DNA of 45,623 nucleotides from Pseudofrankia coriaricola (GTDB lineage Bacteria > Actinomycetota > Actinomycetes > Frankiales > Frankiaceae). Location: assembly GCF_001854805.1 (NCBI RefSeq), contig NZ_MBLO01000044.1:159-45781 (forward strand). The letters run 5' to 3'. Below the pieces are notes generated by a model. The model was not told where the DNA came from. It did not search any database and worked only from the letters and a program-made list of their open reading frames with translations. Within the stretch, counting starts at the first letter, position 1; every line of letters begins with the position of its first letter. Positions 1 through 45,623 of the stretch are shown here, one piece after another. The translations under genes were made by a program, and so were the position numbers.

Positions 1-277
1 GCACCGGCGAGTAGTGGTAAAGGGCCGCCTTAACTTACTGGTATTGCCCCATAGGTGCCGGAGCAGATGGACCCGAAGCGGGTGGCGGGATGTCGTCGGT
101 TCTGGCGTCCGACATCCAGGTGGTCGTACTGCCCGTGGGAGGGCCGCCGGTCACGGCCACTGCGCGCTCGGTGTTAAAACCCGTGTTCGTGGTTCCCAAT
201 TAGATTCAATACCCCGGCTGCCAGCGTGCCGTCGCATGCATCCCTCCGCATACCCGATCATCGGATGGTGTCACCGA
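1..277. other. left-edge region without a clear gene
   Basis: I see no recognisable gene here. The plus-strand frame from 90 to 203 (ATG to TAG) could give a 37-aa peptide beginning MSSVLASDIQ and ending VFVVPN. Its third positions are GC-rich, as in real genes of this window, but the ribosome-binding site is poor and no family is recognised. It may be the tail of a lost gene. Confidence 0.3.
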
Positions 278-538
278 CTAACCGGGAAGGGCTCTGATCA
301 TCTCCTGGAATACGGTAGGTGCGTCGTCGAGATAGGGCCATGCCGAGTTTCGTACGAGGCGCGCGGCGACGACGAGTTCGGTGGTGCTTCCGTCATCCTC
401 GAGCATGTTGGCGAGGATGCTGAGGGGGCCGGTGATTTCGGCCGCGAGTTCGTCGGAGAGCTGGTCGAACAGGACGGCGTCGGGTGCGAGGAGTACGTCG
501 GCGAGGCGTGCGAGATCCGGGACCAGCCGGTCGCGGGG
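278..538 (-). pseudogene. truncated reading frame, C-terminal remnant of an unknown helical protein
   Basis: On the minus strand an open frame with strong coding character (mostly G/C third positions) ends at the TAG at 278-280. It reads LARLADVLLAPDAV, then DQLSDELAAEITGPL, and ends MIRALPG. It is rich in Leu, Ala, Asp and Glu and looks helical. I found no ATG, GTG or TTG in frame between about 538 and 604, so the 5' end is missing. It abuts, head to head, the point where the relaxase on the plus strand begins to look like its family. I infer that both genes lost their 5' ends at one rearrangement junction near 538. The family is not recognised. Confidence 0.5.
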
Positions 539-2157
539 GCAGTTGGCGGCGCTGGTTGGGTTGCGGGGCGAGGTGACGGGAGAGGCGCTGGCTCGGCTTC
601 TCGAGGGGCGGCATGCGGTGACGGGTCGGCCGTTGCTGGCCGCGTCCGGGTCGGCGGGGCGGGCGCAGGTCGCTGCTCGGGATGCCGGCGCGGCAGCGGC
701 GGGGGCAATGGGCGGGAGCGGCGCGGCGGCGGGCGAGTGGCTGACGTTGGCGGAGGCGTCGGCGCTCGCTGGGGTGAGCGCGACCTACCTGCGTTTCCTC
801 GTCGGGAAGGCAGCCCGGGCCAGCGCCGGGCAGACCGCCGCCGATGGTGGTTCGGACCTGTCCGAGCCGGCGGGCCTACCTGCGGATGATGTCCGGGCCG
901 GGCGGTCGACGCCGGGTCCGCCGTCCCGTGACACCGCAGCCGGTCCGCCGGCCGGTGGGCTGGTCGGGGTGAAGGGTGCGGATGGGCGGTGGCGGGTGCG
1001 CCGTGGCGATCTGCAGCGGTGGGTCGCTGCAAGGGTGGTGCCGGCGACGGTGCTTGGGTTCGACGTGGTCTGTGCGGTGCCGAAGTCGGTCAGTCTGCTG
1101 TGGGCGTTCGGGGACGCGCAGACGCGGGCCGATGTGGCGGCCGCGTTGGATGCGGCGGTCGACGCGACGATCGGCTATCTGGAGCGGTATGCCGCGTTCG
1201 GGAAGGTCGCCGGGCACAACCGGCGGGCGACGGGCCTTGCGGTGGCGTCGTACCTGCACGACGTGTCGCGCAGCGTCGAGGCGCACCTGCACGTCCACAA
1301 CATCGTGTTCAACACGGTCGTCGTACCTGCCGACGAGGACGCCGAGAGCGGGGCCAGGTCGGGGTGGGAGTGGCGGGCGGTGGACGGTGAGGTGTTGCTG
1401 TCCCAGGTCCGCACGGCGGGCTTTGTCGGCGCGGCGGTGCTGCGCCACGAGCTCGCCCAGCGTCGCGGCCTGCAGTGGGGGCCGGTGCGTAACGGGGTGG
1501 CGGAGCTGGCGGCGTTTCCGGTCGAGTTGTTGGCGGCGTTCTCGACGCGCCACGGGGAGGTGATGGAGGAGTTCGCGCAGCTCGTCGCCGCGGGGTTCGA
1601 GCCGTCGGGGGCGACGATGACCGCCGCGCAACGCGGCTCCCGCTCCCCCAAGAAGGTGCTCGCCGACGAGACGGTGCGCGCGCTGCAACTCGAACAGCTT
1701 ACGGCGGCCGGCTGGACCGTCGACCAGGTCCGCCACCTTGCCACGGCGGACGAGCACCGGCCGATGCCGGTCGGCGATCAGGACGTCGCCGAGCTGTTCA
1801 CACTGCTGACCGGCCCGGCGGGGTTGACGGAGAAATCGACGACGTTCGACCGCCGCGACATCGTCCAACAGATCGCCGCCTGGAGCGGCGACCGGCTCGA
1901 CTCGGAGGCCATCGACCGGCTCGCCGATCTGTTCCTCGCCGATCCGCGGGTCGTCTACCTGTGGGACACGGCACCAGGGCAGCGGCGCCGCCAGGAACCG
2001 GAACCACTCTACACCGTCGAGGACATGCTGAACGCCGAGCACCGGCTGCTCGCGCTGGTCGGTCAGGGCCGGGTCGCCGCCGGTGCTGCACCCCGCGTAC
2101 TGGCCAGCCCTCGCCTCGTCGAGATCCACCTGACCGCCGCGACCCGCACCCCGGCTG

Positions 2158-2250
2158 GCCCCGGCGCGGTCAGCGGCGCGAGCCCGGGCGGCGCGTCCGG
2201 CGCTACCGGCGCGAACTCGACCGGCGCGAACGGCGCGACTGGCGCAGCGG
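2158..2250 (+). repeat. GGCGCG-rich repeat inside the relaxase (Gly-Ala linker)
   Basis: A run of GGCGCG units spaced about 9 bp apart encodes a Gly-Ala-Ser/Thr/Asn linker before the helicase. The 18-mer CCGGCGCGAACGGCGCGA at 2221-2238 recurs as its reverse complement in the second linker near 3965-3983. Confidence 0.6.
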
Positions 2251-3954
2251 TCAATCGCGCCGAGCCGCGCCGTGGAGCAGTGCGCGCCGCTCGCGCCGTC
2301 AGCCCACGGGCCGTCGCCGGTGCGGGGCCCCACGTGGAAAGCACGACCGGCTTGCAGCCCCATGGCGCGGAGCGCGCCGGGCCGGTGCTGTCCGCGGAGC
2401 AGGCGGAGCTGGTACGCCGGCTGCTCGCCGACCAGGACCTGGTGCGCCTCGCGGTCGGGGCCGCGGGGACGGGCAAGACGGAGGCGATGCGCATCCTGGC
2501 CGACATCGTCGAAGCCGAGGGCCGGGCGGTGTTCGCGACCGCGCCCGGCGGACGCCAGGCCGAGGAGCTGGCCGACCGGATCGGCGTCCCGGCGCGGGTC
2601 GTCGCGGGCTGGCTGACCCTGCTCGACGCGCTCGACGCCGACCCCACCGGCGACCTGGCCGACGTCTGGCCGGCCGGATCGGTACTCATCGTGGACGAGG
2701 CAACCCAGGTAGGGACCCGCGACGCCGCACGTCTCCTGGACTACGCAGCCCGAACCGGGACGGTCGTGATCCTGCTCGGTGACCCGGCGCAGCTCGGGTC
2801 GGTCGCGGCCGGCGGCTGGTTCCGCCACCTCGTCGAGACCACCCCCGACGTGCCGACCCTGACGACCGTGCACCGCCAGGCCGGGCCGGAGCTGGCGGCG
2901 ATGCGGGCCGCGCTCGACGCGCTGCGCGCCGAGTCCGGCACCCCGATCGCCGCGCTCGAGCGTCTCGCCGCAGCCGGCAAGATCCACCTCGCCGATGACC
3001 CGGACGCACTGTTCGCCCAGGTCGTGGCCGACTGGTACGCCGAACGCCGCCGCCACCTCGACGCCACCGCGCCGAAGCCGGACGCCGACAACCCTGCTGA
3101 CGGTGCCGCTCGCCCTCCGCCTGCCCGGACACCGCGGCCGGTCAAGGCCCACCTGATGGCCGAGCGCCACCGCGACGTCGAAACACTCAACCGGGCCGCC
3201 CGCACACTCCTGGCCGCCGACGGCACCCTGACCGGACCGGCACTGACCGCAGCGGGCCGACAGTTCCAGGCCGGCGATGAAGTCGTGACCCTCACCCAGG
3301 CCGGCCACACCCTCATCCCCACCGGCCGGCCCGGCTCGGCCTACATCCGCACCGGCACCATCGGCGTCGTCACCGCCGTCCACCTCGACCCCGACAACCC
3401 GGCCTGTCAGACGGTGACGGTCTACTTCCCATCCAAGGGCACCGTGGTGGTCCCGTGGACGTATCTGACACACCAGTTCGACGACGGCCGCGACGGCGGC
3501 CTCACCCACGCCTACGCCCTAACCGCCGCGAAAGCACAGGGCTCGACGATGAACACCGCCCGCGCCCTCGTCACCGACGACACCTCCCGCCCCGGCCTCT
3601 ACGTCATGCTCTCCCGCGCCCGCACCGACCTCGCCGCCTACCTCATCCGCCGCGACGACCTCAACACCCACAACGACGACGAGACCTGGCTACCCACCAC
3701 CGCGGGCCCCGGCCCAAGCGACCCGGTCGAGCGGCTGGCTGCCCGACTCGACCACTCCGAACCTGACCAGCCCACCCACGCCCAAGACCCGCTCGCCACC
3801 GCGGCCCACCAACTCCGCGCCACCCACACCCTCGCCGAGCTCACCGCCCTACGCATCGGTCCACGAGTCCCCGAGCAACGCCCGGGCCAGAGCGATGCGG
3901 CAGCGACCGGGCCGACGGCGGCGCCCCTCGCCGCAGCCGAAGCAACCCGCACGC

Positions 3955-4012
3955 CACACGCGCCGTTCGCGCCGTTCGCGCCGGACCGCGCCGCGCCGGT
4001 CGCGCCGAACAA
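3955..4012 (-). repeat. inverted copy of the GGCGCG repeat (Ala-Pro linker)
   Basis: Here the unit runs the other way (CGCGCCGTT repeated), so the same DNA repeat encodes Ala-Pro-Phe instead of Gly-Ala-Asn. It lies in the C-terminal linker of the relaxase. Confidence 0.6.
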
Positions 4013-5400
4013 GGACCAGCCGATCGAGCCGAACACGCTCACCGCGCCTTACCGCGCCGCGCCGGACGGGAGGGGCACGCCGGCGAGGGACGCGCCGATC
4101 GGGCCGGTTGCCAGGCGGACGGCGCCCACCGGACCGACCGACAGCCACGGCGCGGGGAGTGGCGAGTTGCCCCGACAGGTGGTGCTGCGTCGCGCCGACC
4201 TGGCCGCCGAAGCCGCGATCCGCACCGCGGCACTCGCAGACCCACCAGCCGAACTCCTCGCCCGGATCGGACCACAGCCAGCGACAGGACCACAGCGCGC
4301 GATATGGGACGCCGCGGTCGGCGCCCTCGCCGTCTACCACGCCCGCCACCAGCCAGCCGCCCCCACCTGGTCAGCCGGCCCACCACCCGGCGCTTCCCCC
4401 GACGACCGGGGACGAGACCTGTGGCTGCTGATGCGTGACCAGGCCGTCCGGCTCGCCGACGCCTGGGCCGCGACCCTGCCCGACCCGGCCCGGACCCGGT
4501 TCGCCAGCACCGGCCAGACCGTGCCCCGCCAGCGGGCCATCGCCGGCCTACACGCACTCCTCGACGCCGGCCACCCCGCCGACCAACTCACCGCCGCCCT
4601 CCGCCAAGACCCGGTCGACCAGGTCCGGACCGCAGCCGCGGTCCTCGACCACCGCGTAGCCAACCTCTGCCACCACGCCAGCATCGACCCGACGCCCTAC
4701 GACCTGCCCACCCCCAGCACCGCCCAGCAGGAATGGAACACCGTCACCGACCAACTCGCCCGCGCCGAGACAACCCACCTCGCCACAAGCCCAACCCCGG
4801 TACTCGCCGCCGAACGCCGCGATCTCACCACGACGCCGGCCCTCCCCGCCGACCACAACGCCACCGGTTCGGCAGCGGCGGCAGACGGCACCGCGGCCTG
4901 GCCGGCGGGGACAGCGACAAGAGCCGACCTGGAGAACCGGCTTCGCCGCGTCGAGGCCGCGCTCGACCGCCAGACCACCGACGCCCTCCTCCACGCGGAA
5001 TCCGAACCCGCCGGCTACCTCACCGCACTGCTGGGCCCCCGCCCGGCCACCGGCACCGACGTGACGTTGTGGAATCAGGCGGCCAGCCGCATCGAGCACT
5101 ACCGCCACCACGTCCTCGGCCTGCCCCACGGCACCCCCGCCCAGCCCGACGCCGCCGATCCCACCCAATACGCACTCGGCGGCCGCCCCACCAACCCCAC
5201 CGACGGCGCCGAATACGACCAGGCCCGCGACATCGGCGGCCTGCACGGCGGGCAACTGACACTGTAGGAATGGCACTCGCAAGGTCGGGCGACGGAACCT
5301 ACGATGCCGAATTTGGATGGCAAGGCCAGGCGAGCCACCGAGACCGATTCCAGAAACCAAATCCGATGATCAACACAGGCAGCGGCAATAAATAGAGGGC

Positions 5401-5946
5401 ATGCCGCGGCGGGCTGCCCTACTCTCTGCCCCGATGACAGCCGAAACCGTCCGCACTGCGAGTTGCACCCAGCGCGCGTATCTGTACCTGAACCGCAGTC
5501 ACAACTTCGGCGAGCCGCCATACAGCGACAGTGACCTGGTCGAGATGGCGTTCGACCCTGACGAGGTCACCTCCCTGGTCGGACTCACCCCGACCACGGC
5601 GTGGCGGTGTGGGGATCCCTCTGCGCGGGCCGATGGACCACCGCGCCGGTTCAGCTGCTGGGACTACGAGCTACCGGAGGTCAGTACCTTCGACACCGAA
5701 GAGGTCGTCGCCGCGCTTCTGGACGCGATCGAGCCGCACGCCGCGGGGCTCACCCGCGCCTGTGGCACTCTGGGCATGCGTGCCGCCGTCATGGTGGTCA
5801 TCTGGATGCACGGCGCACGAAACGAATGCGGTGACGCCTTCGTGTCAACTCCCACGCTCAGCTACAGCGAGCAGACCATGCGGCGGCTGGCCCAGTTACA
5901 CCTGGCCCTGCACCATGATCTGAACGTCGAACTACCCGACGCGTAG
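5401..5946 (+). CDS. DUF4279 domain protein
   Basis: Protein of 181 aa, or 170 aa if the ATG at 5434 (MTAETVRTASC) is used. The first ATG at 5401 has GAGGG only one base before it, which is too close for a normal ribosome-binding site, so 5434 is plausible. The body fits DUF4279: an N-terminal beta strand (YLYLNRS), FDPDEVTSLVGLTPT followed by WRCGD, a central SCWDYELP strand, and a C-terminal LSYSEQTMRRLAQLHLALHHDLNVEL. The biochemical role of the family is unknown; members often sit in polymorphic-toxin or mobile contexts. It lies alone after the relaxase and converges with the ankyrin pair. Confidence 0.75.
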   Translation: MPRRAALLSAPMTAETVRTASCTQRAYLYLNRSHNFGEPPYSDSDLVEMAFDPDEVTSLVGLTPTTAWRCGDPSARADGPPRRFSCWDYELPEVSTFDTEEVVAALLDAIEPHAAGLTRACGTLGMRAAVMVVIWMHGARNECGDAFVSTPTLSYSEQTMRRLAQLHLALHHDLNVELPDA

Positions 5947-6007
5947 GCCAAGACCGGCCCGACCGCCAGCCGTGCCTGAACGCCGCGGGTGTTGGCATTG
6001 GCGTGCC

Positions 6008-7186
6008 CTACCGGCCGAGTTGCCGGTTGAGTTCCTCCAGCATGTCGGTGATCTCCAACCTGCCGGTGCCGGCGGGCATGGTACGCGTGGTGCCGTAGGC
6101 GAGCTCGTTCAAGGCCGAGCGTGCGGCGGCGAGTTCTTCCGCGGTGGCGTCGAGCTGGTACCAGGACGCGTTGGTCGCCGGGACGCTCTCGTCACGCAGC
6201 CGCGCGGCGATCGTCCTCGCCGTCTCAACATCCAGACCCGTGCGGATCCTCCACTCGGCGTCCCCGAGGTCGTCCAGGGCGATGTCGATGACGCTCGCCA
6301 GCAGGAGAAGCATCGGCCGGTCGCCGGTGAGCCGGACGCCGATCGGGACGATCCGAACGGCGGTCCGAGCGATCGGGACGTCGTCCAGGCCGGCGTGGTT
6401 CTCGCCCAGCATGAACTCGACATGCTGGCGCTGCCAGCCGCGGGCCAGCCGCAGCGCCGTCATACCGTCCGCGCTGACGGCGTCGATGGTGGCACCGGCG
6501 AGCAGCAGGGTCGCGATGACCTGTCGTTCGTTGCGTTCGACCGCGTGCATCAGCGCCGTTCGCCCCTGCCCGTCGCGGGCGTCCACGTCGGCGCCGGCCT
6601 GCAGGAGCACGTCGACCGCGGCATGGTCGCCTCGGCGGGCGGCCAGGACGATCGCCGGTGTCGTGTCGGTGCGCCGCTGGTCAGCGTCCGCGCCGTAGGC
6701 CAGTAGCAGGCGCAGCACAGCCGGCGCGACGGGCCACATCACCGCGGTGATGAGCGGCGCCTCCTCGCCCGGCCCCGGGGCCGCGCCCGCTTCCAACAGC
6801 ACCCGCAGCGTCGCGAGAGACGCCGGTCCTGGGCGGAACCTGGTGTGGGACGCAGCATGGGTCAACACGCTCGACCGGGTGGCGGGCTCCGCCGCGAGCG
6901 CCCCACGCGCGATGAGGAACCGCACCACCTCCACGTTCGCCCCGTCCACGGCGGCGCGCAGCGGCGACGCCGAATAGGGGTCGGCAGGGCCAACGCGGGC
7001 GCCGGCCCCCACCAGCCGGTGCGCGATCTCCAACCGGCCGGCGCCCGCCGCCTCGGCCAGGACCGATCCCCGAAACCGGCCAGCCTTCACATCCGGATCC
7101 GCGCCGTCGGCCAGCGCCTGTCCGACGGCCGTCTCATCACCGGACCGGACCGCCTCGACCAGGTGCTGATCGGCACCATGTCTCAC
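6008..7186 (-). CDS. ankyrin-repeat protein
   Basis: A 392-aa protein whose first 270 residues are ankyrin repeats. Typical units are visible: SPLRAAVDGANVEVVRFLIARGA, TPAIVLAARRGDHAAVDVLL with QAGADVDARDGQGRTALMHA, and a last unit ending DGMTALRLA. The remaining 120 residues (from about 275) form a separate alpha/beta tail of unknown type. No signal peptide is seen, so it is probably cytosolic and acts through protein binding. Its start overlaps the stop of the upstream 372-aa gene by 4 bases, so the two are translationally coupled and probably work together. Confidence 0.85.
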   Translation of the reverse strand: MRHGADQHLVEAVRSGDETAVGQALADGADPDVKAGRFRGSVLAEAAGAGRLEIAHRLVGAGARVGPADPYSASPLRAAVDGANVEVVRFLIARGALAAEPATRSSVLTHAASHTRFRPGPASLATLRVLLEAGAAPGPGEEAPLITAVMWPVAPAVLRLLLAYGADADQRRTDTTPAIVLAARRGDHAAVDVLLQAGADVDARDGQGRTALMHAVERNERQVIATLLLAGATIDAVSADGMTALRLARGWQRQHVEFMLGENHAGLDDVPIARTAVRIVPIGVRLTGDRPMLLLLASVIDIALDDLGDAEWRIRTGLDVETARTIAARLRDESVPATNASWYQLDATAEELAAARSALNELAYGTTRTMPAGTGRLEITDMLEELNRQLGR

Positions 7187-8301
7187 TGGTCATCACCGCC
7201 GGATAGCTCGGCGAACGCGCGCAGGTGCAGTCGCGCCGCAACAGCGCCGGCAAACCAGGTGAAGAAGCTGCTGTTCTCGGCCAGGTCGGCACGGACCGCG
7301 TCGCACCACTCCTGCCGGTCGAGCACCGCGAGATACTGCCGCACCAGGTCGTCGCGCTGCTCACTGGTGCAGCCGGATCGTTGCGCGTTCCGATCCGCCA
7401 GATGGTCCGCGATGGTCGCCGCGTCGACGTACCGGTCGACGGTTGGTGCCTGCCGGCCGAGGTGAGCCACGTGCGCGGCCAGGACGACGGGCGCTGGCGG
7501 ATAGTGCTCCAGGGTCATGCCCATGCCACCGCAATCGGCCATGATCTTGAGTAGTCGACCGGTGTGATCGAGCAGCTCATCGTCGACGTCGGTCCCGACA
7601 ATCGCTTCGTGCAGGTAGGCCACAGTGGCGACCTTGCCGGCGAAGTAGCCGTCGACGAAGTCGCCGTCGCAGGCATGGCGCAGCAGCCAGGGGCGTGCGT
7701 CGAAAGCACCGTGCCGACACAGTTCCTCGACGACGTAGACCCGCCCCCAACCCGCGACCCGCTGCGCCAGCCACAGCAGCGCTTGATCGCCGCCGGTGCG
7801 ACGTCGTAGCGCCTCGGCGGCCAACGGCCCGAACCGGTTCGACAGCAGGCCGATGGTCTGGATCAGCGGGATGTCTTCCTCGGCCCAGTCCGTGGCCAGC
7901 AGCGCCAACCCGACGGTGACGGAGCATCGATCGCCGCTGTGCCGTACCAGCCACCGGCCGGTCCGCCGCACCCGCTGCCGATCCGCGCGCAGCGCCGCCG
8001 CGGCGATGTGCTCGTTGTGGTGAATCGGGACGGACACGTCGTGGAACGCGTCGGCAAGTTCGCGTGGTACTGCGCCCGCCTTGCCGAGGTGCGCCTCGAG
8101 GATGGCGGCGACATCAGCCCCGTCGACCCGTCGATCCTTCGGTTCCCGCGATAGCTCTTGCTGACGGTGAAGTTCGTCGTCCGGATACGGCGCACCATCG
8201 CGCGGCAAAGGACGATCCGGATCCTGCCGGTGCAGACGCAGCGCGTGGTCGAACAGGGCGGTCCGAGATCCGAGCGATCCAGGCTCGGTCGTCGCGCTCA
8301 C
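7183..8301 (-). CDS. hypothetical 372-aa helical protein coupled to the ankyrin gene
   Basis: Family not recognised. It starts at GTG 8301 without a good Shine-Dalgarno, so the exact start is uncertain. The protein is mostly helical and Leu/Ala/Arg/Asp rich, with helix pairs such as WLVRHSGDRCSVTVGLALLA, IPLIQTIGLLSNRFGPLAAEAL and RPWLLRHACDGDFVDGYFAG that look like HEAT-type repeats. No catalytic motif or membrane segment is seen. The stop overlaps the start of the ankyrin gene by 4 bases. An effector/partner or immunity pair is possible from the coupling, but that is inference only. Confidence 0.6.
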   Translation of the reverse strand: MSATTEPGSLGSRTALFDHALRLHRQDPDRPLPRDGAPYPDDELHRQQELSREPKDRRVDGADVAAILEAHLGKAGAVPRELADAFHDVSVPIHHNEHIAAAALRADRQRVRRTGRWLVRHSGDRCSVTVGLALLATDWAEEDIPLIQTIGLLSNRFGPLAAEALRRRTGGDQALLWLAQRVAGWGRVYVVEELCRHGAFDARPWLLRHACDGDFVDGYFAGKVATVAYLHEAIVGTDVDDELLDHTGRLLKIMADCGGMGMTLEHYPPAPVVLAAHVAHLGRQAPTVDRYVDAATIADHLADRNAQRSGCTSEQRDDLVRQYLAVLDRQEWCDAVRADLAENSSFFTWFAGAVAARLHLRAFAELSGGDDQ

Positions 8302-8519
8302 CGGCGGACGGAGGACTCAATTCTTCCGATCATCATGGTGGGGATCATGCCAGCGTCGACCCGCAGGGGGCAAGTGCGCACCCCACGCCAGGCATTCTCG
8401 AGTCCCGGGTCGTCGCCCGCGAATGGCACAGATCCTCGAGCCGCGCCGACGCCGATGCCAAAACGATCACCTGTTTCCGATCTTGACAGTCTGGATGACC
8501 GACCCAAGCGGACTTTGTC

Positions 8520-9611
8520 TCAGGCCGCGGCGGGTTGGGCGGTGGCCTGGCGGCGCCATTCGGCGAGGTAGCGGCGGGCGGTGCCCGCGTGCAGGTTGAT
8601 GACGGGCCCGAGGTCGCGGGCGAGGGCGTAGTCGGTACGCGGGTCGCCGGGGGCGACGTCGCGCAGCAGGACGGCGGCGAGACGGGCGCGTTTGCTGCCG
8701 CGACGGGCGGTGCGCAGGGCCCGGGTGAGCACGGCAGGCGGGATCGGCTCTGGCGCCGCGTTCCACGCGGTGGCACTGTCCGGCCAGGGCACGTCGCGCC
8801 TGGTCGACGGTTGCACCGCCGCGTTCTCGGTGGGCGGGGTTGGCTCTGACCGCGGTGGGTCAGAGGCTTCCGGGCGCTTGGCGCCGTCGCGGCCTGTAGT
8901 GGTCGGTTCCGCGTGCTGCCTGCCGTGAAAATCGCGCTGTCGGTCCACGCTGCGCCCGGTCGTGCCGCCGGGGCTGTCGTCGTGGCCGGAGCCAGGCGAG
9001 TGGGCGCGGCTGGATGCGAGGTGTTGGGCGCTCCCCGGGCCGGGCCTGTGGGTGCTGGTGTGGCCGGCCGGTCGGGGGCGGGCCTTGCGGATCTGGTTCA
9101 TGAGCATTTCGTAGGACCCGATCAACGCCGCCGAAGGCCACGCGGCAATCAGCCGGGCCGCAAGATCAACCTCGGCGTGCATGACGTTCGCTGCGATGCT
9201 CGCGGCGGAGGCCAGGGCAAGCAGGGCGTAGGGCAACGGGGAGCGGCGGCGGCCGGCGCGGCTGTCGGCGAGCAGGGTCAGGCTCGCCGCGACGATCAGC
9301 CCGTCGACCGAGATCGGCACGATCGCCGCCGTCACCCGGTCCTCGCCATGCTCGCGGGCGACGCCGGCCATGTGTCTATAGGACACCGCGCCAGCGATGA
9401 GAGCGACGGTGACGACAGCGGCGACGGTCGCCAGACGGATCCACAGCTCCCCACTCCCCCACCGCGACCGGCGGACGGCTACGTCGCCCGGCCAGGTCGC
9501 CAGGGCGGTGGAAACGTCGATCGTAGGGGCCGTCGGAGCGACCTCGGCCAGGCGAGCCTGGGCGCCGGCTGGCTGGTCGGGGCGAGGCCGGGCAGAGGTT
9601 GGAGCGGTCAT
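8520..9611 (-). CDS. DUF2637 (SpdB-like) membrane protein
   Basis: A 363-aa protein beginning at ATG 9611. The N-terminal half matches DUF2637, the membrane proteins of actinomycete conjugative elements linked to intramycelial plasmid spread. Four hydrophobic segments are visible: about 59-78 (IRLATVAAVVTVALIAGAVS), 94-115 (ending VDGLIVAASLTLLA), 126-144 (PYALLALASAASIAANVM) and 152-171 (LIAAWPSAALIGSYEMLM). A long Pro/Ser/Thr/Gly-rich hydrophilic linker follows. The C-terminal 90 residues (from about PWPDSATAWN) look like a helix-turn-helix: RLAAVLLRDVAPGDPRTDYAL then TARRYLAEWRRQ. The role in conjugative spread is inferred from family and context. Confidence 0.8.
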   Translation of the reverse strand: MTAPTSARPRPDQPAGAQARLAEVAPTAPTIDVSTALATWPGDVAVRRSRWGSGELWIRLATVAAVVTVALIAGAVSYRHMAGVAREHGEDRVTAAIVPISVDGLIVAASLTLLADSRAGRRRSPLPYALLALASAASIAANVMHAEVDLAARLIAAWPSAALIGSYEMLMNQIRKARPRPAGHTSTHRPGPGSAQHLASSRAHSPGSGHDDSPGGTTGRSVDRQRDFHGRQHAEPTTTGRDGAKRPEASDPPRSEPTPPTENAAVQPSTRRDVPWPDSATAWNAAPEPIPPAVLTRALRTARRGSKRARLAAVLLRDVAPGDPRTDYALARDLGPVINLHAGTARRYLAEWRRQATAQPAAA

Positions 9612-9634
9612 GGCGACCTACCAGAGGTGTAGGG

Positions 9635-9851
9635 GTTCCTACAAAGGCAGTGCGAATCCGCGGGCCGATTCCGGACGCCCGCGTCGGAAGCTGGGGCGAA
9701 GGTCCCGAACGCGGCCGTACAGCGCACTGCCATCGCCGATGTCACCGTGGATGTCATCGCCGCAGACATCGCGCTGAACTGGGTCACCGCCGAGGGCACC
9801 CGCGCGAACATCGCCGGCCTCACCCGACCGCTCGGCAGTCTGGCGGGGTGA
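9635..9851 (+). pseudogene. remnant coding frame of unknown origin
   Basis: Plus-strand frame with G/C third positions that ends at TGA 9849-9851 and reads NAAVQRTAIADVTVDVIAA then DIALNWVTAEGTRANIAG and TRPLGSLAG. It is preceded by an in-frame TAG at about 9632 and has no usable start codon, so it is only the 3' part of a gene. It lies in the gap between two minus-strand genes. The family is not recognised. Confidence 0.4.
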
Positions 9852-9859
9852 TGACCGGG

Positions 9860-10750
9860 TCAGGCCGCGCGAGCCCGGGCTCGTCGCAGAAGGCTGCTGA
9901 TGGTGAGGGCACGTTCGGCGGTCTGGGTCGCCAGCCAGGTCAGCACGCATTCGTCCTGCGGCCCGAGCGACATCCCGGCGAGCGCGGCATGCAGCCTGTC
10001 GGCGAGGTCGTCGGCGGTGAGACCGACCAGCTCCCGGCCGGTCGAGCCGGTCGGGACCGCGTAGGCGAACGGCATCGGGTCACCGAGCGGTCCGGAACCC
10101 TTGGTTGGCAGTGGGGCGGGCAGGAAGACGAGCGTCGTCTCGACGTCGCCCAGAGCCTCGAGGAACCGGGCGGCGGCGGGGAGCTGTCGCAGCGTCGCGA
10201 TCACACCGGCGACGTCGTCGTCCGGTTCGACCATCACCTCGAATGTGCCTTCCGCGGTCAACCGCGCCCGGCCCGCACCGGCCACGGGCGCCGGGTGAGC
10301 GTCGAGTGCGTGGATCTCGGTCACGACGGTGGCGTACTGCTCGTCGAACACCACGCGGCCGGCCGCGGCGGTCGGCAGGTGCGACAGGTCCGGGACGAGC
10401 AGCAGCGCCTCAGGGTGGCGAGCGATCTCGTCGATCGCGAGGTGCAGTCCGGGGCGGTCGCCGTCGTCGGCGCTGGCCGGCCGGTCGACGTAGACCTCGA
10501 CCAGGTCGAGGCCGGCGCGTTCCGCGTGACCTGTGAGCCGTCCGTGTAGACCGTTGACGACGTCTTCGTCGTCAAAGACGCAGACGTAGCCGACTGCCGG
10601 GCGCGGTCGGGCCGGTGGCGTGGCCAGGCACGTCACCTTGGCCAGCGTCGCGGGTCCGGCCGGCTCCATCGGGGTTGGCGGGGTGTCGGGAGCGGCTACG
10701 GGCGTGGCCAAGGTGGGGGTGGGCAGGGAGCGTGGCACAGGATGGGCCAT
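9860..10750 (-). CDS. resolvase-fold-like protein without the catalytic serine
   Basis: About 296 aa from the ATG at 10750 (MAHPVPRSLPTP); GGAGG lies 5 bases upstream, which decides this start over the longer frame from 10840. The first 45 residues are a Pro/Thr/Ala-rich tail. The middle resembles the N-terminal domain of serine recombinases: AVGYVCVFDDEDVV, LVEVYVDRPASADDGDRPGL, then ALLLVPDLSHLP. The usual Y-x-R-x-S catalytic motif is replaced by YVCVF, so Ser and Arg are missing and recombinase activity is unlikely. The C-terminal half carries no known motif. It diverges from the GntR gene across a palindromic operator, so it is probably repressed by that regulator. Confidence 0.6.
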   Translation of the reverse strand: MAHPVPRSLPTPTLATPVAAPDTPPTPMEPAGPATLAKVTCLATPPARPRPAVGYVCVFDDEDVVNGLHGRLTGHAERAGLDLVEVYVDRPASADDGDRPGLHLAIDEIARHPEALLLVPDLSHLPTAAAGRVVFDEQYATVVTEIHALDAHPAPVAGAGRARLTAEGTFEVMVEPDDDVAGVIATLRQLPAAARFLEALGDVETTLVFLPAPLPTKGSGPLGDPMPFAYAVPTGSTGRELVGLTADDLADRLHAALAGMSLGPQDECVLTWLATQTAERALTISSLLRRARARAA

Positions 10751-10837
10751 CGCATCCTCCAGACCAAGGGGGTGCGGTAGACGGATACGCCAGCCTGTCG
10801 CGGGGTCGGCGGCCGGAGGCGTGGGCCGACAGTAACC

Positions 10838-10875
10838 CATGCCTTAAGGCATGTCTATGCGCCTTATGGCATGCA
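10838..10875. promoter_or_regulatory. double palindromic operator in the divergent promoter
   Basis: A perfect 16-bp palindrome, CATGCCTTAAGGCATG, lies at 10838-10853. An imperfect second copy (GCCTTATGGCATG at 10861-10873) follows 20 bp later, two helical turns away. Both sit between the resolvase-like gene and the GntR gene, the expected place for an autoregulatory GntR operator. Confidence 0.7.
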
Positions 10876-10902
10876 ATAGCGCTGCGGGGCAACGGTTCTC
10901 GC

Positions 10903-10908
10903 TATGGT
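10903..10908 (+). promoter_or_regulatory. possible -10 element of the GntR gene
   Basis: TATGGT lies 8 bases before the ATG at 10916. That spacing would put the transcription start at or next to the start codon, so the mRNA would be nearly leaderless. No clear -35 is visible. Confidence 0.35.
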
Positions 10909-10915
10909 CTAGGGC

Positions 10916-11674
10916 ATGTCGCCCAACGGGCCGCCCTACACACGGATCGCCGCGTCACTACGCGCCCAGATCGCCTCCGGCGAATATCCACCCGGATCCC
11001 GCCTCCCGCCCCACCGCGAACTCGCCCGCACCCACGCGGCCGCGCAGGAAACGATCAGACGAGCCATCGCCCAACTCCAAGCCGAAGGACTCATCGAGAC
11101 CCGCGGCCAGCACGGCACCTTCGTCCAGACCCGCCCCACGATCCGCCGGATCGCCAACGACCACTACCAGCGCCGACCAACCACCACGGGCGAACCCACC
11201 TCACCGTTCGCACACTCCGCGGAGGCCTCCGGCGGCCACGCCACCTGGGACCACGAGACCACCCGCGAGACCGCCGACGAAACCATCGCCACCCGACTCG
11301 CAATCCAGCCCGGTGACCCCGTCGTCGTCACCCGCTACCTCTACCGCTACGACGGAACACCCACCCAGACCGCCGTCTCCTGGGAACCCGCAGCCCTCAC
11401 AGCCGGAACACCGATCGAACTACCCGAAACAGGCACCGCCGTCGGCGTCATCCCCCGCTTCGACACAATCGGCCTGCCCATCGACTCCGTCACCGAGGAC
11501 ATCACCGCCCGGCCACCCACCCCCACCGAAGTCCAGACCCTCGCGCTACCCCCAGGCGTCGCCGTCCTCACGATGCGCCGCACCTACCATGCAGGCGAAA
11601 CACCGGTCGAGACCGCCGACATCGTCATGGCCGGCCACCGAAACCTGCTCACCTACCGCCACGCCGTCACCTGA
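10916..11674 (+). CDS. GntR-family regulator with UTRA domain
   Basis: A 252-aa DNA-binding repressor. Residues about 7-70 are a GntR winged helix: YTRIAASLRAQIASGEYPPG, SRLPPHRELARTHAAAQETI, RRAIAQLQAEGLIETRGQHG. Residues about 125-248 form a UTRA ligand-binding/dimer domain (AIQPGDPVVVTRYLYRYDGT, then DSVTEDITARPP). Regulators of this class (KorSA-like) control transfer and replication genes on actinomycete integrative elements. It reads away from a doubled palindrome that is probably its own operator. No Shine-Dalgarno is visible and a -10-like box sits close to the ATG, consistent with a leaderless message. Confidence 0.9.
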   Translation: MSPNGPPYTRIAASLRAQIASGEYPPGSRLPPHRELARTHAAAQETIRRAIAQLQAEGLIETRGQHGTFVQTRPTIRRIANDHYQRRPTTTGEPTSPFAHSAEASGGHATWDHETTRETADETIATRLAIQPGDPVVVTRYLYRYDGTPTQTAVSWEPAALTAGTPIELPETGTAVGVIPRFDTIGLPIDSVTEDITARPPTPTEVQTLALPPGVAVLTMRRTYHAGETPVETADIVMAGHRNLLTYRHAVT

Positions 11675-11889
11675 CGAACGATCCGAGCCGAGCCGAGCCA
11701 GCACCGTAGCCGTCTCTAAAATCCACCCCGGACCTGTTCCGTAGAACCGCCCAATCCCGAACGAAGCGTCCCGCACACAAGTATTCTGCCTTTCCAGCAT
11801 TTGCCGATAACATCGAGCTTGCATTTGGATACGCACCTAATACCAACGAGAAGATGCCAGTTAGAGCGGGCCTACGAACTACCACGTCG
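11675..11889. other. gap between the GntR gene and the RiPP operon
   Basis: 215 bp between two convergent genes. I see no gene and no strong terminator hairpin. Base composition falls here from the very GC-rich left part to the more AT-rich RiPP operon, which suggests an acquisition boundary. Confidence 0.4.
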
Positions 11890-13344
11890 TCAAGCGGATG
11901 GCGCGGTCGAGTGTTCTTCGGATCGCCGGTCCCAGCGCATTACCAGCTGGCGGTCCTCTGGGACTACGACCACGTCGAAGCCAGCTTTCTCGGCCGCTCG
12001 CCTACTTGCGACATTGCTCTTGCGCATATGAAGCCACACTGTCGGATGGTCGCTCGCCAGCGCCGCGAGGCGGTACGCTTCGGTCCCTATCCCGTGCCCC
12101 CTACTGGCTTTGTTGAGCTCGATGGTGAGGCTCGGGTGCACCCCAATACCCGCCGTGTCCACAATATTGATCCAAATACGGCCCGCCCGCTTGTCGCCAT
12201 CAAAAATGTGCCAGAAACGCCCGCCCTGGTCTCCACCGCGCCCTGGGCTTCCCCTGCCGGCGACAAGCCGCACGTCCATGCTGTCGCCGTCGTCTCCCAT
12301 CGAACTAAGCTGAAGCCGTTCAAGACCTTGACAGATGTGGCCAACTGTACCCTGCCAGAACTCTGCAGGGAAGAACCCAGGCGACAGGGCTAGGTGCGTC
12401 GCAACTATCTTTCCCGCATGTGGCCGCAACGCCTCGATGACTTTGTCTATCTCGTCGTCTATGCGTGGCTGATCCGCGTCGTGGATACGAGCGTGCGAAC
12501 GCCAGTCACTGTCTCCGTCATAGCGGTTGGAGAAGTAGTCTGCGTCGATGTGCAAGAGGAGAAGGGCGTCCTCGGGCACGTTCGCCAGCCAGCGGTCTGG
12601 CCGTGAGGTGACCAGCAATTCGCATTCTGCGGGCTCATCGACCACCTTGCAGACCAATCTTGGCTGTCCCGACGAGAGTAGCCAGTCAGGTGCCGTATCG
12701 AGTTTTATGCCATAGCGACCGTCTGTTCGCGACCGGGGCGGTTCCTGCCGGAGATGGCGTATCTCCACGTTGTGCGACGACCACAATAGTGGGAGCAGGA
12801 AACTCCCAATTCCAACAGCGCCGCTCTCGATCGCTCCCACCAAGCTTTCGGGGTCTGCCAAGTCTACTGTGCGGCCTGTTATGAGGTCCCGCAATGCACC
12901 TCGTTCTACGCCGAGGCGGGGGCTACCCAGATCCTCATGATCGTCGATGTGGGCGATAACGATCTTGACCGCACTGCCGCATTCCCGGATAGCCTGAGAA
13001 AAAGTGTGTAAAGTCCACGCGTCCGAGAGGGAGACTTCTACGCCACACACGCGCCCGCGGGCTACTGGAGTGTCTCGGACACGGGTCAACCCGAAACGCG
13101 ACGACCACCATCTGAGGCCCTCTGTGAACCGCTCATCCACGTAGTAGGAGGCACGTGGCGGCGGACTCGGCGTTACGTGCCAGACGTCGCCGACCAGTTC
13201 GACGACCGGAACCCATTCCGCGAAGTAGTCTTGTAGGAAGTCGTCCCGCGCACGGGATTCTGCGGGGAGGCGGTCCTTCGGAATACGGACGACTGGCCGT
13301 GGTAGATCCTCCGTGCGTATTTTCCTGCCAGCCTTGGTCATCAC
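11890..13344 (-). CDS. UPF0489 (peptide-arginase-like) domain fused to a GNAT acyltransferase domain
   Basis: A 484-aa fusion protein. Residues about 95-350 carry the two metal-binding signatures of ureohydrolases in their UPF0489 form: HIDDHEDL at 132-139 (D-x-H-x-D) and HIDADYF at 265-271. The family includes enzymes that convert peptidyl Arg to ornithine in RiPP pathways (OspR is the example I recall). Residues about 376-472 are a GNAT domain: LTIELNKASRGHGIGTEAYR with the acyl-CoA loop RGHGIG at 415-420, and NVASRRAAEKAGF at 444-456. The start (GTG 13344 or ATG 13341) overlaps the stop of the radical SAM gene, so the two are coupled. The substrate is probably the Arg-ended precursor at 15548-15733: Arg to Orn, then N-acylation of Orn. 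The domain calls are firm; the substrate is inference. GC is low (33 of 60 bases at 12121-12180). Confidence 0.75.
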   Translation of the reverse strand: MMTKAGRKIRTEDLPRPVVRIPKDRLPAESRARDDFLQDYFAEWVPVVELVGDVWHVTPSPPPRASYYVDERFTEGLRWWSSRFGLTRVRDTPVARGRVCGVEVSLSDAWTLHTFSQAIRECGSAVKIVIAHIDDHEDLGSPRLGVERGALRDLITGRTVDLADPESLVGAIESGAVGIGSFLLPLLWSSHNVEIRHLRQEPPRSRTDGRYGIKLDTAPDWLLSSGQPRLVCKVVDEPAECELLVTSRPDRWLANVPEDALLLLHIDADYFSNRYDGDSDWRSHARIHDADQPRIDDEIDKVIEALRPHAGKIVATHLALSPGFFPAEFWQGTVGHICQGLERLQLSSMGDDGDSMDVRLVAGRGSPGRGGDQGGRFWHIFDGDKRAGRIWINIVDTAGIGVHPSLTIELNKASRGHGIGTEAYRLAALASDHPTVWLHMRKSNVASRRAAEKAGFDVVVVPEDRQLVMRWDRRSEEHSTAPSA

Positions 13345-15521
13345 CGCCCCGGCCGGCGCGCGTATTCAGTATACCTATGGTATAGCAGGTCGCACAGGTC
13401 GCGGCCTTGCGGGGTGAGCCGACATGCCTGCAGAGTTTCGAAACCGTCAGCTAGTCGCGCCAGGATGGCCGAGGTGTTTTCCTGCGCCCGTTCGCGTAAC
13501 TTTTCGGGTGCGCCGCCGTCCACCGCCCATGCCCAGAAGGACAGCAGTTCCACGAACACGAACACAGCGTGCAAAAGGCCAGACGGGGGTCGAGGTTCCT
13601 CACGCCAGGGCGAACGAACCAATGGCCTGTCGACCGAGACCAGTGAGATGGAACGCCCGATCAAGTAGAGCTTTTGGTGCCGATATTCGTGAATCAGACT
13701 GTCCGCCACGTCGAACAGCGCCGCAGCGTCCCAGCGTGCTGGCGGGGAGATATAGAGTCCGCCGGGAACCGTGTCGTCGGAGAAAGACACGCTCTTGTCA
13801 GGGTCGGCACTGAGATCTCGGATGAGTTGAATATCGCAGCACAGGCGTGTCAGTTCCGCGAGCATCGCCGGTGAATAAGCTCCAACTACCGCGAGTGACC
13901 GCCGAAGGTTCACGCGATGATCGTCGGCTTCCGCAGCGCTGGCCGGGAGGAACTCGATTGGCGGTCCGAATGGCATCTGCAGAAGCCGGTCTTCACGGTG
14001 AAGCGCCGGCTCCGTGCGAGGTTCGAGGTCGACAAGCCCAGCGATGTCGTCGAATCCCAGCTGTTCCGACGTGAGCACGGTGCCGTCGAGTGCTCGAAGG
14101 GGACGGCCCTCGGCATCGGCCTCACGGATACGCAACCATAACTGTGTGGATGCGTAGGTCGCCACGGCCCGCTTTACCTCCGGGCCTGCGAGCCGTAGGC
14201 GGCTGGCCGACTTGTCTTCGGGTCCGGCCGCGGCGACTGCGTCGGCAAGACGTCTATACGACGTTTCGCGCCATGCGGCGAGTATCCGCTCAAGCTCGCC
14301 CCGTCCTTCTGCGGAAGGAGCGTCGATTTCGTCCCAGTCTATCCCGCTGTAAGGTTCTGTTCGTAATGCTGCCTGCTCGTCATTGACTGTAGCGATCAGG
14401 CGTGCGCGCGCGTGTGTGATGAGCCCGAGCATCTCGCGGCAGTAGACGGTCGGGTTAGCGAACCCGCCACTACCCGATCCTGGTCGGTAGCGGTGGGCGA
14501 CCGCGCCGCCGCCGCAGACAGTCATTTCTGGGCAGGACCTGCACTGCGCCGAGAGCCCCTCGGGGCTAAGCAGGAAGGCATGCTGCTGGATCGTGGGTGA
14601 TTCTGCAGCCTCGGCGATGCCGGCGGTGGCTAGTGACAGATCGAGCCTCGTCCGCCCGTCGTAGGTGGTCTTCAGGACATCGAGATCATGCCAACCGCCG
14701 TCGGTCTCGACGGTTAGCAGGCTGACGTCACCGATTCCGAAGGCGTCCGTACTGCTCGGAAGGCCACAAAGGGACGCGAGCAGCGCATCAAAGGTCCTTA
14801 GCCGCAGCTGGGGGAACTCGTCAAACCAAGTATCGAACGCATGGGTCAGCCAGTCGGCATAGATCCCCAGCTCGCGGTCGCGCCCAGGTGGTGGCGTGGC
14901 GTGATTGGCATCAGGGAGTAGGAGATCCAGAGCCGGAATTCCTTGCGCGCCGAACCATCGCACCGTGTCCTGCGGGCTGGCTTCTGGGTCGATGACTGCG
15001 ATAACTCCAAGGAAGACGTCGGGTCGTGTTCTTAACAAGCGGAGCGCATTCATAACTCCCGCATGGCTCGGCTTCCCATTTCGCAGAGGCCTGTGTCGGT
15101 CATGGACCTCGGATGGGCCGTCGAGTGAAAGCGACACCCCTATTTCGGCTTTGCCGAATGCAGTGAGTGCTTCCTCATCGAGCAACACACCGTTGGTTTG
15201 GAGCCCTATATCTATCCTAGTGGCGGGCGCGACGGCCGCACGTATGCGCTTGGCAAGCTCGACAAGGCGAGGAACGCCGAGAAGCAGCGGCTCGCCGCCG
15301 TGAAAAATGACCGACATCCGAGGAACAGCGACGCGCTCCACGTACTCGGCCAGTCGGCGGGCGAGGAGATCGGTCGTCTCATACGAGATCAGACGAGGCT
15401 GATGGCGCCAACTTTGGTCAGCATGCTCATAAATGTAGCAATAATCGCACGCTAGGTTGCACCGCGAGGCAACCTTGACCAGCAGGCTAGTGATCTTTCG
15501 ACCAGCAATTTCCGCGGACAA
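13341..15521 (-). CDS. radical SAM/SPASM maturase fused to an HExxH (alpha-ketoglutarate type) domain
   Basis: A 726-aa RiPP maturase of FxsB-like type. The radical SAM cluster motif is C21-x3-C25-x2-C28 (SRCNLACDYCYIYEHADQSW), GGEP is at 75-78 and QTNG at 108-111. The SPASM region has C327, C330, C336 and C361 (CRSCPEMTVCGGGAVAHRY). The C-terminal part, from about 540, holds HEYRH at 611-615 within DSLIHEYRHQKLYLI; H651 or E658 could be the third metal ligand. Fused proteins of this kind are known to form three-residue cyclophanes and then beta-hydroxylate the peptide. The start is TTG 15521 with GAGGG seven bases upstream, 26 bp after the precursor stop. It forms an operon with the precursor and the arginase-GNAT gene. 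Confidence 0.85.
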   Translation of the reverse strand: MSAEIAGRKITSLLVKVASRCNLACDYCYIYEHADQSWRHQPRLISYETTDLLARRLAEYVERVAVPRMSVIFHGGEPLLLGVPRLVELAKRIRAAVAPATRIDIGLQTNGVLLDEEALTAFGKAEIGVSLSLDGPSEVHDRHRPLRNGKPSHAGVMNALRLLRTRPDVFLGVIAVIDPEASPQDTVRWFGAQGIPALDLLLPDANHATPPPGRDRELGIYADWLTHAFDTWFDEFPQLRLRTFDALLASLCGLPSSTDAFGIGDVSLLTVETDGGWHDLDVLKTTYDGRTRLDLSLATAGIAEAAESPTIQQHAFLLSPEGLSAQCRSCPEMTVCGGGAVAHRYRPGSGSGGFANPTVYCREMLGLITHARARLIATVNDEQAALRTEPYSGIDWDEIDAPSAEGRGELERILAAWRETSYRRLADAVAAAGPEDKSASRLRLAGPEVKRAVATYASTQLWLRIREADAEGRPLRALDGTVLTSEQLGFDDIAGLVDLEPRTEPALHREDRLLQMPFGPPIEFLPASAAEADDHRVNLRRSLAVVGAYSPAMLAELTRLCCDIQLIRDLSADPDKSVSFSDDTVPGGLYISPPARWDAAALFDVADSLIHEYRHQKLYLIGRSISLVSVDRPLVRSPWREEPRPPSGLLHAVFVFVELLSFWAWAVDGGAPEKLRERAQENTSAILARLADGFETLQACRLTPQGRDLCDLLYHRYTEYARRPGR

Positions 15522-15547
15522 GCGCGAACCCTCGTCCCAGGCCGCCG

Positions 15548-15733
15548 TCAGGATCGGTTGTGTCGATGATGCATGCGGTCGTACGAGGTAATTTCGTGGT
15601 GATTGTCGGCCGCCGTAGCCGTGTCATAGAGGCGCGCAAGCGCGGGATGCTCCGATCGGTGGGCGACGACAGCCTCCCTGAGGTTCTCCGCGTCGCCGGT
15701 AAGCACTTCCGAAGACTGCATGACGCTATCCAC
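15548..15733 (-). CDS. putative RiPP precursor peptide with three aromatic-x-Arg units
   Basis: A 61-aa peptide from GTG 15733 (MDSVMQSSEVLTG), chosen because GAGGGGG lies six bases upstream. The next ATG, at 15721, would give 57 aa. Residues 1-33 look like an acidic helical leader (DAENLREAVVAHRSEHPALA). The C-terminus is SYDRMHHRHNRS. It divides into Y51-D-R53, Met54, H55-H-R57, H58-N-R60, Ser61: three consecutive aromatic-x-Arg triplets, the arrangement expected for three-residue cyclophane substrates. The three Arg also suit the arginase-like enzyme two genes downstream. It is 26 bp upstream of the maturase gene on the same strand. It does not end in the FxSxx motif of classical FxsA peptides. 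The assignment rests on position, size and the C-terminal pattern. Confidence 0.65.
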   Translation of the reverse strand: MDSVMQSSEVLTGDAENLREAVVAHRSEHPALARLYDTATAADNHHEITSYDRMHHRHNRS

Positions 15734-16157
15734 GCCATCCCCCTCGACTTGGCTGCGAAGACACTGTACTCCCCTGGCGTCGTACTTGGTATGTCTTTCG
15801 CCCACATCACCCGGTCAGTCCGCGAGTCGTGACCACCCACCGGTCCACGGTGCCGCGGCTCGGCGAGATCAGACCCGGACGACCGCGACAGTGCCAACCC
15901 GTCCCGCGTCACCGCCCGGAAGGCCGCCTCCACCGCCAACATCGTGATCATTAGGCCGGCTAGCAGCTTGTCAACCAGCTCAGCACGTTCGGCGTGAGTA
16001 GCAGTCTGCCGGGGCCTCACGTCCGAGGGCGCCCGGCAAGACCAGGGCTCACCTGCTCAACGAATGTGGCTGTGAGAGGCCGTGAGCAGGCACGGTAACC
16101 CGCTCGTCCTCATGGATCGGTGGACGCGGCGCTCGGCGGGGGATCGGATAGGCGGAT
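15734..16157. other. upstream region of the RiPP operon; possible gene remnant
   Basis: This gap must hold the promoter of the minus-strand RiPP operon. A TACAGT box near 15764-15769 could be a -10, but no clear -35 precedes it. From 16020 leftward to about 15830 a minus-strand frame starting at GTG has coding-like third positions (AERAELVDKLLAGLMITMLA), then merges into the precursor's other frame. It is not recognised and is probably a remnant. Confidence 0.3.
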
Positions 16158-16766
16158 ATGGGTTCTGTCGACGGCACTGCCGGGTCTGGGGTTGGTGGCA
16201 TGTCCGCTGCTGCGGAGTTCCAGCGTTCGGTGGCCGAGACGGCGCAGGCACGCACCGATGACCTTCTTGCTGTGTACGCCGACGCCTACGGGGCGGAGGT
16301 GGGCGATCGGAAGGTGACGGCGTTCGCGGACCGGCTCGCGCGAGCACAGCTGCGTCCGGGCTTTGAGGTCGCGTTCGCGTCGACGCCTGGCGCCGGGCTG
16401 GTCGGTTTCACGTTCGGCTATCCGCTGCCGGCCGGTGACACGCACTGGTGGGTGGGCCTGCGTCCTGGGCCGGAGGCCGGGTTCGTGGTCGAGACCGGAT
16501 CGCGGACGTTCGTACTCGCCGAGATCGAGGTACGCCGAGCCTTCCAGGGCGGTGGCGTGGGTCGCGGGCTGCATGACCTGCTGTTGGCGGGGCGTTCGGA
16601 GGAACGCGCGACGCTGGCGGTGAACCCGGCAGCCAACACGTCGCACGCGATCTATCGGAGCTGGGGCTGGGAGCTGGCTGGCCAGGTTCCTGGTAGCTCG
16701 GGTGACTACTTCGACGCCTATGACCTGTTCGTGATCTCGCTGAGCAGCTCGGCAGGGCGGCGGTAG
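16158..16766 (+). CDS. GNAT-family N-acetyltransferase
   Basis: A 202-aa protein (or 188 aa from the second ATG at 16200). The GNAT fold is clear in the second half: TFVLAEIEVRRAFQGGGVGR carries the acetyl-CoA motif QGGGVGRGLHD, followed by ERATLAVNPAANTSHAIYRS and WGWELAGQVPG. The first half is more variable, with LVGFTFGYPLPAGDTHWW. It lies between the two RiPP operons on the opposite strand and overlaps the end of the TPR gene tail-to-tail by 49 bp. The substrate is unknown. It could be self-resistance or a tailoring enzyme, but nothing in the sequence decides this. Confidence 0.8.
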   Translation: MGSVDGTAGSGVGGMSAAAEFQRSVAETAQARTDDLLAVYADAYGAEVGDRKVTAFADRLARAQLRPGFEVAFASTPGAGLVGFTFGYPLPAGDTHWWVGLRPGPEAGFVVETGSRTFVLAEIEVRRAFQGGGVGRGLHDLLLAGRSEERATLAVNPAANTSHAIYRSWGWELAGQVPGSSGDYFDAYDLFVISLSSSAGRR

Positions 16767-17890
16767 AGCCGGAGCTGTTCGTCAAGGTCCCGGACGGCGG
16801 CGGTACGTTTCCAGGGCTCAAGGGCCTGGCGCAGGTGGACGATGCGGTCGTTGATGCGCCCGCTGCTGTTGGCCATGGTCAGCTTCGCGATCTCGACGAT
16901 GTGCGGGCAGGCGGCGGGGCCGTCGCCCTGGTGGATGATGGCCTCGGCCTGCATCGTCTGGGTCATGACCCGGTTGTGCAGGTTGGTCGGGTTGATGAGC
17001 GGCAAGGAGCGGCTGGCCGCGTCGAGCGCCGCGGCGGGCCGGCCGAGCAGCAGGCTTGCCTCGGCCTCGGTACCCAGGCGGAAGGACTCGTCGAAGAAGT
17101 ACCAGCGGTCAGCGGCCGGGTCGTCGTCGCGGATCGTCGCGGTGGCAGCGTGCTCCAGGGCCAACGCCTCGTCGCAGCCGCTGTGCTGGTCGTCGTCATG
17201 GACATAGGCCCGGACGGCGACGTCGGCGGCGTAGGCCACCGCTCGGGGGTTGCCGGTGCGTCTGGCCCAGGTCTGTGCGGCGACGGCGTGGTCGATGCCG
17301 ACGCGAGGTTGTCCGGTCCAGGTCGCCAGATGGCTCATCGTGCACAGGACGTAGGTGACCAGGTCGGTGTCCTGGGCCGCATGTGCGGCCGCCCTGGCCT
17401 CGTCGTAGTAGTGGCTCGCCGTGCGGTAGTCGCCGAGGTTGAACAGCAGCCAGCCGGCCAGCTGGGTCAGCTCCGCGTAGACGGACCGTGCCCGGCGGGC
17501 CGGCGCGGCCGGCGGGAGGCTGCGCAGGATCGCGGCGAGCACGTCGCGTTCGGCCATGACGCACTGAAGAGCGGCAGCTGGTCCGAGGACGTCGCCGTGA
17601 CGTCGACAGTCCGCGATGACGGTCTCTGCCCGGTCAAGGGTGGCGGCGTCGAGCCGGCTTGGGTCGTCGAGCACACGGGCGAGCCGCTGCTGGTCGTCGC
17701 TGATGCGTTCGAACACGGGTGCCGCGTCGGCGAGCGCGAACGCGCCGCTGAGCTGGAACAGCAGCGCCCGGCGGTCGACGTCCGCGCCCAGCCGCTCTCC
17801 CCACATGGTCACCGCCTGCGCGAGCTCACCAGCACGAGCGTTTTCGTCGTTCGCGCGGAGACCGGGACCGGCCTGTGGTTCCACGGTCAT
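16718..17890 (-). CDS. TPR-repeat protein at the end of the lanthipeptide operon
   Basis: 390 aa from ATG 17890 (MTVEPQAGPG). The longer open frame upstream is a shadow of the PIG-L gene. Helical pairs typical of TPR repeats cover about residues 100-340: YAELTQLAGWLLFNLGDYRT, ASHYYDEARAAAHAAQDTDL, AVAYAADVAVRAYVHD. They resemble the C-terminal parts of actinobacterial XRE/TPR regulators, but no N-terminal helix-turn-helix is present. It is probably a protein-binding or regulatory partner. It lies 47 bp after the PIG-L gene and is the last gene of the leftward operon. Confidence 0.7.
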   Translation of the reverse strand: MTVEPQAGPGLRANDENARAGELAQAVTMWGERLGADVDRRALLFQLSGAFALADAAPVFERISDDQQRLARVLDDPSRLDAATLDRAETVIADCRRHGDVLGPAAALQCVMAERDVLAAILRSLPPAAPARRARSVYAELTQLAGWLLFNLGDYRTASHYYDEARAAAHAAQDTDLVTYVLCTMSHLATWTGQPRVGIDHAVAAQTWARRTGNPRAVAYAADVAVRAYVHDDDQHSGCDEALALEHAATATIRDDDPAADRWYFFDESFRLGTEAEASLLLGRPAAALDAASRSLPLINPTNLHNRVMTQTMQAEAIIHQGDGPAACPHIVEIAKLTMANSSGRINDRIVHLRQALEPWKRTAAVRDLDEQLRLYRRPAELLSEITNRS

Positions 17891-17937
17891 TTCGTCTGTT
17901 CTCCCATCCGCGCGATAGTGAACTGGCGGTGAGTCGG

Positions 17938-18573
17938 TCACAACTGGGTGGCGCCTGGTAGGCGTCCCAGGAGGGGGATCGGAGTGAACAGTTCTGCGTA
18001 TTGGGTACCGATGCGAGCGCCCCAGAGCCGGGCGAGGGTGTCGGCCATGGGGCCGAAGTGGTCGTTGATCGGCTGGGTGACGCTGTGGGCGGCGAGTGCG
18101 CGCATCTTCGTCGAGTACGTCGTGGTGATGTCGATGATCGTGGCGGCGGGTACGGGACCGGCCAGGGTCAGGGAGTTGTAGCTGTCGCAGCTGTAGAGCC
18201 GCCGCGGGAACCCGGTACTGATCACCGCGTCGGGGACGGCGGCGAGAACGGCCTCCGCGACGCCGCGGTGGTGCGGGTGGACGTCGGTGGCCGGGTGGGT
18301 GACGACGATCTCGGGGCGTAGCCGGGCTATCAGTGCGCTGATCGCTTCCGCGATGGGATGAGCGTCGAGGATGTGGAGGTGGGCGCCGAGGGTGTCGGCT
18401 CCAGCTGTCGCCTCGGCCAGGCGGGCTGGTTCGGCGGGTGGGATCGCGATGGTGGCTTGGGCGGCTTCGGCGTGTAGGGCGATGGTTCCGCCGGCCCACA
18501 GTTCGGCATCGTCGGGGTGGGCCATCACGGCGAGCAGCGTCCCGGGCCGTCGAGGATCGCCGGGCCGGCTCAT
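17938..18573 (-). CDS. PIG-L family deacetylase
   Basis: 211 aa from ATG 18573, which overlaps the TGA of the nuclease gene (ATGA). The zinc-site motif AHPDDAE is at 18-24, preceded by strand TLLAVM, and the second motif HPHH is at 99-102 (TDVHPHHRGVAEAVL). These are the metal ligands of LmbE/PIG-L N-deacetylases, which remove acetyl groups from GlcNAc-containing substrates such as mycothiol precursors or antibiotics. The substrate here is unknown. Coupling to the lanthipeptide operon suggests a tailoring or resistance role, but this is inference. Confidence 0.85.
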   Translation of the reverse strand: MSRPGDPRRPGTLLAVMAHPDDAELWAGGTIALHAEAAQATIAIPPAEPARLAEATAGADTLGAHLHILDAHPIAEAISALIARLRPEIVVTHPATDVHPHHRGVAEAVLAAVPDAVISTGFPRRLYSCDSYNSLTLAGPVPAATIIDITTTYSTKMRALAAHSVTQPINDHFGPMADTLARLWGARIGTQYAELFTPIPLLGRLPGATQL

Positions 18574-19472
18574 GAGGTCGTCGGCGTGGCGGAGACGCCG
18601 GGAGACCACCAGAGGCCGAGTTTGGTGATGATCTCGCCGGGGATCGGCAGCGGTGGGATGGGCAGTCCGCTGGGGACGTGCGGCAGGGGCACGTCACAGT
18701 GCAGGCGGATCATGTCGCGCCAGGCGAGGACCTGGGGCCAGGCGGCCTGGATGGCTGCTCCTCGGGTGCCCCCGAGTCGGCCGGAAGTGGGTAGGTGGTC
18801 GAGGGTGAGTCCGTCGGCGAGCAGCGCGGCGGCGGTTTTGGTGCCGACCCCGCGGATGCCGGGGATGTTGTCGGCTGGGTCGCCGGCGAGGGCGCGCAGG
18901 TCGGGGAACTGGGCGGGGGTGACGCCGTACCGTGCGAGGACGTCGGCCGGGCCGACGAGCCGGGTGCCGGGGCGGCGGGCGGTGTTCAGGATGCGGACCG
19001 ACCCGCCCTGGCCTGCGGGTTCGGCGAGGAGCTGGTAGTAGTCCTGGTCGGTCGACAGGATCAGCACGTCCCGGGTGAGCCGGGCCGTGTGGGTGAGGGT
19101 GGCGATGATGTCGTCGGCCTCGGCGTCGGCGAGTTCGAGCCAGGTGACGGCGAACAGGTCGAGGCCGGTCTTGATGTCGGCGAGCGCGCCCAGTGGCCGG
19201 CGGGCTTGGTCGTCGCTGGGACGGTTGGCCTTGTAGCCGGGGTCGGTGGCCTGCCTGCTGGCCGCGCCGTGCTCGCCGTCGAAGACGACGAACACCTCGG
19301 GCCAGCTGCCCAGCTCGGCGGTGACGGCCTTGCGGAGCAGCGCGAAGAACATGAACTGGGTCGTGATGTCGCGCCGCGCCGAGTCACGGGAGTAGATCTG
19401 GGCCGGGGTCCCGAAGCAGGCGCGGAAAAGCAGGTTGTGCCCGTCGACGAGCAGAAGAGGTACCGGGGACAT
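18570..19472 (-). CDS. 5'-3' exonuclease of the PolA N-terminal type
   Basis: A 300-aa stand-alone 5' nuclease. All family motifs are present: LLLVDGHNLLFRA, VFVVFDGEHGAASR, DPGYKANRP, the acidic cluster LADAEADDIIATL, LILSTDQDYYQLL, and the helix-3-turn-helix GDPADNIPGIRGVGTKTAA. It should cleave 5' flaps or 5' ends of DNA or RNA-DNA. It starts at ATG 19472, 118 bp after the SpaB_C gene, and its stop overlaps the PIG-L start. A DNA-processing enzyme is an unusual passenger in a lanthipeptide operon. The catalytic Asp residues look intact, so it is not a remnant. Confidence 0.9.
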   Translation of the reverse strand: MSPVPLLLVDGHNLLFRACFGTPAQIYSRDSARRDITTQFMFFALLRKAVTAELGSWPEVFVVFDGEHGAASRQATDPGYKANRPSDDQARRPLGALADIKTGLDLFAVTWLELADAEADDIIATLTHTARLTRDVLILSTDQDYYQLLAEPAGQGGSVRILNTARRPGTRLVGPADVLARYGVTPAQFPDLRALAGDPADNIPGIRGVGTKTAAALLADGLTLDHLPTSGRLGGTRGAAIQAAWPQVLAWRDMIRLHCDVPLPHVPSGLPIPPLPIPGEIITKLGLWWSPGVSATPTTS

Positions 19473-19590
19473 CGATCACCACACCGCTTTCAGGAATGCG
19501 TCAGCGACAGTGGTGGGCCGATAGTCCCGTGACCGGTAGTACGCAGCGCCACACGTTGCGTCGCAACATACCGGATCAGACGACGGCCGC
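19473..19590. promoter_or_regulatory. intergenic spacer with a short inverted repeat
   Basis: The 118 bp between the SpaB_C gene and the nuclease gene contain GTTGCG-T-CGCAAC at 19555-19567, which could be a small operator. The minus strand also has a coding-like end (YRPTTVADAFLKAVW then TGA) without a start codon, possibly a remnant. Confidence 0.25.
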
Positions 19591-20634
19591 TCATGGGCCG
19601 GTCGGTGGCGCGGAAGGCCGGGCGCGTTGGGGCTTCGGCAGCGAGCTGGGCCCGAGGATCGCCCGGTGGGCGGCGTGGGCCAGGAGCGCCTGGTGGCGGG
19701 CGGCCAGGCCGATCCGGTTCCAGTGAAAAAGCACGTGGTAGCTAAGAACTTCGCGTAGACCTCGGTGGAGTCGGCCGGTCCGGTTCGCCTCAGCGAGGCG
19801 TCGGCCCGCCTGGGTGAACGCGCTGGCCCAGGCCGCGTGGGTCGCGGCCGGGCCGCCAGCTCCGAAGATCGGCTCGTTGGGTGCGGTGTCGGCTCTGAGG
19901 AAGACGGTGACGGTCTCGCTGAGCGCGGCGACCTGGCCGGCGGAGGCATCGACAGGAAGGCGACGCTCCGCGCAGACCCGGGCCCAGACATCGCCGCGCT
20001 CGTACCATTCGAGGCCGGCACCGTGTAGGAACGCGCCGCACAGCAGGATCGACAGCTCCCGACGCCCGGGCCGGCTCACGGCGGGGGTCGCGGCGAGGCA
20101 CAGGATGGCGCGGCTGTCCGCGGTGAACAGCTCGTGGGCGGCGTCCATCGCCAGCCCACCACCGAAGGCCGCCGTCTCGGCTTCGTAGATCCCTGGCCAC
20201 CACGCATCGAGGTGCCCAGCCGCCGTGAGGCGATCGAGCGCGGCACCGACTCCGGCGGCGTCGGCCGGCCCCGGCCCGGAGGGACGTAGCCGCAGCCGCC
20301 AGCAGGGATGCTTCCGGATGAACCACCAGGCGTCGAGCATGCCGCTTTGTTCGGCGTCGAGCAGGATCGGCAGGAGGTGGGTCGCCGCGACCGCGTCGGC
20401 GCGGCCCCAGTCGCGGAAGCGGAGGTAGACCTGCTGCCAGCCGGCGGCCCGGTGGGCGGTGAGTGCGGCACGCCCGGCAGCGCGGTATATCTCGGCGGCG
20501 GCCTGAAGGTCCGCCGTTTCAAGTCCGGTGGCTGCGGTGGTCAGGCCGACGGCTCGTCGGCCGGTCAGTAGCGACAGAACCGCTTGCTCGGTGGAGTCGA
20601 CGTTCATGGGTTCGGCTAGCTGATCAGCAGGCAT
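19591..20634 (-). CDS. stand-alone SpaB_C / thiopeptide-type lanthipeptide biosynthesis protein
   Basis: 347 aa from ATG 20634 (MPADQLAEP), preferred because GGGATGGGACGC precedes it; ATG 20607 would give 338 aa. It shows the hallmarks of the LanB elimination domain: QQVYLRFRDWGRA, WWFIRKHPCWRLRLRPSG, YEAETAAFGGGLAMDAAHEL followed by FTADSRAI, and a helical C-terminus with RLHRGLREVLSYHVLFHWNR. This domain removes glutamate from glutamylated Ser/Thr to give dehydroamino acids. The full-length LanB in the same operon already has such a domain; a second, separate copy is usual in FxLD-type clusters. It overlaps the end of the LanC gene by 19 bp. Confidence 0.85.
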   Translation of the reverse strand: MPADQLAEPMNVDSTEQAVLSLLTGRRAVGLTTAATGLETADLQAAAEIYRAAGRAALTAHRAAGWQQVYLRFRDWGRADAVAATHLLPILLDAEQSGMLDAWWFIRKHPCWRLRLRPSGPGPADAAGVGAALDRLTAAGHLDAWWPGIYEAETAAFGGGLAMDAAHELFTADSRAILCLAATPAVSRPGRRELSILLCGAFLHGAGLEWYERGDVWARVCAERRLPVDASAGQVAALSETVTVFLRADTAPNEPIFGAGGPAATHAAWASAFTQAGRRLAEANRTGRLHRGLREVLSYHVLFHWNRIGLAARHQALLAHAAHRAILGPSSLPKPQRARPSAPPTGP

Positions 20635-21848
20635 GCGTCCCATCCCGAGATTGGCAGGGTGTCGGCGGCAGCGGTGTGGAGCGCCAGCGCCGTGCCGGCG
20701 AGGCCGTTCAGGAAGCCGCGGTGCCCGGGTCCTTGGGCGGGCGCCGCGTGGGTGGCTCGGAGGAGTTCGCCTACCAGCTGTGGAAGGCGCGTGCTTAGGG
20801 CACCTGTGGGGTCGTCGGCGGCGGCGCGACGGACGGTCTGGTAGAGCCCAGCGTGTCCATGGCAAAGCCCTGGATCGGTGAGGAGGGTCTGCTCGGCCGG
20901 GTCGTCGAGGCAGGCCAGCAGCGCCTGTTCGTAGGCGTGGCGGCGCTGCGGATCGCCGAGCGCCAAGGCGGCGAGTTGGCCTGCGCGGGCGATGCCCGGG
21001 GTGCCGTAGCACCAGCCCGGCCGGCCTGGCTGGTTCCGCGCGCAGTGGCTGGAGCGGAGTTCGGCGAGATTGATGTGCGGTGGCCAGAACGGTCCCGTGG
21101 GGCCGTCAATCTGCCAGCTGTCGAGCCACGCACAGATCGTCGCGATTGCTTCGAGGTGACCGTTGACGGTGAGCCCGCGGCGGGCGGCCTGGCTGAGCAG
21201 CGCGAGCGGGCCTGCGATTCCGTGGGCGACGCCGATGTTCGCGTGGCCGCCGCGGAAGGCGGCGGCCTGGCCGCGCTGCGGGTCGTGGCCGACCCACCAG
21301 CCGGGCAGGGTGTCGCCGTCGACAGTCAGCGTCCGGGTCAGCGCGACGAGGTAGGTCAGGACATGCTCCGTCGCGCTGCTGGTGGGAGCGCGACGTAGTA
21401 GGAGGGCGCCAAGTCCGGTCAGGCCGAGGAACAGGTCGTACTCGGCGAAGTCCGCCAGTCTGCCCGCTTTGATCCGTTCCAGGGCGCGGCGGGATCGGCG
21501 ATGGGCCAGCCGTGCCACGACCTCGTCGAGCGCGGCGAGGGCCTCCCGGTAGCGAGCGGATGGCCCGGCCGCGGCATCGAGGACGAACGCGATGGCGGGG
21601 GCACCGAGGTAGAGCCCGGCCGTGTCGTGATCGCTGACGGGCCGTGCGGTGGCGTCGAGCAGGTGGCGGTGCGCGCGTTGCCACCTGTCGAGGCCGACTC
21701 GGGCGCGCTCGATGAACAGCAGTGCGGTTCCGACGCTGCCGCTGGACAGCGCCTGTCCGGGAGGGTTGGTGGAGGCGGGCGGCGCCGGCTGCGCGAGCCG
21801 TCGAGCCTGCTGGTCGGCCTCACGCAACAGATCGTCGCTGGTGCTCAT
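20616..21848 (-). CDS. LanC-like lanthionine cyclase
   Basis: A 410-aa cyclase that should add Cys thiols to dehydroamino acids, forming lanthionine rings in the FxLD precursor. The zinc ligands are C280 (GWCYGTPGIARAG) and C329-H330 (LCHGHAGLYQTV). The conserved GGHANIGVAHGIAGPLALL lies at 200-218. Length and motifs are normal for the family. The start ATG 21848 overlaps the end of the lanB gene by 29 bp, so translation is coupled. No signal peptide is present; the enzyme is cytosolic. Confidence 0.93.
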   Translation of the reverse strand: MSTSDDLLREADQQARRLAQPAPPASTNPPGQALSSGSVGTALLFIERARVGLDRWQRAHRHLLDATARPVSDHDTAGLYLGAPAIAFVLDAAAGPSARYREALAALDEVVARLAHRRSRRALERIKAGRLADFAEYDLFLGLTGLGALLLRRAPTSSATEHVLTYLVALTRTLTVDGDTLPGWWVGHDPQRGQAAAFRGGHANIGVAHGIAGPLALLSQAARRGLTVNGHLEAIATICAWLDSWQIDGPTGPFWPPHINLAELRSSHCARNQPGRPGWCYGTPGIARAGQLAALALGDPQRRHAYEQALLACLDDPAEQTLLTDPGLCHGHAGLYQTVRRAAADDPTGALSTRLPQLVGELLRATHAAPAQGPGHRGFLNGLAGTALALHTAAADTLPISGWDACLLIS

Positions 21849-24800
21849 CGTGGTCTTTCGCCGTTCGCAGGTTCCAGGTCAGCGCGATGGCACGGGCCAG
21901 CCGTAGGCAGAACTGTTCGGACTCTGCGTCGAGTCCGATCAGCCTGCCGTGCTGCAGATGCAGTAGCGATGCGAGCACCGAGTCCATATCGGGCGCGAAG
22001 TCGTTCGCGTCAGGCTGGTCAAGGTGGCGGCGGTAGGCACGGATGACCTGTCGGCGCTGTACCCACGCCGCGATGAGTGGTTCCTGGTTCGTGAGTAGCT
22101 CCGCGCGGTCCGGGGTTACCAGTTGGAGGCCCTGCTCGCGAAGGTCTCGGGGGAGGCGCGGACTGCCTCCGTGCGGGACGTGGTGCGTGAACCACCGCGC
22201 CGCAGCGTCCCGGCCGCCCAAGAATCCCGCCGCGAGGTCGATCATGCTGGCGGCGGCGACTGCTCGCGGATCCAGGTCCGACGGCGTCGTCGTCAGGGTG
22301 AGCTGCGCGAGCGCGGCGGTGGAATCGGCGGCGAACGCGGCCTCGGCCGCGGCCAGTGTCAGCCCGGTGCCGTATCTGCCGACTTCGGGCCGGTAGGTGC
22401 GGAGTTCCAGCGTGTGCAGAAGCCCCGTACGGCAGAGGCGTTCCGCCCAGGTGCCGAGATGGCGGGTCGCGTCGCCGTAGGCATCCGGCGTGGCCAGGCC
22501 GATCCAAAGACGCAGGTGGGGGACGTCCGAGCCGTGTCGCAAATACCACAGGCCAGGGGACGCGCCCGGCTCCGTGCATGGCCAGACGGCGAGTAGCTCG
22601 GGCAGGTGGGCGGTCAGTATCTCGGTCTGGCGGCGGGGGTTCCCGTGCAGCCGCGCGTAGAGCCGGGTCGAAGCGCCGGGGAGGTGGCCGGCGTGCCGGA
22701 CGATCCGTACCGGCCGGCGGCGCAGCGGAGGAGTGGGAGAGCGCTCCGGGTCGAAGCGGACGAGCGGGAGCGCGATCTCGTGCGGACGGCCGTCGATCCA
22801 GCCGAAGACTGTGCTGTCGGGTGCTTCGGTGAGCAGGATCGTGCCGTCCCGGTTGAGCTGGGAGCGCAGCAGGCCGCGGTGCGCGGGCTCGGACACGTCG
22901 AGCTGCACGACGATGTCGCGCTCGCCCATGTAGACCGACGTCGGAATCCGGTAGACGTCGCGTAGCCGCTGCCACGCCCGTTCCCACTCGAGCTGCGAGG
23001 CATGTCGACCCGGCAAGTCCGTCGAGGTCAACGACCAAACGGCAGGGTGCAGGACGGTGCGCCCGTAACGGACCTGCGGTAACACGGGCAGACCGCGGGC
23101 AGCTCCCCAGGAGAACGGGACGCATGGCGCGGCGAGGGCTGTGGTGATCTCGGACAGGAAGCGGGCCAGCGGCTGGGTCGCGAGCTGGAAGTCCAGCGCA
23201 TGCAGCGACATCGGCTCGATGACCTGGCCGGTCGAGAGCGACACCAGCATGAGGCGGCGCGCGGCACCCGTGACCGCGAGATCCCCAAAGTCGATGTTCT
23301 TCGTGTCGTCGGGCGGCCAGTGCTCGCCGAGGCGGAGCAAGGGATACAGGGCCGGTGTCCGGACGAGGTGCTGTGACCGTGGCATGAGCGCCGGGCACGA
23401 CACCTGGACCGCGATCGCACCCGGGTTCAGCGTCGGCACGGTCGCGAACGCGCGGCCGAGGCGGTCACGGTCCAACTGGGCGAACAGATACAGGAAGCGC
23501 CCGATAGACGTGCCGGCGCTCCTGGCCGCGCTGGCGAGGACAAGCCTGAAGTCCCCGCGATCGAGCGCCTGCGGAGAGGCCGCGTGCAGGGCGAAGCGCA
23601 GCTCCGTATGCGCGACGGCGGTTGGCTCGTCGGCCGCCTGGCTGGTGGCGGCGATCTCCGCCACCATGCGGTCGTCGAGGACGAGGTCCGCGCCGTGCAG
23701 CACGGCACGCTGAGCGAGGCGCAGGAGCGCATGGTCGCGTGCCAGCACCGCGTGAACCGGCGGTCTGGCGGCCGTACCCCGGTAGCCGGCCGGGTAGCCA
23801 AGCCCGCGGTCGGCATCGACGACCTCGCCGAGCGGGACGATGGCGCCCTCCCCATAGCGTTCGAGAAACCGCCTGTGCCACGTCCGCCACGCCGGCCCGC
23901 CCGCGGGATAGGGCGCGAGCCGGACCAGTGCTGCCGCCGCGGTCGCGGCCTCACGAACCACCGCGCGCGGCAGCGCGATGTCAGCGTCGAGCAACAGGTC
24001 GGCGGCGAGCACCGGCCCGGGCCGGTCGTGCAGCGCCGTCATTCGGGCGGTCGCTGTCGCGCGCAGCTCCGATCGTTCGCGTGCCGTACGCGCGGCGCCG
24101 TAGTCGCGGAGGAGTTCTCCGATCTCCTCCAGCTGGCGCAGGCCGGACCATCCGGCGTCCGGTAGCGAACGAAGCCGCTCGCGAAGATGGCGCAGCGGAT
24201 CGGTCACGTCTGCTGGCGGATGCAGACCGCTGATGAGGACTCCGGTCGCGACCAGCTGCGCGAGCAGCCGATCGACGATCTGTGTCGGCGTGTCGGGGAA
24301 GCCGGCGGCCAGCTCGGTCGCCAGGTCGGCGAGTCGGCTGGGGTCCTGTGCCGCCCGCAGGACAGTTCGAACTGGGCCACTGTGGCGTACCTCGATATCC
24401 ACCAGGGACACGCCGCCGGATTCATCGGTCCGAGCCTGGAAGGGAACGACGATCCGGTCCCCGCGGACGAAGGCCAGCGAATTCACCATGACCGGCAGCT
24501 CGCGCAGCACCGCCGGGTCGGATTCCAGCGCGGAGACCAGCTCGGACAGCCATCGAGCATCCGGGCGCGCGACCGGCCGCGGAGCACCGCCCCAGCGGAC
24601 TCGTGTTCGATCCGCCAATGCCGCCAGCGCAACGCCCGCGAAGAGGCCGAACGGTGTCGACCTCGTCGTCATGCGCAGGAGATAGAACATCACCGACTCG
24701 ACGGCCCGGCGCACCCGCGGGGGCGCCATGGAGTCACTTTCGTTGATCTCCCGGACCGCCGCGGCGAGAGCTGGGCTGGCGACCTCGATCGCCTCGACCA

Positions 24801-24957
24801 ACTCCTCGTCGCCCCAGGCCTGGCGCAGCCAATCCCGCCACTGGCGGACCCGCTCGGGGTCCTGATCTGCCAGGTCCGGCCACTCTCGTCGATCAGCCAC
24901 GCCGTCGCGCGCGCTCGCCCGAAGGACCACAACGTCGATGTCCCGGTAGCGGACCAT
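21820..24957 (-). CDS. full-length lantibiotic dehydratase (LanB)
   Basis: 1045 aa from ATG 24957 (MVRYRDIDVVVLRAS), chosen because GAAGGAAGGCGGGA precedes it; the longer frame runs into a hairpin. The first ~700 residues form the glutamylation domain that uses Glu-tRNA, with the family signature MTTRSTPFGLFAGVALAAL and later YGEGAIVPLGEVVDADRGLG. The last ~300 residues are the SpaB_C elimination domain (LWYLRHGSDVPHLRLWIGLA, YRPEVGRYGTGLTLA). Both halves are complete. It dehydrates Ser/Thr of the FxLD precursor encoded just upstream. Confidence 0.93.
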   Translation of the reverse strand: MVRYRDIDVVVLRASARDGVADRREWPDLADQDPERVRQWRDWLRQAWGDEELVEAIEVASPALAAAVREINESDSMAPPRVRRAVESVMFYLLRMTTRSTPFGLFAGVALAALADRTRVRWGGAPRPVARPDARWLSELVSALESDPAVLRELPVMVNSLAFVRGDRIVVPFQARTDESGGVSLVDIEVRHSGPVRTVLRAAQDPSRLADLATELAAGFPDTPTQIVDRLLAQLVATGVLISGLHPPADVTDPLRHLRERLRSLPDAGWSGLRQLEEIGELLRDYGAARTARERSELRATATARMTALHDRPGPVLAADLLLDADIALPRAVVREAATAAAALVRLAPYPAGGPAWRTWHRRFLERYGEGAIVPLGEVVDADRGLGYPAGYRGTAARPPVHAVLARDHALLRLAQRAVLHGADLVLDDRMVAEIAATSQAADEPTAVAHTELRFALHAASPQALDRGDFRLVLASAARSAGTSIGRFLYLFAQLDRDRLGRAFATVPTLNPGAIAVQVSCPALMPRSQHLVRTPALYPLLRLGEHWPPDDTKNIDFGDLAVTGAARRLMLVSLSTGQVIEPMSLHALDFQLATQPLARFLSEITTALAAPCVPFSWGAARGLPVLPQVRYGRTVLHPAVWSLTSTDLPGRHASQLEWERAWQRLRDVYRIPTSVYMGERDIVVQLDVSEPAHRGLLRSQLNRDGTILLTEAPDSTVFGWIDGRPHEIALPLVRFDPERSPTPPLRRRPVRIVRHAGHLPGASTRLYARLHGNPRRQTEILTAHLPELLAVWPCTEPGASPGLWYLRHGSDVPHLRLWIGLATPDAYGDATRHLGTWAERLCRTGLLHTLELRTYRPEVGRYGTGLTLAAAEAAFAADSTAALAQLTLTTTPSDLDPRAVAAASMIDLAAGFLGGRDAAARWFTHHVPHGGSPRLPRDLREQGLQLVTPDRAELLTNQEPLIAAWVQRRQVIRAYRRHLDQPDANDFAPDMDSVLASLLHLQHGRLIGLDAESEQFCLRLARAIALTWNLRTAKDHDEHQRRSVA

Positions 24958-24976
24958 TCCCGCCTTCCTTCGCTGC

Positions 24977-25009
24977 CGTGGCCGTCCCGGGCAGCCCGGG
25001 ACGGCCACG
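24977..25009 (-). terminator. strong hairpin between precursor and lanB (probable attenuator)
   Basis: CGTGGCCGTCCCGGG pairs perfectly with CCCGGGACGGCCACG across a CAG loop: 15 bp of stem, nearly all GC. It lies 53 bp after the precursor stop and 19 bp before the lanB start. In lantibiotic operons such partial terminators keep precursor mRNA in excess over the enzymes. There is no U-tract, as is common in actinobacteria. Confidence 0.85.
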
Positions 25010-25062
25010 CTTCCTCCGATCGGCCTGGGGCTACTGATCGTGGGTCAGCCGGCGCAGCCCAT

Positions 25063-25248
25063 CTACTGCTGTTCGCAGGTCACGCCCGCGCTCTCGGCGG
25101 TGGCGGAGCAGTTGTCGCTGGTGCAGTCGGCCGAGTCGAAGCCGCTGGCGGGCAGGCCGGCGGTCACGATGCTCACGTCCAGGTCGAACTCGTCGAACCC
25201 GAGCTCGTCGGCGTCGAGCGACGGCACCGTGGTGGTGGGGGCGGTCAT
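25063..25248 (-). CDS. FxLD-family lanthipeptide precursor
   Basis: A 61-aa precursor, start ATG 25248 overlapping the methyltransferase TGA (ATGA). The leader holds the name-giving motif at F21-D-L-D24 (EFDLDVSIV), embedded in an acidic helix. The core, from about residue 30, is rich in Ser/Thr with three Cys (C42, C47, C58): DCTSDNCSATAESAGVTCEQ. Thus up to three lanthionine rings can form. Asp residues 38, 41 and 45 are candidates for the isoaspartyl-type methyltransferase. The peptide is Asp/Glu-rich and acidic overall. A strong hairpin follows the gene. Confidence 0.92.
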   Translation of the reverse strand: MTAPTTTVPSLDADELGFDEFDLDVSIVTAGLPASGFDSADCTSDNCSATAESAGVTCEQQ

Positions 25249-26522
25249 GGCGCGCTCCTATCTGGTGAGGGTGTTGCGGAGGTAGCGCGGTCCCAGGAGA
25301 GGACCAGCGTGGAATGACGCTTGGCGATGACGTAGCCGTCCGGAAGGCTCTCGCCAGGGGCGCGAGCGGGGACGACGGTCAGCCGCGGCTCGGCGCCTTC
25401 GCGGCGGGCCCGCTCCCAGCCGCGGATCTCCTCGGCGAGTTGCTCGGCCAGGTCAGCGCCGCGCGGGCCGTGACCGAAGGCGCCGATCTCGAAGACCGTC
25501 GCGGGGTCATCCAGCGGCCGAAGCCGGGCGCGGTAGGCCAGGCTGTCGCCGTCTGCCAGGGCCGGCGTGAGGATGCGCCAGGACGGGGCAACCACGCCTC
25601 GCTCGACAGCGTCCTCGCTGCTGGTCATCTGACAGGCCTGCGGCGTGGCGAGCAGCCACAGGTCCTGGTCGGCCCACAGCTCGCCTCGCCGAAGCGTGAC
25701 GCCGGTCCACCTTTCGGCGCGCGGCTGGGTCAGCACCCCGGCCAGCCCGCTGGTGTCCACCGGGCCGAGTTCGTCCAGCCAGACACTCACCCCCGCGTCG
25801 TCGAGCGTGACCGACCGGCCGCGGTGCTCGCCGATGCCCTGCACTGGGACAAAGCCACACTGAATCTGACTTGTGCCCACCAGCCGGTCGCCGTCCCGGT
25901 CCAGCGCCCATGACCGGGTCAGCCCACGCGTGCGCAGCGGCAGCACAAGACGGCCGTTCGGAGCCAGCTGCCGTACCCACTCCGGCGCGACGTCCCAGAC
26001 CCCGACCGTGACGATGATCAAATCGAAGGGCGCGTACTCCGACGCCGCGAACTCGCCGTCCCGGCACACGGTGCGGACGTCGTGGTAGCCGGCCAGGTCC
26101 AGGCAGGTACGCGCCCGGTCCATGACCTCCGGGTCGATGTCGAGCGTCGTAACCTCGCCCGCGGGGCCGACCAGTTCTCGCAGGAGCGCGGCGTTGTATC
26201 CGCCGCTGCCGATCTCGAGGACACGCTTCCCCGTGAGGTCACCGGCCTGGGCCAGCATCCCCGAGATGACCCCCGGCGCGGACACAGCGCTCAGGTTGAG
26301 CCCGTCGCTGCCGGTCTTGGTAATGATCGACTCGTTCGCGTAGGCCTGCTCCAGCGGAATCCCCGGCGTGAACAGGTGGCGAGGCGTCCGGAGCAACGCC
26401 GACTGCAGCGCGTCCGACATCGGAAGACGGAGCGCGTCCAGGCCGCGCGCGAGGCGCTCGACCATCGCCGCGCGCAGCCGCCCCGCGTCCGGCTCGGCGA
26501 CCTTCCCCGTGGACAGCACCAT
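25245..26522 (-). CDS. methyltransferase of the FxLD system (isoaspartyl O-methyltransferase-like)
   Basis: 425 aa from ATG 26522 with AGGGAAGG about 11 bases upstream. The N-terminal part resembles protein-L-isoaspartate O-methyltransferase: RHLFTPGIPLEQAYANESII, then SAPGVISGMLAQAG, and the SAM motif VLEIGSGGYNAALL at 101-114, TLDIDPEVMDRA. The C-terminal 200 residues are the extension found in FxLD-associated methyltransferases. In related RiPP systems such enzymes methylate Asp in the core, which then forms aspartimide or isoAsp. It heads the operon and overlaps the precursor start, so it is likely made in step with it. Confidence 0.88.
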   Translation of the reverse strand: MVLSTGKVAEPDAGRLRAAMVERLARGLDALRLPMSDALQSALLRTPRHLFTPGIPLEQAYANESIITKTGSDGLNLSAVSAPGVISGMLAQAGDLTGKRVLEIGSGGYNAALLRELVGPAGEVTTLDIDPEVMDRARTCLDLAGYHDVRTVCRDGEFAASEYAPFDLIIVTVGVWDVAPEWVRQLAPNGRLVLPLRTRGLTRSWALDRDGDRLVGTSQIQCGFVPVQGIGEHRGRSVTLDDAGVSVWLDELGPVDTSGLAGVLTQPRAERWTGVTLRRGELWADQDLWLLATPQACQMTSSEDAVERGVVAPSWRILTPALADGDSLAYRARLRPLDDPATVFEIGAFGHGPRGADLAEQLAEEIRGWERARREGAEPRLTVVPARAPGESLPDGYVIAKRHSTLVLSWDRATSATPSPDRSAP

Positions 26523-26786
26523 GTCGGTCGGGACCTTCCCTGTTGATGTATGAACCGTGGACTCGATCCGGGCCCTACGACGGTCGTCGATACTTCACGC
26601 GATCATGAACTGTGGAGGACGAACAACCGCGCCGCCGACCGAGGAGTCATGCGCTCGCCGGTGCGGCTTCCGTTGCAGCCATGACACAATCGGCACAAGG
26701 TCCTGCACAGACTGCAACATGCGGGGGCGATGCCTGTCCCTAGTCGTTGCATCCACGGCATCCCGCGACAGCAGGGAGGTGGCACG
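26523..26786. promoter_or_regulatory. divergent promoter region of the lanthipeptide operon
   Basis: 264 bp between the methyltransferase gene and the XRE regulator. It must contain both promoters; no consensus -35/-10 pair stands out. A spaced inverted repeat, GTTGCAG at 26672-26678 and CTGCAAC at 26712-26718 (centres 40 bp apart), is a possible operator for the regulator. Confidence 0.35.
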
Positions 26787-28247
26787 GTGCTCGCCGAGGG
26801 GGAGCCGAACGGCGCACTCGCCGAGCTGTCCGCCCTGCTGCGCCATGTCATCGCGAGCAAGGGCACCAACAACAGCGAGCTGGCCCGGCGTACTAGCTAC
26901 CGGCGCCAGCAGATCGCCGAGGCTGTCAACGGCCACAACGTTCCGTCGGAGGGGCTCGCCAAGAAGCTCGACGAGGCTCTGGACGCGGACGGCCAGGTCA
27001 TAGCCCTGCGCGACCAGGCCGACCGAGAGCGCAAGGCGCGCCGGCTCAATCTCCTGCTCCCACGCACCGAAGCCGCGCAAGACGTGGAGACCGCCGACCT
27101 CCGCCTTATGCCGGCGCTCGGTCGCCGAGTCGATGCCGCTGGCTTGGCGTTACCGATTCCGCAGGTGGCAGGGGACCGCGCCGCCGCGTCGGATCCGGAC
27201 CCGGTTACGGCCACAGGGGGCGCGGAGATGACAGCGCGGAAGGCCTCGGAGCACGCTACCGATGCGGCGGGGTGCTCACTCCCCGACCTGACCATCGACC
27301 AGCTCGATGACGACCTGCGGCATCTGGCGGCACAGTACGGCGCGATCACCCTCCCCAACGCCTACCAGCAGGCTCAGGCGCTGCTTGATGTCGCTCAGCG
27401 GTCGCTTGAACGGACGAAGGCGCCCCGGCAGTTGTCCCGGCTTTATCTGCTCGCCGGCGAGGCGGCGGCGCTCTGCGGCTCCGCATGCTTCGACCTGTCG
27501 TTGCTGCGGCCGGCTGCGCAGTTCGCCCGCACCGCCGCGTTGTACGGGCAGACGATCGAGTTCGGCCCGTTGCAGGCGTTCGCCCACGGCACCCTCGCGT
27601 ACATCGCGTACTGGCAACGCCGCCCGGCCGAAGGTGTGCGCCACGCCCTGGCGGCGGCGGAGGCGCCGGGGGTCGGCACTGTTGGACGCCGCAGGATCGC
27701 CGCCATCGCCGGCCGCGCCTGGGCCCACCTCGGAGAGACGTCCCAGGCACGGGCAGCCATGGCCGAAGCAGAGGCGCTCACCGACTCCTCAGAGCACGAC
27801 GACCTGCACGACATCGACGGCGAGTTCGGCATGACCATCGAGCGCATGCTCATGAGCAACGCCGCTACGGCACTTCTCCTCGGCGATGCGGAGGCTGCCT
27901 GCACATATGCGCAGGCAGCTCTGGACCAGTACAGCGCGCTGCCTGCCGAACAACGCCCACCGATGTTCGTCGCGCAGGCTCAGGCCGATCTGGCGAATGC
28001 CCGGCTTGCCTGCGGCGACGCCGACGGCGCTGCCGCGGCGCTGGATGCCGTCCTCACGCTTCCGGTCTCCTGGCGGGGTACCGGAGTGATCCAGCGGGTG
28101 AACTCCATCCGCCTGCGGCTCGTCACACCGGCCTTCGCCCAGGCTCAGGCCCTGCGGGGCTACGGCGACGCCATCGAGGACTGGGCCGCGATGGTGCCCG
28201 CGCAGGCCGATCTCATTCGTCCAGTCGCACCGATGACGGAGAGCTGA
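26787..28247 (+). CDS. XRE-type regulator with TPR domain
   Basis: 486 aa from GTG 26787, supported by GGGAGG seven bases upstream; the ATG at 26730 has no such site. Residues about 10-65 form a helix-turn-helix: LRHVIASKGTNNSELARRTS, YRRQQIAEAVNGHNVPSEGL. From about 190 to 470 the chain is TPR-like (QLSRLYLLAGEAAALCGSAC, AFAHGTLAYIAYWQRRPAEG, RAWAHLGETSQARAAMAEAE). Such proteins often activate natural-product clusters and respond to peptide or small-molecule signals. It diverges from the FxLD operon and is the likely cluster-specific regulator. Its 3' end overlaps the convergent epimerase gene by 35 bp. Confidence 0.85.
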   Translation: MLAEGEPNGALAELSALLRHVIASKGTNNSELARRTSYRRQQIAEAVNGHNVPSEGLAKKLDEALDADGQVIALRDQADRERKARRLNLLLPRTEAAQDVETADLRLMPALGRRVDAAGLALPIPQVAGDRAAASDPDPVTATGGAEMTARKASEHATDAAGCSLPDLTIDQLDDDLRHLAAQYGAITLPNAYQQAQALLDVAQRSLERTKAPRQLSRLYLLAGEAAALCGSACFDLSLLRPAAQFARTAALYGQTIEFGPLQAFAHGTLAYIAYWQRRPAEGVRHALAAAEAPGVGTVGRRRIAAIAGRAWAHLGETSQARAAMAEAEALTDSSEHDDLHDIDGEFGMTIERMLMSNAATALLLGDAEAACTYAQAALDQYSALPAEQRPPMFVAQAQADLANARLACGDADGAAAALDAVLTLPVSWRGTGVIQRVNSIRLRLVTPAFAQAQALRGYGDAIEDWAAMVPAQADLIRPVAPMTES

Positions 28248-29292
28248 CCTCGGTCTGTACCGCCGACAACCGGGCGGCGCGCAGCACCCTTGCCTCGTTC
28301 TCGGCGGAGATCCCGTGCTCGTGCCATCGGGGGTTGTCCACCGGGCGGCCACCCGCCTGCATCCATCGCCAGGTGTCGTGCACGGTGTCGCGGATGGGCC
28401 GTGTCGACAGGCCCACGGCTCGCGCTGCCGACGAGTCGACAGCCCACACGCCGGCGTTGGTCCGCCACAGCGGCAGTTCCGTCCATTGGCGTATCCCAGC
28501 GTCCACCAGCACCTCGTCGGCGACCCACTCGACGGTGCCCCGCCGGCCGGTCACCTCGACACAGGCATCCAGAAGGTCGCCGAAGGTCTCGTCGCCCGGC
28601 GCGGTGACGTTGTAGCTGCCTCCCTCGGCTGCGGCGGCCCGGTCGAGGGCGAACGACGCAAGGTCGCGGACGTCGACTGGCTGGATGCGGCGGCCAGGAT
28701 CGCCCGGTCCCAGGATGGTGCCGCCGCGGGCGGCGCGCGTGAGCCACCACGGCAGGCGCCCGACATACTCGCCCGGCCCGAGGATGACGCCCGGCCGTAG
28801 GATCACGGACCGCCACTCGCCGAAGGTCTCGCGGACCGCCTTCTCCGCGCCGGCCTTCTGCCGGCCGTAGTACCAGTCCGGCCCGGTCCAGTCCGCGGGC
28901 AGCCGTCCGAACTCGGCGTCGGCATCAGCGGGAGCGTCCAGGACCTCCGAGCTTTCGTCCAGCGGCTTGTCCGGCCAGTCCCGGTAGACGTTGACCGTCG
29001 ACACGAAGACGTAGGCGCCGGCCACCGGTTCCAGGAGCGTGGCCGACGTTAGTACCTCCCGCGGTGCCATGTCGGTGGCGGACGTGTCGATGACGACGTC
29101 CCACGGCCCGCGGCCCGCGAGCGCGCTCAGGTCGTACCGGCTCGTCCTGTCCCCGGTCACGGCGACGGCCCCTGTGGGCGCGGGACCGGACCGCCCGCGG
29201 GTGAAGACCGTTAGCTCCCACCCACGCGCCAGGACCTCGTTCGCCGTCGCCCGACCGAGGAACCAGGTACCTCCGAGCAACAGAACACGCAT
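28213..29292 (-). CDS. NAD(P)-dependent epimerase/dehydratase (extended SDR)
   Basis: 359 aa from ATG 29292. The Rossmann motif GGTWFLGRA is at 7-15, DRTSRYDLSALAGRGPWDVV follows, FVSTVNVYRD is the active-site strand, and YYGRQKAGAEK contains the catalytic Tyr-x3-Lys. LRPGVILGPGEYVGRLPWW is the substrate side. The substrate is unknown; the family acts on nucleotide sugars or related carbonyl compounds. It is close in kind to isoflavone-reductase-like SDRs often found near regulators. It is convergent with the XRE/TPR gene and not in the FxLD operon. Confidence 0.85.
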   Translation of the reverse strand: MRVLLLGGTWFLGRATANEVLARGWELTVFTRGRSGPAPTGAVAVTGDRTSRYDLSALAGRGPWDVVIDTSATDMAPREVLTSATLLEPVAGAYVFVSTVNVYRDWPDKPLDESSEVLDAPADADAEFGRLPADWTGPDWYYGRQKAGAEKAVRETFGEWRSVILRPGVILGPGEYVGRLPWWLTRAARGGTILGPGDPGRRIQPVDVRDLASFALDRAAAAEGGSYNVTAPGDETFGDLLDACVEVTGRRGTVEWVADEVLVDAGIRQWTELPLWRTNAGVWAVDSSAARAVGLSTRPIRDTVHDTWRWMQAGGRPVDNPRWHEHGISAENEARVLRAARLSAVQTEVSSPSSVRLDE

Positions 29293-29663
29293 GCCCAGAT
29301 GCTGCCTGCCGGATCACCCAGCGCGCCAGGCCGTTGCGGCACAAGGAGAGATCGGGAGCGCGGTCCTGTAAGAAGTTGGAACAGAGCCGTTGTTCCTACA
29401 GGCCCCCGCAGGAAGCGCTGCCAGGGCCGGGGCGACAGCGCGGGCCAGTTCGGAGACTCTGACCAGGGACAAGAGCCAGTGGGTGCGCCAACCTCTATAT
29501 CATCTACCGAGTCGAACAAGCGTTCCGAATCTCGAGCGGTTGCGGACGCTTCGGCGCGCCTCCCATCGGCCGCCGCAGCGACGCGACCAGCGACAGCGGA
29601 TGGCTGGTCGCCGGGTCGGGCTGCGCGAGGCGTACGGGTGGCCGGAAACGGAGGTCGCCTGGA
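29293..29663. other. degenerate region left of the IS1634 element
   Basis: No intact gene is visible. An interrupted inverted repeat occupies 29365-29402: CCTGTA then GGAACA pairing with TGTTCC then TACAGG, with a 7-base bulge. From about 29540 the plus strand contains the broken 5' part of the GNAT gene that resumes after the insertion element. Confidence 0.45.
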
Positions 29664-29690
29664 CCCGGGTTCCGCAGTTCGTGGGCACAC
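29664..29690 (+). repeat. left terminal inverted repeat of the IS1634 element
   Basis: 27 bp; outer end CCCGGGTTCCGCAGTTCG. It differs from the right end at three positions. Confidence 0.85.
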
Positions 29691-29827
29691 AGTGAAGATC
29701 GCTGACGTGAAGTCGCAGGTAGCGGGCTTGTCGACCATGGAAATCGGGCTCGCGGTGCCGAAAGTGTGGTAACACGACTGGTCTGATCGTGGTTGCTCCG
29801 CCTGGGTCTGTGTGGTTTGGTGTGGGC

Positions 29828-31573
29828 ATGTACCTGCGGTTCACGCAGCGGCGGAACGCCGACGGGTCGGTCGTGCGCTACGTCGCGCTGGCCCACAACC
29901 ACCGCGTCGACGGGGCGGTCAAGCCCCAGGTGCTGATGAACCTGGGCCGGGTCGAGGCGGTCGACGTCGACGGGCTGCGCCGGTTGGCCGCCTCGATCCG
30001 CACGCACTTCGGCGACGGCCAGGACGACCCCGCCGGCTGCGGCGAGACCGGGCTGGCCGCCGGAGCCGGGCCGATGGAGGTCACGGACGCCCGGCCGATC
30101 GGCGGGACGTGGCTGCTTGACGGGCTGTGGCATGAGCTCGGCATCGCGACCGCCCTGGAGAAGGCGGTCGCGGACCGGCGGTTCACCACGGCGGTGGAGC
30201 GGGTGCTGTTCGCGCTGGTCGCGAACCGGGCGCTGGCGCCGATGTCGAAGCTGTCCGCGGCCGAATGGGCCGGCGAGGACGTCGTTGTGCCGGGTCTGGC
30301 GTCGATGGATGAGGACCAGGCCTACCGGGCGATGGACCTGCTCGTCGAGGCCGACGTCGCCGGCGCGGTGCAGGAGGCGGTGTTCTTCTCGGTGGCCCAC
30401 CTGCTCAACCTCGAAGTGGATCTGCTGTTCTTCGACACGACCTCGACCTACTTCGAGACCGACACCCCTGATGCCGACCAGCCCGCCGCCGACGACGTGG
30501 GCGAGCCGGCGCCGGGGTTCCGCAAATACGGCAAGTCGAAGGACCACCGGGACGACCTGCCGCAGGTCGTGATCGGCCTGGCGGTCACCCGGGAGGGGAT
30601 CCCGGTGCGGGTCTGGTGCTGGCCCGGCAACACAGGCGACCAGAGTGTGCTGGAACAGGTCACCGACGACCTGCGCAGTTGGAAGCTCGGCCGCGTCATC
30701 ACCGTCGTCGACCGCGGCTTCTCCTCGGCCGCGAACCTGGCCTACCTGCGCCGCGCCGGCGGCCACTACCTGGCCGGGATGCGGATGCGCGACGGCAACC
30801 CGCTCGTCGACCAGGTCCTGTCCCGCCAAGGCCGCTACCAGGACGTCCGCGACAACCTGCGCGTCAAGGAGATCCGCCTCGACGACGCCGACGGGACGCG
30901 GTTCATCCTGTGTCACAACCCCGACCAGGCGACCCGCGACCAGGCCCGGCGCACCGCCGACCTCGACCGCATCGAGGCCGAACTCGCCCGCATCGCCGAC
31001 CAGCGTCAGCGCGACCGCGACCGGCAGCTCACCGATACCGCCCGCCAGCGGGTCGAACAAGCGCACGTCAGGGCCGAGTGCGCGCTGCGCGACCACCCCT
31101 CGCTCGGCCGCTGGATCCGCCAGACCCCGAAAGGCCGGCTCGCGATCGACCGCGCCAAGGTCAAGGCCGAGGAACGCCTCGACGGCAAGTACCTGCTCGC
31201 GACCTCCGACCCCGACCTGACGGCCGAGGACGCCGCGCTGGGCTACAAGAACTTGCTGGAAGCCGAACGCGGCTTCCGCGACATGAAGAGCGAACTGCTG
31301 CTGCGCCCGGTGTTCCACCGGCTCGAGCACCGCATCCGCGCGCACGTGCTGCTCTGCTGGCTCGCGCTCCTGCTCATCCGGGTCGCCGAACGCCGATCCG
31401 GGCAAACCTGGCGCACCCTGCGTCGCCAGACCGGCCGGATCATGCAGATCACCCTCGCCGGCCCCGCCGGCACCGTCGCCCAGACGACCGCCCTCAGCCC
31501 GACCCAGAAGGCCATCTACCAGGACGTCTCCATCGCACCACCCGCCCGGGTCACCGCCTTCGACCCCAGCTGA
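29828..31573 (+). CDS. IS1634-family (IS4-type) DDE transposase
   Basis: 581 aa from ATG 29828 (MYLRFTQRRNADGS). DDE residues are visible: LFFDTTSTYFETD (first Asp), VITVVDRGFSSAANLAYL (second Asp), and the YREK-like ERGFRDMKSELLLRPVFHRL (Glu), followed by the helix RIRAHVLLCWLALLLIRVAE. The full length and clear motifs indicate an active enzyme. A strong GC hairpin follows the stop codon. The 633-codon open frame on the other strand is only its antisense shadow. Confidence 0.93.
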   Translation: MYLRFTQRRNADGSVVRYVALAHNHRVDGAVKPQVLMNLGRVEAVDVDGLRRLAASIRTHFGDGQDDPAGCGETGLAAGAGPMEVTDARPIGGTWLLDGLWHELGIATALEKAVADRRFTTAVERVLFALVANRALAPMSKLSAAEWAGEDVVVPGLASMDEDQAYRAMDLLVEADVAGAVQEAVFFSVAHLLNLEVDLLFFDTTSTYFETDTPDADQPAADDVGEPAPGFRKYGKSKDHRDDLPQVVIGLAVTREGIPVRVWCWPGNTGDQSVLEQVTDDLRSWKLGRVITVVDRGFSSAANLAYLRRAGGHYLAGMRMRDGNPLVDQVLSRQGRYQDVRDNLRVKEIRLDDADGTRFILCHNPDQATRDQARRTADLDRIEAELARIADQRQRDRDRQLTDTARQRVEQAHVRAECALRDHPSLGRWIRQTPKGRLAIDRAKVKAEERLDGKYLLATSDPDLTAEDAALGYKNLLEAERGFRDMKSELLLRPVFHRLEHRIRAHVLLCWLALLLIRVAERRSGQTWRTLRRQTGRIMQITLAGPAGTVAQTTALSPTQKAIYQDVSIAPPARVTAFDPS

Positions 31574-31595
31574 TCACCCCGCGGCAGCCCCGCCA

Positions 31596-31634
31596 GGGCC
31601 GGCCAGGGCGTGGACACACGCCCTCTCCCGGCCC
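31596..31634 (+). terminator. hairpin terminator after the transposase gene
   Basis: Outer arms GGGCCGG (31596-31602) and CCGGCCC (31628-31634) enclose a perfect inner stem GGGCGTG / CACGCCC with a GACA loop (31606-31623). It begins 22 bp after the transposase stop and has no U-tract. Confidence 0.75.
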
Positions 31635-31675
31635 TACACGTGTTCCCCCAGGCCAAAGCCATGATCAGCAGATTC

Positions 31676-31702
31676 GTGTGACCACCAACTGCGGAACTCG
31701 GG
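31676..31702 (-). repeat. right terminal inverted repeat of the IS1634 element
   Basis: 27 bp, matching the left end in inverted orientation at 24 positions and followed by the TGGA target duplicate. Confidence 0.85.
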
Positions 31703-31964
31703 TGGACGGTCCGCCGAGAGCGGTAGGGGCGAAGGGCTCGCGACCGAGGGCGGCGCGGCCGCGCTTGACTATGCTTTCAGAGTCCTGGCGCGGAAACGGA
31801 TGATCAGCGTCATCCACCCGGAGAACGCCATCTACATCCGGGTCGCGTAAAAGCTCGGCCTCAGGCTCGCCGAGACCGCCGAACACAGCGGCTAATCTCG
31901 CAGCATCTACGCGAATACCCACGACTGAGCCGGGTGCACTGGCGATCTCTAACGGACGAAACCG

Positions 31965-34900
31965 CTATCCCGTGACGTATCGGGGTGCCATAGCTTCCAT
32001 CTGCTCGATCACGAGGCGGATGGCCTCCGGCTGCTTGTCCGGCGGGTACTTGTACTTGACGAGAAGCCGTTTGACGGACGATCGGAGCTTGGCGCGCACG
32101 TCGTCTCGCACGGTCCAGTCGGTCTTGACGTCACGGCGCATAACCGCGACCAGCTCGCGGGCGATCTGGGCGAGCACGTCATCGCCTTGAAGGGCGACGG
32201 CCGACTCGTTGGTGCTGACCGCGTCGTAAAACGCCAGTTCGTCGCCGGAGAGCGGTGGGCTGAAGTGCTGGCCGCGGTTGCCCTCGGCGGCGACCTCCTT
32301 GGCCAGTTCGATGAGCTCGGCGATCACTTCGGCCGAGGTGAGCTGCTGGTTGGTGTACTTCCGCATCAGTTCAGCGATAAGCTTGGAGAACGCCCGCTGG
32401 CGCACCAGGTTGTGCCGCGAGACCTGGCTCGACTCCTCGACGAGAAGTGCCCGAAGCGCCTCGATCGCGAGATGCGGGTTCGAGGCTGACTGTGCCTTGA
32501 CGTGGAACTCCGGCCCCAGGTTGGAGAGCGACGGCTTCGGCAGGCCGGCGGCCTCGTAGATGTCGATGATCTCGTCGGAGGCGGTCGAGGTCGCGACCAG
32601 CGTGGCGAGCATCCGCTGGATCTCTTCCGGTACCGGTTTGCCCTCGGCCTGCCGCTGCTGGGCGTCGAACTTGCCCATCCAGACCCGGACTTCCTCGTAG
32701 AACCGCGCCGTCGAGCGTAGGTGCTCGAGAGTCTGGCTGCCCGAACACAGCGCCCACGCCCGGGCCAGTTGGTTGGACAGTTTACGGAAGCGGTCGCCGA
32801 GAGTCTCCTCGCCTTCCGCAGCCTGGTTGCCGGGGGTAGTCGGGGAGCGCAGGTAGTTGGTAAGTCCGTAGACGGCCTTGACCCAGCTCTTCTGGGCACC
32901 GGTCAACTGCTTCCGCCACGGATAGCCGGCGCACAGCGCGTTCAGGGAGGCTATAAGCGTGGTGGTGAGGTCGACGGCCTCGTCGATGCTCTTGCCGACC
33001 GGCTTCTTGGCCCGGTCGGTGTCGGTGTACTCGGCGAGCGCCCGGCTCAGGTTGTCGACCAAGGGGGCGAAGGCGACGAGCAACCCGTCCGGCTTGCCAC
33101 GGAAGGTGCGGTTCACCCGCGCCAGCGTCTGCATCAACAGGGCGCCCTTGAGCGGGCGGTCGAGGTAGAGCGTGTGCAGCGGCGGAGCGTCAAAGCCGGT
33201 GAGCATCATGTCCTTGACGATGACGATCTGCAGTTCGTCCTCGGCGTCACGCAGCCGCTTCTGGATGGTCTTGTTCTGCCCCTCGCGGCGAACATGCTTC
33301 GCCACCGGCATGACGTCCTGCACGGAGCCGGAGTACACGACCTTGATCACACCCTTGTCGACGGCGTCGTGGTGCCATTCCGGTCTGAGCGTGACGATCT
33401 CGTCGTAGAGGCGGGCGCAGATCTCGCGGGTCGCGCCGACGATGAACGCCTTGCCCGGCGAGCCGATGAACTTGCGCATCTCCCCCGAGCGAGTCTCCCA
33501 GTGCGTGACGATCTCGCTCGCGAGCGAGGCCAGCCGGGCCGGCGCCCCATACACGGCGTTGATCACGACGACCGATTTCTCGATCTTCGTCCGCTCCACC
33601 TCGTCAAGCCCGGCCGTGGCCTCGTCGGCGGCCCGGTCGAGATCTTCCTCGCTGATGTCCTTAGCCAGAGCGACCTTCGGCAGCCGCGGTTCGAAGTAGA
33701 CGGGGACGGTCGCCCCATCCTCGACGGCCCGGGTCAGGTCGTAGATGTCGATGTAGTCGCCGAACACCTCGCGGGTGTTGCGGTCCTCGAAGGAGATCGG
33801 CGTCCCGGTGAAGGCGATCAGCGCGGCGTTCGGCAGGGCGTCCTTGAGATGGCGGGCGTAGCCGTCGAGGTCGTCGTAGTGGCTGCGGTGCGCCTCGTCG
33901 GCGATGACGATGATGTTGCGCCGTTCCGACAGCAGCGGATGATCGAGGCCGGCGTCCTTCTCCGCTTTGCTGAGGCCGAATTTCTGCAGCGTGGTGAAGT
34001 AGATGCCGCCCGTCGCACGGCTGGCCAGCTCGTCGCGTAGCTGCGCGCGGGTCGTCACCTTGACCGGAGACTCGCTCAGCAGGCGGGAGCGATTGAATGC
34101 CTCGAAGAGCTGGCCGTCCAGCTCCCGGCGGTCGGTCACCAGGACGAGAGTCGGGTTCTTGAGCTTGGGCTGGACGGCCACCAGATGGGCGTACAGCTCC
34201 ATCTCCATGGACTTGCCCGAGCCCTGGGTATGCCACACGACACCGGCCTTGCCGTTGCTTTCGACGGCGGCGACCGTCGTGCCGACCGCCTTGGCGACGG
34301 CGAAGTACTGGTGGGGCTTCGCGATCCGCTTCGCGTAACCATCGGCCCCGCCGTCGAAGGCGGTGAAGTTGCGCTGCAACTGGAGAAACCGTTCGGGGTT
34401 GAACACACCCTCGATCAGAAACTCGAGCTCGGTGCCGAGATGCACGTCATCGACGGGTTCGCCGAGCTTCACCGGCTTGCCATCATCGTCGACGTTCCAG
34501 GGCGAGTAGTGGTTCAGCGGCGTGAACGGGGTGCCGTAGCGGGCGGTGATCCCGTCGCTGATCACTGTCACGACGGCGAACCGGAAGGCCATCGGGAACT
34601 CACGCAGGTACGTCACCAACTGGGCGTGCGCGGCGTCGAGGTCGGCCTTGGCCGACCCTGCCCGCTTCAGCTCAAAGATCGCGACCGGCAGGCCGTTGAG
34701 GTAGAGCACTACGTCGAAACGGCGCTCGATCTCCGCCGTCCGGACGGTGACCTGGTTTACCGCGAGCAGCTCGTTGTCGCCGACCTGATGACTGACCAAC
34801 CGGATGGTGGGGTTCTGCTCGACACCGTCAGCGTCAATGTAGCTGATCCCCCGATAGCCCTGGACGCAGATCTGGTGCAGCCGGTAGTTCTCCGCGATGG

Positions 34901-35153
34901 CATCCTGCGAGGTCGGCTGGATGATCTCCGCCAGCGCCTGCTCCAGGTACTCCGCCGGCACCTGCGGGTTCAGCGTGCGCATCGCGGCCAGCGCCCGGCC
35001 CGGAAGCACGATGTCATCCCACGACGCCCGCCCGTTCCCGGCGCCCGGCGCGACAGCGCTCCCCGGCAGCGCCCGCCACTCCTGCTCAGCAAGCGTCTCC
35101 AGCGCCACCCCCTCCCAGTCCGCCTCACTGAACCCCGACTGCCCCGCCATCAC
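31965..35153 (-). CDS. type I restriction enzyme subunit R (HsdR)
   Basis: A 1062-aa translocase/endonuclease. The nuclease motif lies at FDVVLYLNGLPVAIFELK (D147, E161, K163). The helicase has Walker A TQGSGKS at 309-315, DEAH at 419-422, FTGTP at 448-452, then LMQTLARVNRTFRGKPDG (motif VI). The C-terminal helical part contacts the methyltransferase core. It acts with HsdM and HsdS to cut unmethylated foreign DNA far from the recognition site. The start (GTG 35153 or ATG 35150) overlaps the hsdS stop. It is the last gene of the hsd operon and looks intact. Confidence 0.95.
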   Translation of the reverse strand: MMAGQSGFSEADWEGVALETLAEQEWRALPGSAVAPGAGNGRASWDDIVLPGRALAAMRTLNPQVPAEYLEQALAEIIQPTSQDAIAENYRLHQICVQGYRGISYIDADGVEQNPTIRLVSHQVGDNELLAVNQVTVRTAEIERRFDVVLYLNGLPVAIFELKRAGSAKADLDAAHAQLVTYLREFPMAFRFAVVTVISDGITARYGTPFTPLNHYSPWNVDDDGKPVKLGEPVDDVHLGTELEFLIEGVFNPERFLQLQRNFTAFDGGADGYAKRIAKPHQYFAVAKAVGTTVAAVESNGKAGVVWHTQGSGKSMEMELYAHLVAVQPKLKNPTLVLVTDRRELDGQLFEAFNRSRLLSESPVKVTTRAQLRDELASRATGGIYFTTLQKFGLSKAEKDAGLDHPLLSERRNIIVIADEAHRSHYDDLDGYARHLKDALPNAALIAFTGTPISFEDRNTREVFGDYIDIYDLTRAVEDGATVPVYFEPRLPKVALAKDISEEDLDRAADEATAGLDEVERTKIEKSVVVINAVYGAPARLASLASEIVTHWETRSGEMRKFIGSPGKAFIVGATREICARLYDEIVTLRPEWHHDAVDKGVIKVVYSGSVQDVMPVAKHVRREGQNKTIQKRLRDAEDELQIVIVKDMMLTGFDAPPLHTLYLDRPLKGALLMQTLARVNRTFRGKPDGLLVAFAPLVDNLSRALAEYTDTDRAKKPVGKSIDEAVDLTTTLIASLNALCAGYPWRKQLTGAQKSWVKAVYGLTNYLRSPTTPGNQAAEGEETLGDRFRKLSNQLARAWALCSGSQTLEHLRSTARFYEEVRVWMGKFDAQQRQAEGKPVPEEIQRMLATLVATSTASDEIIDIYEAAGLPKPSLSNLGPEFHVKAQSASNPHLAIEALRALLVEESSQVSRHNLVRQRAFSKLIAELMRKYTNQQLTSAEVIAELIELAKEVAAEGNRGQHFSPPLSGDELAFYDAVSTNESAVALQGDDVLAQIARELVAVMRRDVKTDWTVRDDVRAKLRSSVKRLLVKYKYPPDKQPEAIRLVIEQMEAMAPRYVTG

Positions 35154-36274
35154 ACAACCCCCTCCACGACCCTCTCCGCGTCCCGTACGCGGATCTTGCC
35201 GGACATGAGTAGTGGTAGCAGTTCGTCGCGCGCTTCAGCGGCCTTTCTCGATTCAACAGTCATCTGCGCGGCGGCCGCGTGAATCGCACCCACTTCTCGA
35301 GAGAAGCCGTGCGCAATATCTGCACGAGGGACCCGAACCGAGAACTGCTTGAACTTGCCTCTGCTCAGCTCAAGGAAAGTCGCACCGTTGGCGTGACTAA
35401 TAAATTCCGATGTCCGAGCGCGCATCTCATGGAAGAGCCAGTGCTGATACCTGGAATCCCTAGCATTGACGACAATGAAGCCCTGATTCACCGCCACCGG
35501 CAGTTGAGTAACAGCAAAGGCGCCGATAGTGGCCCGTGATGTCATCAGGATTGAACCCTTAGGGTAGAGCGCCGAGGAGCATGAACTCAACCCCGCTGGT
35601 GTAATTGTGCGGCTTGTTGAGAACAGGTAAGGACCTGCGAGAGCGGTCACATCGGTCGGCGTCGCCCACCAAATATCTCCGTTCCAATACTCGTCGACCG
35701 AGGTCTTCGGGGTTCCTCCTCCACCGACTTCAGCCATGTCGCCAAACGTCCTGTCGCCAGGCTTAATATTCTTGACGGCCTGCGTGAACTTGGCGTCGGA
35801 CAGCTCCACGCAGAGACGCAGAGCCCGGTCATTGGCGGCGATCTTGTCGTCGAGTGCCCCCAGAACGTCCGCGATCGCGCGCTGTTCCGATATTTCGGGG
35901 GTCTGTACCTGTAGCCCCGCGATGTAGTTTCGGTTCAACATCGGCTGCGCCCCGCCTGAGTTGAATCCGGTGAAGTCCGTGATCTCGAACAAGTAGTACA
36001 CCCAGCGCGGGTTATTTCCCTTGAAATCTTTGACAAAGAGCGAGGTATTGAGTGGCCAATAGGGACCCTTTACTAGTGTGGGCTTCCCGATAGACGCACC
36101 CGCTCGACCGACGACGACGCCTGGGCCCTCCTCGCGGGCCTCGTTGTGCCGGCCGGATATACCGCCTGAGCCCACGACTGGCACCGTGCCAGCGGTTCGC
36201 GTGCTAGTTGGAAGATCATATCCGCGTTGAAGGCTAATCAGGTCGCTCAGCGCACGTGTTGGCCACTCACTCAC
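35150..36274 (-). CDS. type I restriction enzyme specificity subunit (HsdS)
   Basis: 374 aa from GTG 36274 (MSEWPTRALSDLIS), which overlaps the hsdM stop by 8 bp; the longer frame from 36328 would overlap by 62 bp. Two target-recognition domains are visible: the first about 1-155 (ISLQRGYDLPTS to GLQVQTPEISEQRAIADVLG), and the second about 180-350 (FGDMAEVGGGGTPKTSVDEY, WNGDIWWATPTDV). Each is followed by the conserved coiled-coil helices. It chooses the bipartite target sequence. GC content is lower than in its neighbours (34 of 60 bases at 35761-35820), as is usual for exchanged hsdS genes. Confidence 0.92.
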   Translation of the reverse strand: MSEWPTRALSDLISLQRGYDLPTSTRTAGTVPVVGSGGISGRHNEAREEGPGVVVGRAGASIGKPTLVKGPYWPLNTSLFVKDFKGNNPRWVYYLFEITDFTGFNSGGAQPMLNRNYIAGLQVQTPEISEQRAIADVLGALDDKIAANDRALRLCVELSDAKFTQAVKNIKPGDRTFGDMAEVGGGGTPKTSVDEYWNGDIWWATPTDVTALAGPYLFSTSRTITPAGLSSCSSALYPKGSILMTSRATIGAFAVTQLPVAVNQGFIVVNARDSRYQHWLFHEMRARTSEFISHANGATFLELSRGKFKQFSVRVPRADIAHGFSREVGAIHAAAAQMTVESRKAAEARDELLPLLMSGKIRVRDAERVVEGVV

Positions 36275-37892
36275 CGATTCGCTCCAACTGCTCGCGGACG
36301 ATTTTTCCGAAGCGCGCTGATTCATCAAACGCTGCCAGCAGCTCCTTTGTGAGTCGTTGGATCTTGTCGTCGAGGAGTTCGCCGTCGTCTTGGACTTCGG
36401 CCGAGCCGACGTAGCGGCCTGGGGTGAGGGCGTAGTCCGCGGCCTTGATGTCGGGGATGCCTACGGACTTGCAGAAGCCGGGGACGTCCTTGTAACTCAG
36501 CTTCTTCTGGGCGGCGGAGCGGGTGCCGCGCCAGGCGTGGAAGGTGTCAGCGATCCTGGCAATGTCTTCGTTCGACAGATCACGTTCGGCGCGGTCGACC
36601 ATGTAGCCGAGGTCGCGTGCGTCGATGAACAGCACCTGGCCGGAGCGGTCCACACCCCCGTACTCCCCAGCGCGCTTGTCCTTGGCGAAGAACCAGACGC
36701 ACACTGGGATGCCGGTGCTGCGGAACAACTGGGTAGGCAGGGCGACCATGCAGGAGACGAGGTCGGCCTCGACGATCTGGGCACGGATGGCGCCCTCGCC
36801 GTTGGAGTTGGACGACATCGAGCCGTTGGCCATCACCACACCGGCGCTGCCGCCGGGGGCGAGCTTGTACAGGATGTGCTGGATCCAGGCGTAGTTGGCG
36901 TTGGTCGCCGGCGGGACGCCGAACTTCCAGCGCGGGTCCTCGGTGTTGCGCGACCAATGCTTGATGTTGAACGGTGGGTTCGCCATCGCGTGGTTCATCT
37001 GCACATCCGCGTGCTGGTCGCGGGCGAACGTGTCACCCCACCGCGCCCCGAGGCCCTTGTTGTCGATGCCGTGGATGGCGAGGTTCATCTTCGCCATCCG
37101 CCACGTCTCCTCCAGGCTCTCCTGGCCGTAGATGGCGATGTCCTTCGGATCACCCTTGTGGTCGTAGATGAACTTCTCGGTCTGGACGAACATGCCGCCC
37201 GACCCACAGCAAGGGTCATACACCCGGCCCTGTGAGGGCTCCAGCAGTTCGACGATCACACGCACCACACTCGGCGGGGTGAAGAACTCGCCGCCTCGCT
37301 TGCCCTCCGAGCGGGCGAAGTTGCCGAGGAAGTACTCGTACACCTCACCCATCAGGTCGCGGGCGCGGTGCTCCCCCTGCCGGCTGAACCTGGCGCTGTT
37401 GAACAGGTCGAGCAGCTCGCCGAGGCGGCGCTGGTCGATGTTGTCCTTGTTATAGAGGCGGGGCAGCGTGCCCTGCAGCGTCGGGTTGGCCTTCATGACC
37501 AGGTCCATCGCCTCGTCGATGAGCCGGCCGACGTTCTTGGCGGGCTCGGTGCCCTCCGCCGGCCGGCCCTTGGCGTTCTCCGCTAGGTACGTCCACTGGG
37601 CCAGGGGCGGCACGACGAAGACCCCGTACCCCTGGTACTCCTCGGGGTCGTCGATTAGATCCTCGATCTGCTCGTCGTCGTAGCCTTCGGCCGTCAACTC
37701 GGCGTGGATGTCCTCGCGGCGCTCGTCGTAGGCGTCGGAGACGTACTTGAGGAACACTAGGCCGAGGATGACGTCCTTGTACTGGTTCGCGGACAGCGAG
37801 CCGCGGAGCCGGTCGGCGGCCTTCCAGAGAGTGTCCTTGAGCTCCTTCATCGTCGAGGGCGCCGACGGTTCCTTCTTGGTGCGGGGCGGCAT
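36267..37892 (-). CDS. type I DNA adenine methyltransferase subunit (HsdM)
   Basis: 541 aa from ATG 37892, with AGGAGGAAGG upstream. The N-terminal helical domain (LWKAADRLRGSLSANQYKDV) is typical. SAM motif I is DPCCGSGGM at 226-234, and the catalytic motif NPPF is at 305-308 (ANPPFNIKHW). Late motifs include GVVMANGSMSSNSNGEGAIR. Together with HsdS it methylates adenine in the target and protects host DNA. It follows the HTH gene by 30 bp and overlaps hsdS, so the operon order is HTH protein, hsdM, hsdS, hsdR. Confidence 0.95.
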   Translation of the reverse strand: MPPRTKKEPSAPSTMKELKDTLWKAADRLRGSLSANQYKDVILGLVFLKYVSDAYDERREDIHAELTAEGYDDEQIEDLIDDPEEYQGYGVFVVPPLAQWTYLAENAKGRPAEGTEPAKNVGRLIDEAMDLVMKANPTLQGTLPRLYNKDNIDQRRLGELLDLFNSARFSRQGEHRARDLMGEVYEYFLGNFARSEGKRGGEFFTPPSVVRVIVELLEPSQGRVYDPCCGSGGMFVQTEKFIYDHKGDPKDIAIYGQESLEETWRMAKMNLAIHGIDNKGLGARWGDTFARDQHADVQMNHAMANPPFNIKHWSRNTEDPRWKFGVPPATNANYAWIQHILYKLAPGGSAGVVMANGSMSSNSNGEGAIRAQIVEADLVSCMVALPTQLFRSTGIPVCVWFFAKDKRAGEYGGVDRSGQVLFIDARDLGYMVDRAERDLSNEDIARIADTFHAWRGTRSAAQKKLSYKDVPGFCKSVGIPDIKAADYALTPGRYVGSAEVQDDGELLDDKIQRLTKELLAAFDESARFGKIVREQLERIGE

Positions 37893-37922
37893 GCTGCCCG
37901 TCCTTCCTCCTGCGTCGTGGTC

Positions 37923-39824
37923 CTACTGCGTCGTCCGTACGGTCAGGGTCACCGCGCCGGCAGCGACCCCGTCGATCATGGCGGCGACGAGATCCCCAGT
38001 CGCGGCCAGGTGGCGCCGCAGGCTCGCCTCGTGGTTCGCCGCCGCGACGAGCGCCGCGTCCAGTTGCTCCATCTCGGCGGTGTCGAGGATCGGCACATTC
38101 CAGGTCTGCCACTCGGCGGGCTCGTCTGGCAGCCGGTTGATGATCGCTGCCACCGCGTGCGGGCCGATACCGGCACCCGGTCCGATCCTGAGAATCCTCG
38201 ACGGTGAGGCCACTAATGATCCGCCGTGGTCGTCGACCGTCGCGACGGGGCGGGGCCGCTCCGCGATCACCACATCCCCCGGCTCGGTACGGGCTGCCTG
38301 CGGGTACAACCGCGCCGCGTCGAACGGGTCCAGCAGCATCGAACGGAGTGGGTCGATCGCCGACAGAACTCGCACCGACCCGGCCGGATCGGCGTGTCCG
38401 GGATTGATTCGGCTGCCGCGCAGCACCCGTAGATGCTTCATTCCCGTCAGCTCGCCGAGCGACCGCCGACTCAGCAGCGTCGACCCTGGGGCGCGCTCGA
38501 CCAGGACGTCGAAAGGTTGGATCGGCTCGCTCGTCACCAGCGTGCCCGTGTTGATCGCGGCAATGTGCCGGTCAAGCTCCGTCGTGGCCAGCCGCGCCGC
38601 CCGTGCCCCGCGAGGCACGACGACGGCGCGGGCACTCAGGATGCGCTGCAGATCGTGCGGGCGAAGATAGCGGAACGCCCGGCTACGGACGGCCAGCGCC
38701 GTGGCGGCTACGGCGGCGGTCACGTCAGAGGCGAGGTCGTCGAGGTCCAGCTCGTCCCGCGTGAACGCGGCCAGGTCGGCCACCAGCGGGTGCCGCGTGA
38801 AGCCGCCGGGCGCGCAGACCCACAGGCCCAGCGCCTGCCGATGCGCCTCCCGCCACAGACCCCGGGGCAGTCGGAGCGCGACGGCGAGGCTTTCGGAACG
38901 AAGTGTCTGCGCGCGGTGCTTCTCCTGCTCGCCGTGAAGGTCGTCGCACAGGACGGCTGCCGGGCCGACAACCACCGCAAGTTCACCGTCGCCGAGGTCG
39001 AGCACGACGTTGTCGAGCAGATCGAGGATCTCGTCCGCCGTCCTGCCGACGACCGACATCACGCGGACGCTCGGCGCCACCGCTGCTCCGGCCGTCTCGA
39101 TGCCGCGTATCGCCGCCCGCCGCCTGAGGTCGCGAAGGTCCGTAGTGTCACCGGCGACCGCGAGTTGGGCGAACGACTCGGCGATCGCCAGGGTCACGCT
39201 CGTGACGGGGCCGACGTGCACGAGCGGCACGCCATCTGGGGCGAGGTGGAGTGCGCAGGCATCAGCGACGGCGTGAATAAGGCCGACCACCTCGGACGTG
39301 AGGTCGCGCGCGCCCCGCGCTCGGGCCGCCCGGCCCTGCTCCAGGCGGTCAAGTGCCTCGCGAGCGCCGTACGACGCCTCCACCAGGTCGTCGACAAACC
39401 CCAGGGTGCTGGTAGCCGGCGCAGCAACCGCTATCTCGCGTAGCAGCATCTCGTCATCGGGGTCGACCGAACGCGCTCGCGCGAGACGTTGCTCCGGTGT
39501 CGTCTCGGCCAACTCCTGCCCGGTGAGCGTCGCCAGACAGAGCCAGGTGACGAGCTCGTCCAGCGAAACGCCCTCCGGCACGCTCAACGCCGGTGCGTCG
39601 AGATTCGCCTCCGCGTTGTTGCCCCGGCCGGTACGCGCCAGCCACGCGACGATATCTTCGCGCGGGAATCGCTCTATCCCGCCGGAGGTCTCCACCGGGT
39701 CGGGAAAGGGCAGGTACTGACCGCGTACGCGCGGGCGGTTACGCCACATGCTCACGACCGGACGACGAACCCGCGCCAGATCCGCGACGTCCTGCAGCGT
39801 CAAGGTGGGCCCAGCGCCCTCCAC
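37923..39824 (-). CDS. HTH protein of the hsd operon, methylase-like without catalytic motifs
   Basis: 633 aa from GTG 39824; GGAGGAGG lies six bases upstream, so the longer frame to 39887 is rejected. The N-terminal helix-turn-helix, about residues 7-50 (TLTLQDVADLARVRRPVVSM, then FPREDIVAWLARTGR), resembles those on actinobacterial N6 methylases. A long helical middle part follows. No SAM motif and no NPPF/Y are seen. The C-terminus (PGDVVIAERPRPVATVDDHG, SPSRILRIGPGAGIG, then a helix pair) looks like an HsdS target domain ending. It may be a degenerate methylase-specificity fusion or a regulator of the system. It leads the hsd operon and probably binds the palindrome at 39898. Confidence 0.55.
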   Translation of the reverse strand: MEGAGPTLTLQDVADLARVRRPVVSMWRNRPRVRGQYLPFPDPVETSGGIERFPREDIVAWLARTGRGNNAEANLDAPALSVPEGVSLDELVTWLCLATLTGQELAETTPEQRLARARSVDPDDEMLLREIAVAAPATSTLGFVDDLVEASYGAREALDRLEQGRAARARGARDLTSEVVGLIHAVADACALHLAPDGVPLVHVGPVTSVTLAIAESFAQLAVAGDTTDLRDLRRRAAIRGIETAGAAVAPSVRVMSVVGRTADEILDLLDNVVLDLGDGELAVVVGPAAVLCDDLHGEQEKHRAQTLRSESLAVALRLPRGLWREAHRQALGLWVCAPGGFTRHPLVADLAAFTRDELDLDDLASDVTAAVAATALAVRSRAFRYLRPHDLQRILSARAVVVPRGARAARLATTELDRHIAAINTGTLVTSEPIQPFDVLVERAPGSTLLSRRSLGELTGMKHLRVLRGSRINPGHADPAGSVRVLSAIDPLRSMLLDPFDAARLYPQAARTEPGDVVIAERPRPVATVDDHGGSLVASPSRILRIGPGAGIGPHAVAAIINRLPDEPAEWQTWNVPILDTAEMEQLDAALVAAANHEASLRRHLAATGDLVAAMIDGVAAGAVTLTVRTTQ

Positions 39825-40024
39825 CGCGCACCTCCTCCGATCGCTCCGGCGACTCACACAGAGTACTGGGACGCATCCTGCTATCAACGCTGGCGAGTGA
39901 TAAGCCGGTTTATCAGGCTTCTCGTTATAAGTTTCGAGTCTTCAGGAGCACAGTGATCTCCGTCCGGGCCGCTCGGGGGGCGGCCCGGGCACCACACCCT
40001 CTCGCCCCCGCGGAGGTCACGACC
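39825..40024. promoter_or_regulatory. divergent promoter between the hsd operon and the ATPase gene
   Basis: The 200 bp are notably AT-richer than the flanks. TGATAA-gccggt-TTATCA (39898-39915) is an inverted repeat and the best operator candidate, and CGTTATAAGTT lies just to the right. Both gene sets could be controlled from here. Confidence 0.5.
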
Positions 40025-42559
40025 ATGAACCCGACGCGAAGCGCCCTCTACGAGCAGTTGTTCGACGAACTGGCCGAGGCCGGCGCGTCCGACCTGGCCG
40101 CCGATCTGGTGCTCGCCGCCTTCGAGGGGGCCGACGCCCTGGCTGGCGTTCTCGGTGGCGCCACGACACCGCGCCCGTCAGCGCCGCAACGAGCCGTCCG
40201 TCCCGACGCAGCCGCGATCCCGGGCATGTATCTCACCGCCATCTCGGTCTGCGGCTTCCGCGGCATCGGCCCGACGAAGACGCTCAACCTGCGGCCCGGC
40301 CCCGGCCTCACGCTCGTCACCGGTCGCAACGGCTCCGGGAAGTCCAGCTTCGCCGAGGCCGTCGAACTGGCCCTCACCGGGACGAACGAGCGCCTCCAGC
40401 GCGGGAAGATCTGGCGGGACGGCTGGCGCAACCTGCACTGCGGGGACGCACCCAGGGTCGAGGTGGAGCTGACGTCAGAGGGCACGCCACGGCCCATCCG
40501 GGTCGTACGGGCCTGGCACGCGGACGACACCGACCTGCTGGCCGCGACGACCACGGTGCGCCTGCCCGGCGAGACCGCCCGCCCGCTGGCCGACCTGCCG
40601 TGGCGGGAGGCACTCGCCGACTTCCGGCCGTTCCTCGCCTACTCGGAGCTGAGCGGCCTGATCACGGACGGCAGCGCGAAGATCTTCGATGCGCTGAGCG
40701 GGCTGCTCCGGCTCACCGAGCTGACCGACACCCACACCCTGCTGCAACAGACGCACAGCGACCTCGACAAGGCGCACAAGGCGGTCCGCGACGGCCGAAC
40801 GGTGCTGCTCGCCGCCCTCGCAACCTCGGACGACCCACGGGCGAAGGCCGTCTCGGCGGCGCTCGCCTCGAAGGTCTCCCAGGCGTGGGATCTCGACAGC
40901 GCGCAATCTGCGGTCAGCGGGGGCAGCGGCAACAGCCCCGCTGCCGGCGGCAGTGGTGTCGACGGTGAGGTGGCGGCACTGCGGCGCCTCACCGCGCTCA
41001 CCGTGCCCGACCCGGCCGACGTGGCCGACGGCGCGGCACGACTGCGGTCCGCCGTCGCGCGGGCGGGCGCCACGGCCGGAACACCCGCCGCCGACGCCCG
41101 CCGGGTCGCCGGGCTGCTGCGTGCCGGGCTCAGTCACCACCAGGAGCACGGAGACAGCACCTGCCCCCTGTGCGGGGTCGGCACGCTTGACGGGACCTGG
41201 CGTGCGGCCGCCGCCGCCGAGGCCGACAGGTTCGGCATCCTCGCGAAGGAGGCCGACGACGCCGACCTCCGGCTGCGCGACGCTCTCGCCGCGGCCCACG
41301 CGCTGGTGGAACGGCGCCCGGACATCCTCGGCACCGATCCCGCGGGTGGCCTGACCGCCGCCGAGGTCGTCGATTCGGTCGCGGAAGATGCCGCCGGAAC
41401 CCGGGCCGCCTGGGATGCCTGGGACGGGCTCCGCGCCGTCGTCGACCCCGCCGCACTCGCCGACGAGCTTGTCGTCCGGCACACGGCACTGGTCACCGCC
41501 GTGGACGCGCTGAGGTCCAACGCCCGCTCTCGCCTGGACGACTTCGAGACCGCCTGGTCACCGCTGGCGCGGCAGGCCCAGGACTGGCTCGACGCCGCCC
41601 GCCGCGCCCGTTCCCTCCAGCCGCACCTGGCCGCCCTCAAGGAGGCCGGCGACTTCCTGAAGCAGCTGCTCGAACGCCTGCGGGACGAGCGGCTCGCGCC
41701 GTTCGCCGCGCAGCAGCAGGCCATCTGGGGCGAACTCCGCCAGGAAAGCAATGTCGATCTCGGCCCGGTGCGGCTGCGCGGTACGGCGACCCGACGCCGG
41801 CTCGTGCTCGACGTCACCGTCGATGGCGCGGGTGGCACCGCGCTCGGCGTGATGAGCCAGGGCGAACTGCACGCCCTCGGGCTCGCGCTGTTCCTGCCGC
41901 GCGCCACCGTTCCCGAAAGCCCGTTCCGGTTCGTCGTCATCGACGACCCGGTGCAGGCGATGGATCCGGCGAAGGTCGACGGGCTCGCGCGGGTGCTGCT
42001 ACGCACCGCCGAAACCCGTCAGGTTGTCGTCTTCACCCATGACGACCGGCTCGCCGACGCGGTGCGGCGGTTCAGCCCGAGCGCCTTTCCCACCTACCAC
42101 CTGGACGTCATCCGCGCGGAGCAGTCGGTCGTCGACATCAGGCCGTCTCTCGACCCGGCAGCGCGGTGGCTGAACGAGGCCGAGGCGCTTACGCTGACCG
42201 ACGGCCTGCCGGATGACATCAAGGCGGTGCTGGTCCCCGCCTTCTGCAGGTCGGCCGTGGACGCCGTGTGCCTCGACATCCACCGCCGCCGACGGCTCAC
42301 CGCCGGCGACCGCCATCACGACGTCGAGGCCGCGATCACCGCTGCCCGCCGGACGGGGTCGAAGGCCGCGCTCGCGATCTTCAACGACACCGCCCAGGAG
42401 AAGAAGGTCGCGTCCTACATCACCAACAAGTGGGGCGCGTCGGCCGGGAGTTTCTACCGGACCATCAAGGAACGCGGCCACGAGCCCTGGGCCGGTGACC
42501 TCAGCGACCTGGTGCGGCAGTCGACCGACCTCGTCGGCAAGCTCGGCGAGCTTCGATGA
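40025..42559 (+). CDS. SMC/RecF-like ATPase with a zinc-hook motif
   Basis: 844 aa from ATG 40025, with GGAGG upstream; the open frame to 39593 is a shadow. Walker A is GRNGSGKSS (100-108), the ABC signature-like SQGELHAL is at 611-618, Walker B is FRFVVIDDPVQAMD (635-647), and VVVFTHDDRLADA follows. The middle (about 240-560) is helical and contains a CPLC zinc-hook motif at 380-383 (DSTCPLCGVGTLDG). The C-terminal 130 residues form a separate domain. This is the architecture of RecN/Rad50-like defence ATPases; RM-linked RloC also has a CxxC hook. It is coupled to the HEPN-like gene (ATGA) and diverges from the hsd operon. A role in phage defence is inferred from context. Confidence 0.8.
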   Translation: MNPTRSALYEQLFDELAEAGASDLAADLVLAAFEGADALAGVLGGATTPRPSAPQRAVRPDAAAIPGMYLTAISVCGFRGIGPTKTLNLRPGPGLTLVTGRNGSGKSSFAEAVELALTGTNERLQRGKIWRDGWRNLHCGDAPRVEVELTSEGTPRPIRVVRAWHADDTDLLAATTTVRLPGETARPLADLPWREALADFRPFLAYSELSGLITDGSAKIFDALSGLLRLTELTDTHTLLQQTHSDLDKAHKAVRDGRTVLLAALATSDDPRAKAVSAALASKVSQAWDLDSAQSAVSGGSGNSPAAGGSGVDGEVAALRRLTALTVPDPADVADGAARLRSAVARAGATAGTPAADARRVAGLLRAGLSHHQEHGDSTCPLCGVGTLDGTWRAAAAAEADRFGILAKEADDADLRLRDALAAAHALVERRPDILGTDPAGGLTAAEVVDSVAEDAAGTRAAWDAWDGLRAVVDPAALADELVVRHTALVTAVDALRSNARSRLDDFETAWSPLARQAQDWLDAARRARSLQPHLAALKEAGDFLKQLLERLRDERLAPFAAQQQAIWGELRQESNVDLGPVRLRGTATRRRLVLDVTVDGAGGTALGVMSQGELHALGLALFLPRATVPESPFRFVVIDDPVQAMDPAKVDGLARVLLRTAETRQVVVFTHDDRLADAVRRFSPSAFPTYHLDVIRAEQSVVDIRPSLDPAARWLNEAEALTLTDGLPDDIKAVLVPAFCRSAVDAVCLDIHRRRRLTAGDRHHDVEAAITAARRTGSKAALAIFNDTAQEKKVASYITNKWGASAGSFYRTIKERGHEPWAGDLSDLVRQSTDLVGKLGELR

Positions 42560-42999
42560 GCGCCACCGGTCGCCACCCGAACACCGCTGATCACTACCTG
42601 AAGGCGGCGGATCGCTACCTGGACGTCGCTGACGGCCTCCTCCGTGGCGCACCAGCAGGTGTCGCGGGGTTCTGGCCACGGGCCTGCGCCTGGCTGCTGC
42701 GGCTCGCGCTCGAAGCCACGGTGAACGAACTGTGGGCCCGGGAACGCCCGGAGGTCGTGCAGGTGTCGATGCGCGCGCGACTGCTCAGTCTGCACAGTGC
42801 GCGAGCCCTCGAACCGACCGTTCCCAGCCGCGCGGAATACCTCTGGGCGGTCCTCTCCCGCACAGTGCACCACCACCCGTACGAACTCTCCCCGACCGCC
42901 GCCGAACTGCGCGGCTGGTACCAGGACGTGCGGACGCTCGCGGACGAGCTGCGCTCATATCTGCCGACGCGCACCCGAGGGGGAAGTCCGCCGGCCTGA
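42556..42999 (+). CDS. small HEPN-like protein coupled to the ATPase
   Basis: 147 aa, start ATG 42556 overlapping the ATPase TGA. It is almost wholly helical: DHYLKAADRYLDVADGLLRG, ACAWLLRLALEATVNELWAR, YLWAVLSRTVHHHPYEL. The last contains R102-x4-H107, which fits the Rx4-6H motif of HEPN ribonucleases and toxins. No other family is recognised. If the HEPN reading is right, ATPase plus RNase would resemble a split PrrC-like module beside a type I RM system. The HEPN call rests on helical content and a single motif, so it is tentative. Confidence 0.5.
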   Translation: MSATGRHPNTADHYLKAADRYLDVADGLLRGAPAGVAGFWPRACAWLLRLALEATVNELWARERPEVVQVSMRARLLSLHSARALEPTVPSRAEYLWAVLSRTVHHHPYELSPTAAELRGWYQDVRTLADELRSYLPTRTRGGSPPA

Positions 43000-43085
43000 C
43001 CCACCCACGACCGACGACCGCGCACCGTCCACGGCACCGGAATCCAGTCCCGCGAAGCCGGCACCCATTCAGAAAGGGATCGACC

Positions 43086-43566
43086 ATGTCATTTTCGGAG
43101 TTCTCAGGACCGCAGGCTCCGCCCGGAAGGCCGAATCGCTGGCCGTCCCAGCCGTGCCGCTCACGCTTCTCCTGTCGCTGGGCCTGGTGCTGAGCGTCGA
43201 CCCGGACGACGCTGGCGCCGTCATCGTCGACCAGCAGGACGGCCCCGCGGGGCCGGCTGACGAGGCCGGCGGGGGCGACGGCAGCGGCGGCGGGGCCGCC
43301 GGCACCAGGCAGCAGCCGCTGCCCGCCGGCACCACCGGCGACTGGCAGGTGAGGCTGAAGGTGACGATCCCCGACACGATCGCCCAGGTCGCCGCGGAGA
43401 ACCAGTCCAACGTGGATGGTGGCGTGGCGCGGCGTCGGGGCCTCGGCCGAGGGAGTCATCGGGCCGACGGCGGGTCCGACGACAGTGACGAGCCTCGCTG
43501 TCGAGGTCGGTAACGCGGCGACCCGAAGACGGCACGCCGGGTGCCAAATGAACTGTGCCCGGCGTT
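43086..43566 (+). pseudogene. frameshifted small membrane-anchored protein
   Basis: Three coding-like pieces in a row need two shifts. ATG 43086 (AGAAAGGG upstream) gives MSFSEFSGPQAPPGRPNRWP. About 43140-43415, in another frame, gives AVPLTLLLSLGLVLSVDPDD, AGAVIVDQQDGPAGPADEAG and LKVTIPDTIAQVAAENQSN, with one membrane segment. From 43416, back in the first frame, it continues WRGVGASAEGVIGPTAGPTT, VTSLAVEVGNAATRR to TGA 43564. Two compensating indels or sequencing errors would explain it. The family is not recognised. The middle frame alone could also be translated from a GTG. Confidence 0.4.
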
Positions 43567-43909
43567 GACAGCCACCACCGGAGCCGGCACACGTTCGAGG
43601 AGCCCGGCATTGTACGAACCGGCTTCCCGTGCCCGCTGAACTGCACGGATAGAAGATTTCCACGCACCGAGCCTGATAGCTACAATCTACTTGCCCAGGT
43701 AAGCGGCCCACTGTGGGGCAGGGTGGGGCGGGAGGGGCTCGAGCCCTGACCTGTCTTGCTCCATCCGATCGCGGATCCTGGCTTTGCGTGCGGCTCAGGG
43801 CGACTGTCCGTGATCGTTCCCGTCGCCGGATCTGTCGTCGTGTTGCCCGTCCGGTGTCTCCTCTATCCGCATGCGCGCAGAGTGACACAAGTAGCGACAC
43901 CGTTGATCG
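43567..43909. other. gap before the integrase; possible tRNA 3' remnant
   Basis: No gene is visible. On the minus strand, 43751-43722 reads GGTCAGGGCTCGAGCCCC then TCCCGCCCCACC, similar to the T-arm and acceptor end of a tRNA but with an imperfect T-stem and no 5' half. Its place beside the integrase 3' end is where attachment sites of actinomycete elements often lie. Confidence 0.35.
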
Positions 43910-45106
43910 TCAGGTTCGCACCCGAAGCTCGGCGGGGCTGAGGCGTTCGAGTGCCTTTCCGGCTCGGGGGTTGACGATGCCGCGGCCCATGTAGGTGTCG
44001 AGTGTCATGGAGGCGCGAGAGTGGCCGAGCTGGTCGGCGATCTCGCGTGGGGTGAGTCCGGCTTTGTCGAGAGCAGTGGCAGCGGTCTTGCGGAAGTGGT
44101 GGGGGACGAGCCAGGTGTAACCCATCCGGTCGAACGCTTCCCGCAGCTGGGTGTGGGCGTTGTCCGGGTCCTTGAGCGTTCCGGCCGATGACATGAACAC
44201 CGGGTCCCATGCAATTTTCGACGCGCGGCGGTTCTCCTGCCGCCGACGGAAAAGGTCGACACCCCAGCCCGGCAGCACCAGCAGTCGTTCGTGAACCTTC
44301 GACGTCGTCGTGGTCTTGACGAGGAGCCCTTGGCCCTTGACCCGCACGACGACGCTGCCGGTGAGGAGCGTGCCCGCCTCAAGGTCGAGGTCGGGCCACT
44401 GGATCGCGAGTACCTCGGCGATCCGCAGCGCCGTGCACAGCATCCCGTCGATCATGTCGGGCAGCTCCTGGCGCATCGCCGCGTCGTCGTAGGTGAAGCT
44501 GGCCCGGACCTGCGCGAGCTCAACAGTAGACAGCGCTCGAGGCGGGTTCTTGACCTTGGGCCTGACCGGTGCCACTTCGCGGCAAGGGTTGATCTTCATC
44601 GCGTCGAGCCGGCAGGCATGGCCGCACATGTTGCTCAGCACCGTCCGGCACACCTTCGCGATCGCGGCGCCGTGGTTGTGGCCGACGGTCTTGATGAAGC
44701 GGTTGACCGCGCCGGTGGTCAGCTCACGGACTCGCAGCTGACCGAGGCCGGGGATGATCTGGTTGTCGAGCCGGTCCCGGTAGAGCTGCAGGGTGCCGGG
44801 TGACCTGTCCAATTGGTGGAACTCGGTCCACCAGTGCTCGGCGAGAGCCTTGACCCGGGACTCTGGGGTGATCTCGTCACCGCCGCCAGCCGCCGTGACG
44901 CGGTCAGCGAGGGCCTTCTTGAGGTTGCGCTCGGCCGCGGCCATGGTGGGTCCGTACCGTTCGACGGGCGAGGTGCTCCCATCGAACTCGCGGTAGAGCG
45001 TCATCGCGCGAAAGCTGGAACCGGCCCGGTAGACGCGAATCTTGCCATAGGTCCCGGGCGGGGTTTCGGGTCTGCCTGTACCTCCCACAGCCCACACATT
45101 ACCCAC
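43910..45106 (-). CDS. tyrosine site-specific integrase
   Basis: 398 aa from GTG 45106. The N-terminal SAM-like core-binding domain covers about 80-190. The catalytic residues are visible: R228 (CTALRIAEVLAIQWPDLDLE), K270 (TTTTSKVHERL), H336-x2-R339 (VPHHFRKTAATAL), H362 (QLGHSRASMTLDTY) and Y372. All are present, so it should be active. It belongs to the class that integrates actinomycete elements into tRNA genes. Just upstream is an isolated tRNA 3' half, the likely attachment site. Confidence 0.95.
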   Translation of the reverse strand: MGNVWAVGGTGRPETPPGTYGKIRVYRAGSSFRAMTLYREFDGSTSPVERYGPTMAAAERNLKKALADRVTAAGGGDEITPESRVKALAEHWWTEFHQLDRSPGTLQLYRDRLDNQIIPGLGQLRVRELTTGAVNRFIKTVGHNHGAAIAKVCRTVLSNMCGHACRLDAMKINPCREVAPVRPKVKNPPRALSTVELAQVRASFTYDDAAMRQELPDMIDGMLCTALRIAEVLAIQWPDLDLEAGTLLTGSVVVRVKGQGLLVKTTTTSKVHERLLVLPGWGVDLFRRRQENRRASKIAWDPVFMSSAGTLKDPDNAHTQLREAFDRMGYTWLVPHHFRKTAATALDKAGLTPREIADQLGHSRASMTLDTYMGRGIVNPRAGKALERLSPAELRVRT

Positions 45107-45477
45107 AGAAAACTACGAAGATCGCCAACAGCTAGCGCAAGATCACGACGAACGTCGGCGGCCAGAAGCTGCTGCTACCAAAGAGCTTTGACGGTCATCG
45201 GAGGAAGCCGACAGGCCTCCTGGTCCATCCCGGCAGGTTATAGGTTCGAGTCCTATCGCGGGAGCCTGACCAGCAGGTTTGCAAGATCTACTGGCCTGGT
45301 GGGCGCCCGAGAGCCATTTTAGGACCACTTTATTCGCCGGTACCACGTCGCTTTTCGTGGTCTCTCATCGCTCCACTGTGTGCCTGCCGAAAATCCCATC
45401 CGCGCTGGTCAGGGCAGTCACGGCCGTCAGGACTGGTCGTGCCCCCTCCAGCGTCCGGCCCTCGCCCGGTACGGCCC
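45107..45477. other. integrase promoter side, tRNA 3' fragment and right junction
   Basis: The stretch holds the integrase 5' region, the tRNA 3' half at 45231-45264 and, to its right, about 210 bp with no gene that I can recognise. I infer that sequence right of 45264 is chromosomal flank or another element. Confidence 0.45.
45231..45264 (+). other. isolated tRNA 3' half (probable attachment site)
   Basis: A perfect T-arm, ATAGG-TTCGAGT-CCTAT (45240-45256), is followed by a 7-nt acceptor strand CGCGGGA and G as discriminator. No matching 5' acceptor (TCCCGCG), D-arm or anticodon arm is found in the preceding 100 bp. Such 3' copies are left where an element has integrated into a tRNA gene. 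A tRNA-Asn-like target would fit the discriminator G, but this is a guess. Confidence 0.7.
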
Positions 45478-45623
45478 ATGGCTGCGGGCGGATGCCGGTT
45501 CGTGCTGCTTCGGCTGACCTACCTCGGTGTCACGAACGCGTTCGCCCTGCTACGCCTGCTGCCCTACGGCGACCGTGACAAGGACATCGAGATCCTCACC
45601 CTGCGCCACCAGATCGCCGTGCT
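45478..45623 (+). CDS. transposase/integrase-core protein, N-terminal part only
   Basis: Starts at ATG 45478 and runs off the window. The 48 visible codons read MAAGGCRFVLLRLTYLGVTN, AFALLRLLPYGDRDKDIEIL, TLRHQIAVL. This matches the conserved N-terminus of a common actinobacterial transposase with an rve integrase-core domain, in which DRDKDxEILxLRHQ is the hallmark. Nothing can be said of its completeness. Confidence 0.7.
   Translation, partial: MAAGGCRFVLLRLTYLGVTNAFALLRLLPYGDRDKDIEILTLRHQIAV

What the first reader, a model, noticed from the sequence alone, without database searches (positions are those of the whole stretch)
11890..15733. Undescribed-looking RiPP operon: aromatic-x-Arg precursor, radical SAM-HExxH fusion, arginase-GNAT fusion
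Three coupled minus-strand genes. The precursor ends SYDRMHHRHNRS, which splits into YDR, HHR, HNR: three three-residue units, each aromatic first and Arg third. The maturase has a radical SAM/SPASM part suited to three-residue cyclophanes and an HExxH part suited to beta-hydroxylation. The third gene joins a UPF0489 arginase-like domain to a GNAT. Predicted route: link the Tyr/His ring to the Arg side chain, hydroxylate, convert Arg to Orn, acylate Orn. I know of cyclophane-hydroxylase fusions and of RiPP arginases with acyltransferases, but not of all three activities in one operon.
Basis: partly seen in the sequence, partly recalled or inferred. Interest (0 to 1): 0.95.

Follow-up and report, generated by a model that had tools for sequence, protein, structure and literature searches.

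The report
Three-ring RiPP operon with arginase-like enzyme
This operon makes a ribosomal peptide whose ring-forming chemistry is already known from a cyanobacterium, but it also carries two untested enzymes that probably turn the ring-locked arginines into acylated ornithines, and the same peptide end recurs almost unchanged in very distant bacteria.

The parts
15548..15733 (-). YhhA/ChlA-type precursor peptide (61 aa, GTG start, GAGGGGGA just upstream by eye)
   Evidence: NF041705 44.4 bits, cut-off 36
15551..15592 (-). conserved C-terminal core ITSYDRMHHRHNRS: units YDR, HHR, HNR
   Evidence: identical in 26 of 40 precursors, one change in 11 more
13341..15521 (-). YhhB: cyclophane-forming radical SAM/SPASM maturase fused to aKG-HExxH hydroxylase (726 aa)
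   Evidence: NF041707, TIGR04269, TIGR04267 over cut-off; ChlB and ChlH chains E 1.2e-129 and 4.2e-55
14391..15494 (-). radical SAM/SPASM domain (residues 10-377), CxxxCxxC at 21-28
13389..13904 (-). aKG-HExxH domain (residues 540-711); HEYRH at 13677-13691
11890..13344 (-). arginase-fold plus GNAT fusion protein (484 aa)
   Evidence: model pLDDT 91.3; fold matches
12307..13050 (-). OspR-like arginase-fold domain (residues 99-346); D134, H136, D138, D267, D269 kept, His12 of OspR not
11899..12279 (-). GNAT domain (residues 356-482), RGHGIG acyl-CoA loop
11500..15999 (.). stretch of lower G+C (0.60-0.64 in 1-kb windows against 0.68-0.74 in windows at 8000-11499 and 16000-19999), suggests horizontal arrival

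Best explanation
The operon is a far-diverged member of the YhhA/YhhB (chl-type) triceptide RiPP family with two late tailoring steps. 1) The leader brings the precursor to YhhB, whose radical SAM part joins the aromatic ring of Tyr1, His5 and His8 to C-beta of Arg3, Arg7 and Arg10, giving three three-residue cyclophanes (known chemistry for YhhB and ChlB; three rings on this core is inferred from its three units). 2) The fused aKG-HExxH part then beta-hydroxylates middle residues (reported on Asp and His for ChlH; here Asp2 and His6). 3) The OspR-fold domain removes urea from one or more of the ring-locked Arg side chains, leaving ornithine (inferred). 4) The GNAT passes an acyl group, most simply acetyl, to the freed delta-amine (inferred). 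5) An unlinked protease cuts the leader (none in the operon). In many proteobacterial loci a family-2 glycosyltransferase would add a sugar; in cyanobacteria and others a DUF483-like protein takes part; the window has neither.
Against: OspR's metal ligand His12 has no counterpart: residue 108 is D or E and 109 S, T, A, N or C in 30 of 30 rows. No UPF0489 model matched the window protein and relatives only below cut-off. L034 has Lys in place of Arg7, so unit 2 need not be an arginase target. L066, a YhhA cluster with no arginase hit, still has a GNAT; L068 has the arginase but no GNAT hit; two Clostridia loci have the arginase without HExxH or GNAT hits. No product is known to me, no protease or exporter was found in the operon.
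Confidence: 0.6

Rival explanations
1. The OspR-fold domain no longer hydrolyses arginine: it is a carrier or scaffold that binds the cyclophane peptide, or a hydrolase with another substrate; the GNAT then acylates another group (the new beta-hydroxyl, an N-terminus, or Lys).
For: One of six metal ligands replaced in 30 of 30 rows; GNAT without arginase in L066; strong divergence from every UPF0489 model.
Against: The other five metal ligands are invariant over about 24-41% identity to the window protein, unusual for a dead enzyme; an acidic residue invariant beside the lost His could still bind metal.
Confidence: 0.27
2. The operon is a decaying horizontal import in this genome and makes nothing.
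For: G+C dip; only this copy among 396 genomes of its phylum with the precursor model over cut-off and none of the 392 other genomes of the class sample with the arginase; relatives with broken copies exist: L014/L007 (IS21 inside yhhB and a stop inside the arginase frame), L020 (yhhB start and precursor missing), L022 (arginase frame broken).
Against: All three frames are open, metal and cluster motifs intact, core unchanged with only synonymous differences from ChlA.
Confidence: 0.08
3. Arg hydrolysis happens first and YhhB then links the rings to ornithine, as Arg modification precedes cross-linking in biphenomycin biosynthesis.
For: Biphenomycin order: arginase before cross-link (passages).
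Against: YhhB alone is reported to link to Arg; ChlB structures hold unmodified ChlA; OspR prefers already modified substrate.
Confidence: 0.15

Closest known systems
chl system (ChlA, ChlB-ChlH) of cyanobacterium PCC 7702 / Chlorogloeopsis; Morishita 2024 and Ruel 2025, cited through PMC12636437, not held
   Same: identical 14-residue core; same rSAM-HExxH fusion; the genome (L039) also has an arginase-fold gene and a GNAT gene next in line
   Different: 53% (rSAM), 33% (HExxH), 37% (arginase), 52% (GNAT) identity; arginase and GNAT fused in the window, separate in L039; window lacks the DUF483-like gene
YhhA/YhhB triceptides (NF041705, NF041707)
   Same: both over cut-off
   Different: two family members found without arginase, L065 and L066
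Peptide arginases pfam12640 (OspR, FlmR, OhkR, BipC, PbsE)
   Same: fold; DxHxD and DxD(Y/F)F motifs
   Different: EEHxE motif absent; not on the list of precursor types in PMC12703449 (parts 1-2 of 5 read)
Biphenomycin clusters (bip, bpm)
   Same: rSAM cross-linker, HExxH hydroxylase, UPF0489 arginase together
   Different: B12-rSAM, MNIO-made ortho-Tyr, biaryl link, different precursor; no acetyltransferase: that word does not occur in PMC12707348
Selidamides (phaeornamide)
   Same: peptide arginase, aKG hydroxylase and GNAT on Orn (passages)
   Different: lanthionine ring, proteusin precursor, long acyl chain

Membership tests
YhhA cyclophane RiPP | NF041705 over curated cut-off | tested here: met
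   44.4 bits against 36
YhhA cyclophane RiPP | aromatic-x-Arg units at the C-terminus | tested here: met
   YDR, HHR, HNR; 40 of 40 precursors have three aromatic-x-basic units
YhhB / FxsB maturase | NF041707 and TIGR04269 over cut-off; rSAM cluster motif | tested here: met
   451.1/445 and 450/370 bits; CxxxCxxC
aKG-HExxH peptide hydroxylase | TIGR04267 over cut-off; HExxH | tested here: met
   108.1/40 bits; HEYRH 611-615
Peptide arginase (pfam12640) | Pfam UPF0489 gathering score | tested here: not met
   no match at E 0.1 for the window; L013 21.5 and L042 14.3 bits against 27
Peptide arginase (pfam12640) | DxHxD motif | tested here: met
   DDHED; D134, H136, D138 in 30 of 30
Peptide arginase (pfam12640) | LDIDLDYFSC motif, DxD ligands | tested here: met
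   LLHIDADYFS; D267, D269 in 30 of 30; first D of LDID is His here
Peptide arginase (pfam12640) | EEH(N/H)EAF motif, His ligand of MnA | tested here: not met
   no His at 107-111 in 30 of 30 rows; residue match to OspR is by position, good to about one residue
Peptide arginase (pfam12640) | arginase fold | tested here: met
Peptide arginase (pfam12640) | Arg to Orn on a precursor, Mn dependence, homodimer | not testable with these tools
   -
GNAT acyltransferase | Pfam GNAT model; Q/RxxGxG/A loop | tested here: met
   PF13302 28.2/25.4, PF00583 24.2/20.7; RGHGIG
Biphenomycin-type RiPP | MNIO and B12-rSAM, FxF-type precursor | tested here: not met
   operon holds three genes, none MNIO; core has no Phe

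The most novel reading that the evidence does not exclude
A new branch of peptide arginases with an altered metal site works only on arginines already locked in three-residue cyclophanes, and a GNAT caps the products, giving a tris-cyclophane of N-acyl-ornithines. The finished molecule is nearly invariant over at least four named phyla plus the window's, unlike warfare peptides, and travels on mobile, defence-rich islands, so it may be a shared small-molecule part of anti-phage or element-maintenance functions rather than a species-specific antibiotic.
Probability: 0.22. Interest if true: 0.85.

Novelty: new variant of a known kind. Interest (0 to 1): 0.6.

Why it matters
If true, it completes a published but apparently unfinished pathway: the chl genome itself carries the arginase-fold and GNAT genes next to ChlB. 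It would give the first arginase acting on cyclophane-locked Arg and a test of how far the arginase metal site can change. Practical point: Arg to Orn (-42.0218 Da) and acetylation (+42.0106 Da) differ by 0.011 Da, so both steps together are invisible at nominal mass and could have been missed. The near-constant core with one copy per genome in 33 of 34 genomes searched makes the biological role a directly testable question.

Tried and rejected
Chance frame for the precursor: rejected. A second YhhA copy in the own genome: none. Plain UPF0489 membership: rejected on Pfam cut-off and one missing motif. PF12640 search of 19 handles and the own genome to obtain ordinary peptide arginases for a residue alignment gave nothing, with the control also silent in 14 of 14 genomes, so it shows no absence; a search with an OspR fragment in plasmids and viral contigs also gave nothing. 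Arginase relatives in viral contigs: none by tblastn. First genome-contig scan with the single protein: none; the alignment found 35 loci. No DNA match of the operon in E. coli genomes. Radical SAM hits in phage records cover under half of the maturase and are distant. sigma-70-like promoters and terminators: no more than shuffles. tRNA in the window: none. DUF483-like protein: confident model (pLDDT 94.9) but no PDB match at E 0.001. Tree of YhhB: window is a long branch with no supported partner. DUF2637 protein against plasmids to name the host: no match. Papers: JACS 2022 triceptide paper, Nat Chem 2024 and JACS 2025 chl papers are not held, so I cannot say whether they mention the arginase or GNAT.

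Statement on print: searches for arginase with cyclophane, RiPP and radical SAM, YhhB, peptide arginase/UPF0489, HExxH with radical SAM, YhhA, triceptide with arginase, triceptide with hydroxylase, cyclophane with HExxH, ChlB and selidamide with GNAT listed no paper whose title or start of abstract joins YhhA/YhhB or triceptides with an arginase; the listed papers were not all opened.

Rows dropped: A2 leaves out L014 and L022 (broken arginase frames), L031, L039, L041, L045 and the five plasmid loci (tool rule on structure jobs). PADLOC test: six largest of 127 flank proteins dropped for the residue cap; 120 of 191 control proteins kept by my own thinning by hand; the 1e-76 threshold was chosen after seeing the control's best value (2.5e-75).
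Full report
What is there. The three frames lie as described and are coupled: 26 bases between the precursor stop and the maturase start, overlapping stop and start between maturase and third gene. G+C is 0.60-0.64 across the operon against 0.68-0.74 around it. A tblastn with the glycosyltransferase, DUF483-like and methyltransferase genes of relatives finds none in the window.

Precursor and maturase are known kinds. NCBIfam names them YhhA and YhhB with a mod_HExxH domain. Characterised YhhB links C3 of Tyr and C2 of His to C-beta of Arg (PMC11002830, passages). The nearest solved chains are ChlB (E 1.2e-129) and ChlH (E 4.2e-55). The locus L039 of cyanobacterium PCC 7702 encodes exactly those chains (375 of 375 residues; 347 residues of ChlH outside the tag), and its precursor matches the ChlA chains, one of them called ChlA R3A mutant. 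Its last 14 residues are those of the window. PMC12636437 (passages) reports that the rSAM-fused HExxH protein beta-hydroxylates Asp and His and needs a preinstalled cyclophane; it cites ChlB as a multiple cyclophane synthase. That the rings number three on this core, and that the hydroxylated residues are Asp2 and His6, I infer from the sequence.

The third gene. tblastn in plasmids found five records, four Rhizobium and one Novosphingobium; four of the five carry an annotation, and three of these list both yhhA and yhhB, one yhhB only. A genome scan with the arginase alignment found 35 loci, one of them the same record as a plasmid hit (L014 and L007). With one more cyanobacterium reached through the precursor (L068) that makes 41 loci with the window, from Cyanobacteriota, alpha-, beta- and gammaproteobacteria, one Hymenobacter and two Clostridia MAGs. 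L011 and L039 are near-identical, and a few others are close pairs. YhhB was found in 41 of 41, the HExxH part in 39 (not in the two Clostridia; fused to YhhB in 38, cut off by an IS21 element in L014), the GNAT in 37 (not in the two Clostridia, L068, or L045, which ends at a contig edge), fused to the arginase in 3 (window, L009, L015). In L008 YhhB and arginase lie in one open frame. A precursor was found in 40 of 41 (not in L020): core identical in 26, one N-to-S change in 10, one R-to-K in L034, and 3 to 5 changes in L037, L042 and L044. All 40 keep three aromatic-x-basic units. These loci were fetched by the arginase in all but one case, so they do not show that every YhhA cluster has it.

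The reverse test. Searches with the precursor model gave, over its cut-off: 1 of 396 genomes of the window's phylum, the window's own; 2 of 385 for the class of L015, the centre and G1045; 1 of 245, 1 of 247 and 2 of 234 for the groups of L042, L037 and L011, the centre each time plus G1673. Of the two independent genomes over the cut-off, G1673 (L068) has the arginase and G1045 (L065, end TAYNRTYHRHNR) has none; G1105, below the cut-off (L066, end TFDRTHHRHNR), has none either. Both arginase-less loci carry a 2OG-oxygenase-like gene, over the Pfam cut-off in L066 only, and L066 has a GNAT. Two weak matches, G405 and G815, show none of the operon genes. The arginase protein itself was found in the own genome only, among 35 genomes of the order and 393 of the class.

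Other conserved genes. In 41 loci examined for neighbours (window, L014 and L039 not among them; L007, L065, L066, L068 included) a family-2 glycosyltransferase occurs in 25, a DUF483-like protein with conserved Cys in 14, a methyltransferase-like protein in 4. The DUF483 match is below Pfam's cut-off, and its confident model has no PDB match at E 0.001.

Setting. Flank proteins of 20 loci, operon region removed, matched 89 PADLOC families at E 1e-15 (121 proteins), control stretches of the same contigs 21 (120 proteins). At 1e-76 the flanks still matched 19 families, about ten proteins (IetS twice, IetA, pAgo, a helical REase partner, E1-E2 and four PDC candidates), the controls none (best control 2.5e-75). 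Family counts are inflated by related models, the threshold is post hoc, and controls were my own choice. Novosphingobium's copy lies beside a Piwi protein, integrases and plasmid genes; the window has a type I restriction system 16-22 kb from the operon. This is a hint at defence or mobile islands, not at function.

Verdict. An ortholog of a known three-ring RiPP system with two conserved but untested late steps. I lower the claim to a new variant of a known kind, with the arginase step as the open, testable question.

Noticed in passing
window 20616-26522 (-): Class I lanthipeptide genes: LanC-like 20616-21848, LanB 21820-25008, and a PCMT-type methyltransferase 25245-26522, a second RiPP cluster in the same window.
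   Followed up: no
window 31965-37892 (-): Complete type I restriction-modification set: HsdR, HsdS, HsdM.
   Followed up: partly
window 8520-11674: DUF2637 protein, a resolvase-like protein below the Pfam cut-off, and a GntR/UTRA regulator just downstream of the operon: perhaps part of an integrative element.
   Followed up: no
L034 5840-5900 region: Halomonas precursor reads YDR-HHK-HNR: Lys replaces Arg in unit 2, a natural substitution that already has an amine.
   Followed up: no
L037 6795-9062: Hymenobacter has two arginase-fold genes in tandem after YhhB.
   Followed up: no
L042 5665-9574, L044 1190-5192: Clostridia variant: core YSR-HNR-HNR, second radical SAM gene between precursor and YhhB (Pfam-tested in L042 only), arginase and DUF483-like gene, no HExxH or GNAT hit.
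   Followed up: partly
L065, L066: YhhA clusters without arginase, cores NRTYHRHNR and DRTHHRHNR lacking the last Ser, with 2OG-oxygenase-like genes; L066 has two yhhB genes.
   Followed up: partly
L007, L009 (8600-13440): His-Xaa-Ser (hxs) peptide system genes directly after the yhh operon on two Rhizobium plasmids.
   Followed up: no
flanks of 20 loci (L011-L043 subset): More phage-defence family matches than in control stretches of the same contigs.
   Followed up: partly
L014/L007, L020, L022: Broken copies of the operon: IS21 in yhhB plus a stop in the arginase frame; missing precursor and yhhB start; broken arginase frame.
   Followed up: no
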